Assembly (NCBI GenBank): GCA_016934715.1
Contig: JAFGSI010000048.1
Span: forward strand, 1-64,000
Source of the DNA: Anaerolineales bacterium
GTDB taxonomy: Bacteria; Chloroflexota; Anaerolineae; Anaerolineales; Villigracilaceae
Length of the DNA: 64,000 nucleotides
Reading direction: 5' to 3'
The notes beneath the pieces are model-generated. The model was not told where the DNA came from and made no database searches. It saw nothing but the letters and a program-made list of their open reading frames with translations. This document shows positions 1 through 64,000 of this stretch, one piece after another. Position 1 is the stretch's first letter. The number at the start of each line of letters is the position of its first letter. The translations under genes were made by a program, and so were the position numbers.

Positions 1-5
1 CATCT

Positions 6-419
6 TTGACCGTTGGATGGGCCAAAATCTTTCTTTTTTGTGCCACTTTTTATCAAAACGCATCTGATTGCACAACCGTTACGCTAACTGTACCGTTATC
101 CGATAGGCTGCCCGAGCAGATCATAAACAGCACTGACGGACTTGGACAAATCCAATTTGTGCTCTGGTTCACCATTGCCTTCATGATAATATCAGGCATT
201 GGTTTATGGAACATGAAAGAATGGGGCGTGACACTCTGTGAGACATATCCGATTACTTTGGCACTGATTGGAGCACTGGGCATACTTGGAGTATTTCTAG
301 GTAACATAGTCTCGAATGAGACGGCGTTGGCATTTCTCATTTTCCTTTCCATATTCCTGGTTGGAATTATTTGGGAAATAGCATTGCGAAGACTTAAACG
401 AAAGATCAGGTACGGTTAG
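6..419 (+). CDS. Small hypothetical membrane protein, possibly truncated by the window edge
   Basis: The frame is open from the left edge; the first possible start is a TTG at 6, so the true start may lie outside the window. The product (137 residues or more) has three hydrophobic stretches at about residues 48-68, 82-103 and 107-126 and ends in a basic tail (RRLKRKIR), suggesting a three-helix inner-membrane protein with a cytoplasmic C-terminus. The sequence is AT-richer than the hsdR gene that follows 45 bases downstream. I recognise no family. It may be cargo of the restriction island. Confidence 0.5.
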   Translation: MTVGWAKIFLFCATFYQNASDCTTVTLTVPLSDRLPEQIINSTDGLGQIQFVLWFTIAFMIISGIGLWNMKEWGVTLCETYPITLALIGALGILGVFLGNIVSNETALAFLIFLSIFLVGIIWEIALRRLKRKIRYG

Positions 420-464
420 TCGAGTGGTACAAGTCACTCTACAAAGTATAAGGATGCCATTGAT

Positions 465-3400
465 ATGAGCACTGTCGGTCAGAGAGAACGCGCCATCCAA
501 AACCGGGTCGTTGCCTTGTTCCGCGACCGGCTGAAATACACCTACCTTGGCAATTGGGAAGATCGTCCCGAGAACCGCAACGTCGAAGAGAGCCTGCTGC
601 GCGCCTTCCTGAAAGAGCGCAAGGTCAAAGAGACGCTCATCGGCAAGGCCCTGTTCGAACTCAACAAGGTCGCCGGTGACCAGAACAAGAGCCTGTACGA
701 CGTCAACAAGGAAGTCTACAGCCGGTTGCGCTACGGGGTGAAGGTCCGCCCGGATGCGGGCGAGAACATGGAAACCGTCTGGTTGGTGGATTGGGAACAC
801 CCACAGAACAACCACTTTGCCATCGCCGAGGAAGTCACCATCAATGGGCAATACACCAAGCGCCCGGACATCGTTCTGTACCTCAACGGCATCGCCGTGG
901 GCGTTCTGGAACTCAAACGCTCCACTGTCTCGGTCGAGGAGGGCATCCGCCAGAACCTGGATAACCAGAAGAAAGAGTTCATCCAGCACTTCTTCACTAC
1001 CAACCAACTCGTCATGGCCGGGAGCGACAGCCAGGGTTTACGTTACGGTTCCATCGAAACCCCTGAAAAATACTATCTACGTTGGAAGGAACCCGGCGAT
1101 GATCAGGCCAATGGCCATTCGCCCCTACTGGACCGCGCCCTGACGCAGCTCTGCGCCAGGGAACGCCTGCTCGAGCTCATCCACGACTTCGTCGCCTTCG
1201 ACGCCGGCGTCAAGAAGCTCTGCCGCCACAACCAGTACTTCGCCGTCCGGGCGGCCCAGGAGCGCGTCAGGCAGCGGGAGGGCGGCATCATCTGGCATAC
1301 GCAAGGCAGCGGCAAGAGCATGATCATGGTCTGGCTGGCCAAGTGGCTGCGGGAACATGTAACCGGGTCCCGCGTGCTGATCATCACCGACCGCATCGAG
1401 CTTGACGAGCAGATCGAAGGGATCTTCTCCGGGGTGGGGGAGGGGATCCACCGCACCAGCAGCGGCGCGGACCTGATCGACTGCCTCAACGAAGCCAAGC
1501 CCTGGCTGATGTGTTCCCTGATCCACAAATTCGCCAACCGGGAAGAAGGGGATGTCGCCGGCTACATCCAGGAGTTGCAGAACAACCTGCCGCCCGACTT
1601 CAAGGCCAAAGGAGACATCTACGTTTTCGTGGACGAGTGTCACCGCACCCAGTCCGGCGACCTGCACAGGGCCATGAAGGCCATCCTGCCGGACGCCATG
1701 CTGATCGGCTTCACCGGGACCCCGCTGCTGAAGGTCGATAAACAGAAGAGCGTCGAGATCTTCGGCCGCTACATCCACACCTACAAGTACGACGAGGCCG
1801 TCAAGGACGGCGTGGTCCTGGACCTGCGCTACGAAGCGCGTGACATCGACCAGTACATCACCTCCCAGGAGAAGATCGACCAGTGGTTCAATGTCAAGAC
1901 GCAGGGTCTGACGGATGTTGCCCGGGCCCAGATCAAGCAGCGCTGGGGCACCATGCAGGCCGTGCTCAGTTCAAAGGACCGGTTGGAGAAGATCGTTGCC
2001 GACATCCTCTTCGATATGGCCACCCGTGACCGCCTGCAGAGCGGGCGCGGCAACGCCTTGCTGGTGTCTGGCAGTATTTACCAGGCTTGCAAGTTCTACG
2101 AGCTATTCCTGTCACATGGCTTTGAGCATTGTGCGATCGTGACCTCGTATCGGCCATCTGCTGCAGCGATCAAAGGGGAGGAGACAGGGGAGGGAGAAAC
2201 CGAAAAGCTGGAGCAGTACGAGATTTACAACAAAATGCTTGGCGGCCAGGATGTCGAAGTATTCGAAAAAGAAGCCAAGCGGAAATTCATCAAAGAACCC
2301 GGACAAATGAAACTGCTGATCGTGGTCGACAAGCTGCTAACCGGTTTCGACGCCCCGCCTGCCACCTATCTCTACATCGACAAGCACATGCAGGACCACG
2401 GCCTGTTCCAGGCCATCTGCCGCGTCAACCGCCTGGACGGCGAAGACAAGGAATACGGCTACATCGTCGATTACAAGGATCTGTTCCAGTCGCTCGAAGG
2501 GGCGGTCAAGGATTACACCTCCGGCGCCTTCGACGCCTACGACAAGGAGGACGTCGTCGGCCTGCTCAGTAACCGACTCGACAAGGCCAGGGAACACCTC
2601 GAGGAGACCCGCGAGACCATCAAGGCGCTTTGCGAAGCGGTCCCGGCGCCGAAGGGAACGCTGGAATACCAGCATTATTTCTGCGCCCTGGATACCTCGG
2701 AAAAGAACGCCCTCAAGGAAAACGAACCGAAGCGCGTCGCCCTGTACAAGATGACCGCCTCGCTGGTCCGCGCCTACGCCAACCTGGCCAACGAGATGAC
2801 CGAGGCCGGCTACTCCGAGGCCGAGAGCGAGACCATCCGCCGGGAAGTGGAATACTACGAGAAGGTGCGCCTCGAGGTCAAGCTCGCCAGCGGCGACTAC
2901 GTCGACATGAAGATGTATGAGCCCGCCATGCGCCACCTGATCGACACCTACATCCGCGCCGAAGACAGCCGCAAGCTCTCGGCCTTCGACGATATGACCC
3001 TGATCCAGCTCATCATCGAACGCGGCGCGGATGCTTTCCGGGATGTGCCGGAGGGGATCGCGTCCAATCCCGAAGCCATGGCCGAGGCCATCGAGAACAA
3101 CCTGCGGCGGGTCATCATCGACGAGCAGCCGATCAACCCGCGCTACTACGAGCGCATGTCGGAACTGCTGGACGGCCTGATCCGGGAGCGGAAGGCGAAG
3201 GCGCTGGAGTACGAAGCCTATCTCGCCCAACTGGTCGGGTTGACCCACCAGGTGGCCAATCCCGCCGGCGGAGGAATTCGTTATCCTCGGTCACTCAATA
3301 CTGCCGCCCGCCGGGCTTTATACGATAACCTGGGAACGGATGAAGCCCTGGCGCTGGCCATCGATCAAAAGATCCTGAGCACCCGTCATGCGGATTGGCG

Positions 3401-3512
3401 CGGCAACATGATCAAGGAACGCGAGGTCAAGTATGCCATCGCTGAACTCATCAGCGATGATGCCGAAGCGGCGCGTATCTTCGAGTTGGTGAAGAACCAG
3501 CAAGAGTATTGA
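465..3512 (+). CDS. hsdR: Type I restriction enzyme R subunit (HsdR), nuclease-translocase
   Basis: This is the motor and cleavage subunit of a type I restriction-modification complex: with HsdM and HsdS it translocates unmodified DNA using ATP and cuts it. The 1015-residue product has the family layout. The N-terminal PD-(D/E)xK nuclease shows D135 and E149-L-K151 (RPDIVLYL...LELKRS). The SF2 helicase follows, with Walker A at about 279-286 (TQGSGKSM), a DECH box at 390-393 and the FTGTP motif. A second RecA-like lobe carries TGFDAP and the motif VI segment QAICRVNR. The C-terminal region is helical. AAGGAT lies before the ATG at 465. Length is normal and no motif is broken, so it looks intact. 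hsdM and hsdS are not in the window and would have to lie upstream. The stop is one base before the next start, so the two are probably co-transcribed. Confidence 0.95.
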   Translation: MSTVGQRERAIQNRVVALFRDRLKYTYLGNWEDRPENRNVEESLLRAFLKERKVKETLIGKALFELNKVAGDQNKSLYDVNKEVYSRLRYGVKVRPDAGENMETVWLVDWEHPQNNHFAIAEEVTINGQYTKRPDIVLYLNGIAVGVLELKRSTVSVEEGIRQNLDNQKKEFIQHFFTTNQLVMAGSDSQGLRYGSIETPEKYYLRWKEPGDDQANGHSPLLDRALTQLCARERLLELIHDFVAFDAGVKKLCRHNQYFAVRAAQERVRQREGGIIWHTQGSGKSMIMVWLAKWLREHVTGSRVLIITDRIELDEQIEGIFSGVGEGIHRTSSGADLIDCLNEAKPWLMCSLIHKFANREEGDVAGYIQELQNNLPPDFKAKGDIYVFVDECHRTQSGDLHRAMKAILPDAMLIGFTGTPLLKVDKQKSVEIFGRYIHTYKYDEAVKDGVVLDLRYEARDIDQYITSQEKIDQWFNVKTQGLTDVARAQIKQRWGTMQAVLSSKDRLEKIVADILFDMATRDRLQSGRGNALLVSGSIYQACKFYELFLSHGFEHCAIVTSYRPSAAAIKGEETGEGETEKLEQYEIYNKMLGGQDVEVFEKEAKRKFIKEPGQMKLLIVVDKLLTGFDAPPATYLYIDKHMQDHGLFQAICRVNRLDGEDKEYGYIVDYKDLFQSLEGAVKDYTSGAFDAYDKEDVVGLLSNRLDKAREHLEETRETIKALCEAVPAPKGTLEYQHYFCALDTSEKNALKENEPKRVALYKMTASLVRAYANLANEMTEAGYSEAESETIRREVEYYEKVRLEVKLASGDYVDMKMYEPAMRHLIDTYIRAEDSRKLSAFDDMTLIQLIIERGADAFRDVPEGIASNPEAMAEAIENNLRRVIIDEQPINPRYYERMSELLDGLIRERKAKALEYEAYLAQLVGLTHQVANPAGGGIRYPRSLNTAARRALYDNLGTDEALALAIDQKILSTRHADWRGNMIKEREVKYAIAELISDDAEAARIFELVKNQQEY

Positions 3513-3513
3513 G

Positions 3514-4230
3514 ATGCACCGGATCGAAGTCAACGGCATGGTCGTGGATATTGTCCGCAAGGACATCAAGAACCTGCACCTGGCGGTCTATCCGCCAGAG
3601 GGCAGGGTCCGCGTCGCCGCGCCGCTGCTGCTGAACGACGAAGCCGTCCGCCTGGCCGTCATCGAGCGTCTTCCCTGGATCAGGCGCCAGCAGCAAAAAT
3701 ACCTGGAGCAGGACCGCCAGCCCCGCCGGGAATACGTCAGCGGGGAGAGCCACTATTTCCAGGGGCGGCGATACCTGTTGAATGTCATCGAGCGGGAGGG
3801 GGCGGCGCAGGTGTCCATCCGCAACAAAAAGACGATCGATCTCTTCGTGCGCCCCGGCAGCACGTTGCTACAGCGGGAACGCGTCATGCAAGCCTGGTAC
3901 CGGTCCCATCTCCGCAGCGTCGTCCCGCCCATGATCGAGAAGTGGGAAAAGGTCATCGGCGTCGAGGTGGCATCCCTGGGCATCAAGGAAATGAAAACGA
4001 AGTGGGGAACCTGCAACATCGAGGCGCGCCGGGTCTGGGTCAATCTGGAACTGGCCAAGAAGTCCGAGCGCTGTTTGGAATTCATCGTTGTCCATGAGAT
4101 GGTGCACCTGCTCGAGCGCCATCACAACGAGCGTTACCTGGAACTCATGAACCGCTTCCTGCCTTCATGGCGCCAGTACCGGGAAGAATTGAACCGGGCT
4201 CCGCTGGCGCATGCGGAGTGGGAATATTAA
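3514..4230 (+). CDS. YgjP-like zinc metallopeptidase (DUF45/M48-type) next to hsdR
   Basis: A 238-residue protein of the YgjP-like metallopeptidase family. Residues 194-198 form HEMVH (HExxH) and HH at 203-204 supplies a likely third ligand. The family motif KTKWGTC lies at 161-167. The N-terminal half, rich in beta strands and basic residues, matches the family's usual non-catalytic part. There is no signal peptide, so it should be cytosolic. The ATG follows the hsdR stop after one base, indicating translational coupling. Proteins of this family are often found beside type I restriction genes; their role there is not established. A protease acting on the restriction complex is one possibility, but that is inference. 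Confidence 0.88.
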   Translation: MHRIEVNGMVVDIVRKDIKNLHLAVYPPEGRVRVAAPLLLNDEAVRLAVIERLPWIRRQQQKYLEQDRQPRREYVSGESHYFQGRRYLLNVIEREGAAQVSIRNKKTIDLFVRPGSTLLQRERVMQAWYRSHLRSVVPPMIEKWEKVIGVEVASLGIKEMKTKWGTCNIEARRVWVNLELAKKSERCLEFIVVHEMVHLLERHHNERYLELMNRFLPSWRQYREELNRAPLAHAEWEY

Positions 4231-4281
4231 TACAGGATAATCACTTGTAGCCATACTATTCATCCGAGCGAGGAGTAGTAT

Positions 4282-4809
4282 ATGCCTTCCAAGTATGCCC
4301 ATAAGATAGCCGAAATCTTCTCTATCGATGTAACGCGAGCAAACGATTTTCTCTACAGCGTTCAGAGAAGGTGCCTTCCCAATGTTCCTAAATATCACGA
4401 GATCGTGAATATCGTTGTCAGCAAAAGATATCCGTCGCTTCCTGAACCAGAACAAGTGGCAGACGAGATAAAACGCTCTATCGAACGTCGGCATCATAAA
4501 CAAAAAAGGCCGACTTCTCAAAAACTGATTGGAAAGATTTCTGAAAGACCAAGAAAAAAACACAGGGGCAAACAAATTCGCAATGGTCAATATTGGAATA
4601 TCCGACGATTGTTAGGATATGCAAAATTGCGTGATATTGAGGTTCCGAAATCGTCAGGTCGTGAACATGGAGTAGTAAGCCATAGTAAGCTTGACGATGA
4701 GCGCGTTCCCCGTGACAGGCTTAGACATTGTCCTCACGGGGTACCTGAAGGCATGATCTGTGCTATATGCAGTCCGGAAGAATTCAAAGACATGGTGGGG
4801 AATGAATAG
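4282..4809 (+). CDS. Hypothetical basic protein with C-terminal Cys/His cluster
   Basis: A 175-residue protein with a good ribosome site (GAGGAG about 8 bases before the ATG). The middle (about 65-100) is very basic, with runs of K, R and H, as in nucleic-acid-binding proteins. The C-terminus holds a CPHG...CAIC arrangement at about residues 149-163, which could bind a metal as a small zinc knuckle. Base composition is clearly AT-richer than the flanking genes hsdR and glmS, consistent with horizontal acquisition. I do not recognise the family; a DNA-binding role in the defence island is only a guess. Confidence 0.6.
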   Translation: MPSKYAHKIAEIFSIDVTRANDFLYSVQRRCLPNVPKYHEIVNIVVSKRYPSLPEPEQVADEIKRSIERRHHKQKRPTSQKLIGKISERPRKKHRGKQIRNGQYWNIRRLLGYAKLRDIEVPKSSGREHGVVSHSKLDDERVPRDRLRHCPHGVPEGMICAICSPEEFKDMVGNE

Positions 4810-4864
4810 CTACACCGCGTCCTTTACAAAGACCATGAAGAGGTCAAAGGAGTGGTAGTGCTTG

Positions 4865-5176
4865 ATGAGTGACAAATTGTCTGATCTGCTTGAATTCGTC
4901 AAAAGCGAGAACCGCATCTGTCCTAATCCTCAAGAATGGCAGGTGCTTTGGGAAATGTTGCCGGATAAAAAACAGGTTGGCTTAGGTTGGGAACCGCCGA
5001 CTCCCTTAATCCTCGCTGCCTGGTGGGAAGCACCGGCCCTATCCAAAATAGTGCGTCTAGCAGAACATATTCAGTACGCTGCTGAGCACGGTGCGCTTGA
5101 TGGTGTCGACACGTATTTGCGCGGTCTCAAACCTGAGCAGTGGTTCTACATGAGTGAGGAAAAACGCCGCCTATGA
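4865..5176 (+). CDS. Conserved hypothetical protein, GWEPP/LAAWW type
   Basis: A 103-residue soluble protein. The ATG at 4865 is preferred over the in-frame TTG at 4862 because AAGGAG lies about 10 bases upstream. The central block GWEPPTPLILAAWWE and the C-terminal part HIQYAAEHGALD...YLRGL resemble a small conserved hypothetical family that, as far as I recall, often occurs with mobile or defence genes. No catalytic motif is visible. The stop overlaps the next start (ATGA), so it is coupled to the frameshifted gene that follows. Function unknown. Confidence 0.65.
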   Translation: MSDKLSDLLEFVKSENRICPNPQEWQVLWEMLPDKKQVGLGWEPPTPLILAAWWEAPALSKIVRLAEHIQYAAEHGALDGVDTYLRGLKPEQWFYMSEEKRRL

Positions 5177-5497
5177 CAAATATCAACTGCTGGGAAGAGA
5201 TCAAGAACCTTTCAGGTCGTACCTTGAAGACCCTGGATCGCCGCAAGCCATTTCAAGTGGTTGAGGTGACCGAACATATTGTTACCGTCATGCCGCTTGG
5301 AACCGAGAAAGAGCGTCCAATCCAACGCGCCGGGATAGAAAGCTTTCCGACACCTGATGGTAACCGGCATGCTAACCCTGGCCGAACTCGATAATGAATA
5401 CACCCCTCGCAACCCGGTCTATGCGGCGGCCATGCTGGCGGAATTTCCCGGGGTTCGCTATTCTCTCAATCCGATCCGTTTGCGCTGGTCAGGTTAA
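5173..5497 (+). pseudogene. Frameshifted partner of the upstream small gene
   Basis: The first frame starts at ATG 5173, overlapping the previous stop, and encodes 73 residues ending out of character (HANPGRTR). From about 5339 the next frame continues sensibly, reading KAFRHLMVTGMLTLAELDNEY and ending in RYSLNPIRLRWSG at the TAA of 5495-5497. Joined at about 5338-5342 (I-E followed by A-F) the two parts make one protein of about 108 residues. The break falls within the run GAAAG, a typical indel site. Either the gene is recently inactivated or there is a base-call error or frameshifting. Function unknown. Confidence 0.6.
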
Positions 5498-5558
5498 TTG
5501 ACGAGCAGTTTCAGACGCCGGAAAGGAATTCGTTTCTTTTCAGTCACGGAGGTTCGAT

Positions 5559-6713
5559 ATGACAATCAATGATGCCGATCTTCAAAAGCTTGTTAAGGAA
5601 TATTCTGCACCGCGAGACGAATATGGAGGCGAAAGTTACATCACTCGTCGCCGGGATTGGTTCGACAAACCGATGGAACAAATCCGCCCCCTGCTGGACC
5701 GGAAACGGCTCAACAGCCTCACTCTTGCAGAAGCAGCCCGTATCTATAGCGATATGGCAGTTGGTGGACCGCGTCTCTATCCCAAGACCTATATCGAAAA
5801 TGGGCTGGATAAAATTAAGGCCTCGTTGGTCTATCTTTTATATAGCGATGATCCTCTTGATGTTCGATTTACAAACTTCGCAAGCAACCCCGAGAGCGAA
5901 TATCGGCTCAATGGAGTGGGGAGAGCCTTTGCCTCTACTGCTCTCTTCCTGGTCGATTTTCACAATTATGGCATCTGGAATTCGGCGGTGGATGGAGGAT
6001 TGCGTGTGTTGAGTATGCTTCCAAAAAGAAAACCGCAACTCGGAGAGACATATGTTCAGATCGTCAATGTTTTGAAACAGCTTCAGGCGACATGTGGTTT
6101 TGATGACCTTAGCGTTACAGATGAATTTGTGGAATTGATTTATCATGAAAAAATCGGATTAAGTGTTTTCAAAACCCCAGAAAAAACAGTGGAGAAAGCG
6201 GCCGAAGTCGAAGATACTTCAGTCCAAACTGTCGCCGAGGAAGCCACGCATCTCAGGATCCAATACCTCTTGGTGAAAATAGGGCAGATGAGGGGACATG
6301 ATGTTTGGGTGGCATCCAATGATCGAGGAAAATCATATGACAGTGAAGCCTTTGCATCTATGACCCTGGATAGCCTCCCCCAATTTGCAGGCTCGGTGAC
6401 TATGCAGACCGCCAAGGCAATTGATGTAATCTGGTTCAAGAAACGAACTGCGCAACCTTTATGTTTCTTTGAAATCGAACACACCACCTCAATGTATTCT
6501 GGTCTTCTAAGGTTGAATGATGTAAAGACAGATTATCCCATCCCGGCTGCGTATATTGTCGCTCCCAAGGAGCGTCGTTCGATGTTTGACAACCAAATCG
6601 CCCGAAGGACCTTTGCCCAGAGTGAATTAGGCGAAGTATGTCAGTTTCTAGATTATGAGAAAGTGGAAGCACTATTGAAATCACATACCGCGATCATGAA
6701 CATCCTGCCATAA
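5559..6713 (+). CDS. Putative PD-(D/E)xK-type nuclease with long N-terminal domain
   Basis: A 384-residue protein with a ribosome site (GGAGG) before the ATG. Residues 1-200 are an unrecognised, probably helical domain. A charged linker at about 205-230 (TPEKTVEKAAEVED) separates it from a C-terminal domain. The latter begins with HLRIQYLLVKIGQMRGHDVW and then shows ID289 in AIDVIWF and E305/E307 in FFEIEHTTSMYSGLLRL. The spacing and strand pattern match a PD-(D/E)xK endonuclease core, in a variant where E-x-E replaces E-x-K. This suggests a restriction-type nuclease with a separate recognition or sensor domain. No methyltransferase is adjacent. The fold call is mine from pattern only. Confidence 0.6.
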   Translation: MTINDADLQKLVKEYSAPRDEYGGESYITRRRDWFDKPMEQIRPLLDRKRLNSLTLAEAARIYSDMAVGGPRLYPKTYIENGLDKIKASLVYLLYSDDPLDVRFTNFASNPESEYRLNGVGRAFASTALFLVDFHNYGIWNSAVDGGLRVLSMLPKRKPQLGETYVQIVNVLKQLQATCGFDDLSVTDEFVELIYHEKIGLSVFKTPEKTVEKAAEVEDTSVQTVAEEATHLRIQYLLVKIGQMRGHDVWVASNDRGKSYDSEAFASMTLDSLPQFAGSVTMQTAKAIDVIWFKKRTAQPLCFFEIEHTTSMYSGLLRLNDVKTDYPIPAAYIVAPKERRSMFDNQIARRTFAQSELGEVCQFLDYEKVEALLKSHTAIMNILP

Positions 6714-6781
6714 ATACAAGCTCGGGCGACAGACAGTAAATTGCCGTTTTGGATTTTCCGACGCCGGAAACAAAATATGCC

Positions 6782-7261
6782 ATGAAAGATATTGATACCA
6801 CCGTCAAAAACGCTCTTATGCAATTCACTGAAGAAGTTTTTACCCGTTCCTGGTGGGGTAAAGAACGGGAGGCCGTCAGCCTGTTTGCTTTCGGTTACCT
6901 GACAAAACAATGTTCCCCTGACTGTGTCCTCTTTGATCCAGCTCAAATTGGAATTGAGGTCAGAGTTCCGCAGGTCGAGAGAATAGGGATGAAACGAGAG
7001 GTCTGCAAAGATCTGGTAATCTGGTCCGGGCCAGGGGCAACCTGTTGGGACAAGGATCAATACCCACTTGCCATTCTGGAATGGAAAGCCAATCAGGCCC
7101 ATGTGGCCGCCAATGATGTCGCTTGGCTGACGACATTCTCGGCGGGTCGTCCCGGATTTGTCGGTTATGCTATCTGCCTTGATCTGAAAAAACGAACCTT
7201 CCGCTTATCCTGCACCCGAATTCAGTCCGAGAAAGTGCGCCCCGAATGGTTGGTGTTATAA
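6782..7261 (+). CDS. Small PD-(D/E)xK nuclease-like protein
   Basis: A 159-residue protein if started at ATG 6782 (CGGAAAC upstream); an in-frame TTG at 6749 would add 11 residues. The classic nuclease order is visible: E30 in EREAVSLFAFGYL, D77 in KDLVIW and E100-W-K102 in LAILEWKAN, a full E...D...ExK set. There is no extra domain, so it may act with a neighbour rather than alone. It sits between two other genes with nuclease signatures, all on the same strand with gaps of 68 and 27 bases. It could equally be an anti-invader nuclease subunit or a Holliday-junction-like enzyme. Confidence 0.6.
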   Translation: MKDIDTTVKNALMQFTEEVFTRSWWGKEREAVSLFAFGYLTKQCSPDCVLFDPAQIGIEVRVPQVERIGMKREVCKDLVIWSGPGATCWDKDQYPLAILEWKANQAHVAANDVAWLTTFSAGRPGFVGYAICLDLKKRTFRLSCTRIQSEKVRPEWLVL

Positions 7262-7288
7262 GCCTACATGGAGAGAGAAGAGGGTGGT

Positions 7289-7975
7289 ATGAGCAATTAT
7301 AAGCTCAGTCCTTCGGATTTAACTTTCACCTGGGATGAATGCAAGTTCTGTTTTTACATGAAGGTCAAGCATGGCGCCGTAATGCGGACCGCCTTTCCCG
7401 GTATTTTTGGGAAAATGGCGAACCTGACCAGTGAGTTTTACATGAATAGATCTGCCCAGGAGATATCCCCGGGTCTTCCTGCCGGGAGCGTGAAATATCG
7501 GGAAAAGTTTGTGAAATCGGCGCCGATCTCCTTCCCGGGCATGGCATCGGAGTGTTACATCTACGGGCGCTTCGACGCAGTCATTGCTTTTGATGATGGC
7601 ACGTATGGAATTGTAGACTATAAGACATCGGATGCGAAAGAAGAGCACATAGGCTTCTATGGCCGGCAACTGACGGCGTACGCCTACGCCCTGGAGAATC
7701 CAGCACCGGGAGCCTTGCGTCTGGCCCCTGTCAGTAAGCTCGGTCTTTTTGTTGTCACTCCTGAGCGTTTTGAACGCTCCTTGTCGGACGAGTTGGTCTT
7801 CGTCAACCAGACCACGTGGATGGATGTGCCGAGAGATGACGAAGCGTTCATGGCATTTCTGGGAGAAATAATGGCGGTTCTGGATTCACCTATTCCGCCT
7901 TTACCGTCGGAAACCTGTGGGTTGTGCGAGTATCGAAGGATCATGGGGGAATTTCCGCCGGCGAACCTCTCGTGA
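7289..7975 (+). CDS. Cas4/RecB-like PD-(D/E)xK nuclease with paired cysteines
   Basis: A 228-residue protein. ATG 7289 is preferred over ATG 7268 because GAGGGTGG lies directly before it. The nuclease core is clear: GRFD at 93-96, D110-Y-K112 in GIVDYKT, and the downstream Q127...Y131 motif (RQLTAYAYALE) typical of RecB/Cas4 enzymes. C18/C21 near the N-terminus and C210/C213 near the C-terminus (CGLCEYRR) are placed like the iron-sulfur ligands of Cas4 and AddB. No CRISPR array or other cas gene is present, so a stand-alone Cas4-like exonuclease is more likely. It closes the accessory block before a repeat cluster. Confidence 0.75.
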   Translation: MSNYKLSPSDLTFTWDECKFCFYMKVKHGAVMRTAFPGIFGKMANLTSEFYMNRSAQEISPGLPAGSVKYREKFVKSAPISFPGMASECYIYGRFDAVIAFDDGTYGIVDYKTSDAKEEHIGFYGRQLTAYAYALENPAPGALRLAPVSKLGLFVVTPERFERSLSDELVFVNQTTWMDVPRDDEAFMAFLGEIMAVLDSPIPPLPSETCGLCEYRRIMGEFPPANLS

Positions 7976-8005
7976 AAAACCCGAATAGCAACAAAAAAGG
8001 ATGAA

Positions 8006-8090
8006 AATAAAGTTGGAGTCTATGCGAGATTAGACTCTAACTTTATTGTTTAGACTCCAACTCTATTGTTAAGGATCCAACTTTATTGTT
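8006..8090. repeat. Three 20-bp tandem repeats with an upstream inverted copy
   Basis: Three head-to-tail 20-bp units lie at 8031-8050, 8051-8070 and 8071-8090, sharing the core CCAACTTTATTGTT with a few substitutions. An inverted copy at 8006-8022 pairs with 8031-8047 (17 bp, one G-T) around an 8-base spacer. The block is AT-rich and lies between the last island gene and the end of glmS. It could be a hairpin terminator, an attachment or recombination site, or a protein-binding array; nothing in the sequence decides which. Confidence 0.85.
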
Positions 8091-8123
8091 AAATCACAAA
8101 AGGCGATCTCCCCGAGGAAAACC

Positions 8124-9965
8124 CTATTCCACAGTGACACTCTTGGCCAGGTTCCGGGGCTGGTCCACGTCCAGGCCGCGAATGGCAGCAATGTGATAGG
8201 CCAGCATCTGCAGCGGGATGGCGGTCACGACCGGGGAGAGCATCCAGGGTGTCACCGGGACCCACAGCACGTGGTCGGCCTGGTCGGCCACCACCTCGTC
8301 GCCGTCGGTGGCCACGGCAATGACCGTCCCACCGCGCGCCCGGGCTTGCTGGATCTGGCTGATCATCTTCTCGTGCCAGGGATCCTTCGGCGCAAGGCAG
8401 ACCACCGGCATGTTCTCATCGATCAGGGCGATGGGCCCATGCTTCATCTCGCCGGCCGGGTAGCCCTCGGCGTGGATGTAGGAGATTTCTTTCAGCTTCA
8501 GGGCGCCTTCGTAAGCGATCGGCATGTTGATGCCGCGACCCAAGTACAGGCAGTCGCGTACATCTTTAAGCGCCCAGGCGACCTTCTCGACCTCCGCCTC
8601 GCGCTCCAGCGTCCGACCGGCCAGGTCGGGGATCAGGCGCAGGTCGGCGACCAGGGCGCGGCGGGTCTTCTCGTCCAGCGTCCCGCGCAGGTCGGCCAGC
8701 AGGATGGCCAGCATGTACTGGTCAACGAGCGGGGCGGTAAAAGCCTTGGTCGAGGCGACGCCGATCTCGGGTCCGGTCTGCATCGAGATCGATCCGTCTG
8801 AGATGCGCATTGCCTGCGAACCGACCACGTTGACGATGCTCCACAGCACAGCCCCCTTGCGGCGGCCCTCCTCCATGGCGGCCAGCGTGTCGGCGGTCTC
8901 GCCGGACTGGGAGATGGCCAGCACGACCGTGTTCTCGTCCACGATCGGGTCGCTGTAGCGGAACTCGGAGCCGATCTGGACCTCGACCGGGATTCGGGCG
9001 ATCTTCTCGATCAGGATCTTGCCCACCATCCCGGCATAGGCGGCTGTCCCGCAGGCAGTGATGAGGATCCTGCGGATCCGGCAGGCCTGGTCGGGGGTCA
9101 GGTTCAGCTCCGGCAGACGGATGCGGCCCTCGTGAAGGTCGACCCGTCCGGCCAGGGTGTCGGTCAGCGAACGGACCTGTTCGTGGATCTCCTTCTGCAT
9201 GAAGTGGCGATATTCGCCTTTCTCGGCCGCCGCCGCATCCCAGGCGATGACGTTGCCCCGCATGGTCACAGGGACCCCGTCGAGACTGGTGATCTCAACC
9301 CCCTCTCGGCGCACCACGGCCATCTGGCGCGACTCAAGGAAGACTACCTGGCGGGTGTGATCGAGGATCGCCGGGATGTCGGAGGCGATGAAGTTCTCGC
9401 CCTCGCCCAGGCCGAGCACCACGCCCCCGGCGTTGCCGATCCGGGCGCAGACGATCTTGTCGGGTTCATCGGCCGACATCAGGACAATCCCGTGCGCGCC
9501 CTGAAGCTGGCCGAAGGTCCGCCGGGCGGCCTCCGTCAGGTCGTGACCGATGGCCAGATGATGTTCGACCAGGTGGACGATGGTCTCGGTGTCGGTGTCC
9601 GAGCTGAACTGAACCCCCTCCGCTCTCAGTTCATCGCGCAGCTCGAGAAAGTTCTCGACGATCCCATTATGGACGACAACCACCCGCCCGTTGCTGCCGC
9701 GGTGGGGATGGGCGTTGCGCACCGATGGCGATCCGTGGGTCGCCCAGCGGGTGTGCCCGATCCCGGGCGCGCCGCTGACAGGTTCTGCCCGCACCAGCTC
9801 CTCCAGCCGGGCAAGTTTCCCGGCGTCGCGCCGGACCTCGATCCTGTCCTCCACCACGATCGCCAATCCGGCCGAGTCGTAGCCGCGATACTCGAGCCGT
9901 TTCAGGCCGTTCAAAATGATCGGCGTCGCGTCGCGCGGGCCGATGTAACCAACGATACCACACAT
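8124..9965 (-). CDS. glmS: Glutamine--fructose-6-phosphate aminotransferase (isomerising)
   Basis: Makes glucosamine-6-phosphate from fructose-6-phosphate and glutamine, the first step towards UDP-GlcNAc and so towards the substrate of MurA, encoded nearby. The 613-residue length is normal. The mature N-terminus MCGIVGYIG provides the nucleophile Cys2 of the glutaminase domain, followed by RGYDSAG and HTRWATHG. Two SIS sugar-isomerase domains follow (about 290-430 and 460-600), with SQSGETADT and the C-terminal PRNLAKSVTVE tail that closes the active site. GGAGG lies about 8 bases before the ATG at 9965. It is transcribed alone on the minus strand, with a long upstream leader. Confidence 0.97.
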   Translation of the reverse strand: MCGIVGYIGPRDATPIILNGLKRLEYRGYDSAGLAIVVEDRIEVRRDAGKLARLEELVRAEPVSGAPGIGHTRWATHGSPSVRNAHPHRGSNGRVVVVHNGIVENFLELRDELRAEGVQFSSDTDTETIVHLVEHHLAIGHDLTEAARRTFGQLQGAHGIVLMSADEPDKIVCARIGNAGGVVLGLGEGENFIASDIPAILDHTRQVVFLESRQMAVVRREGVEITSLDGVPVTMRGNVIAWDAAAAEKGEYRHFMQKEIHEQVRSLTDTLAGRVDLHEGRIRLPELNLTPDQACRIRRILITACGTAAYAGMVGKILIEKIARIPVEVQIGSEFRYSDPIVDENTVVLAISQSGETADTLAAMEEGRRKGAVLWSIVNVVGSQAMRISDGSISMQTGPEIGVASTKAFTAPLVDQYMLAILLADLRGTLDEKTRRALVADLRLIPDLAGRTLEREAEVEKVAWALKDVRDCLYLGRGINMPIAYEGALKLKEISYIHAEGYPAGEMKHGPIALIDENMPVVCLAPKDPWHEKMISQIQQARARGGTVIAVATDGDEVVADQADHVLWVPVTPWMLSPVVTAIPLQMLAYHIAAIRGLDVDQPRNLAKSVTVE

Positions 9966-10308
9966 GGGAATCCTCCAGATTTTTGTGTGTCATCACGCTC
10001 GCTGAACGCGCCGGTGATGACCGAGTCGCCATTTCCACAGGCTTTGCCCGCCCGGTTGCGCGCGCGGGGTTGTGTGTGGATTGTGTACTGGAGGGAAAGG
10101 TGGCGGGGAATGGCGTCCCCGGAGGGCTTCCGCTGAACTGTCGATTTTCTCCCGGCTCTGGGCCTGGATTGGCTCCGCCTCGCGGCGGAGAACCCTCGTC
10201 CTCGTCATCCCTCACCCTGATCGAAGTCGCCGGGCTCGGGATCATGCGCTGTCTTTCCCACGAAAAATGTCGCTGGGCCTCCTTGAGGAATGAACAGTAA
10301 CGGCCCGA

Positions 10309-10314
10309 ATTATA
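10309..10314 (-). promoter_or_regulatory. -10-like element upstream of glmS
   Basis: A perfect TATAAT on the minus strand, about 345 bases upstream of the glmS start and just after the terminator hairpin of the preceding operon. No convincing -35 box is seen 17 bases upstream (GGCTGA). The position between terminator and gene supports a role as the glmS promoter. Confidence 0.4.
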
Positions 10315-10326
10315 CCTCAATCCTCG

Positions 10327-10365
10327 CGCGATCAGCCCCTCCCGAGTGAGGAGGGGCTGATCGCG
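10327..10365 (-). terminator. Strong hairpin at the end of the pilus operon
   Basis: A perfect 16-bp GC-rich stem (10327-10342 with 10350-10365) around a 7-base loop, 12 bases after the stop of the last TadG-like gene on the minus strand. There is no long U-tract after it, so termination may be partial or Rho-assisted, but the position and stability fit a terminator. Confidence 0.75.
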
Positions 10366-10377
10366 GAAGACATGGCT

Positions 10378-11838
10378 CTAGCGCACCAGTTCGACGATCG
10401 GCGGCTGAGGCGGGCCGAATTGTTCGGCCGGATTATAGGTGACATCGATCGTCGTGCCGCCATTGACCAGGATGGTGTAGGCGATGATCTGGCTGTGCAT
10501 GGCGTCGGCATCCACACTCCCATTAAAGGTCATCGGGCAGTGAGGGGCCAGGTAGGTCCCGGTGATATTGATGTTCGAGCCGCCATTGAAGATGACGTTC
10601 GATGTATTCGTGGACCAGGGCATGTAGATCAACAGGCCTGCAAATTGGTCGCCTGGAGGCGGGGCGTGCAGGTTGATGTTCGAACTGCCGTTCCAGGTGA
10701 TATTTCCGCTGGTCAGGTAGAAAAAAGCGTCGTTGGAGGTGACCGTCGACCCACCGTTGACGATCCATTGTCCGGATCCGCTTGCGATGAAGCGCAGGCG
10801 GCTGGTGTTGAAGGTGTTGGAACCATTCAGTGTCCAGGTGCCGTTGTTGGTGTAGACCTCGAAATCATCAAAGTTCAGGATGGTCCCCCCGTTGAAGGTG
10901 ATGTTCTGATTCTGGGTCACGAAGATCACCCGGCCCGTGTTGGCGTTGAGCGTGGCGCTACCGTTCAGGTTGAAGTTGCCGTTCAGACAGTAGACGCCCG
11001 GCGCGAAGTTGGCCGTCATTCCACCATTGATGACGATGTTGCTGAAATTGCCGGGCGTGAAATTCATTGTGCTGCCACTTGTAGTCGCGGATCCATTGCT
11101 CGCGCACCCCGGAGGCGTGGGACGCGGCGGAACGGCCATGAACGTCTCATCATCTATCGTCATCTGGGGAACGCCGGTGGTCATTCCGGGGGACAGCGAA
11201 GCGCTGCCGTTATAGCCCCAGCTGCCCACCACGGATCCGTTCGTGTCCATGGTGATATCGGCGCCGCCGTTCATGAACAGCGCCGAACTGCCGCTGCTGT
11301 TGACGAAGATGCCGCTGTCGTGGGTGATCACTTGCGCGCCGCCGTTGAGCAGGAAGGTGTGATTGCCGGTGGACTTGGTAGCCACCATGGCGGTCCCGGC
11401 GAAGTAATTCCCGTAGGTTGCCGGCCGACCGCGCGCGATGGCTTCGACGCAGTTTTCGATCTCGTCCATGCCAATGACCGGCCCGAAGGCCATCTCGCTG
11501 GTCGTGCGGATGATCACCTGGACGTATTCCGGGTCGCCGGCGTAGATGCTGCTGGTGCCATCACAGCCCGCTCCCGGTGGGACGTTGACCGTGGTGACCT
11601 CATAACCAAAGCCGTTGGCCAGGGCGGAACCGAGGGCGGCGTCGCGCCAGTTCTGGTTGTTGGAGTTGGCCAGGGCCCCGGCCAGGGAGGCTGCATCGGC
11701 AGCGTTCTGGGAGTTGCGCCGGTTGGCGAAAGCGGTTCCGCCATCCACGGCCAGGGCCACCATGGCGACCAGGCCGACGATGGCCAGGACGATCAGGATC
11801 AGTGCCTGGCCGGGTTGGGTTTTGGATTTAATAGACAT
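10378..11838 (-). CDS. TadG-like pilus-assembly protein with Asn/Gly-rich repeat body
   Basis: A 486-residue secreted or membrane-anchored protein. The N-terminus (GQALILIVLAIVGLVAMVALAVDGG) is the Tad/TadG-type anchor helix, followed by the typical segment FANRRNSQNAADAASLAGAL. After about residue 150 the protein is built of short, irregular repeats rich in N, G, S and T (NGGA, NGSA, NGGS), likely a beta-helical or beta-solenoid surface domain. A good ribosome site (AGGAGG) precedes the ATG at 11838. It is paralogous to the gene at 12164-13393: both end with a similar block (AGLLIY...SQ...GYT...) and a short I/V-E-hydrophobic-V tail. Likely an exported surface protein dependent on the Tad machinery. 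Confidence 0.8.
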   Translation of the reverse strand: MSIKSKTQPGQALILIVLAIVGLVAMVALAVDGGTAFANRRNSQNAADAASLAGALANSNNQNWRDAALGSALANGFGYEVTTVNVPPGAGCDGTSSIYAGDPEYVQVIIRTTSEMAFGPVIGMDEIENCVEAIARGRPATYGNYFAGTAMVATKSTGNHTFLLNGGAQVITHDSGIFVNSSGSSALFMNGGADITMDTNGSVVGSWGYNGSASLSPGMTTGVPQMTIDDETFMAVPPRPTPPGCASNGSATTSGSTMNFTPGNFSNIVINGGMTANFAPGVYCLNGNFNLNGSATLNANTGRVIFVTQNQNITFNGGTILNFDDFEVYTNNGTWTLNGSNTFNTSRLRFIASGSGQWIVNGGSTVTSNDAFFYLTSGNITWNGSSNINLHAPPPGDQFAGLLIYMPWSTNTSNVIFNGGSNINITGTYLAPHCPMTFNGSVDADAMHSQIIAYTILVNGGTTIDVTYNPAEQFGPPQPPIVELVR

Positions 11839-12163
11839 AAGAAGCCTCCTGTTTCGAGAAAGGGATGAATGATCGTGCCGATGAACCTACCAAACAATAA
11901 CGCCTCCTTAAACGCAAAATAACCGCAATGCGCATCTGGGGCGTTTTGCAGTAAGCTTTTCTCTCCCGCGATGGTCTGACCCCCTGCGGTCGAGACGGTC
12001 GGCGGATTTCCGGATTAGTACGGGATCCCGCTTCCCTCATAGAGCGGCCTTGTCAGGTGGCCTCTCCGAATCCGGCTGGAAGATCGTCGCGAGTGCGAAG
12101 GGGGGATCCCCCGGCCGGGAAGAAATCCGATCTGCTTAACTATATCACAACTTCAGGTTCAGT
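11839..12163. other. Gene-free stretch between the two TadG-like genes
   Basis: 325 bases with no credible coding frame. It contains a 12-base GC palindrome at 12101-12112 (GGGGGATCCCCC). I saw no clear terminator after the upstream gene and no riboswitch motif I recognise. The length suggests the last gene may have its own promoter or leader. Confidence 0.4.
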
Positions 12164-13393
12164 TCACTTAACAATTTCGATACTCGGTGGAACGGTGGCA
12201 TCGTAGTTCTGATTGTCGTTATATTGAATGACCGTGTCGGCTGTGCCGATGATCTCAAGCGTATAGCCGACCACCTGGGATTGATAGGAATCGATGTTGC
12301 CGGTTCCGTTGATCTGGACATTGGATGCGGGGGCAAGGATCGAGCCCACGAAGTAAGAATCCGCATTCCCGTTCATGATGATCTCGCTGTCGTTATCGAG
12401 CGGCAGATAGATCAACAGGCCGGCGTAATCGCCACTGTCGGGCGCGTCGAGCTGGAGATTGGCACCACCATTGATGTGCGGCGCACCGTCTATGAAATAG
12501 AGAACGACATCGGTCCCTACAAGGGAGTCGTGGGCATTAATGACCACACTCCCGCTGATGCAATACACGCCGGGTTCAAGGGTCACATCGCCGCCGAGCC
12601 AGGAGGCCGGGATGTTCCCGGGGGTGATCACGCCGCCCGAGCGGGTGCCGTCGGTCGCGCAGGAGATCTGCGGCATGAGGATTTCGGGCGGGTAGGGGAG
12701 CACCGTGGGGCAGTGAACCGGCAGTGGGTCAACGTCGTTCACGTTCGCGGCGCCGTTGACGCAGACGCTCGGCGCGTCGAATGTGGAACTTCCACCCTGA
12801 TTGAGGGCGCCGGATGGACAGGTGCTGTCTGAATTGACGAACAGCCCACCATCGATCAGCACGCTGGCTGAATCGCCGCTGATCTCGACAGCCCGGCACT
12901 CATGAGGCGCCAGGCCGACCATGGCGTTGCCGAAGAACATCGGTTCGGTGTGCGGCGGGCGGGCGCGGGCGATCGCCTCGACGCAGACGTGCAGGCTGTC
13001 GACACCCACCACCGGGGCGAAGTAGGTCTCGACGTTGGCTTCAATGATGACCTGGATGTACTCGTCGTTGCCGACGTAGATGCTGGGTGTGTCGTCCGGT
13101 CTGCAGTCGGCCGCTACCGGCGGGTTGTTGACTACGACGGTGTCATGAACCCCGTCGTTGCCGTAGCCATTGCTGACGGCCATATTGCGGGCTGCCGTCA
13201 TCCAATCCTGTTCGTGGACCCTGGCCAGTGCCGCGGACAGGGCGGTCGAGTCGGCCGCGTTCTGGGCGTGGCGTCTTTCCGAAAAGGCATTTCCCCCATC
13301 CACGGCGAGAGCCGTCAGCCCGATCAGCCCGACAATGGCAAATACGATCAGGATCAGAGACTGACCTCGTTCACGGTTGGGATGGTTCTTCAT
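12164..13393 (-). CDS. TadG-like pilus-assembly protein, paralogue of the next gene
   Basis: A 409-residue protein. ATG 13393 (MKNHPNRERGQ) is chosen because GGAGG lies about 10 bases upstream and the start falls just before the basic-GQSLILIVFAIVGLIGL anchor helix; an upstream in-frame start would add nine residues. The anchor is followed by NAFSERRHAQNAADSTALSAAL, the Tad signature. The body is Gly/Asn/Asp-rich with scattered Cys (likely disulfides outside the membrane) and probably all-beta. It lies 33 bases after the TadE-like gene on the same strand, in the pilus operon. Confidence 0.8.
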   Translation of the reverse strand: MKNHPNRERGQSLILIVFAIVGLIGLTALAVDGGNAFSERRHAQNAADSTALSAALARVHEQDWMTAARNMAVSNGYGNDGVHDTVVVNNPPVAADCRPDDTPSIYVGNDEYIQVIIEANVETYFAPVVGVDSLHVCVEAIARARPPHTEPMFFGNAMVGLAPHECRAVEISGDSASVLIDGGLFVNSDSTCPSGALNQGGSSTFDAPSVCVNGAANVNDVDPLPVHCPTVLPYPPEILMPQISCATDGTRSGGVITPGNIPASWLGGDVTLEPGVYCISGSVVINAHDSLVGTDVVLYFIDGAPHINGGANLQLDAPDSGDYAGLLIYLPLDNDSEIIMNGNADSYFVGSILAPASNVQINGTGNIDSYQSQVVGYTLEIIGTADTVIQYNDNQNYDATVPPSIEIVK

Positions 13394-13426
13394 GGTTTCT
13401 GTTACCTCCAGGGATTCCACTACTGG

Positions 13427-13924
13427 CTAAGGGCAGGCCGGCCTGAGGAGCGTATTGGTGGCCGAAGCCCGGATGGGGATGGTCTGCGTGCCGATGATCG
13501 TTCCGGTCAGCGGCATCATGATCGAGTAATTGTAAACAACATCCACTCTGACCCAGCCGCCGGCACAGGGTGGCGTGCTGGTGGTGACGTTGACGGTGAC
13601 GAGGGTCACGTTGCAGTTGAGGTTGTCGCTCCCGGTCAGCTTGATCGGGTTGGTGGCGGTCGCACACACGCGCTGGCGAATGGCAGCGGTGTTGACCGCC
13701 TCTCCCTCGTAGATACCATCGCCATCATCGAGCGTCGGATAAACAGAGCCGAACAGGGCACCTTCCTCGGCTGCATCGCGCAGGGCGATCCAAGCGAACA
13801 GGGCGCTGCCCAGATCGACCGCACCGGCCAGCAGCCACAGGATGACCGTCAGCGAAATGGCCATTTCGACCAGGCTCTGGCCGCGTTTTTGCTTAGGGGT
13901 GCATTCCTTTTTCATGGTTTTCAT
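13427..13924 (-). CDS. TadE-like pseudopilin/pilus-assembly protein
   Basis: A 165-residue protein. ATG 13924 (MKTMKKE) is used, preceded by GGAAGAG; the longer open frame upstream overlaps the preceding gene and lacks sense. A basic stretch (PKQKRGQSLVEMAISL) leads into one hydrophobic helix with the TadE feature GQSxVE, in which the Glu resembles the E+5 of type IV pilins. The rest is a short, beta-rich extracytoplasmic domain with two to four Cys. It may be processed or assembled with the help of the prepilin peptidase two genes upstream. Confidence 0.8.
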   Translation of the reverse strand: MKTMKKECTPKQKRGQSLVEMAISLTVILWLLAGAVDLGSALFAWIALRDAAEEGALFGSVYPTLDDGDGIYEGEAVNTAAIRQRVCATATNPIKLTGSDNLNCNVTLVTVNVTTSTPPCAGGWVRVDVVYNYSIMMPLTGTIIGTQTIPIRASATNTLLRPACP

Positions 13925-13940
13925 GACAGTCTCTTCCGGA

Positions 13941-15095
13941 TCAAGGCCAGGGTGTTGAGATGGATGAATCGAGCGAATATGCCTGGCAGCCGTTGTTCGC
14001 AAACTGAAGCACGATCCTTTCGGTCCCATCATCGTTATCATAAGACTGATGGAAGGTAAATGTGATCGAAGAAACCCCGTTCGGGAGGGTGATCCCGGCT
14101 GCGGGCACGAATGCGGCTGTCAGGCTGGGGCCGCTGGCGTTGCCTGTCCAGATGGTCACACCGCCCAAGGACACCATCTGCAGGCTCAGACCTTTGTCGC
14201 CGCCGGTTTGATGGCCGCCGTCGTGGTTCCACTGGACGAAGAATTGGGTGATCGTCAGGGGTGCGCCAGTCAGGTTGTTGATCTGCATTGTCAGGGTGCT
14301 GCCCGGGGTCGATAGAGGTCCATGGTGCACCAGGCTGCAGTTGACCGCGGTCGGCGTGGCGGTCGACGTATTCGTGACTGTGGGTGTATCGGTCGGGGTG
14401 AAGGTATTCGTCGACGTGAACGTCTGGGTGGGTGTATTCGTGATCGTGGGTGTATCCGTGATCGTGGGCGAGACCGTGTTGGTCGGGCTGACCGTGTTGG
14501 TCGGGCTAAGGGTTGCCGTGGCGGTATTGGTTGCGGTTGCCGGAGGCAGCGGCGGCGGCGGCAGGGCGGTCCCGGCAACGGCGACGCTGGCCAGGATCGT
14601 GCGGGCATTCGCCGAGCGAACGGTGATGTTGCTGAGCGGAACGATCGGCACCAGCGGGACGAACTCGGCGGTCACCTGGACCACGATCCGGTCTCCGGTT
14701 ATGACGTTGGGGCCAGAGTAGCTGGCAGCGCAGGTCGCAAACGGGGGCGGAAAGTTGGCGATTGGTCCTGAGGCGCCGCTGAGTGGGCCATGATCATATT
14801 GGATGGTGATGTTTGCGTCTTCGATCACGCTGAGAAAATCGACGTTCTGGGCAGCGGTCCGGATGCGGGCGCAGTCTTGAAATTGTGGTGTCCCCCCGAC
14901 CACGTCCAGTCCGGTGGTAGAGCCGAAGCGCGTGGCTTCCCGGCTGGCCGTCGAGACGGTGCTGTACAGGAATACGAGCCTGCCGACCTCCAGCAACCCG
15001 TAGATGACAAGCAGGAGAATCGGGAGCACCAGGGCAAATTCGACCATGCTCTGGGCGCGCCTTTGGGGTTTGGGTGTGCCACGCGGTAACCGCAT
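13941..15095 (-). CDS. TadE-like protein with Thr/Pro-rich stalk and C-terminal domain
   Basis: A 384-residue protein. ATG 15095 has AGGAGAGG upstream; the earlier in-frame start has no such site. A basic start is followed by QSMVEFALVLPILLLVIYGLLEVGR, the TadE anchor with its Glu. Residues about 60-185 form the usual TadE ectodomain. A low-complexity stalk follows (about 195-250) made of short units such as TNT, SPTNTV and TDTPT, coded at about 14345-14535. The last 130 residues form a separate beta-rich domain (MQINNLTGAPLTI...). The stalk plus extra domain is unusual for TadE and suggests a surface-displayed tip or adhesin-like pseudopilin. Confidence 0.78.
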   Translation of the reverse strand: MRLPRGTPKPQRRAQSMVEFALVLPILLLVIYGLLEVGRLVFLYSTVSTASREATRFGSTTGLDVVGGTPQFQDCARIRTAAQNVDFLSVIEDANITIQYDHGPLSGASGPIANFPPPFATCAASYSGPNVITGDRIVVQVTAEFVPLVPIVPLSNITVRSANARTILASVAVAGTALPPPPLPPATATNTATATLSPTNTVSPTNTVSPTITDTPTITNTPTQTFTSTNTFTPTDTPTVTNTSTATPTAVNCSLVHHGPLSTPGSTLTMQINNLTGAPLTITQFFVQWNHDGGHQTGGDKGLSLQMVSLGGVTIWTGNASGPSLTAAFVPAAGITLPNGVSSITFTFHQSYDNDDGTERIVLQFANNGCQAYSLDSSISTPWP

Positions 15096-15159
15096 CTGCC
15101 TCTCCTTGTGGTCTTTTCCTCTTACCTTAAGTGTAGTATACCAGTTAAGTGAAACAATC

Positions 15160-16023
15160 CTACTTCGGTACCAGTGCACCTATCAAATTTGGAAGGTATA
15201 AAATCAGGACGGCGATCAGGATGAAGCCCGGTCCAAGGGGGATGAAGACCATGAATGCCTGTTCCTTGTAGCGGCGCACGATGACCAGGACCAGAATGAC
15301 GATCAGGCTGATCGCGCCGGAGGCCAGCAATCCCAACAGCAGACCAAACCAGATCAGGGGCCAGCCCAGCAGCAATCCCAGGATCGTCCCCAAGGAGATA
15401 TCCCCGGACCCGAAAGCCTCTTCGGCCTCGGCCGGGTCCTGTCCAAGGCGCCGGGCGCGCAGGCGGGTGAAAAGCATTCCAAACAGGTAGAACAGGGACA
15501 TCACACCAAGCCCAACCAGGCCGCCGATCAGGGTGCTCTTCCAGCCGTGCTGGAGGACTCCCGCACTTGCTCCGAGCAACAACCCGGCGATGCTGAGCGG
15601 CCGCAGGACCAGGCGATGTTCCAGGTCAATGATGGCCACGGTCAGCAGGTAGGCGAATACCACGGTTCCCAGAACATAGCCCAGTTTGGCGGGCGGTGAG
15701 AGCCAGAGAAAGAGTGAAGCCGCTGGCAGGAGGCCGAGGGTGATGAAGGTCCGCGGGGACCGCCTGCGCCCACAGCCGGCACAGTTCCGCAACTGGAGGT
15801 AGGCTGCCCAGGAGGGCGTCTGCGCACATGCCGGGTTGGGACATTTCGGGCGGGTGAGCGTGACGGTGTCCGGCAGCACGTCGGCCAGGTAATTGACCAG
15901 CCAGCCCAGGCCAAGTCCGCACAGGAGGGGGAGCAGGAGGAAGATGTTCACATCTGCGATTATAGTCTTATCCGGAAGGGGAAAGCATCGCAACCTGATT
16001 GCAGATAAATTGCGCATAGACAC
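15160..16023 (-). CDS. Type IV prepilin peptidase (A24 family)
   Basis: An integral-membrane aspartyl protease that cleaves, and may methylate, type IV pilin-like precursors. The product has up to 287 residues. Both catalytic aspartates are visible: one in AIIDLEHRLV and one in the GxGD motif (GSGDISLG). An N-terminal loop has four cysteines (CPNPAC...CAGC), the usual zinc-binding insert. There are about seven to eight hydrophobic helices. The start is uncertain: ATG 16023 has no good ribosome site, and a GTG at 15951 just before the first helix is an alternative. It heads the pilus operon and is divergent from murA. Confidence 0.85.
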   Translation of the reverse strand: MSMRNLSAIRLRCFPLPDKTIIADVNIFLLLPLLCGLGLGWLVNYLADVLPDTVTLTRPKCPNPACAQTPSWAAYLQLRNCAGCGRRRSPRTFITLGLLPAASLFLWLSPPAKLGYVLGTVVFAYLLTVAIIDLEHRLVLRPLSIAGLLLGASAGVLQHGWKSTLIGGLVGLGVMSLFYLFGMLFTRLRARRLGQDPAEAEEAFGSGDISLGTILGLLLGWPLIWFGLLLGLLASGAISLIVILVLVIVRRYKEQAFMVFIPLGPGFILIAVLILYLPNLIGALVPK

Positions 16024-16038
16024 ATATGGATTTGTTCC

Positions 16039-16067
16039 TTGGCGAAATTTCGAAACTCAAATACAAT
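16039..16067 (+). promoter_or_regulatory. Sigma70-type promoter of murA
   Basis: TTGGCG at 16039-16044 and TACAAT at 16062-16067, separated by exactly 17 bases, 24 bases before the murA start. It overlaps the 5' end of the divergent prepilin peptidase frame, which supports a later start for that gene. Confidence 0.6.
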
Positions 16068-16091
16068 CCGGGTACGCAAGGAGGAGGAACC

Positions 16092-17375
16092 ATGGAAAAA
16101 TTCATCATCGATGGTGGTATCCCGCTCAAGGGCGAAGTCATGCCGTCCGGCAACAAGAATGCAGCCCTGCCGATCCTGGCAGCTTGCCTGCTGACCGACC
16201 AGCCGGTGACCCTGCACAATGTTCCAGACATCCGGGACGTCAACGACCTGCGGAAACTGATCGCCAGCCTCGGGGTGGAGGTGGACGATCTGGGCGGGGG
16301 TTCCTGGCGCCTGACTGCCCGGACGGTCCGGCCGGGTGACCTCGATCCCGACCTGTGCCGGCGCATCCGGGCATCCATCCTGCTCGCCGGTCCGGTGACG
16401 GCGCGCGTGGGTGGGTTACGGCTGCCGCCCCCGGGCGGGGATGTCATCGGGCGCCGCCGTCTTGACACGCACATCCTGGCTCTGCGAGCCCTCGGCGCCA
16501 ACATCACGTATGATCGCATCTTCGACTTCGGTGCCAGCGGGTTACAGGGGGCGGACATCCTGCTCGACGAGGCCTCGGTGACGGCCACCGAAAATGCCGT
16601 CATGGCGGCCAGCCTGGCCAAGGGAGGTACGATATTGCGCAACGCCGCCTCCGAGCCGCATGTGCAGGAACTCTGTCATCTTTTGAACCGGCTCGGGGCG
16701 CGCATCGACGGGATCGGGTCCAACATGCTGCGGATCGAAGGTGTCGAGCGACTGGGGGGAGGTGAATTCACCGTTGGGGCTGATTACCTGGAGGTGCTCA
16801 GCTTCGTCGGCGCGGCTGTCGTGACGCGCGGCAGCCTGCGCATCCGCAACGCGGGCGTCCAGTACCTGGCGATGATCCGCCAGGTCTTCGAGCGGATCGG
16901 GGTGGTCTGGGAGATCGACGGCGAGGATCTGGTCGTCCCGTCTGAGCAGCCCCTGACGATCACCCACGACCTGGGCGGAGCGATCCCTGAGATCAAGACC
17001 AATGTCTGGCCGGCCTTCCCGACCGACCTGGTCAGCATCGCCATCACCGTTGCCACCCAGTCGCAGGGCGGCATCCTGTTCCATGACTGGATGTATCCAG
17101 GCCGCATGTATTTCATTGATAAACTGGTCGGGATGGGAGCCCAGATCGTCCTGTGTGATCCGCACCGCTGCATCGTCAACGGCCCTACGCAGCTGTACGG
17201 CGAGAAAGTCGAAAGCCCGGATATCCGCGCCGGGATGGCCCTGCTGCTGGCCGCCCTGGCCGCCGAGGGCCGGACCACCATCCGCAATGTCGGCCAGATC
17301 GACCGCGGCTACGAGCGCGTCGATGAGAAGTTGACCGCCCTGGGAGCGAAGATCGAACGGGCCAGGGAACAGTAA
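16092..17375 (+). CDS. murA: UDP-N-acetylglucosamine 1-carboxyvinyltransferase, Cys-to-Asp form
   Basis: Transfers enolpyruvate from PEP to UDP-GlcNAc, the committed step of peptidoglycan synthesis, in the cytosol. The 427-residue product starts at ATG 16092 (AGGAGGAGG just upstream). The PEP and substrate-binding segment SGNKNAALPILAACLL is intact, as is the terminal signature DRGYERVDEKL. The active-site loop reads PPGGDVIG: Asp117 stands where most bacterial MurA have the catalytic Cys (PGGCxIG). The same substitution is known in mycobacterial and chlamydial enzymes and makes them insensitive to fosfomycin, so intrinsic resistance is expected. A hairpin terminator follows. Confidence 0.95.
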   Translation: MEKFIIDGGIPLKGEVMPSGNKNAALPILAACLLTDQPVTLHNVPDIRDVNDLRKLIASLGVEVDDLGGGSWRLTARTVRPGDLDPDLCRRIRASILLAGPVTARVGGLRLPPPGGDVIGRRRLDTHILALRALGANITYDRIFDFGASGLQGADILLDEASVTATENAVMAASLAKGGTILRNAASEPHVQELCHLLNRLGARIDGIGSNMLRIEGVERLGGGEFTVGADYLEVLSFVGAAVVTRGSLRIRNAGVQYLAMIRQVFERIGVVWEIDGEDLVVPSEQPLTITHDLGGAIPEIKTNVWPAFPTDLVSIAITVATQSQGGILFHDWMYPGRMYFIDKLVGMGAQIVLCDPHRCIVNGPTQLYGEKVESPDIRAGMALLLAALAAEGRTTIRNVGQIDRGYERVDEKLTALGAKIERAREQ

Positions 17376-17399
17376 GGATCATTCTGTAGTGAATAATCG

Positions 17400-17429
17400 A
17401 AAGAGGCGCTCGACAAGAGCAGCCTCTTT
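17400..17429. terminator. Hairpin terminator between murA and trxA
   Basis: Stem 17400-17411 pairs with 17417-17429 (12 bp, one bulged A) with a 5-base loop, followed by TTTTAATTT on the plus strand and preceded by an A-rich stretch. It lies between convergent genes and can serve both. Confidence 0.75.
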
Positions 17430-17463
17430 TAATTTCCCTGCCGAAACCGACCCGCGGATGCAC

Positions 17464-17814
17464 TCACTGCTTCTGCTGACTGGTCACCTCGAGGAACTGG
17501 GTCACAGCTTCGCGCAGCATCCGCTCGGGCATCGCCCCAACCTGGCGGTGGACGATCTTGCCATCGAAGACGAACAGCATGGTCGGGATGCCCTGCACAC
17601 CGTACTTCATCGCCCATTCCGGATTCTCGTCGGTGTTCACCTTGGCGACGATCACCTGGCCGGCCATTTCCTTGGCGATCTTATCCAGCATTGGGGCGAC
17701 CATCTTGCAAGGGCCGCACCACGGGGCCCAGAAATCGACGATGACCGGCAGGGGGCTCTGCAGGACGGTCTTTTCGAAGGCGGCATCGGTGACATGGATC
17801 GGTTCGTTGTTCAT
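17464..17814 (-). CDS. trxA: Thioredoxin
   Basis: A 116-residue cytosolic disulfide reductase of normal length. The active site FWAPWCGPCK is intact. The cis-Pro region (GIPTMLFVFDGK) and the conserved Asp before the active-site strand (VIVDFWAPW) are present. A good ribosome site (TGAGGAG) precedes the ATG at 17814. It lies 19 bases downstream of the OsmC-family gene on the same strand, so the two probably form a small redox and stress operon; convergent with murA. Confidence 0.96.
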   Translation of the reverse strand: MNNEPIHVTDAAFEKTVLQSPLPVIVDFWAPWCGPCKMVAPMLDKIAKEMAGQVIVAKVNTDENPEWAMKYGVQGIPTMLFVFDGKIVHRQVGAMPERMLREAVTQFLEVTSQQKQ

Positions 17815-17833
17815 GATTACTCCTCAGGATTGA

Positions 17834-18268
17834 TTAATCGGCTTTCTCGCCGGGTTTGAGAATGCGGTACGAGGAATGGAGCGGCGCGGCTTTACGCATC
17901 ATGATGCTCGCCGAACAATACTTGTCCTCGGACAGTTCGATGGCTTGCTCCACATCTTTGGTCTTGAGATCCTCGCCCCACAGCAAGTACTCGACCTGGA
18001 TCTCGGTGTAGACCATCGGATAGGTGTCGGCCCGGTTGGCGCGCACCCGCACCTGGAAAGCATCCAGTTCGATGCGCTTCTTCTTTAAAATGGAGACGAT
18101 GTCCATCCCGGTGCAGGTGGCCACGCCTACCAGCAGGAGCTGCATTGGGCCGATGCCCGGCGTGTCGCCGATCCTGCCGACCTGGATCGTGGCACCCTCT
18201 TCGTTCTGGGCGGTGAAGCCCAGTTCACCCTGCCAGGATGTGCTGATTTCTGTCCAGCCAGTGCTCAT
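17834..18268 (-). CDS. OsmC/Ohr-family protein
   Basis: A 144-residue protein. ATG 18268 is chosen because GGAGG lies just before it; longer frames run back through the ftsY region. The two conserved cysteines of the peroxidatic OsmC fold are visible, in GVATCTGMDIV and EDKYCSAS, in the usual order. The family reduces organic hydroperoxides with thiol donors; this YhfA-like subgroup is less well studied, so the substrate is open. Co-transcription with trxA fits a thiol-based peroxide role. Confidence 0.85.
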   Translation of the reverse strand: MSTGWTEISTSWQGELGFTAQNEEGATIQVGRIGDTPGIGPMQLLLVGVATCTGMDIVSILKKKRIELDAFQVRVRANRADTYPMVYTEIQVEYLLWGEDLKTKDVEQAIELSEDKYCSASIMMRKAAPLHSSYRILKPGEKAD

Positions 18269-18341
18269 GCTACCTCCATCGGTCCAAAAAAGTATATCAC
18301 GTTTCTTGGATGCGGCAGAACCGGAAAGGTTGCATATCCGG

Positions 18342-18347
18342 TATAAT
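18342..18347 (+). promoter_or_regulatory. -10 box very close to the ftsY start
   Basis: A perfect TATAAT ends 9 bases before the ftsY ATG at 18357. Transcription from it would start at about 18354-18355, giving a leaderless or near-leaderless mRNA, and no Shine-Dalgarno sequence is visible. The -35 region is weak. Confidence 0.5.
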
Positions 18348-18356
18348 CGCTCTGGT

Positions 18357-19265
18357 ATGGCTGAAATCTTTTCCCGCTGGAAGACCGGTCTCGCCCGCAG
18401 CAGCAAGGCTGCCTTTGGACGCCTGGCCGGCCTGCTCGGGGCAACCGAGATCGCCCCCGAGATCTGGGACGACCTGGAAGCCCTGCTCATCCAGGCCGAC
18501 CTGGGGCTCGAGACGACGGCTTCCATCCTGGAAGCCCTGCGCCTCGCGGTCCGGACCCGGGGTTTGACACGCGCCGCCGAGCTGCATTCCGTACTGGAGG
18601 TTGAACTGTGCCGCCGGCTTGACCCGCCGCCAGCGGTTCAATTGCCGGATAGCCCGACGGTGATCCTGCTGGTGGGGGTCAACGGTTCAGGCAAGACCAC
18701 CACCTGCGCCAAGCTGGGTCGCCGCTTCGCCGATGAGGGGCGAAGCGTCCTGTTGGTCGGGGCTGACACCTTTCGGGCCGCAGCCGTGGACCAGTTGCAG
18801 GTCTGGGCCGGGCGGCTCGACCTGCCGGTCATCGCTGGCCAGATGGGCTCCGACCCCGGGGCAGTGGTCTACGATGGCCTGCAGTCGGCGATCGCCCGTG
18901 GGTGCGAGCTGGTCCTGGTCGACACCGCTGGCCGCCTGCATACGCGCTATAACCTTATGGAAGAGTTGAAGAAGGTTCATCGCGTGGCTGGCAAGGCCCT
19001 GCCCGGGGCACCGCATGCTGTCTGGCTGGTGCTGGATGCCACCACCGGGCAGAACGCCCTGGTCCAGGCCCGGGCCTTCAAGGAGGCCGTCGGCGTGACC
19101 GGCCTGATCCTGGCCAAGCTCGATTCATCAGCGCGCGGTGGGATGGCCTTCGCCATCCAGTCTGAGCTCGGCCTGCCGATCCTGTTCGCAGGGCTGGGTG
19201 AGAAAGCGGAAGACCTGACGCCTTTCGACCCGCAGGCCTTTGTGCGCGGAATTCTGGAGGTTTAG
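18357..19265 (+). CDS. ftsY: Signal recognition particle receptor FtsY
   Basis: The SRP receptor GTPase that docks ribosome-SRP complexes at the membrane translocon. The 302-residue protein is a compact form without the long acidic A domain of E. coli. The N domain (about 1-90) is helical. The G domain shows G1 GVNGSGKTTT at 107-116, DTFRAAAVDQL at about 137-147, DTAGR and AKLDSSARGG. The ATG at 18357 comes straight after a TATAAT box and lacks a ribosome site. Divergent from the OsmC-family gene with 88 bases between them. The start fits the family because it precedes the NG core directly. Confidence 0.95.
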   Translation: MAEIFSRWKTGLARSSKAAFGRLAGLLGATEIAPEIWDDLEALLIQADLGLETTASILEALRLAVRTRGLTRAAELHSVLEVELCRRLDPPPAVQLPDSPTVILLVGVNGSGKTTTCAKLGRRFADEGRSVLLVGADTFRAAAVDQLQVWAGRLDLPVIAGQMGSDPGAVVYDGLQSAIARGCELVLVDTAGRLHTRYNLMEELKKVHRVAGKALPGAPHAVWLVLDATTGQNALVQARAFKEAVGVTGLILAKLDSSARGGMAFAIQSELGLPILFAGLGEKAEDLTPFDPQAFVRGILEV

Positions 19266-19700
19266 TCTACGCGGAGATAGCTGCCAAAATCCGCGCCCTG
19301 GAGGAAGCCGCTTCGCCCGTGGGTGGGGATCCGTCCGGTTTCCTTGAAATCTGCCACCCAGACGTGGTATAGTTTGACCCGGAACGCAAAGTGTGCCGTG
19401 GTGACCCTGGAAGCGTTGATGGCCTATCTTCAACCCTCTGGGGCAGGTGCGTTTCGAACGCCTGGCGTTGCTCGCTCCGCAGGTTCGGGTTTCCGGCGAG
19501 AGGGCCCTGCGGATCTTGACTTTTGCCTCGTACACCGATGATCAGAACTCGTTGCGCAAGGACACCGAAGTCGTTCTCCGGACGGGTGCTGTCTGGCGCT
19601 ACCTGCACAGCCACTGGCCTACCACGCATGTATTCAAGCACAGGGCCGGGGTAGAACGCGCTCACCATTCGAAGAAGTAGCCAAGAAAGGAATCTCTCCG
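19266..19700. other. Long spacer between ftsY and prfB with a doubtful short frame
   Basis: 435 bases. A GTG-started frame at 19447-19680 would encode 77 residues (MRFERLALLAPQVRVSGERAL...) ending 20 bases before prfB. It is protein-like in places but has no ribosome site and I recognise no family. Frames before it are broken, so this may be a decayed gene or a leader. No RNA gene was recognised. Confidence 0.35.
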
Positions 19701-20784
19701 ATGCAGGACTTACTTGACCGTTTACAGACCATGGGGGACATATTGCGCCAGCTTCTGGTGCGTCTTTGACCTGGTCACAAAGGAAAGCCAACTTGGCGAA
19801 CTCGATAAACAGATCGCCGCTCCCACTTTCTGGGACAGCCCGTCCCAGGCCCAGCGAACCAGCAAGAACGCCGCCCGGCTGCGGGATGAGATCGACGATT
19901 GGCGTACCTTCGAACGACGGCTGAAGGATGCCGTCGAACTGGCCGGCATGGGCGATGAGTCCCTGCGGGCCGAATTGGAGGTCGAGGTCGAGGCGATCGA
20001 GGCCGACCTGGACAGGCGCGCCTTCACGGCGATGCTTTCCGGCCCTTACGACTCGGACGATGCCCTGCTGGCCATCCACGCCGGGGCGGGCGGGACCGAC
20101 TCGCAGGACTGGGCCGGGATGTTGATGCGCATGTACCTGCGCTGGGCCGAACAGAACGACTACCAGACAGAGGTGCTGGACACGACCGAGGGCGAGGAGG
20201 CCGGCATCAAGTCGGTGACAATCGCCGTGGAGGGCAGGTATGCCTTTGGCTACCTGCGCTCGGAAAAAGGCGTCCATCGTCTGGTGCGCCTGTCGCCCTT
20301 CGATTCGGCCCACCGACGGCATACCTCGTTTGCCCTGGTGGAGGTCCTGCCGCAGGTGGCCTTTGACAGCCCCGAGGTCCAGATCGACCCGGCAGACTTG
20401 AAGATCGATACCTTTAAGTCCTCAGGCGCCGGTGGGCAGAATGTCCAAAAGAATTCCACTGCCATTCGCATCACCCATTTGCCGAGCGGGATCGTGGTCA
20501 TCTGCCAGAACGAGCGTTCGCAGACCCAGAACCGCGAGTTCGCCATGCGCATCCTGCGGGCACGCCTGCTGGAGATCCAGCAGGCCGAGAGGGAGGAGGA
20601 GATCGCCATCCTGCGCGGTGAGTACACCAAGGCCGAGTGGGGCAGCCAGATCCGTTCGTATGTGCTGCATCCCTACCAGATGGTCAAGGACCACCGCACC
20701 GAACACGAGACCGGCAACACGGCTGCCGTGCTGGATGGCGACCTGCATGCTTTTATGGAAGCCTACCTTCGAGAGGCCGATTAA
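19701..20784 (+). CDS. prfB: Peptide chain release factor 2 with programmed +1 frameshift
   Basis: RF2 recognises UGA and UAA stop codons and triggers peptide release. Frame 0 starts at ATG 19701 (AAAGGA upstream) and gives 22 residues (MQDLLDRL...QLLVRL), then an in-frame TGA at 19767-19769. Skipping T19767 places GAC next, and the protein continues DLVTKESQLGELDKQ to the stop at 20784, about 360 residues in all, normal for RF2. The codon-recognition tripeptide SPF is at about 198-200 and the catalytic GGQ at about 244-246. A simple ORF caller would wrongly start this gene at 19714. Expression should be self-limiting: scarce RF2 favours the shift. Confidence 0.95.
19751..19770 (+). promoter_or_regulatory. 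RF2 recoding site (CTT TGA C)
   Basis: The slippery CTT (19764-19766) is followed by TGA and C, the canonical RF2 shift sequence. A weak internal Shine-Dalgarno-like GGTG lies three bases upstream (CTGGTG CGT CTT TGA C). The stop context UGA-C is the weak, shift-promoting form. Confidence 0.9.
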
Positions 20785-20822
20785 GCGAGGCCCGGGAGGC
20801 GGGGTTAGGCGGGCGGTTAGGC

Positions 20823-20850
20823 TTGACGCTGTCCGACTTCATGCTATAAT
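20823..20850 (+). promoter_or_regulatory. Sigma70-type promoter of rpmF
   Basis: TTGACG (20823-20828), a 16-base spacer and TATAAT (20845-20850), about 78 bases before the rpmF start. It lies between the prfB stop and rpmF, so rpmF need not depend on prfB transcription. Confidence 0.65.
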
Positions 20851-20927
20851 CAGCCCGCTCTACTCGAAAACGATCACCTGCTTCCCGCGGGTTTGCCCCG
20901 GGAGAGCAAGCCCAGAAGGAGTACGAA

Positions 20928-21122
20928 ATGCCCCCACATCCGAAGCGTAAACACTCGAAGGGCCGTCGCGATCGCCGCCGCGCCCACGACGCCCTGGAGG
21001 TCGCTGCCCTGGTGGCCTGCACGAACTGCGGCTCGATGATCCTGCCGCATAACGTCTGCCCCAGCTGCGGTTTCTACAAGGGCCGCGAGGTTATCGAGGT
21101 CAAAAAGGAAGACAAGAAGTAG
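20928..21122 (+). CDS. rpmF: 50S ribosomal protein L32
   Basis: A 64-residue protein of the large ribosomal subunit. The basic N-terminus PKRKHSKGRRDRRRAHDA and the zinc-type pair CTNCG...CPSCG are the family hallmarks, so this is the zinc-binding version. AGAAGGAG precedes the ATG. It has its own promoter and a terminator-like hairpin directly after it. fabD follows, echoing the usual link of rpmF with fatty-acid synthesis genes, though plsX and fabH are not here. Confidence 0.95.
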   Translation: MPPHPKRKHSKGRRDRRRAHDALEVAALVACTNCGSMILPHNVCPSCGFYKGREVIEVKKEDKK

Positions 21123-21140
21123 CGTTTCAGAATCGAAGTT

Positions 21141-21176
21141 CGGACGGGCCGTGACGCTTGCGGCCCGTTCGGGTTT
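21141..21176 (+). terminator. Terminator/attenuator between rpmF and fabD
   Basis: Stem 21141-21151 with 21161-21171 (11 bp, one G-T) and a 9-base loop, followed by GGTTTT. It ends only about 9 bases before the fabD ATG, so either termination is partial (an attenuator) or fabD needs readthrough. Confidence 0.7.
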
Positions 21177-21184
21177 TAACCGGC

Positions 21185-22132
21185 ATGACACTCGATCCCA
21201 AAATCAGCGCTTTTCTTTTTCCGGGCCAGGGTTCGCAGACCGTGGGGATGGGCCATGACCTGGCTTCCAGTCATCCGATCGCTCGCCAGACTTTCGCCCA
21301 GGCTGACTCCCTCCTCGGATTCCCGCTTACAAACCTGATGTGGGAAGGACCCGAGGCTGAACTTAACAACACGCTCAACACCCAGCCGGCCTTGTACGTC
21401 CATTCGGTAGCCGCCTTGCGGGTTCTGTCTGCCCTCGTCCCGGACCTGAAACCGGTCGCCGTGGCCGGCCATTCGCTCGGGCAGTTTTCTGCCCTGACGG
21501 CTGCCGGGGCACTGCCGTTCGAGGCTGGACTGCGTCTGGTGCGCCGGCGCGGCGAGCTGATGCAGGCGGCCGGGCAGGCTAATCCCGGCGGCATGGCGGC
21601 CATTCTCGGACTCGACATCCCGACCCTGGAAGACATCTGCGCCCGGGCCAGCACGACTGGCGCGACGGTCCAGGTGGCCAATGACAACTGCCCCGGGCAG
21701 GTGGTTCTGTCGGGGACTCGGGCGGCGGTCGAACGGGCGGTTGTCCTCGCCAAAGAGGCTGGGGCTCGGCGGTCTGTCCAGTTGGCGGTTAGTGTGGCAC
21801 CGCACTCGGCCTTGATGGCCTCCGCCCAGGACGAGTTCGCCGCGGCGGTCGCCGCGGCCGGAATTGAAATCCCGGCTGTGCCGGTGGTCTGCAATGTTTG
21901 CGCCCGACCGCTCGAGTCGGTGGCCGAGATCCGCACCAACCTGGTCGCCCAGTTAACCTCACGTGTGCGCTGGACCGAATCCCTGGAGTGGCTCGGGGCT
22001 CGGGGCGTGACGACCTTCCTCGAGGTTGGCCCCGGGACGGTGCTTGCCGGCCTGGTCCGGCGGACCCTGCCGGATTCGGTCACGCTGCCCTTCGGCGCTC
22101 CGCCGGACTTTGCCGCCGTGGTGGGTGGATAG
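21185..22132 (+). CDS. fabD: Malonyl-CoA:ACP transacylase
   Basis: Loads malonyl groups from CoA onto acyl carrier protein for fatty-acid elongation. The 315-residue length is normal. The substrate-binding FPGQGSQ is at about 12-18, the nucleophile Ser97 lies in GHSLGQ, and the catalytic His is in VAPHSALM. The ATG at 21185 is used because the family start (a few residues before FLFPGQG) matches; no clear ribosome site is present, as the rpmF terminator occupies that position. No other fab gene is in the window. Confidence 0.94.
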   Translation: MTLDPKISAFLFPGQGSQTVGMGHDLASSHPIARQTFAQADSLLGFPLTNLMWEGPEAELNNTLNTQPALYVHSVAALRVLSALVPDLKPVAVAGHSLGQFSALTAAGALPFEAGLRLVRRRGELMQAAGQANPGGMAAILGLDIPTLEDICARASTTGATVQVANDNCPGQVVLSGTRAAVERAVVLAKEAGARRSVQLAVSVAPHSALMASAQDEFAAAVAAAGIEIPAVPVVCNVCARPLESVAEIRTNLVAQLTSRVRWTESLEWLGARGVTTFLEVGPGTVLAGLVRRTLPDSVTLPFGAPPDFAAVVGG

Positions 22133-22318
22133 AGCCGGGCGGTGCAAGCGATCAAGACCGGAGGACTCTGCCGGATGTGCCCTTTTCCCTGCCGGGAGCG
22201 ATCTTTTCTGTTGAGAAATCACCCCAGATGCGTACTATTGTTCACTTGGCCCGGCAGGGGGGATGTAAATTATAATTAGCACCATCCGAGGAGATTACTG
22301 AAAATCCAGCCACGCTAC

Positions 22319-22347
22319 TTGTCTAGTCCATACATTTCGACTAAAAT
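22319..22347 (+). promoter_or_regulatory. Sigma70-type promoter of the aminotransferase-pckA pair
   Basis: TTGTCT (22319-22324), a 17-base spacer and TAAAAT (22342-22347), 30 bases before the aminotransferase start, which also has GGAGAGG just upstream. Confidence 0.55.
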
Positions 22348-22377
22348 ACGGCCCAACCAAAGGATAGGAGAGGCACT

Positions 22378-23610
22378 ATGAGTCTAAGCCAGATCGCAAG
22401 TTCCATTCCCGCCTCGCCAACAGTCGCTTTAAATGAAGAGGCCCGGCTGCTGCGCGAGAAGGGTGAGCCGGTGATCCATCTGGGCATCGGGGAGCCGAAG
22501 AACAAAACCCCCATGAGCGCCATTCTCAGTTCGGCGGCCCGCCTGAGCAGTGGTGATGTCAAGTACGTGCCCACCGACGGCACACCGTCGCTCAAGAAGG
22601 CCATCGTTCGTTACACCGAGGAGAATTATGACCGGGTTGTTGCACCCCTGAACATCATCGTCTCCGATGGGGCCAAGCATTCTCTGTGGAACGTATTGTT
22701 CACGCTCTGCAACCCCCAGGACGAGGTCATCGTCCTGGCGCCGTACTGGGTTTCGTACCCGGAGATGATCCGCATGATCGGGGCCATCCCGGTGATCGTC
22801 ACCCCGGAGGACGGGACCTTTGTCCCGACTTTCGAGGAGATCGAGCGGGTGGTCGGCTCGTATACCAAGGCCATTATCGTCAACAGCCCGAACAACCCCT
22901 CGGGCGTGGTTTATCCCGATGAACTGATCGCCAAGATCGTCGCCTTGTGCGAGAGTCGCGGCCTCTACATGATCTGTGATGACATTTACCACAAGCTCGT
23001 CTTCGATGGCAGGCAGGCCCCCCCGGCCTACAAGTACACCGACCAGGATGTCGAGAATTCCAGGGTCATCGTGGTCAATGGAGTGGCAAAGTTGTACGGC
23101 ATGACCGGGTTCCGGATCGGCTGGGTGGTGGCACCGCGCAAGATGGTTGAGATCATGACCAACGTCCAATCGCAGACAACGACCTGCGTATCACCGGTCA
23201 TGCAGGCCGCCGCAGAGGGAGCTCTGACCGGCATGCAGAGCGTGGTCGAGTCGCTGCGCTTGACCATCCAGAACAGCCGGGATGTGCTGATGCAGGAACT
23301 GCGCAGCTTCACAGATGTGAAGTGTGCCAAACCCGAGGGGACCTTTTATGCGCTGCCTGATTTTCGAGCCTACTGCCGAAACAGTGTGGCCAAAAATTCG
23401 GTCGACCTGTCGCAGTTCCTGCTCAAGAAAGCCCTGGTGGTGACGGTGCCCGGCAAGGAATTTGGCATGGAGGGCCACCTGCGCCTGAGTTATGCCGGCC
23501 CGCTCAAGAATGTGACCGAGGGTGTGGAGCGCATGAAATGGGCCCTGGACCCGAACGCACCCAGCGAATTGTATATTGGTGACCGCAAATTGGTGAGGGA
23601 CTGGCTATGA
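22378..23610 (+). CDS. PLP-dependent aminotransferase, aspartate aminotransferase type
   Basis: A class I aminotransferase of 410 residues, probably interconverting aspartate and oxaloacetate with 2-oxoglutarate/glutamate. Key residues of the fold are visible: NNPSG at 172-176, D201 and Y204 (CDDIYHKL), the PLP lysine K238 in NGVAKLYGMTG, and R246 of FRIGW. A ribosome site (GGAGAGG) precedes the ATG. The stop overlaps the start of pckA (ATGA), which supports oxaloacetate as the shared metabolite. Substrate specificity within class I (Asp, aromatic, Ala) cannot be fixed by motif alone. Confidence 0.88.
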   Translation: MSLSQIASSIPASPTVALNEEARLLREKGEPVIHLGIGEPKNKTPMSAILSSAARLSSGDVKYVPTDGTPSLKKAIVRYTEENYDRVVAPLNIIVSDGAKHSLWNVLFTLCNPQDEVIVLAPYWVSYPEMIRMIGAIPVIVTPEDGTFVPTFEEIERVVGSYTKAIIVNSPNNPSGVVYPDELIAKIVALCESRGLYMICDDIYHKLVFDGRQAPPAYKYTDQDVENSRVIVVNGVAKLYGMTGFRIGWVVAPRKMVEIMTNVQSQTTTCVSPVMQAAAEGALTGMQSVVESLRLTIQNSRDVLMQELRSFTDVKCAKPEGTFYALPDFRAYCRNSVAKNSVDLSQFLLKKALVVTVPGKEFGMEGHLRLSYAGPLKNVTEGVERMKWALDPNAPSELYIGDRKLVRDWL

Positions 23611-25250
23611 ACAACATCTTGAACATCAAAACCCCGGCCGAAGGACAGGCGGCTGCCATCCGGGCAGACTACGGGCTCGACTACCTGGGCCTGAGCAATT
23701 TGCGCAAAGTCTACTGGAACCTGCCCACGGAAGCGCTCTACGAAGAGATCATCTTTCGCGGGGAAGGCTCGATCTCGCATAAAGGGCCGGTGATCGTCAG
23801 TACCGGCAAGCACACCGCTCGGGCGGCCAATGACAAGTTCGTCGTCCGTGAAGCGACGACCGAGGCGGATGTCTGGTGGGGGCAGTACAACCGACCCTAC
23901 GCTCCCGAGAAGTTCGACGAGCTCTTTTCCCGCCTGCAGGGCTATCTTCAGGGGCGTGATCTCTTTGTCCAAGACTGCTACGGCGGCGCAGACCCCGATT
24001 ACCGCCTGCCGGTCCGGATCGTGACCGAGCATGCCTGGCACAGTCACTTCACCCGCAACATGTTCATCAAGCCGCAGACGGCAGAGGAGTACCGTCGTTT
24101 CATGCCCGAGTTCACGCTCATCGCTGCTCCGGGTTTCAAGGCTTTCCCGCAGATCGATCAGACCAACACCGAAACCTGCATCGTGCTCAACTTTGCCCAG
24201 AAGCTGTGCATCATCGGGAATTCGGAATACGGTGGTGAGATCAAGAAGTCGGTCTTCACGGTCCTCAACTACCTGCTGCCCCTGCACGACGGCGTGATGA
24301 CGATGCACTGCTCCGCCAACCAGGGAAAGGACGGCGATGTGGCGCTCTTTTTCGGCCTCTCCGGGACCGGCAAGACGACCCTCTCGGCGGACCCCAAGCG
24401 TGGTCTGATCGGCGACGACGAGCACGGCTGGTCGGAAAACGGCGTGTTCAATTTCGAGGACGGCTGCTATGCCAAGGTGATCGAACTGTCCGAGACGGCC
24501 GAACCGCAGATCTACGCCTGCACCCAGCGCTTCGGGACCATCCTGGAGAACGTGGTCTACGACCCGATCACCCGCTTCATCGACCTGGATGATCCGGCCC
24601 TGACCGAGAACACCCGCGCCTCTTACCCGCTCGATTTCATCGAGAACGCGATTGTCACAAAGCGCGGTGGGCACCCCACGAACATCATCTTCCTGACCTG
24701 CGACGCCTCGGGCGTCATGCCACCGATCTCCCGGCTGACGGTCGTACAGGCCATGTATCACTTCATTTCCGGCTACACCTCCAAAATTGCCGGGACGGAG
24801 ATCGGTCTGCGCGACGAACCCGAGATCACCTTCTCGGCCTGCTTTGGCGGCCCTTTCATGGTCCATACGCCGGCCTATTATGCTGAATTGCTGCGCCGCA
24901 AGATCGAGCGCTACAACGTGCGCTGCTGGCTGGTCAACACCGGTTGGGTCGGCGGTCCTTACGGGATCGGCAAACGGATCAGCATTCGCCATACCCGCAA
25001 CCTGCTGGATGCTGTCCTGGAGGGAACTCTGGAGAAGGTCGAATACTACACCGACCCGGTGTTCGGTTTCGAAGTGCCCAAATCCTGTCCCGAGGTTCCG
25101 GAAGATGTCCTCTACCCGGCCCGCTCATGGGCGAAGGAAGATGAATACTGGAAGCGCTACAAGCAGCTGGCCTCGCGCTTCATCGATAACATGAAGAAGT
25201 TCGAAGCCGAGACTCCCAAAGAGGTGGTCTCAGCCGGGCCGAAGATCTAG
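23607..25250 (+). CDS. pckA: Phosphoenolpyruvate carboxykinase (ATP)
   Basis: Converts oxaloacetate and ATP to PEP, CO2 and ADP, the entry to gluconeogenesis (or the reverse as an anaplerotic step). The 547-residue length matches the ATP-dependent class. The kinase-1a P-loop GLSGTGKTTLS is at 250-260, followed by the metal-binding GDDEHGW (DDEH at 270-273) and the NFEDGCYAK segment. The start overlaps the stop of the aminotransferase by four bases, so the two are translationally coupled and form an Asp - oxaloacetate - PEP route. Confidence 0.97.
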   Translation: MNNILNIKTPAEGQAAAIRADYGLDYLGLSNLRKVYWNLPTEALYEEIIFRGEGSISHKGPVIVSTGKHTARAANDKFVVREATTEADVWWGQYNRPYAPEKFDELFSRLQGYLQGRDLFVQDCYGGADPDYRLPVRIVTEHAWHSHFTRNMFIKPQTAEEYRRFMPEFTLIAAPGFKAFPQIDQTNTETCIVLNFAQKLCIIGNSEYGGEIKKSVFTVLNYLLPLHDGVMTMHCSANQGKDGDVALFFGLSGTGKTTLSADPKRGLIGDDEHGWSENGVFNFEDGCYAKVIELSETAEPQIYACTQRFGTILENVVYDPITRFIDLDDPALTENTRASYPLDFIENAIVTKRGGHPTNIIFLTCDASGVMPPISRLTVVQAMYHFISGYTSKIAGTEIGLRDEPEITFSACFGGPFMVHTPAYYAELLRRKIERYNVRCWLVNTGWVGGPYGIGKRISIRHTRNLLDAVLEGTLEKVEYYTDPVFGFEVPKSCPEVPEDVLYPARSWAKEDEYWKRYKQLASRFIDNMKKFEAETPKEVVSAGPKI

Positions 25251-25325
25251 CCTCTCCATTGCGGCATGCAACTTTTTTGCCTGCCAGGCATCCAACTCGC
25301 AGAAATACCTTACCAGGAGCGAATC

Positions 25326-25532
25326 ATGCCTTTGTTTGAATATCAATGCCAGGACTGCAAGCGATCCTTCGAGGAACTGGTCCTCGGCAGCACCGCCAGG
25401 GTCGAGATCGTCTGTCCGATCTGTAAGAGCACCAATGTACAGAAGAAGATTTCGACCTTCGCCTCAATCTCTTCGGGAACCGGTGGTTTTTCGACTGGAC
25501 CGGCTGCCTCGTGTGCCCCGGGCGGCACTTGA
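25326..25532 (+). CDS. FmdB-type zinc-ribbon protein
   Basis: A 68-residue protein. ATG 25326 has CAGGAG upstream; the longer frame start lacks one. It begins MPLFEYQCQDC...F, then VCPICKS, giving two CxxC pairs that form a zinc ribbon, with a Gly/Ser-rich tail ending in Ala, Cys and Pro. The family is widespread and was proposed as a regulator of C1 amide metabolism, but its real role is unknown. It follows pckA by 75 bases and has a terminator after it. Confidence 0.85.
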   Translation: MPLFEYQCQDCKRSFEELVLGSTARVEIVCPICKSTNVQKKISTFASISSGTGGFSTGPAASCAPGGT

Positions 25533-25567
25533 GGAATCGGCTGATCCGCCCGGGTGGCGTATTAGTC

Positions 25568-25608
25568 CGGACCTCCGACATTCCAGATCTGCGGAGGTCC
25601 GCTTGTTT
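25568..25608 (+). terminator. Terminator after the FmdB-type gene
   Basis: A perfect 10-bp stem (25568-25577 with 25592-25601), a 14-base loop and the tail CTTGTTTTAA. It ends the plus-strand block that began at the aminotransferase gene. Confidence 0.8.
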
Positions 25609-25764
25609 TAATCATCTGGCTGGAGGAGCCCGCCAAAGCGAGGATCTCTGCACACCCGGAGGAGACAGCGACCCATTCTGCCCGGCATGCCTGGGCTGCC
25701 AAACCCTAAAAAAACCTGTGTTTGCCCGGTTGGGATCTTCTAAGAAAATGTCCGGGCCGGCAGA

Positions 25765-26676
25765 TCACCTGTTCCTGGTCCGGTTGGTCAGCCAGACGCC
25801 GAGCAGGATCGCCAGACCTCCCAGGCTGGTCGCCAGCAGGAACTCTTCGCCCAGGACGGCCGCAGCGACGACCAGGGTGAAGAGAGGCTCAAGGTACAGG
25901 AAGGCCCCGGTTCGGGCGGCAGGCAGGACTTTCAGGGCATCGTACCAGAATATGTAAGCCAGCCCCGAACAAAAGGCTCCCAGAAAGGCGATTCCCAGCC
26001 AGCCGTCCAGGGCCATCGCTGGCAGGCCCGCCCAGCCGCCCTGGACGACAAACAGCCCGCTCAGGAAGGCCCAGCCGAAGGCCATTACGTAGAACAGCAT
26101 CAGGGCGGCGGGAGTATTCTGCAAGGCGCGCCGGGAGAGGACCGTGAAGACCGCCCAGTTGGGAGCGCTGAGCAGGATCAAGAGGTCGCCGGAGGTCGCG
26201 CATTGGCCGCTGAACAGCCCCCCGGGGGCGCCACCTGAGATGACCAGGACAACGCCCAGGGCGGCCAGGGCTATCCCGAGAACCTGGGTCCAGTGCAGAC
26301 GTTCGTGCAGGAAGATCCAGCCGAGCAAGGCGATGAAGATCGGGATGCTGGCCACGATCCAGCTGGTGGTTGTCGCCCGGGCAGTCTGCAACCCGACCGC
26401 CTGCAGCCAGGTGTGGAAAGCCACCCCGAGGAAACCGAGCAAGGCGAAGGAAAGCAAGTCCCCGGGCTGGATGCGTTGCCACTGGCGGCGCAGCCCGACC
26501 GCCGCCCCCAGGATGGTCACGCCGATGGTGAAGCGCAGCCAGGCCACTGTCACAGGTGGAATATAACGCAGGGCGATCTTGGTCGCCACGAACGAGGCTC
26601 CCCAGACGGCAACTGCAAACAGCGCTTTGAAGATCGCGGTACGGTTTTCGGTCTTCATCTGCGCAGAGTCTATCAT
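25765..26676 (-). CDS. EamA-family (drug/metabolite) transporter
   Basis: A 303-residue membrane protein with about ten hydrophobic helices in two similar halves, the EamA/DMT layout. Recognisable family segments are AVWGASFVATKIALRY near the N-terminus, FHTWLQAVGLQTARATTTSWIVA, and in the second half FLGAFCSGLAYIFWYDALK. The start could be ATG 26676 or ATG 26658; neither has a clear ribosome site. Likely an exporter of small metabolites; the substrate is not predictable. It is divergent from the glycosyltransferase gene and has a distant paralogue at 44421-45374. Confidence 0.88.
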   Translation of the reverse strand: MIDSAQMKTENRTAIFKALFAVAVWGASFVATKIALRYIPPVTVAWLRFTIGVTILGAAVGLRRQWQRIQPGDLLSFALLGFLGVAFHTWLQAVGLQTARATTTSWIVASIPIFIALLGWIFLHERLHWTQVLGIALAALGVVLVISGGAPGGLFSGQCATSGDLLILLSAPNWAVFTVLSRRALQNTPAALMLFYVMAFGWAFLSGLFVVQGGWAGLPAMALDGWLGIAFLGAFCSGLAYIFWYDALKVLPAARTGAFLYLEPLFTLVVAAAVLGEEFLLATSLGGLAILLGVWLTNRTRNR

Positions 26677-26762
26677 AGACCCAACGAATGTTTTCGGGAT
26701 TATAATCGGCCCAGTTTAATCCAAATCCGGCAGGTGCACGCCTGCCCAACCGGGAGTGGACC

Positions 26763-28019
26763 ATGAGATTTAACTTTCGTACGATCTTCCTGATCTGGCT
26801 GGCATGGGCCCTGATCATGGTCGTTTACTATGAGTTCGTCCAGGCCCGCTTCGCCCCTGTGCGGCCCGACTACGCTGTCTTCTGGACCCCGCCCGAGACC
26901 GAGGCTGGCAGCCAGAACGACAAGCCTTACCTGATCGAGCCCTTCCTGAACGCCCATGTCTCGTGGGACTCGGAATACTACCTGTCCATCGCGGTCGGCG
27001 GTTACCATGACCCGATCATGCGCGCCATCCCATCCTACTATACCTGGAGCAACCCACAGGTTGCCCTGCAGCGGGACCAGCCGACCTGGATCTCGATGAA
27101 CTATGCCTTCTTCCCGTTCTATCCCTACCTGATCCGCTTGCTGGCCTATCCGTTGAGCCTGTTCGGGTTGAATCCCATTGCCACTGCGACGCTCTCGGGC
27201 GTGCTGGTTTCAATGCTCGGGACGCTGGGGGCGATGCTGGCGCTGTACGACATGCTGCGCGACGAGGATGAGCAGACCGGCCTGCGGGCGGCCTTCTACC
27301 TGGTCATCTTCCCGGCGGCCATGTTCCTGGCCACCATCTACACCGAGGGCCTGTTTCTGGGCCTGTCCTTTGGGACGTTGGCCCTGGCGCGGCGCAAGAA
27401 GTGGCTCTGGGCGGCGCTGCTCGCCGCCTGTGCCACCTGGACGCGCGCGGCCGGCGGCCTGCTGCTGCTGCCGCTTGGACTGTACTGGATCAGGGACGGC
27501 GGCCTGAAGCGGATTGTCCGGAGCGAGCTGATCATCAAAGAGTCGCTCGTCCTGCTGCTGATCGGCAGCCCTCTCTGGGCCTACCTGATCTTCAATGCCA
27601 CCCTGGGACACAACTTCCACATCGTCGAGACGATGTTCTTCAGCCGCGGCCTGTTGCTGATCCGCCAGTCGTGGGAGGCCTGGACGGTCGCCTGGGACGG
27701 CTTGCTCCATGGCCCCGGCCCGATGCAGGCCTATTATCTGGTGGAGTTCGCCGGTATCTTCTTCGGCATCTTTGCCTGCATCTGGATCATGCGTAAGGAT
27801 CCGATCCTGGGCATCTACGGTCTGGTGACGATCTTCTTCTCTTTGACCTCCGGGGGGGCCCAGGGCATGCATCGCTACGTCATGGCCGCCCCAGCCGTCT
27901 TCCTGGTCCCGGCCCGCTGGGGCAAACGCGAGGCCTTCGACCGTCCCTGGACGATTCTAAGCATCCTGTTGATGGGGATTTTCGCCGCCATGTTCGCTTT
28001 TGACTTCTGGGCGGGTTAG
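26763..28019 (+). CDS. GT-C/PIG-V-like membrane mannosyltransferase
   Basis: A 418-residue polytopic membrane protein with about nine to ten helices. After the first helix, the extracytoplasmic loop holds WDSEYYLSIAVGGY, the acidic W-D motif of the GT-C/PIG-V group, and later NYAFFPFYPYLIRL and TIYTEGLFLGL match that family. Such enzymes add a sugar, often mannose, from a lipid-linked donor to a lipid or protein acceptor on the outer face of the membrane. A TATAAT at 26701-26706 lies upstream. A strong terminator follows, so it is probably monocistronic. Confidence 0.8.
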   Translation: MRFNFRTIFLIWLAWALIMVVYYEFVQARFAPVRPDYAVFWTPPETEAGSQNDKPYLIEPFLNAHVSWDSEYYLSIAVGGYHDPIMRAIPSYYTWSNPQVALQRDQPTWISMNYAFFPFYPYLIRLLAYPLSLFGLNPIATATLSGVLVSMLGTLGAMLALYDMLRDEDEQTGLRAAFYLVIFPAAMFLATIYTEGLFLGLSFGTLALARRKKWLWAALLAACATWTRAAGGLLLLPLGLYWIRDGGLKRIVRSELIIKESLVLLLIGSPLWAYLIFNATLGHNFHIVETMFFSRGLLLIRQSWEAWTVAWDGLLHGPGPMQAYYLVEFAGIFFGIFACIWIMRKDPILGIYGLVTIFFSLTSGGAQGMHRYVMAAPAVFLVPARWGKREAFDRPWTILSILLMGIFAAMFAFDFWAG

Positions 28020-28043
28020 ACGGATTCGCCCTCGTCTATCCAA

Positions 28044-28082
28044 TCTCCCGCAGTGAGCTTGACCTGCGGGAGAACTTTTTTT
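28044..28082 (+). terminator. Intrinsic terminator after the GT-C gene
   Basis: A perfect 10-bp stem (28044-28053 with 28064-28073), a 10-base loop and a run of seven T at 28076-28082. This is a textbook Rho-independent terminator, starting 25 bases after the stop. Confidence 0.92.
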
Positions 28083-28190
28083 CTCGGATGGAACTGGCTG
28101 GCATGGAGATTTTATCCCCTTCGAGAGGATCTCGTGCTTTTTATGAATTGACCGGCGGGCCTGGCCACCGGGTACCGTTTCCTCTTCCTT

Positions 28191-28694
28191 TCAACGATTG
28201 CCCACTGGCAGGCCAGAGTCATCTTCCTCGACCAGCGCGACTGACCGGCGTCCCGGGTCATACTTCACCTGCACGATGGCGCCTGGTTGCACCAGGTGTA
28301 GCTGCAGACGTGATATCAGCCGTTCGGCTTCGGCCTGGAAAGCTGGCTGATCGGTTGGGCGGACTTCCAACAACAGCCTGACGACCGGGTGATTGTTGAT
28401 CGTGGTCCCGGTGTCCGCAATACTTAGAATGGTGGCTTCTGCCGGCAGGCCCCGGCTCAGCACAGCATGGTTATGCAGCCCACTGACGATGGGTGCGCCG
28501 ACCAGGAGGACGGTCGCAGCGATGGCGAATATGCCCCCGACCACCAGCGAGGCGCGGGCCAGGATGGGCAGTTCTGACCAGGCATACTCGCCCTCAGGCA
28601 GTCCGAGCATGGCGATCATCAGGGTGGTGAAGGGGATCCACATGAACGTGAAGGCCAGCCAGCCGAATTTTCTCATGTTCTTGGAATGGCTCAT
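28191..28694 (-). CDS. DUF3592-like membrane protein
   Basis: A 167-residue protein with two hydrophobic helices (about 9-31 and 46-70), followed by a soluble domain. The domain starts RGLPAEATILSIADTGTTINNHP and ends GAIVQVKYDP, the pattern of DUF3592-type proteins, whose function is unknown. AGGAG precedes the ATG at 28694. It stands alone on the minus strand between convergent and co-directional neighbours, with no visible operon link. Confidence 0.7.
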   Translation of the reverse strand: MSHSKNMRKFGWLAFTFMWIPFTTLMIAMLGLPEGEYAWSELPILARASLVVGGIFAIAATVLLVGAPIVSGLHNHAVLSRGLPAEATILSIADTGTTINNHPVVRLLLEVRPTDQPAFQAEAERLISRLQLHLVQPGAIVQVKYDPGRRSVALVEEDDSGLPVGNR

Positions 28695-28863
28695 CTTGTG
28701 TCTCCTGTCAAGTGGATGCGAAGCGTGTCGTTTCTGGGATACGCCGAGGACGTTGCCGATTTACAGCCGAATGGTGTGGCTTCGCTGCCGGGCGGATGAG
28801 CAAGCCGTTCTCCCAGGCGGATGCAATTTCCGCCAGGGTCATCTGGGCTGCCTCCTGGGGGTT

Positions 28864-29889
28864 CTAGGTGCGGAGCACCCGCCGGAAGCGGTTGATCCGC
28901 ATGGCCAGCAGGCCGCTGGTCAGCAGGTCGAGCAGGTGCGGGTCGAGGCGCGGCAGGTCGTAGCGTGGCAGGGCCAGCAAATGTTGTCTGTGCGCCGGGA
29001 ACAGGTTGCCGAAGCGGGTGGTCACGGCGCTGCGGAAGCCGGCTTCCTGCGCCAGGCGGAACTCGCGTTCCCCGGCTTCCCAGTGTGAGCCGTAGGGGTA
29101 GGCAAAGTGGGTGACCTCCACCCCGAGATGCTTTTCCAACAGGCGCTTTGATTCGGTGATCTCGTGCCGGGCCTCGGCTTCGCTCAGCCGGTTGAGGACA
29201 TAGTGGCTGTGGGTATGGGCGCCGATTGTCACCAGCGGGTCGGCAGCCAATTGTTTGAGCTGCGCCCAGCTCAGGCCATGCTCAACGACCGGACGGAGGG
29301 GATCGAGGCCGTGGTCGACGAACAGGACCTTGACCAGTGCTGCCATTGTTGCCGGGTCGGCGTACTTCAGCCTCTTGCGCAGCCGGGCGAAGGCCTCCGT
29401 CCGGGCCTCGGGGGAGGTGCATTCGATAGTATCGGCCCGGCCGTCCAGGTCGAACTCGATCCGTTCCCGGGATTCGACCAGCTCTTCGAGCAGGGTCCAC
29501 CATAACACGGCTGTCCGTTCGGGAAAACCGGTCACGATGTTGACCGTGAACGGGGCGGCATGGCGCTGGAAGACCGGCAGGGCGTGGGTCAGGTTGTCGA
29601 CATAGCCATCATCGAATGTATACAAGACCACCGGACCGGGTCGCGGCGCCTCGCCGCGCAGGACCGCCACCAGCCCGTCGGGGGAGAGCGGGGTGAAGCC
29701 GCGCCCGGCGAACCAGGCCAGGACCTCGTCCAGCTGGTCGGGGGTCATTTCGAGGACCGAGTGCCCTGGCAGGCGCTGGCGCCCGTCGAAGGGCAGGACG
29801 CGGTGGAACATGACGATCAGCCCCAGCCCGCCGTAGATCGGGCGGACCAGCCGTGCGAAGGGGCGCAGGAACAGGTCGATGCGATTCAT
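28864..29889 (-). CDS. Polysaccharide deacetylase (NodB/CE4-type)
   Basis: A 341-residue protein with a NodB-type fold. The metal-binding and catalytic motifs are visible: TFDDGY (both Asp) at about 92-97 and HTHSH (HxxxH) at about 225. There is no clear signal peptide; a hydrophobic segment near the N-terminus (LIVMFHRVLPF) is the first strand of the domain. It likely removes N-acetyl groups from a glycan in envelope or exopolysaccharide synthesis. The start overlaps the stop of the GNAT-like gene by four bases, so they act together, possibly modifying the same sugar chain. Confidence 0.88.
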   Translation of the reverse strand: MNRIDLFLRPFARLVRPIYGGLGLIVMFHRVLPFDGRQRLPGHSVLEMTPDQLDEVLAWFAGRGFTPLSPDGLVAVLRGEAPRPGPVVLYTFDDGYVDNLTHALPVFQRHAAPFTVNIVTGFPERTAVLWWTLLEELVESRERIEFDLDGRADTIECTSPEARTEAFARLRKRLKYADPATMAALVKVLFVDHGLDPLRPVVEHGLSWAQLKQLAADPLVTIGAHTHSHYVLNRLSEAEARHEITESKRLLEKHLGVEVTHFAYPYGSHWEAGEREFRLAQEAGFRSAVTTRFGNLFPAHRQHLLALPRYDLPRLDPHLLDLLTSGLLAMRINRFRRVLRT

Positions 29890-30737
29890 AGGTTCAACAC
29901 CTGGAGTTCAGAGTAGAGTGTGTCCATTTCTTCCCGGCCGACGCTCGTCGAGCGGTACAGGCGTGCCAACCGCTGCGGGATGATCAGCGCCGGACGATGC
30001 GTCTCTCCGTCCAGGAAGTGCTCGCCGACCATCAGCCCGAAGACACCCAGGCGCAGGCACAGGGCTGGCAGCAGGTGCGGGACGTGGCGCAGGAAGGTTT
30101 TTCGGTGACTGAGATAGTGGACCTCGGCCACCGGCAGGCGCTTGCGCCGGACGGTCTTGACGGACAGCAGGGAATACTCATCCCCACCGTCTACAAGGAC
30201 GAACGGATAGTGCAACTCGCGATGATCGGCAAAGATCTGCCGGTCATGAGCGTCCAGGCGGCTTTCGATCTCCCCCGGGTCGCTCCGCACCCGGCAGCGG
30301 CAGCCCAGCGCCGCCGGACGGGGCAGGGGCAGCAGGATGTGGCTGTACGCGTCGAGGACTCGGAATCCGAACGGTTTGAGGATCGGGATGACCTTGACCC
30401 CCGTAAAGTTGGTGATCGTGACGTTCTCCAACTTGAGCAGGTGGAAGACCAGCGACAGGCTCTGGCTGCGGTACTCCGGTGCAACGACCCAGCAGCACAT
30501 GTTGCAAAACTTCTCCGGACGGCCGTTGATCTCACGCTCGCTCGTCAATGCGCCCAGGAAGCCAACCGCCCGGCTCCCGTCCTCGAGAATGTAGCCGAAG
30601 TGTTCCTCCTGGCCTGGCCAGCGGTGGACGAAGAGCTGGCGGAAGGTCTCCTTCGACGGGCGCGGTTCGCGGAAGGTCAGGAAGAGTGGGTAGATGGCTT
30701 CGAAGTCGTCGGCGTAGGCTTTGCGGATGTGGGTCAT
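29886..30737 (-). CDS. GNAT-like acyltransferase coupled to the deacetylase
   Basis: A 283-residue soluble protein. The first half has GNAT features: IRKAYADDFEAIYPLF, then VGFLGALTSEREINGRPEKFCNM and CWVVAPEYRSQSL, in place of the usual acetyl-CoA loop. The second half is a degenerate repeat of the fold, as in some two-domain N-acyltransferases of polysaccharide clusters. The ribosome site is poor. Its stop overlaps the deacetylase start. Substrate unknown; a sugar or peptide amine in the envelope is plausible. Confidence 0.65.
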   Translation of the reverse strand: MTHIRKAYADDFEAIYPLFLTFREPRPSKETFRQLFVHRWPGQEEHFGYILEDGSRAVGFLGALTSEREINGRPEKFCNMCCWVVAPEYRSQSLSLVFHLLKLENVTITNFTGVKVIPILKPFGFRVLDAYSHILLPLPRPAALGCRCRVRSDPGEIESRLDAHDRQIFADHRELHYPFVLVDGGDEYSLLSVKTVRRKRLPVAEVHYLSHRKTFLRHVPHLLPALCLRLGVFGLMVGEHFLDGETHRPALIIPQRLARLYRSTSVGREEMDTLYSELQVLNL

Positions 30738-31027
30738 GGGGAAGCGGCCTCAGCCGGATTATACCCTGAGGCGTATCGTTCTGCTCCGCTTTCCGTCCAC
30801 CGGACCCGCCCGGTCCCCAGGCGACAGCCCCGCTTATGCTCACCCTCACTACCCAGGCGCAGTTCCCACGGAGAATCGTGGATTTTCTCGGCGATCTCTG
30901 TGGGCCGGTAACTTCCCATGCAAAGTGGGTGCTCCCCAAAAAACCCTTTGGGGGGTTGTCGGCGCTGGCAAATGCCGGTAGACTGATTCTGTTGGCTTCT
31001 GACCGTTCATCCCGAAGGGAGGATCTC
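30738..31027. other. Divergent intergenic region with small hairpin
   Basis: 290 bases between the GNAT gene and the lipoprotein gene, which diverge. A 7-bp stem with a 6-base loop lies at 30934-30953 (CCCCAAA/TTTGGGG). No convincing -35/-10 pair was found in either direction. Confidence 0.4.
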
Positions 31028-33217
31028 ATGGCAAGGAATCGCTCTGTCACCCTGGGCGTCATTGTGCTGTTCCTGGTGGCGCTCATGGGATGCAATACAC
31101 CCAGCAGCAACATTGTCGTAGGCTGCGATGCGGCTGACCTGATCGACGCCATCCGCCTGGCGAATTCGAATCCCAATCGCACCACCCTCACCCTCGATCC
31201 GGGATGCATCTATACCCTGACCGTTGTGGACAACGAGATCGGCTACGGCTATCTCTCACCTGGCGAGAGCCAGGGGAATGGGCTGCCGGCGATCACCACC
31301 GAGATCGTTATCGTCGGCGACCTTGACGACCCGCCGGTCATTCGCCGGTCAAGCGCTGCCGGGACTCCCGAATTCCGCTTCTTCTTCATCACCGCCGCGG
31401 GGCGCCTGACCCTGCAGGCGCTGCTGCTCGAGAACGGCCTCAACGCCTGGGCCGGCGGGGCGATCGCCATCGAGCACGGAACGCTGACCACCGAATCCGT
31501 GGGTTTCTACGACAATGCCTCCCCGGGCGGTGCTCCCTTCGCCAACACCACAGGAGGCGGGGGAGGTGGGGCGATCGCCAATTTGGGTGGGACGCTGGAA
31601 CTGCACAACACCGTCTTCGCCGGCAACAGCGCACTCTCCGGGGGGGCGCTCGACAACCGTGGCGGGGGCACGATCCTGATCGACGAATTCAGCCTGCTGA
31701 TCGGCAACTCGGCCCACAGCGGGGGGGCGCTGGTCAACATGGACGGAGCGGTGACCTTCATCGGCGGGCACATCAATGACAATATCGCGACCCAGTCGGG
31801 CGGGGCGATCTTCAACCGCGGGACTTTGGTCCTCGAACAGACCCTGCTGCAGGGCAACAGCCAGACCGGAAGCGGAGGGGGTGGAGGTGCTCTGGCCAAC
31901 TTCACCGACAGCCCGGGTTTCTACCCGGCCCAGGTGACAGCCACCGACTGCATCTTCTACGCCAATGCTGGTGCGCGCGGCGGGGCGGTGGATAACGTCG
32001 GCGGGATGATCACGATCACCGGCGGCAGCCTGCAAGATAACACGGCCGAGCAGTGGGGCGGCGGGGTCTTCAATGCCTCCTACGGGGCGACCGACGCCAC
32101 GCTGACCGTGGTGGCGAGTCTGGTCGAGGGCAACCAGGCCCAGGTCGGGGGTGGGGTCTTCAACGCCGGCCTGATGACGGTCACCCATGCAACCTTCACC
32201 GGTAACGCCGCCGATGAACATGGCGGGGCCATCAACAATGCCTACTACGACGGAAACTACGGCAGCCTGCTGGTGGTCGGCAGCACTCTGTCCGCGAACA
32301 CCGCCTCCGGCGGGGCGGCCCTGGCCAACGACGGCTCTTTGATGGTCCTCAATTCAACCATCTCCGGCAACACGGCCGGGACTGGGACCGGACTGCTCAA
32401 CGATGGCGATGCCTTGATCGACTTCAGCACGATCGCCTTCAACACCGGGTATCATGGGGTCGCCATTTATGCCAACACCGGGACGGTGAGCGTGGAACAC
32501 TCCGTGATCGGCCCGAACCAGCCCTACAACTGCATGGTCAACCAGGGGACCATCACTGCCCAGGACGCCAATTTGTCCAGCGACGACACCTGCCCGGGAT
32601 TTTCGCTGGTGGAGGACCCGCTGCTGGCGCTCCTGGCGGACAACGGCGGCCTGACCCGGACCCACGCCCTGGGTGCCGGAAGCCCGGCGATCGACGCTGC
32701 CCTGGATTGCTTTGATACCTGGGGCGATCTGCTGCCGCTCGACCAGCGCGGCGCGGCCCGCCCGCAGCCGGTTGGAGGAAGCTGCGACCTGGGCGCTTTC
32801 GAGTTCGACCCCCTATCCCCGCCGCCGCCCCAACAGCCGGCCGCACTGCTCCTGCGGGCGGATACGCCGGTCAACTGCCGGGCCGGTTCGTCCACCCTGT
32901 TCTCCCCCCTGGCGTTCCTGTCCCCGGGCCAGGAGGTCCCGCTGGTGGGGGTCAATCCCTCCGGGACCTGGTTCCTGGTCCACCCGCTGGATCCGGGTCT
33001 CGACTGCTGGGTGTGGAGCGAGGCGGTCACCCCGCTCGTCGACCTGAGCCTGGTTCCGGTTGTGGAGGATCCACCCCTGCCGTACATTCCACCGGATGAG
33101 ACCGTTGAGCCTGTTCCCCAGCAGGGCTGCTGGGTCGGTTCGCTGACTGCCGCTGGCCAGGTCTGCGTGGTGCCCTGTCCTGCAGGTGCCTGGCCGGGTG
33201 GGGCCTGTAGCCCTTGA
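31028..33217 (+). CDS. Beta-helix surface lipoprotein with SH3-like C-terminus
   Basis: A 730-residue lipoprotein. ATG 31028 has GGGAGG upstream and leads directly into a signal peptide with lipobox ALMGC (Cys about 23); the longer frame upstream is not needed. Residues about 80-560 are repeats with GGA/GGG turns, N-rich strands and alternating hydrophobics, a right-handed parallel beta-helix. A choice-of-anchor-like block follows (DNGGLTRTHALGAGSPAIDA...CDLGAFEF). After a Pro-rich linker there is an SH3-like domain starting NCRAG and ending CWVW. A Cys-rich tail closes the protein. The combination points to carbohydrate or wall binding at the cell surface. Confidence 0.85.
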   Translation: MARNRSVTLGVIVLFLVALMGCNTPSSNIVVGCDAADLIDAIRLANSNPNRTTLTLDPGCIYTLTVVDNEIGYGYLSPGESQGNGLPAITTEIVIVGDLDDPPVIRRSSAAGTPEFRFFFITAAGRLTLQALLLENGLNAWAGGAIAIEHGTLTTESVGFYDNASPGGAPFANTTGGGGGGAIANLGGTLELHNTVFAGNSALSGGALDNRGGGTILIDEFSLLIGNSAHSGGALVNMDGAVTFIGGHINDNIATQSGGAIFNRGTLVLEQTLLQGNSQTGSGGGGGALANFTDSPGFYPAQVTATDCIFYANAGARGGAVDNVGGMITITGGSLQDNTAEQWGGGVFNASYGATDATLTVVASLVEGNQAQVGGGVFNAGLMTVTHATFTGNAADEHGGAINNAYYDGNYGSLLVVGSTLSANTASGGAALANDGSLMVLNSTISGNTAGTGTGLLNDGDALIDFSTIAFNTGYHGVAIYANTGTVSVEHSVIGPNQPYNCMVNQGTITAQDANLSSDDTCPGFSLVEDPLLALLADNGGLTRTHALGAGSPAIDAALDCFDTWGDLLPLDQRGAARPQPVGGSCDLGAFEFDPLSPPPPQQPAALLLRADTPVNCRAGSSTLFSPLAFLSPGQEVPLVGVNPSGTWFLVHPLDPGLDCWVWSEAVTPLVDLSLVPVVEDPPLPYIPPDETVEPVPQQGCWVGSLTAAGQVCVVPCPAGAWPGGACSP

Positions 33218-33224
33218 AAAGAAA

Positions 33225-34034
33225 TCACCGCTCCCGAGGGCTGCCAACCTCGGGAGCGCTTGGCTGCCGGATGGCTTGAAGCGCCTCGCAACGCTCTCGG
33301 AAGGCGAACGCCTCATCGAATCTGTCTGTGCAGATCTTCGGGATTCCCAGCTCGGATGTGATTTCCAGAGCCCGGCGATCATTGACATCCCAGGCATGGA
33401 TCTCGATCCCCCCCTTGCGTACCAACGTGACCACCTCCCGGGTCAGCTGATCCGGGTGCAGGTGGACCGCTCGCACCCGGGCCAGCCGCGCCCGGTGGAG
33501 TGCCTGGTAGGCGACCACATCCAGTTTCATCCATTCTTCAGAACGTGGGAAGAGCAGGTCCGTGGCGATTCCCGGGCAACGACGCCGGATTTCCAGGAGC
33601 AGGGCCGGCTCGTAGGATGTGATTTCGAAGGTGTCCCAGTACCGGCGGAAGTCTTTGAGGATCCTGCTGATGATTTCGGCGGATTCGGGTTCCGGCCCCT
33701 TGATCTCGATTTCCAGGCCGATCTGTCCGGCGAACGCGGCGAGAATTTCTGCAAAAGTGGGGATTTGACCCGCGCCCGCGGCGGGCGCGTGTGGATTCCT
33801 GACCCGCACCCTGCGAATTTGGGCCGCTGTGTATGTAAACAGCGGTCCACTGTGATCGGTGATTTCGTCGAGATAGGTATAATGATACACGATCGGGACG
33901 CTGTCTGCCGTCAGCCGGATATCCATTTCGACTGCGTCGGCGCCTCGGTCAATCGCCGCCTGGAACGCTTGCAGTGTGTTTTCGGGGGTCTGTTCTGGAA
34001 TGCCGCGGTGGGCGACGATCGCAAAGGTTCTCAT
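33225..34034 (-). CDS. Glycerophosphodiester phosphodiesterase family protein
   Basis: A 269-residue TIM-barrel enzyme hydrolysing glycerophosphodiesters. ATG 34034 is used because the family starts with VAHRG (H10); the longer frame reads into the upstream genes. H-R-G...PENT and VEMDIRLT provide the first catalytic and metal residues. The second conserved His is in VYHYTYL, where most family members have H-D; the Asp is replaced by Tyr here. No signal peptide, so probably cytosolic. It lies just downstream of the small membrane protein gene. The 3' end lies inside a hairpin (see terminator). Confidence 0.85.
   Translation of the reverse strand: MRTFAIVAHRGIPEQTPENTLQAFQAAIDRGADAVEMDIRLTADSVPIVYHYTYLDEITDHSGPLFTYTAAQIRRVRVRNPHAPAAGAGQIPTFAEILAAFAGQIGLEIEIKGPEPESAEIISRILKDFRRYWDTFEITSYEPALLLEIRRRCPGIATDLLFPRSEEWMKLDVVAYQALHRARLARVRAVHLHPDQLTREVVTLVRKGGIEIHAWDVNDRRALEITSELGIPKICTDRFDEAFAFRERCEALQAIRQPSAPEVGSPRER
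33229..33258. terminator. Bidirectional hairpin overlapping the end of the GDPD gene
   Basis: A perfect 11-bp stem (33229-33239 with 33248-33258) around an 8-base loop. On the minus strand it covers the last codons of the GDPD gene (GSPRER) and is followed by TGATTTCTTTT. On the plus strand it comes 11 bases after the lipoprotein stop. It can end both convergent transcripts. Confidence 0.8.
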
Positions 34035-34045
34035 CCGACGATTGC

Positions 34046-34255
34046 CTACAAGGCCCAGGCCAGCATCAGGCCGAAGATGGCGATCACCAGCCCCAGGTGC
34101 AGGAGCAGGTTGCTTGCGCTGAACCAGCCCGGCACGATGAATTGGACGATGTAGTTGGCGATGATGAGCAGGATGCCGAGCAGCGGCAGCAGTCCCTTGC
34201 GCGGGGCCAGGCCTTCCGAGAGCCGATCGAGCATAGCATTCAGCCATTCAGACAT
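34046..34255 (-). CDS. Small two-helix membrane protein
   Basis: A 69-residue protein. ATG 34255 has AGGAGG six bases upstream, inside the last codons of hflX, so it overlaps hflX slightly. An amphipathic N-terminus (MSEWLNAMLDRLSEGL) precedes two helices (LLPLLGILLIIANYIVQFIV and LLLHLGLVIAIFGLMLAWAL). No family is recognised. The stop lies 11 bases before the GDPD start, so it is part of the same operon. Confidence 0.6.
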   Translation of the reverse strand: MSEWLNAMLDRLSEGLAPRKGLLPLLGILLIIANYIVQFIVPGWFSASNLLLHLGLVIAIFGLMLAWAL

Positions 34256-35603
34256 CTTCATCCTCCTGCGGGATCTTCTCTCCCGGCCTGACCTGCCAGG
34301 GTTTGAACTGGGCAACCAACCGTCCGGGAATGCGGCCCCGGATGGTGACCCCCTTGCGGTTGTGTTCGATGCTTTCGATCTGGCCGAGTTCGTGGAACTG
34401 GGAGATCAACTGCCCTTGCTGGTAGGGCAGGTTGACGTGGACGGGTGTGAAGGTTTCGAAGAGGGTGTTTCCGACCCGTTCGAGCAGATCGGGCAGACCC
34501 TCCCCGGTCAGGGCTGAGATGGCCACCGCCTGGGGGAAGAGGGCCACTGCCTGGCGAGCCGCCTTCGGGTCCTGCAGGCGATCGATCTTGTTCAGGGCGG
34601 TGATCACCGGCACATGTCCGGCTTCGATCTCCTTCAAGGTTGCGTGGACGACCTCGGCCTGGTTCATGGCATTCAGGTGTGAGATATCGACCATGTGCAG
34701 CAGCAGGTCGGCCTCGGCGATCTCTTCCAGGGTTGCCCGGAAGGCGGCCACCAGGGTGGTGGGCAGTTTCTGGATGAATCCGACCGTGTCAGTGAACAGG
34801 GCCACCCGGCTGCCGGGTAGTTCGACCCGCCGGGTCGTCGGGTCGAGGGTGGCGAACAACTGGTCGGCCACGTAGACTTCGGCATCCGCCAGCCGGTTGA
34901 TCAGGGTCGATTTGCCAGCGTTGGTGTAGCCCACCAGGGCCACGGTCGGGACTCGATTGCGCTTGCGCTGGGTGCGATGCCGGCCGCGTTGGGCGCGCAC
35001 TTTCTCCAGGCTTTCTTTCAGGTGGGCGATCTCGCGCCGGATGCTGCGCCGGTCGATCTCCAGCTGGGTCTCGCCAGGGCCGCGCAGGCCCACGCCGCCA
35101 ACCGAGCCGGCCCGCCCGCCGCCGCCGCCGGCCTGGCGCGACAGGTGAGTCCACTGGCCGGTCAGGCGCGGCAGGAAGTACTCATACTGGGCCAGCTTGA
35201 CCTGCAGCTGGCCCTCGCTGGTGCTGGCGTGCTGGGCGAAGATGTCGAGGATCACCACTGTCCGGTCGAGGACGCGTACGTTGTGCCCCAGGGCGCGCTC
35301 GAGTTCGCGCTGGTGGCGCGGGTTGAGCTCGTCGTCAAAGACCACGACCTCGGCCTGGGTCTCTTCGGCCAGGGCCCTGAGCTCTTCGACCTTGCCTGAC
35401 CCGATGAAGGTCTGCGAATTGGGGCGGTCGAGCTTCTGGGTCGTCTCACCAACGACGTCCAGGCCGGCGGTGTCACAGAGCAGGGCCAGTTCGGTGAGCG
35501 AGTCGTCCAGGGTCAGGAGGCCTTCGCGGCCGTGCAGTTCGACGCCGACCAGGAACGCCCGTTCGCGCGGCGGCGTGGTCGCAAGCAATTTTTTTTTCGA
35601 CAT
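34248..35603 (-). CDS. hflX: GTPase HflX
   Basis: A ribosome-associated GTPase that splits or rescues stalled ribosomes. The 451-residue product begins at ATG 35603, overlapping the stop of the upstream kinase (TGATG). The N-terminal HflX domain holds the Gly-rich stretch GGGGGRAGSVGG and GPGETQLEID. The G domain shows GYTNAGKST, DTVGFI and NKID. A short C-terminal domain ends in acidic EDEDV. Coupling to a sensor kinase is uncommon and may place hflX under stress control. Four genes (kinase, hflX, small membrane protein, GDPD) appear to form an operon. Confidence 0.95.
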   Translation of the reverse strand: MSKKKLLATTPPRERAFLVGVELHGREGLLTLDDSLTELALLCDTAGLDVVGETTQKLDRPNSQTFIGSGKVEELRALAEETQAEVVVFDDELNPRHQRELERALGHNVRVLDRTVVILDIFAQHASTSEGQLQVKLAQYEYFLPRLTGQWTHLSRQAGGGGGRAGSVGGVGLRGPGETQLEIDRRSIRREIAHLKESLEKVRAQRGRHRTQRKRNRVPTVALVGYTNAGKSTLINRLADAEVYVADQLFATLDPTTRRVELPGSRVALFTDTVGFIQKLPTTLVAAFRATLEEIAEADLLLHMVDISHLNAMNQAEVVHATLKEIEAGHVPVITALNKIDRLQDPKAARQAVALFPQAVAISALTGEGLPDLLERVGNTLFETFTPVHVNLPYQQGQLISQFHELGQIESIEHNRKGVTIRGRIPGRLVAQFKPWQVRPGEKIPQEDEDV

Positions 35604-36844
35604 CAGGCTGTTTCTTCTTTCTGGGGGGGCTCGGGCTGTTGCGTGCCGAACAGTCTTGCCAGTTGGGGGTCGGGCAGTTCGGTGCGGATCGGCAGGAGGA
35701 CGTGGAAGGTCGAGCCCGGGCATTTCTCTTCGTCGTAGCCTTCCGATTCGACCCAGATGGTTCCCCCGTGGGCATCGAAGATGCCGCGTGATATGGGAAG
35801 TCCCAGGCCCGGGCCACCGCCCTTGAACTTGGTCTTGCCGGACGAATGCAGGGAGGCGTTTCCCAGGGCGCCGAATTTCTCGAAGATCGTTTCCTGGTCT
35901 TCCAGGGAGATGCCGATGCCGGTGTCGGCGATCGTTATCTCGATGAAGCCGGGCAGGGTCCGGCCGTCGACGGTGATCTCTCCGCCGTCAGGGGTGTATT
36001 TGATGGCATTGGTCAGCAGGTTATGGAAAGCCTGGTAGAGGCGTTCGGGGTCGGCGAAGATCATCGTTTCGCTGCCGGGAAAAGCAACGGTCGTCAGGGT
36101 CTGGTTGCGCTGCTGCAGGTCTGGGTTGACGTCATTCCGCAGCAGGCCGAGCAGCTGTCCCAGCCAGACCGGCTGGAAGTTGAGCGAGAGCAGGTTGTTG
36201 TCGATCAGCGAAACATCGATCATGTCATCGACGATCGCCTGCAGGCGGCGGATGCCGTTGTTGACGCCGTGGATCACGGCATCGAACTGCCCGTTCTCGT
36301 TGTTCTGGACCAGGTCACGCATCATCGCCGTGTAGCCCTCGATCAGGGTCAGTGGGGTTTTCAGCTCGTGGGCCGCCACGGCGATGAAGTTCGACTTGCT
36401 GCGGTCCAGGCGTTCCATTTTCTGCTGTACAGTAGTGAGTTCATTGGAGATAAAAGCCACGCGGGTCTCCATCTCGTAGCGGGCGGCCTTTTCGAGGGCG
36501 TGGGTGAAGATCGGGATCAACGCCCCGGTCAGGTCAAGAGCCTCCTTCTCGGCCAACTTTTCGCGGATCGTGGCATACGTGATTGCGAAGATATGATTGA
36601 GGATGGTGGTCAGATTCTTCTGGCCTTCCTCGAGTTCGCTCTGGGTGGGGGAGGCCGACCAGTCGTAGATGATCTGGTCCAACCAGGCCGGGTCGCCGGT
36701 ATCGATGGCATGCGCCAGCAGGTCATAGAAGCGATTGAGCTGCGCCTCGAAATTCTCGCGCACGCCCGTCCCGCGCGCCAGGTCGTGGGTGACCCGCTGG
36801 AGCCAGCTGGATTGGATTTTGGCCAGAAGGAGAAGGACGCTCAT
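35603..36844 (-). CDS. Cytosolic sensor histidine kinase
   Basis: A 413-residue kinase without transmembrane segments. The N-terminal 130 residues are a helical sensor domain (contains ITYATIREKLAEKE) of unrecognised type. HisKA has H159 in AAHELKTP. HATPase motifs follow: the N box FHNLLTNAIKYT, ADTGIGI, and G-x-GLGLPISRG. No receiver domain or partner regulator is adjacent. A TATACA lies 11 bases before the ATG and no clear ribosome site is seen, so the mRNA may be near-leaderless. It is coupled to hflX downstream. Confidence 0.88.
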   Translation of the reverse strand: MSVLLLLAKIQSSWLQRVTHDLARGTGVRENFEAQLNRFYDLLAHAIDTGDPAWLDQIIYDWSASPTQSELEEGQKNLTTILNHIFAITYATIREKLAEKEALDLTGALIPIFTHALEKAARYEMETRVAFISNELTTVQQKMERLDRSKSNFIAVAAHELKTPLTLIEGYTAMMRDLVQNNENGQFDAVIHGVNNGIRRLQAIVDDMIDVSLIDNNLLSLNFQPVWLGQLLGLLRNDVNPDLQQRNQTLTTVAFPGSETMIFADPERLYQAFHNLLTNAIKYTPDGGEITVDGRTLPGFIEITIADTGIGISLEDQETIFEKFGALGNASLHSSGKTKFKGGGPGLGLPISRGIFDAHGGTIWVESEGYDEEKCPGSTFHVLLPIRTELPDPQLARLFGTQQPEPPQKEETA

Positions 36845-36908
36845 ACCAGGTTAAGTGTATACGAGGTTGGTGGATTTGACAATCACAGTTTCGTTTGGAT
36901 TGCTTTTT

Positions 36909-37802
36909 TCATTCTCGCAGCCCGACGATCCAGTGCCAGAGGGTCTCTCCCACGACCTGCAGGCTCTCCGCCGAAACCTTGTCGGGCGTGTCGGCGGTTG
37001 TGTGCCAGTAAGGATAGTCGAAATCGATGATGTCGACTGCCGGCAGGCCCAGGTCCAGGAACGGGATGTGGTCGTCGAGGATGCTGTACCTGTACTCCGG
37101 GATGAACTGCTCGCGGTACCCGAGGGCGGCGGCCTGGCCCCAGATCTCGGCCGCCAGATCTGGGGCGGAGTTGCGTTCGTAGTAGATATTCAGGTCGGCA
37201 TCGCCGATCATGTCGACGATCACGACCGCCTGCGGACGGACCGTCAGGCTGGCGGCAAAGACTCGCGAACCCATGATCCATTCCCAGTCCCCGATCTGTC
37301 CGTTGTCCTCGGCGTCGAAGAAGACCAGCCAGACCGGGACGGTATCCTCGGGCAGGCTGCGGGCCAGTTCGAGCAGGACGGCCACGCCCGAAGCGCCGTC
37401 GTTAGCGCCTGGCACCGGTTCGATCTGCCCCGGACCCGGGTCCCGGTCGGCGAGCAGGCGGCTGTCATAGTGAGCCCCGAGGATGACCTGTGGTGGTTCG
37501 TCCGAGCGGCTTGCCAGGATGTTGCGGATCGGGTGACCGCCGACCGTTGTCTCCTGGACCGCGACTTGCCAGCCGGCTTGTTCAAGTTCAGCCCGGATCC
37601 AGGCGATGGCCTGGGCGTGGGCCGGGCTGCCCGGGGTGCGTGGCCCGAAGGCGACCTGGGTGACGACGTCGGCGTAAGCCTGCTGGCCGTCGAAAGGACG
37701 CCCCTCGGATGTGGGCAGTGTCCGTGCCGACCAGACGGCCAATCCAAGCAGGAGCAGCCCGGCCAGCAGGAAGAGCAGGAAGCGTGAGTTGCGCATAGCC
37801 AT
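36909..37802 (-). CDS. Membrane-anchored M28-family peptidase / glutaminyl-cyclase-like
   Basis: A 297-residue protein with an N-terminal signal anchor (FLLFLLAGLLLLGLAVW). Zinc-site residues of the M28 fold are visible: H in GAHYDSR, D in GANDGASG, E/D in FFDAEDNG, D in DMIGDADL, and H in YWHTTADT. The AEDNG and HTTADT forms match the glutaminyl-peptide cyclotransferase-like subgroup, so it may be either an aminopeptidase or a cyclase. It should act outside the membrane. It is on the same strand as trmFO, starting 14 bases after its end. Confidence 0.85.
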   Translation of the reverse strand: MAMRNSRFLLFLLAGLLLLGLAVWSARTLPTSEGRPFDGQQAYADVVTQVAFGPRTPGSPAHAQAIAWIRAELEQAGWQVAVQETTVGGHPIRNILASRSDEPPQVILGAHYDSRLLADRDPGPGQIEPVPGANDGASGVAVLLELARSLPEDTVPVWLVFFDAEDNGQIGDWEWIMGSRVFAASLTVRPQAVVIVDMIGDADLNIYYERNSAPDLAAEIWGQAAALGYREQFIPEYRYSILDDHIPFLDLGLPAVDIIDFDYPYWHTTADTPDKVSAESLQVVGETLWHWIVGLRE

Positions 37803-37815
37803 TTCGTGACCGATG

Positions 37816-39195
37816 TCAGAACTCGTTCAGGAAGGAATCCAGAGATGCCAGCGCCCGTTCGGCCAGCAGGCCGGCGCGCGCGCGCTTGCCGATCCGGCGC
37901 GGCTTGCCGCTGGAGGTCAACTGGACTGGCAGGTCAAGCGGGGGCAGGATCCCAAAATTGGCTTTCATCGGCTGGAAGTCTTTCAGGTTGGCGTGGGTGA
38001 CGTAGTGGCACAGGGCGCCCAGCATGGTCGTCGCTGGCAGGATCAACGGCGGGCGGTTCTGCAGCAGGCGGGCAGCATTCAGCCCGGCCAGCAATCCGGT
38101 GGCGATGTTGCCCAGGTAGCCCTCCACGCCGGTGATCTGCCCGGCGAAGAACAGGTCGGGGCGGCTGCGGAACTGCAGGCTCGGGCCGAGCACCCGTGGC
38201 GAGGCGATGAAGGTGTTGCGGTGCATCTGCCCAAAGCGGACGAACTCGGCCCTTTCCAGACCGGGGACCATCCGCAGGAGGCGCTTCTGCTCGGGGTAGG
38301 TCAGGTTGGTCTGGAAGCCGACCAGGTTGTACAGGCTGGCAGCCAGGTTGTCCTGGCGTAACTGGACCACGGCATGCGGCCAGCGGCCGGTGCGTGGATC
38401 CCGCAGACCGACCGGCCGCATCGGACCATAGGCCAGGGCTTCCCGCCCGCGCCCGGCGATCACCTCGACCGGCAGGCAGCCTTCGAAGAAATGCCGGGGC
38501 CCGGCCCTGACGCCCTGGTGGATTTCGCTCTCGAACCCGCGCAAGGGGATCCGTTCAGCCTCCAGCAGGGCGTCCACGAAGGCTTCATATTCTTCCTGGT
38601 TGAGGGGGCAGTTGATGTAGTCGCCCTCCTCCTGCTCATGGGTGCCGTAACGGGAGGCCCGGAAGGCGATCTCCATGTTCACCGAGTCGCGGCTGACGAT
38701 CGGGGCGATGGCATCGTAGAAGAACAGGTGCTCCTCGCCGGTCAGGCTAGCGATGGCCCGGGATAGCCTGGGTGAGGTCAGCGGACCGGAGGCGATGATC
38801 GCCGGCCCAGGCGGGATCTGCTTCACCTCTGCCCGCACGATCTCGATATTGGACTGGCTACTGATCCGCCCGGTGACCTGCCGGGCGAACAAGTCCCGAT
38901 CGACGGCCAGGGCTGCACCGGCCGGGACGGCATTCGCCTCGGCGCAATCGAGCAGAAGCGATCCCAGGCGGCGCAGTTCCTCCTTGAGAACGCCGGAGGC
39001 CCGGTCCGGCAGGGTAGAGCCCAACGAGTTCGAGCAGACCAGTTCGGCCAGGTCGGAGGTCTGGTGGGCGCCGGTCGAGGTCTGCGGGCGCATTTCCACC
39101 AAACGGACGCGCAGGCCCAGCCGGGCGGCCTGCCAGGCGGCCTCGCTCCCGGCCAGTCCGCCACCGACGATGGTGAGATCTGGTTGAGGGTTCAT
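37816..39195 (-). CDS. trmFO: Folate/FAD-dependent tRNA m5U54 methyltransferase
   Basis: Methylates U54 of the T loop of tRNA using methylenetetrahydrofolate and FADH2. The protein (459 residues) has the dinucleotide motif [12 protein letters not shown] at its start, then [18 protein letters not shown] (with a conserved Cys) and, towards the C-terminus, the [20 protein letters not shown] block. ATG 39195 is used; GTG 39204 is an alternative and neither has a good ribosome site. Length and motifs are normal. The M28 peptidase gene follows closely on the same strand. Confidence 0.95.
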
Positions 39196-39470
39196 TAAGA
39201 GCACTATTGTACCATCTCAAGATCAGGCCGAGGGACGAATCGGTTCCTTTCAGATCGCAGACCTGTTTCGCTGCAAGCTGCCCGTCGTGCACCGCCCAGA
39301 TCAGCACTGCAGCCAGTACTCTGGCAGTCGGGAGCACAGGCGGCGGCGCTGAACACCAGACAGGGTCGGACAGCCTGGCCGGGGTACGCGGCAATCCTGT
39401 CCCGGAGCCCGTCGGGATGGTATCCGAAAAACGAGCAACTATACTATAATCACCTACGAGGCCTCTCGTC

Positions 39471-42098
39471 ATGCCGGGAAATCTGCTTGAAGTGCAACTC
39501 AAAGAGACCTGCCAATTAACCGATGCCTGCTGGGCGGCGTGGATCGAACGCGCAGGAACGGACTGGGTCGTGCTTGCCGCCCACAAACTGACGCAAGACC
39601 GCCAGGTCGCCCTGAAGGAATACCTTCAAAGGCCGGATGTCTGCTCCTGGGTCGGAGGTGCATTGACCGGCAAGCGCAGCCGCTCCCGAACGCTTCCGCC
39701 GCGGGCGGGCCTGCCAGGTGCCAGGTTGTACCTCATCCCGGGTCAGGAAGGACAGCGATCCATTCTGGTCGGGGCGCAGGAACTCTCCGAAAGGGCGAAG
39801 CGCTTCTGGCGGGTGCTGGCGATGGGAGCGGGCAGCCACACAGCAGCAATCCCAACGCCGAGTTTGCCAGCCCTGGACGGGTCCCTTGACTGGGACGGCG
39901 GCCTGCTTTATGAATTACCCCAGGCCCTCGACCGTGCCCTGGCAGGCATTCTGAACATGGTCAAATGCCAGGGCGGCTGGCTGGCGATTCGTTCTGGAGA
40001 CTTTCTCGACATCCGGGTCCAGTCGGGATGTCCTGACTGCCAGGGCATGCAGATCTCCATCGAGTCCAACCCGTTGATGCGCGCCTTGAGCCAGGGGCGG
40101 GTTGGCAGTGTGGTGAGCGCCGATGATGTGGAATGGGCGATGGTCCCGCGGACCGGATTCCGGCCCACGACGCGCGTCTGGATGGCCGCGCCGCTGCGGA
40201 TCGGCCAGCGGGTGATCGGACTGGCGGCCGTCTGGCGCGAGGAGCCGATGACAACCGCCGAGGCGAAGCAGTTCGAACGTCTGACCCTCCGGGCCGCGCC
40301 AATGGTCGAAGCCAGCGTGACCTTCTCCAACCTTACCGATCATCTGCGGCGGCTGGCGCTCTTGAACGATTTCGCCCTGACGGTCTCCTCAGCCCTCGAT
40401 CTCGATCAGATCGCCCAGCGCGTCTTTGCCCTGCTGCGGCGGACCTTTGCCACCGAGTGGGTCAGCCTGCTGTTGCTTTCCTCGGACAGCAATGCCTTTC
40501 ATCACTATATGGATCGTGATGGTTCGCTCTTGGTCCATACTGGTCCAGCCGGAGAGATGCCGGTCCTGCATCTGGCCCAACGCGGGCAGGTCCTGCGTTT
40601 CGAGGAGATCCCTTCGCAGGATGTTTATGCCCCTCTTTTCTCCAAGGCCCGTTCGGCACTCCTGGTCCCGCTGAAGTACCGGCGTCAGGTCATCGGGGTG
40701 CTGGTCCTTGAAAATCAGCAGCCAGCTGCTTTCACGGTCTACGATGAGCACTTGCTGGTAGTGATCGCCAGCTACTTGGCTGGCCTGGTGGAAAATGGCC
40801 GTCTGCGCCAGGAGGCCGAGGCCCGGGCTCGCAACCTGGGTCTGATCCACGACGTGGTCCAGCAGGTCATGGGCCTGACCGATGTTGCCGAGGTGGCCCA
40901 GATCGCTGCCGAATTGATGGCTCGCAATTTCGCCTTCGAATTGACCGGGATTGCTCTGGCCGACGAGCACGGCATGCTGAGCGTGGTTGGCATTGGCGGG
41001 AGCGCCGCCGAGGTCATTCAGCGCGGCCTGCAGTATATGGATCCTGAGTCCCAGGCCGGCATCACGGCCCGGGTCTTCGTCACCGGGCAGAGCATGTTTG
41101 TCAATGATGTGACCCAGGATCCGATCTACCTGCCGATCCAGGGCTGGCGGGCAGGTTCAGAGATGTGCGTGGCGCTGCGCGATGGAGAGCATATCCTGGG
41201 AGTGATCGACGTCGAAAGCCAGCGCAAGAATGCCTTTACCTACAATGACCTGCTGGTGCTCGAGTCCCTGGCGGGGATTCTCTCGACCGTGATCGTCAGT
41301 GTCGGCCAGTACCAAAAATTGCAGACGACCGTGCGCCAGCTGCAGTCCGCCCGTGAAGAATTACAGGAGCGGATTGCGGCCCAGCGCATGGCCGAGACAC
41401 GCCTGATTCAAGCGGCGAAACTGGCTGCCGTTGGCGAAATGGCCTCCGGGATCGCCCACGAGCTGAACAATCCGCTGACCACCGTTTCGGGTTTCACCGA
41501 ACTGATCCTGGCGGATACTGCCCAGGACGCTTCTCAACGCGCAGACCTGGAGTTGATCCTGCGGGAAGCCAACCGCGCCCGCAACGTCATCCGGCGGCTG
41601 CTTGATTTCTCGCGCCAGAGTGAAAGCGTCCGCGCCCGAACCGATTTGAACGAGATCGTGACGGATGTCCTGGCACTGACCAATCATCTCCTGCACACCA
41701 GTGGGATCGAGGTCCGATCCGAACTGGCCCGGTCCCTGCCCTGGGTTTCGGTCGATCGCAACCAGATCAAGCAGGTCTTGCTCAACCTGTTCCACAATGC
41801 CCTGCATGCCATGCCCTCCGGGGGCCGGCTGACGGTCCAGACGGCGCGCAAGAAGCGCGAAGGCCGCGAGTGGCTGATCGTCCGGATCACGGATACCGGG
41901 GTGGGGATTTCGACCGAAAACCTGGCGCGGATCTTCGAACCATTCTTTACCACGCGCTCCCACATTGGCGGCACCGGGCTGGGACTGTCGGTTTCCTATG
42001 GGATCATCACCGACCATGGCGGGTTCATCGAAGCTGACAGCCAGGAGGGGTGTGGGTCGGTTTTCACGGTCTGGCTGCCGGTGGAGGTGGCTGAATGA
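39471..42098 (+). CDS. Multi-GAF histidine kinase
   Basis: An 875-residue cytosolic kinase. Residues 1-115 are a degenerate GAF-like domain. Three GAF-type domains follow at about 145-290, 300-450 and 455-610. A short coiled coil (about 615-650) leads to HisKA with H663 in GIAHELNNPL, and HATPase with IFEPFFTTR and GTGLGLSV. There are no transmembrane segments, so it senses internal signals or partners. A TATAAT lies about 20 bases before the ATG. The stop overlaps the next start (ATGA), beginning a three-gene signalling operon. Confidence 0.9.
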   Translation: MPGNLLEVQLKETCQLTDACWAAWIERAGTDWVVLAAHKLTQDRQVALKEYLQRPDVCSWVGGALTGKRSRSRTLPPRAGLPGARLYLIPGQEGQRSILVGAQELSERAKRFWRVLAMGAGSHTAAIPTPSLPALDGSLDWDGGLLYELPQALDRALAGILNMVKCQGGWLAIRSGDFLDIRVQSGCPDCQGMQISIESNPLMRALSQGRVGSVVSADDVEWAMVPRTGFRPTTRVWMAAPLRIGQRVIGLAAVWREEPMTTAEAKQFERLTLRAAPMVEASVTFSNLTDHLRRLALLNDFALTVSSALDLDQIAQRVFALLRRTFATEWVSLLLLSSDSNAFHHYMDRDGSLLVHTGPAGEMPVLHLAQRGQVLRFEEIPSQDVYAPLFSKARSALLVPLKYRRQVIGVLVLENQQPAAFTVYDEHLLVVIASYLAGLVENGRLRQEAEARARNLGLIHDVVQQVMGLTDVAEVAQIAAELMARNFAFELTGIALADEHGMLSVVGIGGSAAEVIQRGLQYMDPESQAGITARVFVTGQSMFVNDVTQDPIYLPIQGWRAGSEMCVALRDGEHILGVIDVESQRKNAFTYNDLLVLESLAGILSTVIVSVGQYQKLQTTVRQLQSAREELQERIAAQRMAETRLIQAAKLAAVGEMASGIAHELNNPLTTVSGFTELILADTAQDASQRADLELILREANRARNVIRRLLDFSRQSESVRARTDLNEIVTDVLALTNHLLHTSGIEVRSELARSLPWVSVDRNQIKQVLLNLFHNALHAMPSGGRLTVQTARKKREGREWLIVRITDTGVGISTENLARIFEPFFTTRSHIGGTGLGLSVSYGIITDHGGFIEADSQEGCGSVFTVWLPVEVAE

Positions 42099-43693
42099 CA
42101 ACCGCCCACGTCCTCGTCATCGACGATGAGCCTGGGATCGCGAAGCTGTGTGAACGCCTGTTGAAGCGTTACGGGTATCATGTGGTCTCCTTCAGCGATC
42201 CACATCAGGCTCTGGAATATGTCGAACAGAATGCCATCGACCTGCTCCTGGTTGACATTCGCATGCCCGAGATCAGCGGCTTTGACATGATCACCCGCAC
42301 CCGCCAGCACCAGCCGGAGTCGGCGGTCCTGGTGATGACCGGCTTCGGGACGGTGGAGATGGCCATCCAGGCGCTGCGCCAGGGGGTCGACGGATTGATC
42401 CTCAAGCCGTTCGAGGCCGGGGAGGAGCTGGTCCAGGCGGTGGAGCAGGCCCTCCGGGACAGCCAGAAGAAGCGCGACGTGGCCCGCATGCAGGCCTTGC
42501 GTCCGTTATTCGACATCACGCAGTCACTTCTGGCCGAGACCCGGCCCGACCGCCTGCTCGACCTGGTCCTGCATGCGGTCAGCGGGCACCTGCATTGTGA
42601 GCAAACCGGCTTCTACCAGTTTGACGAGGCGGAGGCCGATCTCCGCCTGGTGTCCAGCCGGGGCAAGCCCCTGGCAACGGAGAAGGACGATCCCGGTCAC
42701 GGGATCATCGCGCGTGCCGACGAGGAGGGGGTGCCCTTGTGGGTCAACGCGGCCGGACCGGGGGAACCGCAATTACAGAAAATGCTGGCCGCCCAGGCAC
42801 TTGCCTCGGTCATGGTCGCACCGATCACGCCGATGAATGTTCGCAGTGTCCTGTACGCAGCCCGGGCCGCGGCCGAGATCCCCTTCCGGGAGGCTGATTG
42901 GGAGATGTTCCTGCTCCTTTCCCGGCAGACCGCGATCGCCATGGAAAACGCCCGCCTGTACGCCGAATTGCGCGATTACGTGCAGCGGGTCGAGGACTCG
43001 CAGCAGGCCCTTGTTCGGGCCGAGAAGATGGCCACCGCCGGGCGGCTGACGGCTTCGATCGCCCACGAGATCAACAATCCGCTCCAGGCAGTGCAGAACT
43101 GTCTGCACCTGGCCATGCGGGAAGGAATGTCTCCCGAGAAACAGCAGGAATATCTTACCCTGGCCCGGACGGAACTGGACCGGTTGATGAAAACCGTCCA
43201 GCGGATGCTCGATTTCTACCGTCCCGGAGGCGTGGACCCTCAACCCACGGACGTGGCCGACTTGATGCGGCATGTCATCGACCTCTTGTCCCCGCAGATC
43301 AAAGGTCGGGAGATCCGCGTGACGACCGGTTTTTCCTCCAAGTTGCCACGGGTCCTGGCGGTCAGCAGCCAGCTGCAGCAGGTCTTTATCAACCTGATCC
43401 TGAACGCCTATGACGCGATGCCGGAAGGCGGAGAACTGCGCATCACTGCCCGGCTTGTCAAGGACATGATCGAGATCATCTTTCAGGATTCGGGCCCGGG
43501 GGTCCTGATGGAGAACCGCAGCAAGATTTTCGAGCCCTTCGTCAGCACAAAGGAGGGCGGCACCGGCCTCGGCCTTTCGGTCAGCTACGGGATCGTTGCC
43601 GCGCATGGTGGGAGCCTCGACCTGGTTCACGGGCGCGGCCCTGGGGCCTGCTTTCGGATTGTCTTGCCAGTCAAGGATGAAAAAGGATCATGA
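42095..43693 (+). CDS. REC-GAF-histidine kinase
   Basis: A 532-residue protein with an N-terminal receiver (DDE at 10-12, phospho-acceptor D54 in LVDIRMPEISG, switch K in LKPFE), a GAF domain at about 130-290, and a HisKA/HATPase transmitter (H324 in SIAHEINNPL; GTGLGLSVSYG near the end). Having the receiver in front makes it a relay: it can be phosphorylated by the kinase upstream and then pass the signal on. The start and stop overlap the neighbours by four bases each, so the three proteins should be made in fixed proportion. Confidence 0.92.
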   Translation: MTTAHVLVIDDEPGIAKLCERLLKRYGYHVVSFSDPHQALEYVEQNAIDLLLVDIRMPEISGFDMITRTRQHQPESAVLVMTGFGTVEMAIQALRQGVDGLILKPFEAGEELVQAVEQALRDSQKKRDVARMQALRPLFDITQSLLAETRPDRLLDLVLHAVSGHLHCEQTGFYQFDEAEADLRLVSSRGKPLATEKDDPGHGIIARADEEGVPLWVNAAGPGEPQLQKMLAAQALASVMVAPITPMNVRSVLYAARAAAEIPFREADWEMFLLLSRQTAIAMENARLYAELRDYVQRVEDSQQALVRAEKMATAGRLTASIAHEINNPLQAVQNCLHLAMREGMSPEKQQEYLTLARTELDRLMKTVQRMLDFYRPGGVDPQPTDVADLMRHVIDLLSPQIKGREIRVTTGFSSKLPRVLAVSSQLQQVFINLILNAYDAMPEGGELRITARLVKDMIEIIFQDSGPGVLMENRSKIFEPFVSTKEGGTGLGLSVSYGIVAAHGGSLDLVHGRGPGACFRIVLPVKDEKGS

Positions 43694-44418
43694 AAGCCAA
43701 TCTTCTTGTCGTCGATGATGAACCTGTTGAGCGCCAAACCCTGACCGACATCCTGCGCCTGGAGGGGTACCATGTTTTCTCGGTGGCAAACGGGGAGGCG
43801 GCCGTGGATTTCGTCCGCCAGAACCCGATCGATGTCATCGTTCTCGATCTGCGCATGCCCGGGATGAGCGGTCTGGATGTGGTCAAGGTGGTCAACCAGA
43901 TGGACCCGGATATTGAGATCGTCCTGCTCACCGCGCATGGTTCGATGGAGACGGCCATCGATGCATTGCGCAGCCGTGTCCATGATTATCTGCTCAAACC
44001 GGCCTCTCCGACCCAGATCCTCGAGAGCGTTGCCCGCGGACTGGCGCGACGCCGGACCCGGATTTCTGCCCAGCGGCAGAAGGACGCCGAACTGACCGAC
44101 GACGGGCGTGCCATTGTCGCCCTGGATGATGGGACCGTGATCGATTTCGGACGGCGATCGCTGCAATCAGGTGATCAGGTTGTGCTGTTGACTCCTGCTG
44201 AGGGGCGGCTATTGAAGATCTTCGTCGAAAACACCGGCAAGGTCTTCACTCACCGTGAACTGGTGCTGCTCGTGCAGGGATATGCGACTTCTCAGCAGGA
44301 GGCGCCAGAAATCCTGCGTCCGCTCGTCAGCCGTTTAAGACAGAAATTAGCCGGCGTGCCGGCTTTGATGGATCGGATTGTCAGCGTACGCGGTACAGGG
44401 TATGTCTTTGAGGAGTGA
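43690..44418 (+). CDS. OmpR-like response regulator
   Basis: A 242-residue protein: receiver domain (DDE at 9-11, D53 in VLDLRMPGMSG, Lys in LLKPASP) and a C-terminal winged helix (about 150-240) with LTPAEGRLLKIFVEN and RIVSVRGTGYVFEE, typical of the OmpR/PhoB group. The receiver also carries NtrC-like features (AHGSMETAIDALR). It is the likely DNA-binding output of the operon. It converges with an EamA gene, with only two bases between the stops. Confidence 0.92.
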   Translation: MKANLLVVDDEPVERQTLTDILRLEGYHVFSVANGEAAVDFVRQNPIDVIVLDLRMPGMSGLDVVKVVNQMDPDIEIVLLTAHGSMETAIDALRSRVHDYLLKPASPTQILESVARGLARRRTRISAQRQKDAELTDDGRAIVALDDGTVIDFGRRSLQSGDQVVLLTPAEGRLLKIFVENTGKVFTHRELVLLVQGYATSQQEAPEILRPLVSRLRQKLAGVPALMDRIVSVRGTGYVFEE

Positions 44419-44420
44419 CT

Positions 44421-45374
44421 TCAATCCCGGGCTCCCCAGCTGATGTCCGGTGGAATCTCCGGGGGCCGGAGCCATTTCAGCCAGCCGCCCTTGTGGCGCT
44501 TGTCGATGGGGGATCTATCGAAACCGATCAAGATCAGACTCAGTCCCAGCAGGAGGGCGCCCATCCATTGGAGCAGGCCGAGCTCTTCGTGCAGCCACAG
44601 GTGACTGACAACGATGGTGACGAAGAGTTCGCTCAAACCGAGCAGGGCGGTCTGCATGCCGCCGAGGTGTTTCACTCCCAGGAAAAGGGTCAACCTGGAA
44701 AGGAAGGTCACGAGGGTCAGGCAGAGGACGGGCCCCCAGGAGATCCCGGTCGCGGGGACCGCCCGGTCGAAGAGGAAGTATGCCGGGACGACGATCACGC
44801 TCATGGCCAGGAGCGTGTAGAGGGTCACGGTTGGGGCGGGAATGTCGTACAGGACGCGCTGGTTGATCGGCAGGTGCAGCGCGTACAGTGCTGCGGCGCC
44901 TAACATCAGGCCAACGCCAATCCAGTCAACCCGGGTTGAATTATTGTAGGTCAGGCAGATAACGCCCAGGATGGCAACCGCGATGCGCAGGCGGGTCATC
45001 TTGCTGGGCGGCTGATGGTCGAATGCCAGCCAGATCGCCAGAAACACGGGATAGAGAGAATACAACAGCTGTCCCACGCTGGCGGTCAATCTTGCCAGGG
45101 CCATGTAGTAGAGCAATGAGCCAAGTCCGTTGATCACGCCTGCCAGGCTGCAACCGAGCAAACCGGCCGGATAGATATACAGAAAGGGGCGTCGGAAGAG
45201 GGCAACGAGGACGAGCAGGATGGCGGCTGCCAGGCTGGTCCGGATCGCGACCACGACCAGCGGCGAGAAACCAAGCAGGATGGCCTGCCGGCCAAAGATC
45301 GGCGCCAGGCCCAGGAACAGGGCCGCGCTCAGGGCAGCACTGATCCCCATAGCGCGGCCGTTGATTTGTCTCAT
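44421..45374 (-). CDS. EamA-family transporter (second copy)
   Basis: A 317-residue protein with about ten hydrophobic helices in two halves. Family segments are ALFLGLAPIFGRQAILLG near the start, SLLYYMALARLTASVGQLLYSLYPVFLA, and in the second half LGVKHLGGMQTALLGLSELFVTIVVSHLWLHEELG. GAGG lies before the ATG at 45374. It lies 30 bases after the threonine-synthase-receiver gene on the same strand, so it may be the last gene of the long GAF operon, perhaps exporting an amino acid. Substrate is not known. Confidence 0.88.
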   Translation of the reverse strand: MRQINGRAMGISAALSAALFLGLAPIFGRQAILLGFSPLVVVAIRTSLAAAILLVLVALFRRPFLYIYPAGLLGCSLAGVINGLGSLLYYMALARLTASVGQLLYSLYPVFLAIWLAFDHQPPSKMTRLRIAVAILGVICLTYNNSTRVDWIGVGLMLGAAALYALHLPINQRVLYDIPAPTVTLYTLLAMSVIVVPAYFLFDRAVPATGISWGPVLCLTLVTFLSRLTLFLGVKHLGGMQTALLGLSELFVTIVVSHLWLHEELGLLQWMGALLLGLSLILIGFDRSPIDKRHKGGWLKWLRPPEIPPDISWGARD

Positions 45375-45404
45375 CGTTGCCTCAAGGTGGTGATACGCCC
45401 ATTC

Positions 45405-47081
45405 TCATTTGATCAAAGATTTGACTTCTTCCAGGAACTCATCGCTCAGGAAGTCGCCCTTCTGCATCAGGGCCTGGATTTGACCCTTGAGGCGGTTCTT
45501 TTCGTCGGCAGTCAGTTCTTTTGCTGTGGCGACAATGACCGGGATGTTGGCCGTTTCAGGCTTCGCTCGCAGGGCATCCAGAACGGAAAAGCCGTCAATT
45601 TCGGGCATCATCAGGTCGAGCACGATCAGATCGGGAAGTTCGCGTGCGATCAATTTGAGCGCCTCCTTGCCGTTTTCCGCTTCGAAGATCTTGTATTCTC
45701 CCTGGGATTGAAGAATCCTGCGGATCAGCCTGCGAACTTCCGGATTGTCATCCACGATGGCGACGTTCGGGAAGCGGTCAGGCGCGACCCGGCTGAGGGC
45801 CGCCAGCAGACCCTCTTGGGGCGTCTCCTCCATGACGCGTGAGGGCAGGACGACGTTGCGGGACCAGTTGTCACCCAGAACGAAGGGTTCGGCCGGCATC
45901 GTATGGCCGGTGCAATTGACCACCACGACATCGGTTGGCTTGATGACCCCGGCCCGGGCCAGTTTGAACAGTCCGGCGAATGCCACTGCGGCTGCCGGCT
46001 CTGCGGAGATGCCTTCCATCTTTGCCAGGACGTGCATGGCGCGGAAGGCATCCTCGTCGCTGACGCTTTCGAAGGTGCCATTGGTCTCAACAACCCACTT
46101 TCGCAACAGGGGATAGGCGCGTCCCGGGTCACCGGTGGCCAGGGTTTCGATGTGCGTGCGCGGCGAGGTCACAGGTGTGGCGGTCTCGGCTCCGGCTTTC
46201 CAGGCGATCACCATTGGGGAGCAGCCCTCGGACTGGATCGGGGCGATCGCCGGGATGCGGTCGATCATGTTCATCTTTTGCAGTTCCTGGAACCCTTTGG
46301 CGATCCCCAGCGGTCCCATACCGCCGCTGACGGATTGGATGTACCAATCCGGTGTTCGCCAGGCCGGGCGCGGCTTCCCATTGTTGGTCGTTGTCGGCCC
46401 TAAAGCCATGGTGATCTGCTCGCAGATCTCAAAGGCAATGGTCTTCATCGCTTCGATGGAAGTGATCGTCCGGGCACCCATGTCCAGGTACAACCCGCGC
46501 TGGCGGGCGAATTCTGCGGCGACCTGTTTGGCCTGGTCATACGATCCGGTCACTTTGATGACCTGGCTGCCGTAGAGGGCGATCTCGCGCATCTTCACCG
46601 CCGGGACCAGGCTGGTGACGAAAGCCCATAATTTTATGCTGGCGCGGGCCGCATAGGCAGAATACGAAATGGCCACGTTGCCTGTCGAGGCGGCGACCAT
46701 TTCCGTGATCCCCGCTTCTTTCAGGGCCGCGATCGTAACGGCTGCCTGACGATCTTTGAAGGAGGCTGTCGGTCCCTGGCGCTCATCTTTGATGAAGATA
46801 TTGGGGCAACCCAGCATCATCCCCAGGTTCACCGCCTGGAGAAGAGGAGTGCCTCCCTCTCCCAGGCGGATGACCGGGTTGGGGTTGCGGACAGGCAGGA
46901 GCTCCCGGTAGCGCCACAGGTCGAAGGTCCGCCCGGGGAGCTGCAGGGGCATGCTCTTGGCGATGGTCTCGAGGTCATATTCGGCCTGACGCCACTGGCT
47001 GCTGCACTTTGGGCAGGACACCGAGGTTGGAAAGTAAGGTGCGGTGTGACCGCAGTCGATGCATTTGATGACGAAGGACAT
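45405..47081 (-). CDS. Threonine-synthase-like PLP enzyme fused to a receiver domain
   Basis: A 558-residue fusion. ATG 47081 has GAGAG upstream. Residues 1-26 hold a zinc ribbon (C7, C10, C23, C26), as in long threonine synthases. Residues about 60-420 are a fold-type II PLP domain: PLP lysine K109 in TASFKDRQA, ASTGNVAIS (phosphate loop) and SVSGGMGPLGIAKG. Residues 439-558 are a complete receiver: DD pair, D489 in IVLDLMMPEIDG, T/A in VATAKE, K541. The enzyme would convert phosphohomoserine to threonine or act on a related substrate; the receiver could switch it or tether it to the kinase. It lies 10 bases after the 7-GAF hybrid kinase. Confidence 0.88.
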   Translation of the reverse strand: MSFVIKCIDCGHTAPYFPTSVSCPKCSSQWRQAEYDLETIAKSMPLQLPGRTFDLWRYRELLPVRNPNPVIRLGEGGTPLLQAVNLGMMLGCPNIFIKDERQGPTASFKDRQAAVTIAALKEAGITEMVAASTGNVAISYSAYAARASIKLWAFVTSLVPAVKMREIALYGSQVIKVTGSYDQAKQVAAEFARQRGLYLDMGARTITSIEAMKTIAFEICEQITMALGPTTTNNGKPRPAWRTPDWYIQSVSGGMGPLGIAKGFQELQKMNMIDRIPAIAPIQSEGCSPMVIAWKAGAETATPVTSPRTHIETLATGDPGRAYPLLRKWVVETNGTFESVSDEDAFRAMHVLAKMEGISAEPAAAVAFAGLFKLARAGVIKPTDVVVVNCTGHTMPAEPFVLGDNWSRNVVLPSRVMEETPQEGLLAALSRVAPDRFPNVAIVDDNPEVRRLIRRILQSQGEYKIFEAENGKEALKLIARELPDLIVLDLMMPEIDGFSVLDALRAKPETANIPVIVATAKELTADEKNRLKGQIQALMQKGDFLSDEFLEEVKSLIK

Positions 47082-47091
47082 GGAGTCTCTC

Positions 47092-50000
47092 TTAAGTGCC
47101 TTTCTGTTGCGGTTCCAGTCGTTTGAGCGCCCGGTCAAGGAGCGACAGGAGTTCCTGCTCGTTGAGAGAGCCTTTGCGCAGCAGTTTCTGCCCGAAATCG
47201 GAGAGTTGTTTCTGTTGCTCTGCGGTCAGGTCTGCCCCGGTGACGACCACGACAGGAATATCGGTCAGGGTACGGGTCGTGCGCAACTTTTCCAGGATCG
47301 CAAAGCCATCCATGTCCGGCATGAACAGATCGAGGATGACGGCCTGGGGCGGGTTGTTGGACAGGATTTCCCAGCCCCGGGGGCCGCCTTCAGCGAGGAT
47401 CGGCTTGAACTGGCTACGCTCCTCGAGGATCTTGCCGATCAGGCGCAGGTCTTTGGGGTCGTCGTCGATGACCAGGACTTCCCGGATGGTGCCATCACTG
47501 TTCAGGCGGTTGAGGGCGTTGAGCAAATCGTCTTCGAGTATCGGCTTGACGAGGTAATCGGCCGCTCCCAGGCTGAAGCCTTTTTCCTCCTCTTCGAGGA
47601 TGCTGCAGATGAGGATCGGGATGTCGCGCGTTGCGGGATCTGTCTTGAGTTCGCTCAACACGGTCCAGCCATCTTTTCCCGGCATCATGATGTCAAGCGT
47701 GATGGCATGCGGTTTCAGGTGGCGGGCACGCTCCACCGCCTGGCTCGGATCGGTCAGGGCGATGACCTGGAAGCCTTGCGGCTGCAGGTAGCGTTCATAG
47801 AGTTCAATGACCTGTTTATCGTCATCGATGGCCAGGATGACGTGCGCCGGATGGCGGCTTTCGGCCACGGTGCGGGATTCGCCATCCTTGCCGCGCGGAA
47901 CCGGCAGGGTGAAGAAGAAGGTGCTTCCCTGTCCAGCTTCGCTGCTGACGCCGATGCGGCCACCATGCAGTTCCACCAGGCGCCTGGAAATCGAGAGACC
48001 GAGGCCGGTTCCTCCTGTCTTGCGGGTCGGAGAGGCGTCAACTTGCGAGAAGGGCTGGAAGAGCTTGTTCTGGTCATCGGTGGTGATGCCCGGTCCGGTA
48101 TCGATGACCTTGATCATGATCTCGGGCTGGTTTTGCGGCCCGCGTTCGAGGGTTGCCGCAATGGTGATCGAGCCCTTTTCGGTGAATTTGGCTGCATTGG
48201 ACATCAGGTTGATCAGCACCTGCCGAATGCGGACCGCGTCGGCGCGGATGATCGGCAGGTTGTCGGCAATCGCTTCCTCCAGTGTGACCGGCTTGTCCTT
48301 GATCAGACCGCTGACGGTCGGGATGACGCTCTCGATCGTATCGGCAATGTTGACGTCGTCGAAGGCCAATTCCATCTTGCCGGCTTCGATCTTGGACAGG
48401 TCGAGGATGTCATTGATCAGGCGGAGGAGGTGCTGGCCCGAGTTGTAGATCGCGTTGAGGTCCTGTTCCTGCAGTTCGGTGACCGGTCCATCGATGCCCT
48501 TCAGGATCACCCTTGAGAATCCGATGATCGAGTTGAGCGGCGTGCGCAATTCGTGGCTCATGTTGGCCAGGAACTGGTCCTTGAGACGGTCCAGTTCACG
48601 CATTTCCTGGATCGCCTGCTGGGCAAGTTCATAGGAGCGGGCATTGTCGATGGCTACGGCGACCTGGTCGGCGAGGGTCTGCAGAACGGCGATGTCAGCT
48701 TCTGCAAAGGCATCCGTCTTCTCAGACTGGATGTCGACTGCGCCGATGATGCGGTCACCGATGCGCAGAGGGATGGCGGCTTCCGCCCGGGTGTCGGGCA
48801 ACAGCGGGTTGGGTCGGTGGGTCGGATCGGTGGCGGTGTTGTTGACAATCAGGGGCTGCCCGGAAGCGGTCACGGTGCCAACGATCGAGCGTGAGCCGAC
48901 CTGCAGCGTGTGGCCGTAGGCGAGCATCTCTTTTCCGGCTCGGCCGGTGGCGGCAGACAGGTTGGCCTTGAACCCGGTTTCTTCGATGGTGAATATACCT
49001 GCATGGTAGAAACCGAAGCGATCACGGATCAGGTCTACGGTCCGGCTGAAGAGCGTGCCCAAGTCGAGGGTCGAGGTGACCAGGCGGCCGATCTCGGCGG
49101 AAATGGCCAGGTATTCGTTCTGCCGGCGCAGGGCCTCTTCGGAGGAACTGATCTGATCGAACAGGCGGGCGTTCTGGACGGCGACCGCGGCGGTGTTGGC
49201 GATGGCATTCAACAGGCTGCGATCGTGCTCGCTGAAGGCGTCAGGATTGGTATAGCTCTGGACGGCCATCACACCCAGCGTCTGCTCGCCGACGAACAGT
49301 GGCACGCCCAGGAAGCATTTTGCCGGTTCCCCGACAATGGGAATGTTATGCTCGCTGAGCCACTCGGAAATTTCACCTTTGATCAGGACGCTTTCGCGGT
49401 TGGCAAGAATGTAACCGGTCAGGCCTCTGTCGTCGGGCATGCGGGTGATCTCGCGGTCGACCTGGGATTCGGAAACGTTGAACGGGAAGACGACCTCGTG
49501 ATTTTCGTGGTCGTGCCAGCCAATATAGAAATTGGATGTGTCGAGCAGGCGGGAAACACCCCGGAAAACCTCCTCGAGCACCTGGTCCAGGTTCAGGCGG
49601 GAAGCGAGCCCTCGGCCAAGATCGTTGAGGGCGGCCATTTCCTCGGCCCGCAGCTGGGTCTGTTCGAACAGGCGGGCGTTGTAGAGGGCTGTCGAAGTCT
49701 GATAGACGATGTTCTCGATCAGGCGGGTTTCCCGTTCGTCGAGCTGGCGGCCCGCCTCGTGGATGTCGAGTCCGATGGTGGCGATGATCTCGTCACCGGC
49801 GACGATCGGGTAGATGTACATATTTTGAACGCCGCGCTTGACCATCACCTCCTGCAGGCCGGACATCAGCGGGTTGTTCTGGACGTCCTCTACGAAGAGT
49901 GGTTTGCGCGTGCGGAAGACTTCTTCGTTGGCCGGTGTCCCGCTGATCGGAATGACCAATCCGATGCTCGAAACTCCCTCAGCCGGGGCCGGCGAATCGG

Positions 50001-52107
50001 CAGCCAGGGTCAGGGAGGACCTGTCTTCATTCACTATGGCGATGCCGACACGGTCGATGTGGAAGGCCGAGACGATTTCATCCGCCACGTACTGCAGATT
50101 CTCGCGAATGTCAAGTGAGCCTGCCAGGGTGGAGACCAGCCGGTTGAGCAGGGCCATTTCGTCCGCACGCTGCTCGGTGTCGGCGAACAGGCGGGCGTTC
50201 TCAAAGGCGATGGCTGCCTGGCTGGCGATGGCGGTCAGAACCTCAAGCTCATGCTCGGAATAAGCGTTGGGTTGTTCCTCGTCCTGGGCCGAGATGATGC
50301 CGATCACCCGTTCTCCCAGCAACATGGGGACGCCGATCCAGCATTGTGCGGGTGGATTCGTGCCCACCGTCACGTGTTCGATGCCCATTTTCTCCATCGT
50401 GCCGGGAAGATCTTCCGGAACCAGGACCGGCTTGCGATTCTTGATGATGTACTCGGTGAACCCGCCTTTCAATGGGAGATCCGGCACTTCGGTCGGGTTC
50501 CCCTGCTCGATCGCGATCGGGAAGGACAGGCGCTTTGCCTTTTCATCATAGAGCGCGATGAAGAAGGTGGATGTGTCCATCAGGCGGGACGCCTGGCGGT
50601 AAACCGTCTCGGCGATCCCCTGCGGTTCCAGCAGGGCCGATAGCTGACGGCCCATCTCGTTCAGGATCGCCAACTCCTCGTTGCGGACCCGGGTCTGTTC
50701 GAACAGGCGGGCATTCTCAAGGGCGATGGCCGCCTGGGAGGCGATCGAGACAAGCAGGTTGCGCGAGTTTTCATTAAAGGCGCGTGGCGTGGTATAGCTC
50801 TGGATGCCGATCATGCCAACCGGGCGGGTGCCGATCATCAAAGGTGCGCCCAGCCACGATTTGGCCTCCGAGCCGATCATCTCGATCCCCAGTTCGGCGA
50901 GTGTCGTGTCGATATCCTCCTCGATCAGCAAAGGTTGACCGGACTGGATGATATGTTCGGTCAGGCCCTTGCCGCCTTTGCGCGATTGCCAGGGGCGTTT
51001 TTCGTTGTTCTCATAGGCCAGCTGGAAGGCGATCTCGTTTTCCTTGTCATTGTAGAGCGCGACGTAGAAGTTGGTCGTGTCCATCAGGCGGGAGGTGTAC
51101 TTGTACACATTCTCGACGATGGGGCCAATCTGGGTCTCGGCGGTGAGGGCGCGGCTCATTTCGTTCAATACACCCAGTTCTTCGGCGCGGGCCTGGGTCT
51201 GTTCGAACAGGCCGGTGTTTTCGATGGCGATGGCCGTGTGCCGGGCGATCGAGGTCAGGAGTTCCAGGTGCCTCTGTTCGTACAGTTTCGCGTTCGTAAG
51301 GCTCTGCAGGCCCAGGGCCCCCAAGACGCGCTCCCCGATGATCAGCGGAACACCCATCCAGCAAAGCGGAGATCTTCCCTTCCCCAGCGGAACGAATTCG
51401 ATCCCCAGCTCCTGCATGCGCTCTTCCACATTCTCCGGGATGAAGATCGGTTCGCGACGGGTGATCATGTAGTCGGTCAGGCCCTTGCCCATCGGGCGAG
51501 TCGTGCCTGACGATTCCACCTGTATCTCGCCGTGCTCGACCACCAGGGGCAGGGAGATCATCTTCGTGTCTGCGTCAAAGATGGCGACGAACATGTGGTG
51601 GACAGGCATCAGGCGGGCCGTGTATTTGTAGACGGTTTCGGCCAGGCCCTGCATGCCCATCTGGGCCGAGAGTTCACGGCCCATTTCATTCAGGATCGCC
51701 AGTTCCTGTGCCTGCCGTTCGGTCTGTTGGAACAGCCGGGCGTTCTCCAGGGCGAGCGAGAGCTGATCGGTGATCTGCCTGACGAGCGCCTGTTCGTCCT
51801 GACTCCAGACATGGTTCTCAAAAGGGCTGAGGATCTCGAGCATCGCCCAGTTTTCAGCATCCATCCGGAATGGAACAGCCAGGCTGGTGTCGGTGGTCAC
51901 CACGTCGGGTGTGACCACCGGCTGGATGGTTGCTTTCTTGGCTGCCGTTTCAGGCTGGACGCGCCCAGGTTCAGTTCCGGGCTGCGCCGGACCTGGGATC
52001 GGCCTGGGCTGCGGGCGCTCCTTTCGAACGGGAGGCGCCTCGCCTTCGGCCTGCTTCATGTCATCAAAGATCTGATCAAGCCGTTTCTGTAGGCGTTTCT
52101 TCGACAT
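47092..52107 (-). CDS. Giant hybrid histidine kinase: seven GAF, kinase, two receivers
   Basis: A 1671-residue cytosolic protein. ATG 52107 is preferred to the TTG at 52113 (GAGGAG upstream). After a basic, Pro-rich linker there are seven GAF-type units; the first is truncated and most end with a short helix of the form ALENARLFEQT. Unit seven has the FYHAGIF...LPDTRAEAAIPL type found in the neighbouring GAF proteins. HisKA follows with H1185 in MSHELRTP, then HATPase, then two receivers (about 1420-1535 and 1542-1660), each with an acidic pair and acceptor Asp (LDIMMPGKDG, LDLFMPDMDG). No membrane segment. The start overlaps the end of the ParA gene by 32 bases. It may serve as the shared transmitter for the upstream GAF proteins. 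Confidence 0.9.
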   Translation of the reverse strand: MSKKRLQKRLDQIFDDMKQAEGEAPPVRKERPQPRPIPGPAQPGTEPGRVQPETAAKKATIQPVVTPDVVTTDTSLAVPFRMDAENWAMLEILSPFENHVWSQDEQALVRQITDQLSLALENARLFQQTERQAQELAILNEMGRELSAQMGMQGLAETVYKYTARLMPVHHMFVAIFDADTKMISLPLVVEHGEIQVESSGTTRPMGKGLTDYMITRREPIFIPENVEERMQELGIEFVPLGKGRSPLCWMGVPLIIGERVLGALGLQSLTNAKLYEQRHLELLTSIARHTAIAIENTGLFEQTQARAEELGVLNEMSRALTAETQIGPIVENVYKYTSRLMDTTNFYVALYNDKENEIAFQLAYENNEKRPWQSRKGGKGLTEHIIQSGQPLLIEEDIDTTLAELGIEMIGSEAKSWLGAPLMIGTRPVGMIGIQSYTTPRAFNENSRNLLVSIASQAAIALENARLFEQTRVRNEELAILNEMGRQLSALLEPQGIAETVYRQASRLMDTSTFFIALYDEKAKRLSFPIAIEQGNPTEVPDLPLKGGFTEYIIKNRKPVLVPEDLPGTMEKMGIEHVTVGTNPPAQCWIGVPMLLGERVIGIISAQDEEQPNAYSEHELEVLTAIASQAAIAFENARLFADTEQRADEMALLNRLVSTLAGSLDIRENLQYVADEIVSAFHIDRVGIAIVNEDRSSLTLAADSPAPAEGVSSIGLVIPISGTPANEEVFRTRKPLFVEDVQNNPLMSGLQEVMVKRGVQNMYIYPIVAGDEIIATIGLDIHEAGRQLDERETRLIENIVYQTSTALYNARLFEQTQLRAEEMAALNDLGRGLASRLNLDQVLEEVFRGVSRLLDTSNFYIGWHDHENHEVVFPFNVSESQVDREITRMPDDRGLTGYILANRESVLIKGEISEWLSEHNIPIVGEPAKCFLGVPLFVGEQTLGVMAVQSYTNPDAFSEHDRSLLNAIANTAAVAVQNARLFDQISSSEEALRRQNEYLAISAEIGRLVTSTLDLGTLFSRTVDLIRDRFGFYHAGIFTIEETGFKANLSAATGRAGKEMLAYGHTLQVGSRSIVGTVTASGQPLIVNNTATDPTHRPNPLLPDTRAEAAIPLRIGDRIIGAVDIQSEKTDAFAEADIAVLQTLADQVAVAIDNARSYELAQQAIQEMRELDRLKDQFLANMSHELRTPLNSIIGFSRVILKGIDGPVTELQEQDLNAIYNSGQHLLRLINDILDLSKIEAGKMELAFDDVNIADTIESVIPTVSGLIKDKPVTLEEAIADNLPIIRADAVRIRQVLINLMSNAAKFTEKGSITIAATLERGPQNQPEIMIKVIDTGPGITTDDQNKLFQPFSQVDASPTRKTGGTGLGLSISRRLVELHGGRIGVSSEAGQGSTFFFTLPVPRGKDGESRTVAESRHPAHVILAIDDDKQVIELYERYLQPQGFQVIALTDPSQAVERARHLKPHAITLDIMMPGKDGWTVLSELKTDPATRDIPILICSILEEEEKGFSLGAADYLVKPILEDDLLNALNRLNSDGTIREVLVIDDDPKDLRLIGKILEERSQFKPILAEGGPRGWEILSNNPPQAVILDLFMPDMDGFAILEKLRTTRTLTDIPVVVVTGADLTAEQQKQLSDFGQKLLRKGSLNEQELLSLLDRALKRLEPQQKGT

Positions 52108-52861
52108 AAGCAATCAACTCCTCAGCCAGGCTACGATATTGTAAAGCGCCGCGGCTGTTGGGCTTGTACTGCGTAATGGGTAAACCAAGGATTGGACTTT
52201 CGCGCAGTTTGGTGTCGATCTCGATCGTGGTTTTGAATAGGCCTTCGCCGAAGGTGCGTTCCAATTGCTCGCGGATGTTGCGGTGAGTGCGGTTGCGCTG
52301 GTCGAGCAGCGTGACCAGGATCCGATACGCCAGACCGGGATTGTCTTCGGCGCGCACCTGGCGGACGATGGTCATCATGTCCCGCAGGGCATATGCAGAG
52401 AAGTATTCGGCCTGGGTGGGGATAAGCAGCAGGTTGGCTGCAGTCAGGGCGTTAATGGTGATTGCGCCGAGGGACGGCGGGCAGTCCATGATGATGAAAT
52501 CATAGTCCAGGGAGCCAACCGCCTCGATGGCAGTCCGCAGCCGTGCGGTAAAGTTGATGTACACCGGCAGGACCTGTTCGGCATGTTCGAGGCTCAAGTT
52601 GGCGGGGATCAGCTGTAAACCAGCGAAATTGGTCTCCAGGCGGGCATCCAGCAAGGGCGAGGCGTCGAGCAGGATTTCACCGCTCGTGCGTTCGACCTTG
52701 CCGGGTTCGAAACCCAGCGCCAGGGTCAGGTTGGCCTGCGGATCGAGGTCCATGAGCAGGACCCGGCGCCCCAGTTCACCGATTGCCGCCCCAAGAGACA
52801 ACGTGGTGGTGGTCTTGGCGACCCCACCCTTCTCGTTCGAAATTGCGATCACATATGCCAT
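52076..52861 (-). CDS. ParA/Soj-family ATPase
   Basis: A 261-residue P-loop ATPase of the ParA/MinD group. The deviant Walker A KGGVAKTTTT is at 11-20 with both lysines (K11, K16), and MDLDPQANLT and DFIIMDCPPSLG follow. There is no N-terminal DNA-binding domain and no parB or parS beside it, so it is not a standard chromosome-partition locus. Similar stand-alone ParA proteins position large protein clusters, such as chemoreceptor arrays. Here it sits between the GAF proteins and the hybrid kinase, and overlaps the kinase gene. Confidence 0.92.
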   Translation of the reverse strand: MAYVIAISNEKGGVAKTTTTLSLGAAIGELGRRVLLMDLDPQANLTLALGFEPGKVERTSGEILLDASPLLDARLETNFAGLQLIPANLSLEHAEQVLPVYINFTARLRTAIEAVGSLDYDFIIMDCPPSLGAITINALTAANLLLIPTQAEYFSAYALRDMMTIVRQVRAEDNPGLAYRILVTLLDQRNRTHRNIREQLERTFGEGLFKTTIEIDTKLRESPILGLPITQYKPNSRGALQYRSLAEELIAYVEETPTETA

Positions 52862-52894
52862 GAGAGCCTCTCCAAATCTAGCCAGGGGAAGAAT

Positions 52895-54682
52895 TTATTT
52901 TGATTTCCGTCTGGCAGGCGACTTCTTTGTCCCTGCCGGAGGTTGTTTGACAGGTGTGTCCACGGCCGGGGCCGCGGCAGCATAAGGCCGGATCTGAACC
53001 TGGCGGGCTCCCAGGGCGCGCCGTAGTTCCTCCATGGCCAATTCCAGCATGGATTGAGGATCGGTGGTTCCCCGGATCTTGGTGGTGATCTCCGAGACTG
53101 TTCGCTCGCGATCGGCGCGGCGGGTGGTCTCCTCGAACAGGCGGGCATTTTCCAGGGCCAGCGCAACTCGGTCGGCGACCGCCTGGACCAGTGCGGTCTG
53201 GTTCTCGGTCCATTCGCGGGTCGTATCGCTGTTCCGGATGTCCAGGACGCCGATGATCTGGTCGCGCAACTTCAGGGGAACCGCAAACGCGATGCCATGC
53301 CTGTCCTCGTGCCTGGTGACCAGGCCGCTGGCCACGGCCGATTGGATCTCGGGCAGGTTGAGGAGGTGGTCGAGCGGGGCAGAATCACTGCCGATGTACT
53401 GGAACCCGGTCAGCTGGGTCTCCTGGGGCAACTGCTGCCAGGCCTGGCGTAGATACTGCCCATAGACCGTTCGGGCCTCGGACAGGGCCTGGGCTGTATC
53501 GCTGAACAGGCGGGCATTTTCGATGGCGATGGCGATCTGGTCGGCCAGGATGCTCAGGACTTCGATATCTTCAGCATCAAAGGCGGCATTCTTTTTGCTC
53601 TGCAGATCCAGAACGCCGATGATGCGATCGCCAGCCTTGAGCGGCAGGGTTGCTTCCGAGCGGGTTTCAGGCAGGTTCACATAGCCGGGTTCCACATCAG
53701 AGGCGAACCGTGGCTGACCGTTGGCGGATACCCATCCGATCAGGTTGTCCTTGCCGACCTCGACCTGGAATTTCCGGGCGAGCAGGTTTTGCCCTTCGGG
53801 GCTGTTGGCCGCCCTCAGGATCGCACTGCGCCCGTTCTCGTTGAGCAGGAAAATAGCGACATGATCGTAGTCGAAGAGATCGGCGACCATGCGGGCGATG
53901 TCAGGCAGCAGTTCAGCCGGGTCGCGATGGGCGGTAGTGGTCCGGGCGACCCGGGCTACGGCCTCGAACTGCGCCGCGCGGCGTTGGGACTGCCCCGTGG
54001 CTGCCGCGAGTTCGGCGGTCCGTTCCTCCACTTGTTGCTCGAGCCCGGCGCGCAGGAGGTCCAGTTCACGGTTGCTTTCCAGCAGGCTTTCCCGGCTGGT
54101 GCGGGCGCGTATGAGGGAGGCGTTGAGGTTGTAGACGGACAGAAAAGCGAAGATCGCATTGGCGAGGAATACAGCCGTCATGTAGAGGGCCATGCTGAAG
54201 GGCTGTTCGAAAAGCGGTTCGATCCATCCTGACCATTCCACATAGGCCAGGCCATAGCCCGCCAGGATGCTGAGCAGGGTCATGAGGATCGTTCCCCACT
54301 GGCCGAGGGCCACGCTGGCCAACAGGATGATCGCCGTCAGGCCGATGAATGCGGCGTCTCGCACCCCAGCCTGAACCCAGGAGCTGTAGACCAGGCCCAC
54401 GAAGCACAGGCTGATGAAAACCGCCGCACTCCGCCGGATGTATCCCCTGCGTAAGGCGAGCCACAGTCCGAAGATGGCCAGTGCCAGCCCTGAGAACACC
54501 CAGTAGGTAGGGGTGGAAGCCGGTACTCCCTGCAAGACGAAGGCGATCAGCAGGCCGACGAAGATGACGATCGTTGACAGGTAGACCCCGTTCAACTGCC
54601 TGGCAAGGATTGTCCGCTCCTCAGTAGCCTGATCCCGGAGAGTAAAGATTTCGCGAACCCATTGACCCATATTCGACCTCAT
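52895..54682 (-). CDS. Membrane GAF protein without output domain (1)
   Basis: A 595-residue protein: about six helices in the first 190 residues (a MASE-like membrane sensor), a coiled coil at about 195-240 (RESLLESNRELDLLRAGLEQQVEERTA in part), a GAF at about 250-400 and a second GAF-like domain at about 430-530. A helical C-terminal piece (ERTVSEITTKI...ELRRALGARQVQIR) and a basic tail (KKSPARRKSK) follow. No HisKA, HATPase, GGDEF, EAL or phosphatase domain is present. The start overlaps the upstream stop (ATGA) and GAGGAAG is close. The ParA gene follows after 33 bases. Confidence 0.85.
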   Translation of the reverse strand: MRSNMGQWVREIFTLRDQATEERTILARQLNGVYLSTIVIFVGLLIAFVLQGVPASTPTYWVFSGLALAIFGLWLALRRGYIRRSAAVFISLCFVGLVYSSWVQAGVRDAAFIGLTAIILLASVALGQWGTILMTLLSILAGYGLAYVEWSGWIEPLFEQPFSMALYMTAVFLANAIFAFLSVYNLNASLIRARTSRESLLESNRELDLLRAGLEQQVEERTAELAAATGQSQRRAAQFEAVARVARTTTAHRDPAELLPDIARMVADLFDYDHVAIFLLNENGRSAILRAANSPEGQNLLARKFQVEVGKDNLIGWVSANGQPRFASDVEPGYVNLPETRSEATLPLKAGDRIIGVLDLQSKKNAAFDAEDIEVLSILADQIAIAIENARLFSDTAQALSEARTVYGQYLRQAWQQLPQETQLTGFQYIGSDSAPLDHLLNLPEIQSAVASGLVTRHEDRHGIAFAVPLKLRDQIIGVLDIRNSDTTREWTENQTALVQAVADRVALALENARLFEETTRRADRERTVSEITTKIRGTTDPQSMLELAMEELRRALGARQVQIRPYAAAAPAVDTPVKQPPAGTKKSPARRKSK

Positions 54683-56346
54683 TCGGCTTCCTCGATGCCT
54701 AATTCGCTCTGCAGCTGGATGATGACCTCGGAACCCGGCAGGGCGCGGCCCAGTTCCTGGACCGTCGTCTGGAGCACGTTGCGCAGGTTGACCGAGCCGC
54801 TGATCTTGGACGTGATTTCGCCGATGGCGCGCTCGGTGGCGGCCCGGCGCTGGGCATCCTCGAACAGGCGGGCATTCTCGAGGGCCAGCGCCACGCGTTC
54901 TGCGGCCGCATTAATGACCGCGATCTCGTTGTCATTGAAGACCCTCTCCTGGTCATCGGGATTGATATTGAGAAATCCCAGGATCTGGCCGCGCAACTGG
55001 ACCGGGACGGCAAGTTTTTTCCCGGGTTGTTCCGGAAGTTCGGTCAGAGGATAAGCGGTCGCACCATCAAAGAAATAACCGCGCAGGGTAGCGGCATCTG
55101 CCAGATCCTTCCAGTTTTGACCGGTTAGTTTTGCGTATGCGTTTTCGGCCTCCACCAACGCCTGGCGGGCCTGCTCGAACAGCCGGGCGTTCTGAATGGC
55201 GATGGCGACCTGATTTGCCAGCGTGGCGATCACCGCGATGTCTTCCTCTTGAAAGGCGTTCTGCTGCGTCGACTGGATATCGAGGGCCCCGATGACCTGG
55301 GCGCGCACCGTGAGCGGCAGTGCCATCTCAGAACTGGTTTCAGGGAGCTCGGGGTTGTTGAAGAAAACTGCGTCCTCCCCTACGTCCAGGGCGATGCGCG
55401 GTCTGCCGGTGCCGGTGACATATCCGACGATCCCCTGTTCTCCAACCTTGAGGCGGTGATTGCGGGCCAGCATGGTCTGACCGCCGATGCTGTTCGATGC
55501 TCGCAGGACGGCGTATTTCCCCGTTTCATCTACCAGGAATATGCCCACATGGTAGAACTCAAAACGCTCACTGATCAACTGGGCGATGGCCGGCAGCAGG
55601 TGTTCCATATCCTGGACCGAGGCGATTGCGTTGGACATGTCGGCAACCATCTGCAATTGCCTGGCGCGGCGGTCTGCTTCCGCAGTGCGCTCAAGGATGC
55701 GGGCTTCCTGGGCTTGTTCGAGGTCCTGCAATTCCCGGTTGGTCTTGATGAGCTCTTGTTCGCTCTGGCGGGCACGCAAAAGCGCAGAATTCAGGCTGTT
55801 CGATGCCAGTCCAAAATTGATGGCGATCATCGCGAATGCGATCGAGGTGATCGCGAAATTGGTCATTGGAGTTGTGGGCGGGCTGATGGATTGGATCAAG
55901 CCCTGGCTAAAAGCCAGAATGATCAAGCCGTGCCCGATGATCAGGGCTGCCGCGACGAAGGCGGCGCCGCGGCCTCCCATGAGCAGGCCGGCAGCCACAA
56001 TTGCCACCGCGATCAGCATTGTGACGGCACGGATCTGGCCCGCATTGACAAAATCGGCATAGATCGAAGCCAGCACAAGAATGGATAGAAAGATCGTGCT
56101 CGCAGAGCGTATCTGCCCGCGCCGAAGCATGTGGATCATCACCGTGATGACGATCACCATTGCGCCGCCAATGGGCAGGAAGATTATGGCGTTGGCGCGC
56201 ACCAGCGCAGATCCCAGGACGGCTGCGAGTGGAACAGCCCAGGCTATTTGCAGGGCGCGAAAAAGCAACCGGGCCTGGCGAGTAATTTCCTCGTCGTGCT
56301 CGAAGGTTGGCGGGAGAGTGAAGAAATCACGTAAGTTCTTCAGCAT
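54679..56346 (-). CDS. Membrane GAF protein without output domain (2)
   Basis: A 555-residue protein started at ATG 56346 (GAGG upstream). About six helices lie in the first 200 residues, then a short coiled coil. A GAF of the FYHVGIFLVDETGKYAVLRASN type follows at about 250-400, with LPETSSEMALPLTVRAQVIGALDIQS. A second, diverged GAF lies at about 430-515, and the shared C-terminal segment (ERAIGEITSKISGS...ELGRALPGSEVIIQLQ) ends the protein. No catalytic output is visible. It is closely related to its neighbours, so the array grew by duplication. Confidence 0.85.
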   Translation of the reverse strand: MLKNLRDFFTLPPTFEHDEEITRQARLLFRALQIAWAVPLAAVLGSALVRANAIIFLPIGGAMVIVITVMIHMLRRGQIRSASTIFLSILVLASIYADFVNAGQIRAVTMLIAVAIVAAGLLMGGRGAAFVAAALIIGHGLIILAFSQGLIQSISPPTTPMTNFAITSIAFAMIAINFGLASNSLNSALLRARQSEQELIKTNRELQDLEQAQEARILERTAEADRRARQLQMVADMSNAIASVQDMEHLLPAIAQLISERFEFYHVGIFLVDETGKYAVLRASNSIGGQTMLARNHRLKVGEQGIVGYVTGTGRPRIALDVGEDAVFFNNPELPETSSEMALPLTVRAQVIGALDIQSTQQNAFQEEDIAVIATLANQVAIAIQNARLFEQARQALVEAENAYAKLTGQNWKDLADAATLRGYFFDGATAYPLTELPEQPGKKLAVPVQLRGQILGFLNINPDDQERVFNDNEIAVINAAAERVALALENARLFEDAQRRAATERAIGEITSKISGSVNLRNVLQTTVQELGRALPGSEVIIQLQSELGIEEAE

Positions 56347-56542
56347 GAGAACCTCAAGGTTGCTGTCGATGATCAAACAGGCCTGGCGGGCTGACCACCA
56401 ACCAGGGGGGAAGGCGCCCGAATAAACGTTCGAAGGAGGGGTTCGTATGGGTCAGCAAGTCGCCCTTCCTGATCGAATCGGGGTCGGCGGGGGCGTTCCT
56501 GGTCTCCTGTTTGGGCTAGGGTCTACCTTCATGGTGTACCTC

Positions 56543-59374
56543 CTACGCCTCGCTCTGCTCGGCTTTGAGCTCAAAGACCACCTGCGTGGCTCCGATCTTT
56601 CGACCGATTTCTTCTACGGCGGTCCTCAGAACGGATTCGATGTCGATCGAAGAACTGATCTTGGAAGAGATGTCACCGATGGCGCGCTCGGTGGCGGCCC
56701 GACGCTGGGTGGCTTCAAGCAGGCGGGCATTTTCCAGCGCCAGTGCCAGGCGGTCGGAGACCGCCTGGACCATGTTCACCTCATCCTCGCTCCAGGGACG
56801 GCCGGAGACCGGCGCCATGAGGTTCAATACACCGATCGTCTGCCCGCGCAGTCTGACCGGTACGGTCATTGCGGCGGTTGAATCTGCATCCTGGGGATTT
56901 ACGATCAGGATCTTGCCGGTGCTCATGGCTGTCTGAATCTCATCGCTGTCAACGGTGGCAGCGATCGGTTGCCCGCCCATCTGGGACTGGTGGTACCCCA
57001 GGAGCATATCCTGTTGAGCAAATGATTCCCATTCCTGGCTCAAATACTGGCGATAAAGGGCATCCACCTCATCCAGGGCTTGCTGCCTTTGACCGAAGAG
57101 ACGGGCATTCTCGATGGCGACCGCAACCTGGTCGGCAAGGATACCGAGCACGGCAACGTCATCCTCCGTGAATATCCCGGCCAGCGTGCTCTGGACATCC
57201 AGGACACCGATGATCTGGCCGCGAACGGTGAGCGGTAGAGCCATTTCGGAACGGGTCTCGGGCAGGTCCGGATTGTTGAAGAAGACCGCATCGGCGCCAA
57301 CATCCAGGGCGATACGGGGCTTGCCGGTCTGGGCAACATTGCCGACGATGCCTGTCTGTCCAACGGCCAGTTTGTGTTCGCGGGCCAGCATGCGCTGGCC
57401 ACCTTCGCTGTTGGCGGCCTGCAGGATGGCGAACTGGCGGGTCGATTCGATCAGGAAGATGCCGATATGGTAGAAGTTGAACTTCTCACTGACCAGGCGG
57501 GTGATCAGGGGCAGCAGGATCTCCAGGCGCTGTTCTCGGGCGATGATGCTGGAAACTTCCCCGACGTTTTGCAGATCCCTGGCCCGCGCCTCGGATTGTT
57601 GACGGGCGACTTCGAGATCGGCAGTCCGTTCGGAAACGCGCTGTTCCAGGCTGCTCAGAAGATCGCTGACCTGCTCAGTCATGGCGTTAAAGATGGTCGC
57701 CAGATCGCCAATTTCATCTTTCGTGGTGACCGGTGCGCGGGCTGAGCGATCGCCGGAAGCGATTCGCCCCGCCACTTCGCTGAGCTGCAGGATCGGGCGC
57801 GCGATCACCTGGGAGACTGCCAGTGCCAGGCCGGCTGCAGCCAGGATCACGGCCAGGGTCACGACGGTGGTCGTGCGGGTGGCTGTTTGGACCGGCTTGA
57901 GCGCTTCGCTGGTCTGCTGGTGAACGACCACCTGCCAGCCAGATTGGGAGATAGCCAGCCCGACCGGGCTCTCCGGATTGTGGGTCTGGACCCTGGCCTG
58001 GCTGACGACGCTGCTGGCGCCCTGGTAATTGATCTGGACGTAGTTGTCTCCGATCGAATTCAAGGCGGCAATTTCATCCGCGGCTAGCGTCTCATCCCCG
58101 AGCAGCAGACCTTCGCTCAGGCGCAGGTCGGAATGGCCGGTCTCGCCAAACTGGCCCTCTTCCAGCAGGGCGATCAAGGCGTTTGCGTCGAGGGTCGTCC
58201 TCAAAACCCCGACCACAATGTGGCTGGCGTCATAGATCGGAACCGCGATGGTGAGCGCATAGGTCTGGCTGCTTTCGTCGTATGCGAGCTCACCGATATG
58301 GATCGCCCCCTGCCCGCCGAGATAGGTCGCCTGCCACCAGGCTTCATCCGCCTGGTAATAGTCCGAGGTCCGGTTCGTGGCAGCGATCAGCGCGCCGTAC
58401 TTGTCGGTCAGGAAGATCTCGACGTTCTCGGGGGACAGCGCCTGGAGTTCCTGTAATCCCTCCGCTGCGGGGTGGGTGAGCACGTTGCGGACGAGCGGGC
58501 TGCTGTCGCTGGCGGTTGCCCAGGCTGTGTCGCGATTGGTGATGATGGTCAGGGCGCTGGTTTCTCCACCGCTGTAGGTTGAACTGACCTGGGCGGCTAG
58601 CGATTGATAGCGCGCCGCAGTGTTCATCAGCAGGTTGATTTGAGCCTGGAGATAGGAGCCGATCTCGTGGCCCAGCCGATCTGCAAGCGCCTGAGAGGAT
58701 ACCCCCACCTGGTCGCTGAGAGCATTGCGGGTCAGGGTTATGGTCACACTGGCGATCGAGGCGGCGGCGATGATGACGATGATGGTGAAGAAGATGATGA
58801 GCTTGTTGCGGAGTGAGTAGGACGAGAACGCCCGGGCGGTCGAGGTCACATAGGTGCCCAGCACCAGGGCAACCAGGACGGCGACAACGATCTGGAGAGT
58901 CGGCAGGCTCAATCGACCGGGAGGGTTGAAGACCTCGATCAGGATCGAAACGATGGCCGAGGTGATGTATACCGGCAAGGCGCGCCTGGACTGTTTCTGA
59001 TCGAAGGCTGTGCTGGAGATCATCATGGAGCCAAAAAGTCCGCCGGCTCCCAGAATGATCCCCAGGCCCTCGAACAAGACTGCCAGGACCGGGTACAGGA
59101 GGGCAGCGCCTATCGTCAGGACAGCTGCGCTCCTGGCGATCCGCTCGTGACGGCTCCACCAGATGGCCGGGATACAACTGAGCAGCAGTCCGGCAAGGAT
59201 CCCTATCGCAACGAAGATCTGCCAGACCTGGATCTGTTGGGCAAGGATCAGGCTGTAAACCAGGCCGAGCAGATATGCCATGGCCAGAGCAACGGATGTC
59301 CAGAAGATGCTCTTCACCCTGGCGCGTTCTTCCGGGGAAGGGGAAAACCGGGTTGGATCTGTGTTCATGGCCAT
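56543..59374 (-). CDS. dCache-like/HAMP membrane GAF protein without output domain (3)
   Basis: A 943-residue protein; ATG 59374 has GGAGAAGG upstream. Layout: about six helices at the N-terminus (to about 200), one more helix (NKLIIFFTIIVIIAAASIASV), an extracytoplasmic domain of dCache type at about 235-490 (DYYQADEAWWQATY, YALTIAVPIYD), a helix, HAMP (RPILQLSEVAGRIASGDRSARA), a coiled coil, a GAF (FYHIGIFLIES...LPETRSEMALPLTVRGQ), a second GAF and the shared C-terminal segment. This should sense external ligands and pass the signal inside, but no transmitter is present. A 196-base gap separates it from gene 2. Confidence 0.85.
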   Translation of the reverse strand: MAMNTDPTRFSPSPEERARVKSIFWTSVALAMAYLLGLVYSLILAQQIQVWQIFVAIGILAGLLLSCIPAIWWSRHERIARSAAVLTIGAALLYPVLAVLFEGLGIILGAGGLFGSMMISSTAFDQKQSRRALPVYITSAIVSILIEVFNPPGRLSLPTLQIVVAVLVALVLGTYVTSTARAFSSYSLRNKLIIFFTIIVIIAAASIASVTITLTRNALSDQVGVSSQALADRLGHEIGSYLQAQINLLMNTAARYQSLAAQVSSTYSGGETSALTIITNRDTAWATASDSSPLVRNVLTHPAAEGLQELQALSPENVEIFLTDKYGALIAATNRTSDYYQADEAWWQATYLGGQGAIHIGELAYDESSQTYALTIAVPIYDASHIVVGVLRTTLDANALIALLEEGQFGETGHSDLRLSEGLLLGDETLAADEIAALNSIGDNYVQINYQGASSVVSQARVQTHNPESPVGLAISQSGWQVVVHQQTSEALKPVQTATRTTTVVTLAVILAAAGLALAVSQVIARPILQLSEVAGRIASGDRSARAPVTTKDEIGDLATIFNAMTEQVSDLLSSLEQRVSERTADLEVARQQSEARARDLQNVGEVSSIIAREQRLEILLPLITRLVSEKFNFYHIGIFLIESTRQFAILQAANSEGGQRMLAREHKLAVGQTGIVGNVAQTGKPRIALDVGADAVFFNNPDLPETRSEMALPLTVRGQIIGVLDVQSTLAGIFTEDDVAVLGILADQVAVAIENARLFGQRQQALDEVDALYRQYLSQEWESFAQQDMLLGYHQSQMGGQPIAATVDSDEIQTAMSTGKILIVNPQDADSTAAMTVPVRLRGQTIGVLNLMAPVSGRPWSEDEVNMVQAVSDRLALALENARLLEATQRRAATERAIGDISSKISSSIDIESVLRTAVEEIGRKIGATQVVFELKAEQSEA

Positions 59375-59393
59375 TCTGCTTGCCTTCTCCAAA

Positions 59394-61148
59394 TCATTGG
59401 GTGTGTTCATGCCGGGCTTCCGGATCTGGTTGCAGTGCTCCGGGGCGGATCTGCACCACAACCTCCGAGTTGCCCAGGACGCGGCTCAATTCTTCAGCTG
59501 CGGTTCGAAGGATGGAGTCAAAGCGTGTCGAGGCGCTGATCTTTCCAGAGATATCGGATGTGGCCCGCTCGATCTCGGCGCGCGAGCGGGTGGTTTGCAG
59601 CAGGGTGGCGGTTTCAATGGCGATGGAAAGGCGCTCTGCCACCGCCTCGGCAATGTCGATGTTGTCCTGATCCCAGGTGCCTCTTTCGGGAACGCGAATG
59701 TCCATCACGCCGATGACCTCACCGCGCAGCCGGACCGGGATTGCCAGGCTGGCGAAGGAAGCGTTCTGGCCCTCGTCTGCCACGATGATCCCCTGCTCGA
59801 GGGCTTTCAGGACCGGCAGCGTATCCAGTGGACGGTCCAGAGGCTGGACGATGTTTTCCGAGATTCGATACCCGAGTTGAGGCTGGATGGAACGCAAACC
59901 CTGCCAGAAGCTCTGCAGATAATCGCTGATCGTCCGCTGTGATTCCGAGAGCAGGCGCTGAGCCTCTTGATAGGAGCGGACGTTCTGGATGGCAACCGAG
60001 ATCTGGTCGGCCAGGGTCGAGAAGATGGCGATGTCCTCCTGGGTGAAGGCGCGGTCCGCGGTGCTCTGGACGTCGAGGACCCCGACGATTTCCTGGCCGA
60101 CGCGCATCGGCAAGGCCATTTCGGAGCGTGTGTCCGGCAGGAGCGGGTTGGCAAAATGGACGGCATCTTCTCCGACGCTCAAGGCGATTCGTGGCCGACC
60201 GGTACCGGCGGCATAGCCGACGACGCCGGTCTCCCCGACTTCGAGCTTGTGACCGTTACGGACCATTTCCTTGCCGCCTTCACTGGTGGCTGCCCGCAGA
60301 ACCGCGAATCTGTGGTTGTCGTCAAGCAGGAAGATGCCGACGTGATAGAACCCGAAGGGTTCACCGACCAGCGTGGTGAAGTTCTCCAGCAGTGTGTCGA
60401 GATCCTGCATCACCGTGATCGAGCGGGCGACCTGGGCAATGGCTTCGAACTGGGCAGCGCGGCGCTCGTTGCGAAGATTGGCGGACTGCAACTCGACGGT
60501 CCGCTCTTCGACCAGTTTTTCGAGCCCCGAACTGAAGGTTTCCATTTCTTCGGTGCGCTGCCTGACGATCTCTTCGGTGGCCTTCATCCTCGCGATGTTT
60601 TGCTGTAGACGATTGAGCATCAGGCTCAGGATGAGGGTGCTGCCCATGACGACACTGGCGATGATGGCGATATCTGAGATCCCGGTCTCGGTGAATGAAG
60701 AGGCAATCAATCCATTCATATCCGCGACGCCGACGAGCACAACCGAGAGCGTCGTCAGGATGCCGAACAGGATCGCCCCTCTCACGCCCAGGGTCAAACC
60801 TCCCAGGATGACCGCCATGCTGAATGCGCTGATGGCGATGTCATGAATGCCGTTGCCCACAAATAATAAGTAGTTGATCGCGATCAAACCGCCCAGTGGG
60901 ATAACGATCCGGGCCGGCCAGGTGATTCCGCGAAATAAGAGCCCATAAGCCAGGCTCCCAAGGATCGCCAGGGAGCCCAGCGCATACAAGGTCGTGGCAC
61001 GCCCGCCGCCGATGGCATCGATGATCGTAACAGCGATGGACACTGCTACGACGATCAGCAGGGCGTACTGCAGCAGGCGGCGCGATTTTCTACCTTGTTC
61101 ATCGTTATAATCTGCCGATTGGAAGAATGAGGCGAAGAAGTTTTCCAT
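59394..61148 (-). CDS. Membrane GAF protein without output domain (4)
   Basis: A 584-residue protein with AAGGAG before ATG 61148. About six helices (27-185) are followed by a helical linker (RQRTEEMETFSSGLEKL), a GAF (FYHVGIFLLDDNHRFAVLRAAT...LPDTRSEMALPMRVGQE) and a second GAF-like part (about 440-535). The shared end is ATSDISGKISAS...ELSRVLGNSEVVVQIR. No output domain. Gaps to the neighbours are 19 and 11 bases, so it is co-transcribed. Confidence 0.85.
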   Translation of the reverse strand: MENFFASFFQSADYNDEQGRKSRRLLQYALLIVVAVSIAVTIIDAIGGGRATTLYALGSLAILGSLAYGLLFRGITWPARIVIPLGGLIAINYLLFVGNGIHDIAISAFSMAVILGGLTLGVRGAILFGILTTLSVVLVGVADMNGLIASSFTETGISDIAIIASVVMGSTLILSLMLNRLQQNIARMKATEEIVRQRTEEMETFSSGLEKLVEERTVELQSANLRNERRAAQFEAIAQVARSITVMQDLDTLLENFTTLVGEPFGFYHVGIFLLDDNHRFAVLRAATSEGGKEMVRNGHKLEVGETGVVGYAAGTGRPRIALSVGEDAVHFANPLLPDTRSEMALPMRVGQEIVGVLDVQSTADRAFTQEDIAIFSTLADQISVAIQNVRSYQEAQRLLSESQRTISDYLQSFWQGLRSIQPQLGYRISENIVQPLDRPLDTLPVLKALEQGIIVADEGQNASFASLAIPVRLRGEVIGVMDIRVPERGTWDQDNIDIAEAVAERLSIAIETATLLQTTRSRAEIERATSDISGKISASTRFDSILRTAAEELSRVLGNSEVVVQIRPGALQPDPEARHEHTQ

Positions 61149-61159
61149 CGATCGGCTCC

Positions 61160-63664
61160 TTAAACCTTGCTCTGATTCTGGAACTGGATGGCGACTTCCG
61201 CCCCCGGGATGACCCGGCTGACCTCGCTGGCGGCCGATCGCAGCAGATCATCCACGTCGACCAGCGAACTGATCTTGGCCGCGATCTCTGCGATCGTGCG
61301 TTCCTTGGTCGCCCGCCGCTGGGCGGCCGATACGAGCCGGGCATTCTCGAGGGCCAGGGCGAGCCGCTCGCTGGCGGCCTGCACGATATCGATCTCGTCC
61401 GGGCTCCAGGGGCGATTCAGGTTGGAGCGCACATCTACCACGCCGATGGTCTCACCGCGCAATTTGATCGGGATCGCCATGCTGGCCGGGCTGCCTGGCT
61501 GGTAGTCTGTGTGAATTTGGCCGGCGGTCACCGACTCTTCGGCCCCGGGCAGGCTGACAGGCTGGGCCAGGGAGATGCTCTCCACGCCTGTGTAGCGGTA
61601 CCCGGCGCTTTCTTGGTGGGCCGTCGCAACCTGCCATTCCTGCCGGATGTACTGCCGATAGGTGTTCTGGACTTCATCGAGCGCCTGGCGGGTTTCCTGG
61701 AACAGGCGGGTGTTCTCAATGGCAATGCTGATTTGATCGGCCAGCAGCGAAAGGACGCTGATGTCATCCTGGTTGAATGCTTCGGCTGCTTTGCTTTGCA
61801 CATCCAGAACGCCGAGGATCCGGGTTCCGATCCTGAGCGGCAGTGCCATCTCGGAGCGTGTCTCGGGCAGGTCAGGGTTGCGGAAGAAGAACGCATCTGC
61901 CCCGGTGTCCAGGGCGATCCGGGGATTGCCGGTGTTGGCGACATAGCCTACGATGCCAACCTGACCGATCTCCAGGCGGTGGCCGCGGTCGAGCATGCGC
62001 CGGCCGCTCTCGCTGTTCGAAGCCCTGAGGACGGTGTAGCGTCCTTCTTCGTCGTTGAGGAAGATACCGACGTGATAGAAATCCAATTGTTCACTGATCA
62101 ATGTGGTCACCCTGGGCAGGAGCAACTGGGCTCCCTCGACCGAGGTGATCGTTTTACCAATTTTGGTGATCGCGGTGAACTGGGCGACACGGCGCTGATT
62201 GCTCTCGCGGGCTGCGGTCAGGTCGGTGGTTCGTTCAGTGATCCCTTGTTCCAGAGCGGTCAGATTCGCCCGCAGGCGTGCCGTCATGAGGTTGAAGGCA
62301 TGTGCCAGTGAACCGATCTCGTCCCGGGATGTTTCGGTGGCCACGGCATCCAGTTCGCCCTCACTGATCCGCTCCGCAACCTCGGTCAGCCGGTTGAGGG
62401 GGCTGGTGAGCAGGCGGCCGAGCGCATAGCTGGCCAGAACAGAGCCGGCCAGCGCGAGTCCGGAGAGCAATAGGCCGAAAACGAATGTGGCCGAGGCCTG
62501 ATCCTGAACCTGGGTCTGGGCATCGATGTAGGCGGCGTTCATTTCATTGACTGGAACGATGATCCCAATACTGTATCCTGCCGCCGGGATTGGTTGGTAG
62601 GCCAGATAGTAATCGACGTCATTGAATGTAACCTGCGCCAGATCGCTCTCGCCGCTGGTCATCGCTTCGAAGAGCGGCAGCAGTTCTGCCGGGCCCGCCT
62701 GCAGGACGGTCAGCTGCGGCACTTCGTTCACCGGGACTTCTTCGGGAGCGATGTTGAAGTCTTGATAGCCGCGATCTGGCAAGGCGATCAATCTTCCCAC
62801 CGGATCGATCAGGAATGCATACCCCGTCTCGCCAATGCGTATTTCCAGAACACGACGGGTGATCGTCGCCAGCTGCACGTCGGCCCCGATGACCCCGCGG
62901 AACCTGGCGTTTTCATCGTAGACCGGGCTGCTGTTCGTGACGATCAAACCCGTTAGGGCTGGATCCTGGTACGGGGGAGTCCAGATGCGAGCGCGGCCAG
63001 GATTGTTGCCCGGGGAGGCTGCGGTATAAAAGAGCTGCTGGGTGGCCGTGAAATCAGGCGCCACCAGATTGGCCAGATCGATGTTCGGGTAGTAGATCGT
63101 CAGATCATCCCGGCTGATGTAATAGAGACCAACGATGTCGGGATTCGACTGCAGGATGTTGGGAGCGAAGAAGTCAAGGTGAATGGCTGTATTGAGTTCA
63201 GCGAACATTTGCTCGCCAGGTTGGACATGTGCGGGGACGAAGATCGCGGCCGGGTCGCTGTTGGCATTGTCCCAGGCGCCACTCCCCAGGCGGCGCAAAT
63301 TTGTGGATGCATCCCAGTATGCACCTGTTGAAAAAATCTCTTCCTGGGCCAGGATGCTGGCGGTGTAAAGTGTCGCCGTTTCCACCACCTCGTCGACATT
63401 GACGAAGAACTGATTGATCGCCTGGGCCTCTCGATCCAATTGGACCAGGAGCTGGTCATCTGTCCGGGTGAGGACTGCCTGCTCAAATTGGCTGCCCAGA
63501 AGGTCCTGGACTTGCTGGCTGCGCGACAACACGAAAAAGCCGATCACCACGACTGTCAATCCTGCGATCGTTATGATCGTCAGGGTGATCCTGGTCCGCA
63601 AGGAGGTCCTCTTCCTGGCGGGCGAGCTCTGTTCGGGGTTGTGATCGGAATCTGGGATCGTCAT
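61160..63664 (-). CDS. dCache/HAMP membrane GAF protein without output domain (5)
   Basis: An 834-residue protein. One helix (about 26-46) leads to a large extracytoplasmic double-Cache domain (about 50-380; YYISRDDLTIYYPNID, VIGADVQLATITRRVLEI, GETGYAFLIDPVGRLIA). A second helix, HAMP (SPLNRLTEVAERISEGELDAVA), a coiled coil, a GAF (FYHVGIFLNDEEGRYTVLRASN) and a second GAF follow. The shared C-terminal segment (ERTIAEIAAKISS...VIPGAEVAIQFQ) closes it. This is a chemoreceptor-like or kinase-like sensor that lacks both a methyl-accepting and a kinase domain. Gaps to its neighbours are 11 bases on both sides. Confidence 0.87.
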   Translation of the reverse strand: MTIPDSDHNPEQSSPARKRTSLRTRITLTIITIAGLTVVVIGFFVLSRSQQVQDLLGSQFEQAVLTRTDDQLLVQLDREAQAINQFFVNVDEVVETATLYTASILAQEEIFSTGAYWDASTNLRRLGSGAWDNANSDPAAIFVPAHVQPGEQMFAELNTAIHLDFFAPNILQSNPDIVGLYYISRDDLTIYYPNIDLANLVAPDFTATQQLFYTAASPGNNPGRARIWTPPYQDPALTGLIVTNSSPVYDENARFRGVIGADVQLATITRRVLEIRIGETGYAFLIDPVGRLIALPDRGYQDFNIAPEEVPVNEVPQLTVLQAGPAELLPLFEAMTSGESDLAQVTFNDVDYYLAYQPIPAAGYSIGIIVPVNEMNAAYIDAQTQVQDQASATFVFGLLLSGLALAGSVLASYALGRLLTSPLNRLTEVAERISEGELDAVATETSRDEIGSLAHAFNLMTARLRANLTALEQGITERTTDLTAARESNQRRVAQFTAITKIGKTITSVEGAQLLLPRVTTLISEQLDFYHVGIFLNDEEGRYTVLRASNSESGRRMLDRGHRLEIGQVGIVGYVANTGNPRIALDTGADAFFFRNPDLPETRSEMALPLRIGTRILGVLDVQSKAAEAFNQDDISVLSLLADQISIAIENTRLFQETRQALDEVQNTYRQYIRQEWQVATAHQESAGYRYTGVESISLAQPVSLPGAEESVTAGQIHTDYQPGSPASMAIPIKLRGETIGVVDVRSNLNRPWSPDEIDIVQAASERLALALENARLVSAAQRRATKERTIAEIAAKISSLVDVDDLLRSAASEVSRVIPGAEVAIQFQNQSKV

Positions 63665-63675
63665 GGTTTGACCTG

Positions 63676-64000
63676 TTATTTCGGCTGTTCTTTCTGTTGA
63701 ATCTGGACAACGACTTCGGATCCGGGCAGGGCGCGACCGATCTCTTCGGCTGCGACCTTGAGGATCCCATCGATGCTGGCCGACTCACCGATCCGGGCGG
63801 CGATATTGCCGATGGTCCGTTCCTTGGCCGCTCGTTTCTGGGCTGCGCTGAACAGGCGGGCATTTTCCAGGGAAAGGCTGACGCGCTCGGCGATGGCCTG
63901 CATGAAGGTGACGTCCTCGTCCGAGAACGCGCGCTGCGGTCGATTCGCCCGGATGTTGAGCACGCCGATCACCTCATCCCGCGCCTTGATCGGGATGGCG
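63676..64000 (-). CDS. C-terminal part of a further GAF protein (cut by window edge)
   Basis: The frame is open to the right edge of the window; the visible 108 codons give the end of a GAF domain (AIPIKARDEVIGVLNIRANRP...ERVSLSLENARLFSAAQ) and the shared C-terminal segment (ERTIGNIAARIGES...EIGRALPGSEVVVQIQ). It clearly belongs to the same family as the next five GAF genes. Most of the gene, including any membrane or kinase part, lies beyond base 64000. Confidence 0.8.
   Translation of the reverse strand, partial: AIPIKARDEVIGVLNIRANRPQRAFSDEDVTFMQAIAERVSLSLENARLFSAAQKRAAKERTIGNIAARIGESASIDGILKVAAEEIGRALPGSEVVVQIQQKEQPK

Follow-up and report, generated by a model that had tools for sequence, protein, structure and literature searches.

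A conserved row of GAF sensors without output domains, next to a ParA-type ATPase and a hybrid kinase, in Anaerolineales: a candidate shared-kinase system

Given that five complete GAF proteins follow one another on a single stretch of DNA from a bacterium of the Anaerolineales, each with a sensory part and none with an output domain, we wondered whether such proteins are remnants of sensor kinases that have lost their ends, or whether they act through the kinase of another protein. The answer that we favor, with a probability of roughly 0.6, is that many output-less membrane sensors share one soluble hybrid kinase, and that a ParA-type ATPase positions the resulting cluster.

Extent and conservation of the sensor row

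The window (the whole stretch of 64,000 nucleotides that was analyzed) contains five complete minus-strand sensor ORFs and the C-terminal 107 codons of a sixth (63676-63999). In the following list, the 5-6 transmembrane (TM) segments each of P01, P02 and P04 come from a simple hydropathy count.

52895..54682, minus strand: P01, last sensor of the row, 595 aa; ~5 TM, GAF1, short GAF2, tail
54679..56376, minus strand: P02, sensor, 565 aa; ~6 TM, two GAF, tail
56543..59461, minus strand: P03, sensor, 972 aa from TTG; TM, dCache, HAMP, two GAF, tail
59394..61148, minus strand: P04, sensor, 584 aa; ~6 TM, two GAF, tail
61160..63664, minus strand: P05, sensor, 834 aa; dCache, HAMP, two GAF, tail; its core was modeled
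63676..64000, minus strand: P06, sixth sensor, C-terminal end; the gene runs up to contig position 65397

ORFs and Pfam agree with the original prediction on five consecutive GAF sensors, each with a membrane or dCache plus HAMP part, two GAF stretches and a common C-terminal tail. The five-sensor row is thus real, but the window edge is not its end: it spans C69:52895-81847 and comprises 12 sensors and one multi-GAF protein that carries the same tail. After the row come a ParA-type ATPase and a single hybrid kinase with GAF domains.

The predicted lack of output domains held as well. Pfam returned no kinase, cyclase, phosphatase or MCP domain for the five window sensors at E ≤1, and no output domain for the seven other sensors of the row at E ≤0.01 (0 of 12 in the whole row) or for any of 64 sampled sensors, among which the MCP signaling domain was likewise absent at E ≤0.001 (0/64). 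HisKA and HATPase domains were found on none of the 12 own and none of the 64 sampled sensor chains, and NCBIfam gave just partial and unspecific matches, far under the cut-offs, for four of the five window sensors. A catalytic domain hidden in the second GAF region was ruled out by these Pfam scans together with structural evidence, in that the AlphaFold2 model of the P05 core is a tandem GAF (pLDDT 93.3), including the second GAF-like region, and that the 50 PDB matches listed, of 925, are phytochromes, PDEs, tandem GAF proteins and proteins with a single GAF fold. fRMsr, a GAF-fold enzyme working with cysteines, is among these listed matches; cysteine is absent from GAF1 in 116 of 120 sensor GAF1 domains. 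Frameshifted kinases were ruled out by the spacing of the ORFs: neighbors in the row lie -68 to +166 nt apart, most of them <35 nt, so that lost kinase ends have no room, and remnants of such kinases, which had been named beforehand as evidence against the prediction, were absent between the ORFs of the row.

Presence in other genomes also rules out an oddity of one assembly. The order receivers, multi-GAF protein, sensors (2-12), ParA, kinase recurs across Anaerolineales in dozens of genomes, which is more than chance and supports the earlier view that the sensors are output-less by design. ParA follows the sensors in 70 of the 75 loci with at least 600 nt of room (68 directly, plus L080 and L081, the latter with two GAF fragments before ParA), and behind ParA, the 68 loci have a kinase ORF in 64 cases and a GAF ORF in four. 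In L084, an array is present and ParA is absent within 8 kb. The number of sensors ranges from 2 to 12 in the 24 arrays with both ends visible, and the members at these ends are positional orthologues: 103 of 140 top-five cross-genome hits of first sensors fall at the same position, versus 7% of all sensors, as do 316 of 359 such hits of last sensors, versus 17%. P01 belongs to the latter group, the orthologues preceding ParA. The original prediction, sound as to the sensors, had overlooked the gene for ParA, the likeness of the kinase N-terminus to ParA partners and this clade-wide gene order; searches of the open-licence PMC literature surfaced no description of the locus.

The C-terminal tail and its counterpart in the kinase

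52982..53119, minus strand: C-terminal tail of P01, residues 522-567; first part of a GAF, helix-helix-strand
61181..61315, minus strand: tail of P05, core residues 326-370

By profile alignment, the tail covers columns 1-43 of the GAF domain and no others, so that it holds no complete GAF. It matches GAF1 in register with hhalign (87-93%, E 3.8e-6 to 3e-7), whereas its scores against GAF2, the GAF2 core and the GAF1 end are at most 1.8%. Together with a fusion protein described below, in which the corresponding stretch continues into a complete GAF, this bears out the suggestion that a further GAF domain begins in the tail. The two GAF units differ, with a full, conserved GAF1 (2.89 bits/column) and a short, variable GAF2 (1.40 in its core); the tail lies at 2.2-2.6. 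These values speak to the possibility that the row is a degenerate expansion, that is, sensor kinases minus their catalytic ends that spread by duplication and retain little function. Such an origin would fit tandem paralogues with a variable number (2-12) and a variable GAF2, but not a tail that is more conserved than the GAF2 core and present in 405 of 406 complete sensors (defined partly by reaching the tail region), at a median of 10 residues from the C-terminus, nor the fixed end members and the wide retention of the row, and we give it hardly any credence.

The gene next to ParA encodes a protein with a related part:

47092..52107, minus strand: putatively shared hybrid kinase; basic peptide, linker, half-GAF, full GAFs, HisKA, HATPase, two receiver domains
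51574..51885, minus strand: kinase module, residues 75-178; half-GAF hairpin, long helix, second helix, first strand of the next GAF

The sensor C-terminus aligns with the first structured stretch of the kinase over 118 columns, helices included (99.6%, E 1e-24), and on this sequence evidence, the two are one homologous module. AlphaFold2 models of the sensor core and the kinase N-terminus have the same spacing, with a helix of 45/46 residues and then one of 15. We assigned the beginning of the kinase module to a half-GAF because of the lack of room upstream, the predicted disorder and the profile alignment, according to which it corresponds to the last 61 GAF columns, without overlap with the 43 of the tail. 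Its profile, derived from 60 of the same 69 kinases, matches all 69 cognate kinases. A late first GAF-profile match is by itself no proof of a half-GAF, since 14 of 24 kinases not labeled as cognate also have one (three of the 14 being pieces of cognate ones). In one genome (G039:C8), a sensor and ParA are followed by a separate 113-aa protein that consists of peptide, linker and half-GAF only.

The original prediction had proposed that the tail could complete the fold of a partner. One part of this stands, in that the kinase does start with the last part of a GAF; however, strands 2-4 are missing in both pieces, and a complete GAF could therefore not be rebuilt from them. It is conceivable that the tail instead inserts next to half-GAF strands 5-6, so that the two make up a reduced GAF, as the two pieces do not overlap, a hairpin with a helix is predicted for the half-GAF, and the conserved strand of the tail is unformed in the P05 monomer model. 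Besides the missing strands, the 118-column homology argues against this arrangement, in that the helix of each terminus already has its counterpart in the other, and we regard it as unlikely. Since the homology includes the helices, side-by-side pairing of the two modules is favored at least as much as fold completion.

A further alternative takes the adjacent kinase for a mere co-transcribed neighbor, with sensors that homodimerize or mix and, depending on their ligands, antagonize other GAF kinases of the cell. The genome does contain many other GAF proteins (68 genome-wide matches to the last sensor, array included), and many loci have further kinases downstream on the opposite strand. Yet a kinase or GAF ORF comes next in all 68 loci with ParA directly after the array, the adjacent kinase has the C-terminal module of the sensors, and in one genome (G017), which lacks the array and a ParA orthologue, multi-GAF protein and kinase form a single fused chain. 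Residues 31-581 of this fusion correspond to P13 551-1096 (64% identity, tail included) and residues 839-1253 to window kinase 992-1406 (77% identity), and a complete GAF lies at 532-706, where the tail would end. An unlinked kinase thus seems quite improbable, and we retain the reading of a kinase shared by the sensors of its row.

The ParA-type ATPase and the kinase N-terminus

52076..52861, minus strand: ParA/Soj-type ATPase, 261 aa; deviant Walker A KGGVAKTT
52054..52107, minus strand: kinase N-terminal basic helix MSKKRLQKRLDQIFDDMK, resembling ParA-activating peptides

With its deviant Walker A motif and a catalytic Asp (DLDPQ), the ATPase has the features of the ParA family, and it aligns to 1wcv (E 2.2e-43) and to 2bek, the latter with A replacing the second D. 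The chromosomal ParAB pair is located elsewhere in the genome, on C51. In a count over 41 relatives, own genome among them, a ParA orthologue (E ≤1e-55) occurs in 28 of 29 genomes with at least three array hits versus 3 of 12 others; G021 appears ParA-less only because its contig stops just before the kinase start, and its kinase retains the peptide.

The kinase ATG lies at 52107, giving a 32-nt overlap with parA. AlphaFold2 predicts a helix at residues 3-19 and a disordered linker after it, and 64 of 65 kinase N-termini have a net positive charge over 12 residues. A positively charged N-terminus is used by partners of ParA/MinD ATPases, according to passages of PMC12204374, PMC10241942 and PMC7993993. 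A peptide pattern, written from the same sequences, was found in 65 of 71 cognate kinases versus 4 of 757 other genes (2 of 30 other kinases among those 4), and all five further ParA loci have a similar peptide, recognized by eye or with a less strict pattern, whose start lies 32-35 nt ahead of the parA stop. Because the peptide code overlaps the parA end, by 32 or 35 nt in 53 of 65 pairs, its conservation may be due in part to ParA. Outside the overlap lies the LF..I part, and the core (R/K)(L/I)..(L/I)F is kept in all five kinases with at most 26 nt of overlap, of which L066 is without the lysine pair. Likeness to ParB N-termini is moderate, with 32 of 69 kinases scoring above 95% of other proteins (p 1.5e-24, for related sequences); this comparison used ParB loci of which 14 of 30 had a readable start, and in three of these 14 the box lay too far in for scoring. 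Among the three loci without ParA, the usual peptide form is absent in G029 and G034, and a similar stretch is kept in G017. The neighboring ATPase probably positions the whole cluster.

A proposed shared kinase and its relation to known systems

In the mechanism that we propose, each sensor would read its signal via its own periplasmic or membrane part, GAF1 and GAF2, and pass it down a long helix into the conserved C-terminal module, in which the last two strands and helix of GAF2 precede a third, truncated GAF of two helices and a strand. The same module stands at the beginning of the kinase; sensor module and kinase module may pair, and interchangeable sensor heads would compete or mix for the single kinase, which would integrate their signals. 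The two receiver domains of the kinase and the stand-alone receivers would pass the phosphate on. ParA, in turn, would bind the basic peptide at the extreme N-terminus of the kinase and place or spread the cluster, as ParC/PpfA do with chemoreceptor clusters.

To our knowledge, output-less receptors sharing a kinase are known mainly from chemotaxis. Chemoreceptor clusters (MCP-CheA-CheW, with ParP/TlpT and ParC/PpfA) likewise have many output-less receptors, one shared kinase (here putative), receiver proteins, a ParA-type ATPase, and a basic N-terminal peptide carried by one of the cluster proteins (here predicted). Parts of PMC10241942 cover ParC/PpfA and the positively charged N-terminus of its partner, and parts of PMC7993993 and PMC5706961 cover TlpT as a cluster component and ParP, respectively. 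In contrast, the locus uses GAF domains and a HisKA hybrid kinase, with the putative ParA peptide on the kinase itself, and no MCP signaling, CheA or CheW domain was found in the locus proteins scanned. ParAB, McdAB and PomXYZ also combine a Soj-type ATPase with a partner (here presumed) that starts with a short positive helix followed by a Pro-rich linker; in PomX, as stated in a section of PMC7993993, a charged peptide at residues 1-22 is followed by an Ala/Pro-rich region. Our presumed partner, however, is a histidine kinase and not a DNA-binding, carboxysome or division protein. It is thus possible, if somewhat short of an even chance, that the locus encodes a second invention of a chemoreceptor-like array from GAF parts, in which up to a dozen kinase-less receptors would mix around one hybrid kinase via a shared terminal GAF module, and a ParA-binding peptide on that kinase would let the cluster be positioned, and inherited, as chemotaxis arrays and carboxysomes are. 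A second solution of this kind, conserved in a large group of Chloroflexota of which most are uncultured, would reveal a sensor kinase cut inside a GAF domain with its sensor half multiplied, and the kinase would join the cargos of ParA-type ATPases.

Two further systems invite comparison. In RetS-GacS, a sensor acts by pairing with the kinase of another protein, as we infer here, but this partner has its own kinase domains, whereas up to 12 sensors here are kinase-less. The tandem GAF sensors of PDE2/5/6, phytochromes and CyaB share the fold of the sensor core (3lfv, 8avw and 1ykd are among the matches listed) and carry their output domain on the same chain.

Beyond the kinase lie two conserved neighbors:

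45405..47138, minus strand: threonine-synthase-like PLP enzyme fused to a receiver domain
44421..45374, minus strand: EamA-family membrane protein

The fusion was considered as a specific output of the system and dropped because G017 and G034, which have neither array nor ParA orthologue, also carry it, and because a second copy lies elsewhere in the genome of the window (C7). The locus is also carried by a named strain, Anaerolinea thermolimosa IMO-1 (L070).

The sensor row and its neighbours

The five GAF reading frames at 52895-64000 that the original prediction had singled out are all genuine and complete, and the end of the window truncates a sixth sensor reading frame. On the contig containing the window (C69; own genome 4.09 Mb), the row extends past the window up to C69:81847 and totals 12 sensors plus one multi-GAF protein of 1228 aa. 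Ahead of the latter lie a small gene and a gene for a receiver; in a relative (G013), Pfam identifies both genes at the corresponding place as receivers. The row is tightly packed, with intergenic gaps of -68 to +166 nt. Downstream, the same strand encodes a ParA-type ATPase, then a hybrid kinase that combines seven GAF stretches with two receivers, then a PLP enzyme-receiver fusion and an EamA transporter.

45405-47138: fusion of a threonine-synthase-like PLP enzyme with a receiver domain

This fusion carries both an SFKDR motif and the receiver motif LDLMMP; a second copy, 71% identical, lies at C7:31624-33288. A phosphorelay-controlled enzyme is unusual. An opposite-strand receiver/kinase cluster recurs beside the locus, downstream of EamA, in many relatives (G009, G010, G016, L012, L021 and others).

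The sensors were also predicted to be devoid of output domains, in agreement with our Pfam searches, which found none in the 12 own sensors or in any of 64 sampled ones (63 loci supplied one sensor each, to which the last sensor of the window was added; 283 complete sensors were counted in the loci). All 64 sampled sensors contain GAF, 37 HAMP, 26 dCache and 8 MASE11 domains. Six non-sensor proteins inside the arrays of relatives were scanned, giving four NMT1/THI5-like matches, one Peripla_BP_6 match and one protein with no match. The presence of periplasmic binding proteins within these arrays fits the sensing of external ligands, and they are possibly ligand-delivery partners of single sensors.

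Array-internal periplasmic binding proteins (NMT1/THI5-like, Peripla_BP_6)
L104:13910-14887
L106:12692-13678
L108:9185-10201
L109:2297-3487

Conservation of gene order and spread

Gene order was surveyed in 81 loci, a set that joins 73 loci from named genomes with those of 10 genomes, less two duplicates; 75 of the 81 have at least 600 nt past the last sensor. ParA follows the sensors in 70 of these 75, being immediately next in 68 and in L080 and lying behind two GAF fragments in L081. The remaining five are L042, L064, L072 and L073, where the available sequence stops 0.8-3.7 kb on, and L084, where ParA is absent from the ~8 kb past the last sensor. Among the 68 loci with ParA immediately next, the PLP enzyme-receiver fusion (PALP-receiver) is present downstream in 61 and EamA in 57. 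The first and last sensors are positionally stable: best cross-genome hits share the position in 103/140 and 316/359 cases, respectively.

At E<=1e-60, matches occur in 34 of 41 genomes (the own one and 40 relatives), with three or more in 29 of the 34. In an even draw across the phylum (161 genomes, own included; E<=1e-80), 15 match: 13 from the own family, one from another family of the order and one from another class (G050), with matches in 0/6 genomes of the same class outside the order. The G050 array (G050:C528:26986-43635; genome contamination 8%) reflects either transfer or a binning error. The 73 named-genome loci, among them that of Anaerolinea thermolimosa IMO-1, bear Chloroflexi/Anaerolineae labels in all cases except one (Blastopirellula); they come from the best 80 of 516 confirmed hits and are thus biased to close relatives, while neighbour genes were unselected.

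A module shared by sensor ends and kinase starts

Profile comparison aligns the sensor tail to the first 43 columns of GAF1, bearing out the claim that it resembles the start of another GAF. Across 120 sequences, conservation amounts to 2.2-2.6 bits per column in the tail, 1.40 in the GAF2 core and 2.89 in GAF1. The tail occurs in 405/406 end-complete sensors, at a median of 10 residues from the C-terminus, a figure that is not independent because sensors were partly defined by reaching this region; it is close to the end in 23/26 multi-GAF proteins.

In the 65 pairs that could be placed (four others could not), parA shares 14-47 nt with the kinase reading frame, in most cases 32 or 35. The kinase starts with M(S/P)KK...(K/R)RL..LF.(D)I, followed by a Pro-rich linker and a half-GAF that covers the final 61 GAF columns and compares with GAF1 at 97.3% (E 2.4e-11) and with GAF2 at 99.2% (E 7.4e-20). 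The half-GAF profile matches 69/69 kinases, 60 of which were used to build it. By eye, the Anaerolinea-type lineage has a PAS-like stretch before the half-GAF.

The AlphaFold2 model of the sensor (120 sequences, pLDDT 93.3) ends in a hairpin (269-277/280-289) and two helices (297-341, 346-360). That of the kinase N-terminus (45 sequences, mean pLDDT 87.5) shows a helix at 3-19, a linker whose pLDDT is about 50-58, a hairpin (75-81/87-93), helices 103-148 and 152-166 and a full GAF. Together with these models, the profile match between sensor C-terminus and kinase N-terminus (99.6%, E 1e-24, 118 aligned columns) indicates that one module ends the sensor and begins the kinase.

Proposed working and natural variants

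Sensor and kinase would pair via their common module, and ParA would act on the sensor-kinase cluster by way of the basic peptide at the kinase N-terminus. Parts of PMC12204374, PMC10241942 and PMC7993993 describe the N-terminus of ParA/MinD partners as positively charged and, in many cases, as a short segment leading into a flexible one. Caution is due for the peptide: the parA and kinase frames overlap there, its likeness to ParB is moderate, and a remnant persists in G017, a genome without a ParA orthologue. For the half-GAF, it concerns the control on late GAF starts in other kinases. The system resembles a chemosensory array in its working, but by its components it is not one. The original observation is confirmed and extended, and its interpretation is partly right. 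Being conserved, testable and, in the literature searched, without a description that we could find, the arrangement is of high interest.

In G017, where the array is absent, as is a ParA orthologue at E<=1e-55, a single 1259-aa chain combines the multi-GAF protein and the kinase. Residues 551-1096 of the window multi-GAF protein, tail included, align to 31-581 of this chain (64% identity) and residues 992-1406 of the window kinase to 839-1253 (77%); the tail stretch continues into a complete GAF at 532-706. Two further genomes have no ParA: by eye, the kinase begins with a sensor-like GAF2 in G029 and has its own membrane segments in G034.

In five further ParA loci (L153, L154, L155, L157, L159), a tail-bearing sensor precedes ParA in 5/5, and a similar peptide begins 32-35 nt ahead of the parA stop (by a looser pattern in four, by eye in one).

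L159:9097-9435: peptide-bearing protein of 113 aa, directly behind ParA and a tail-bearing sensor

By eye, this protein consists of the peptide, a linker and a GAF2-like piece or half-GAF (no Pfam match) and has no kinase; the stretch after it contains no GAF or kinase matches. This single case suggests that peptide and half-GAF form a separable adaptor linking ParA and sensors. L153, L154 and L155 represent a second, smaller locus type with one or two sensors, ParA, a receiver-less kinase, the PLP enzyme-receiver fusion and a receiver, to which L154 and L155 add a further PALP.
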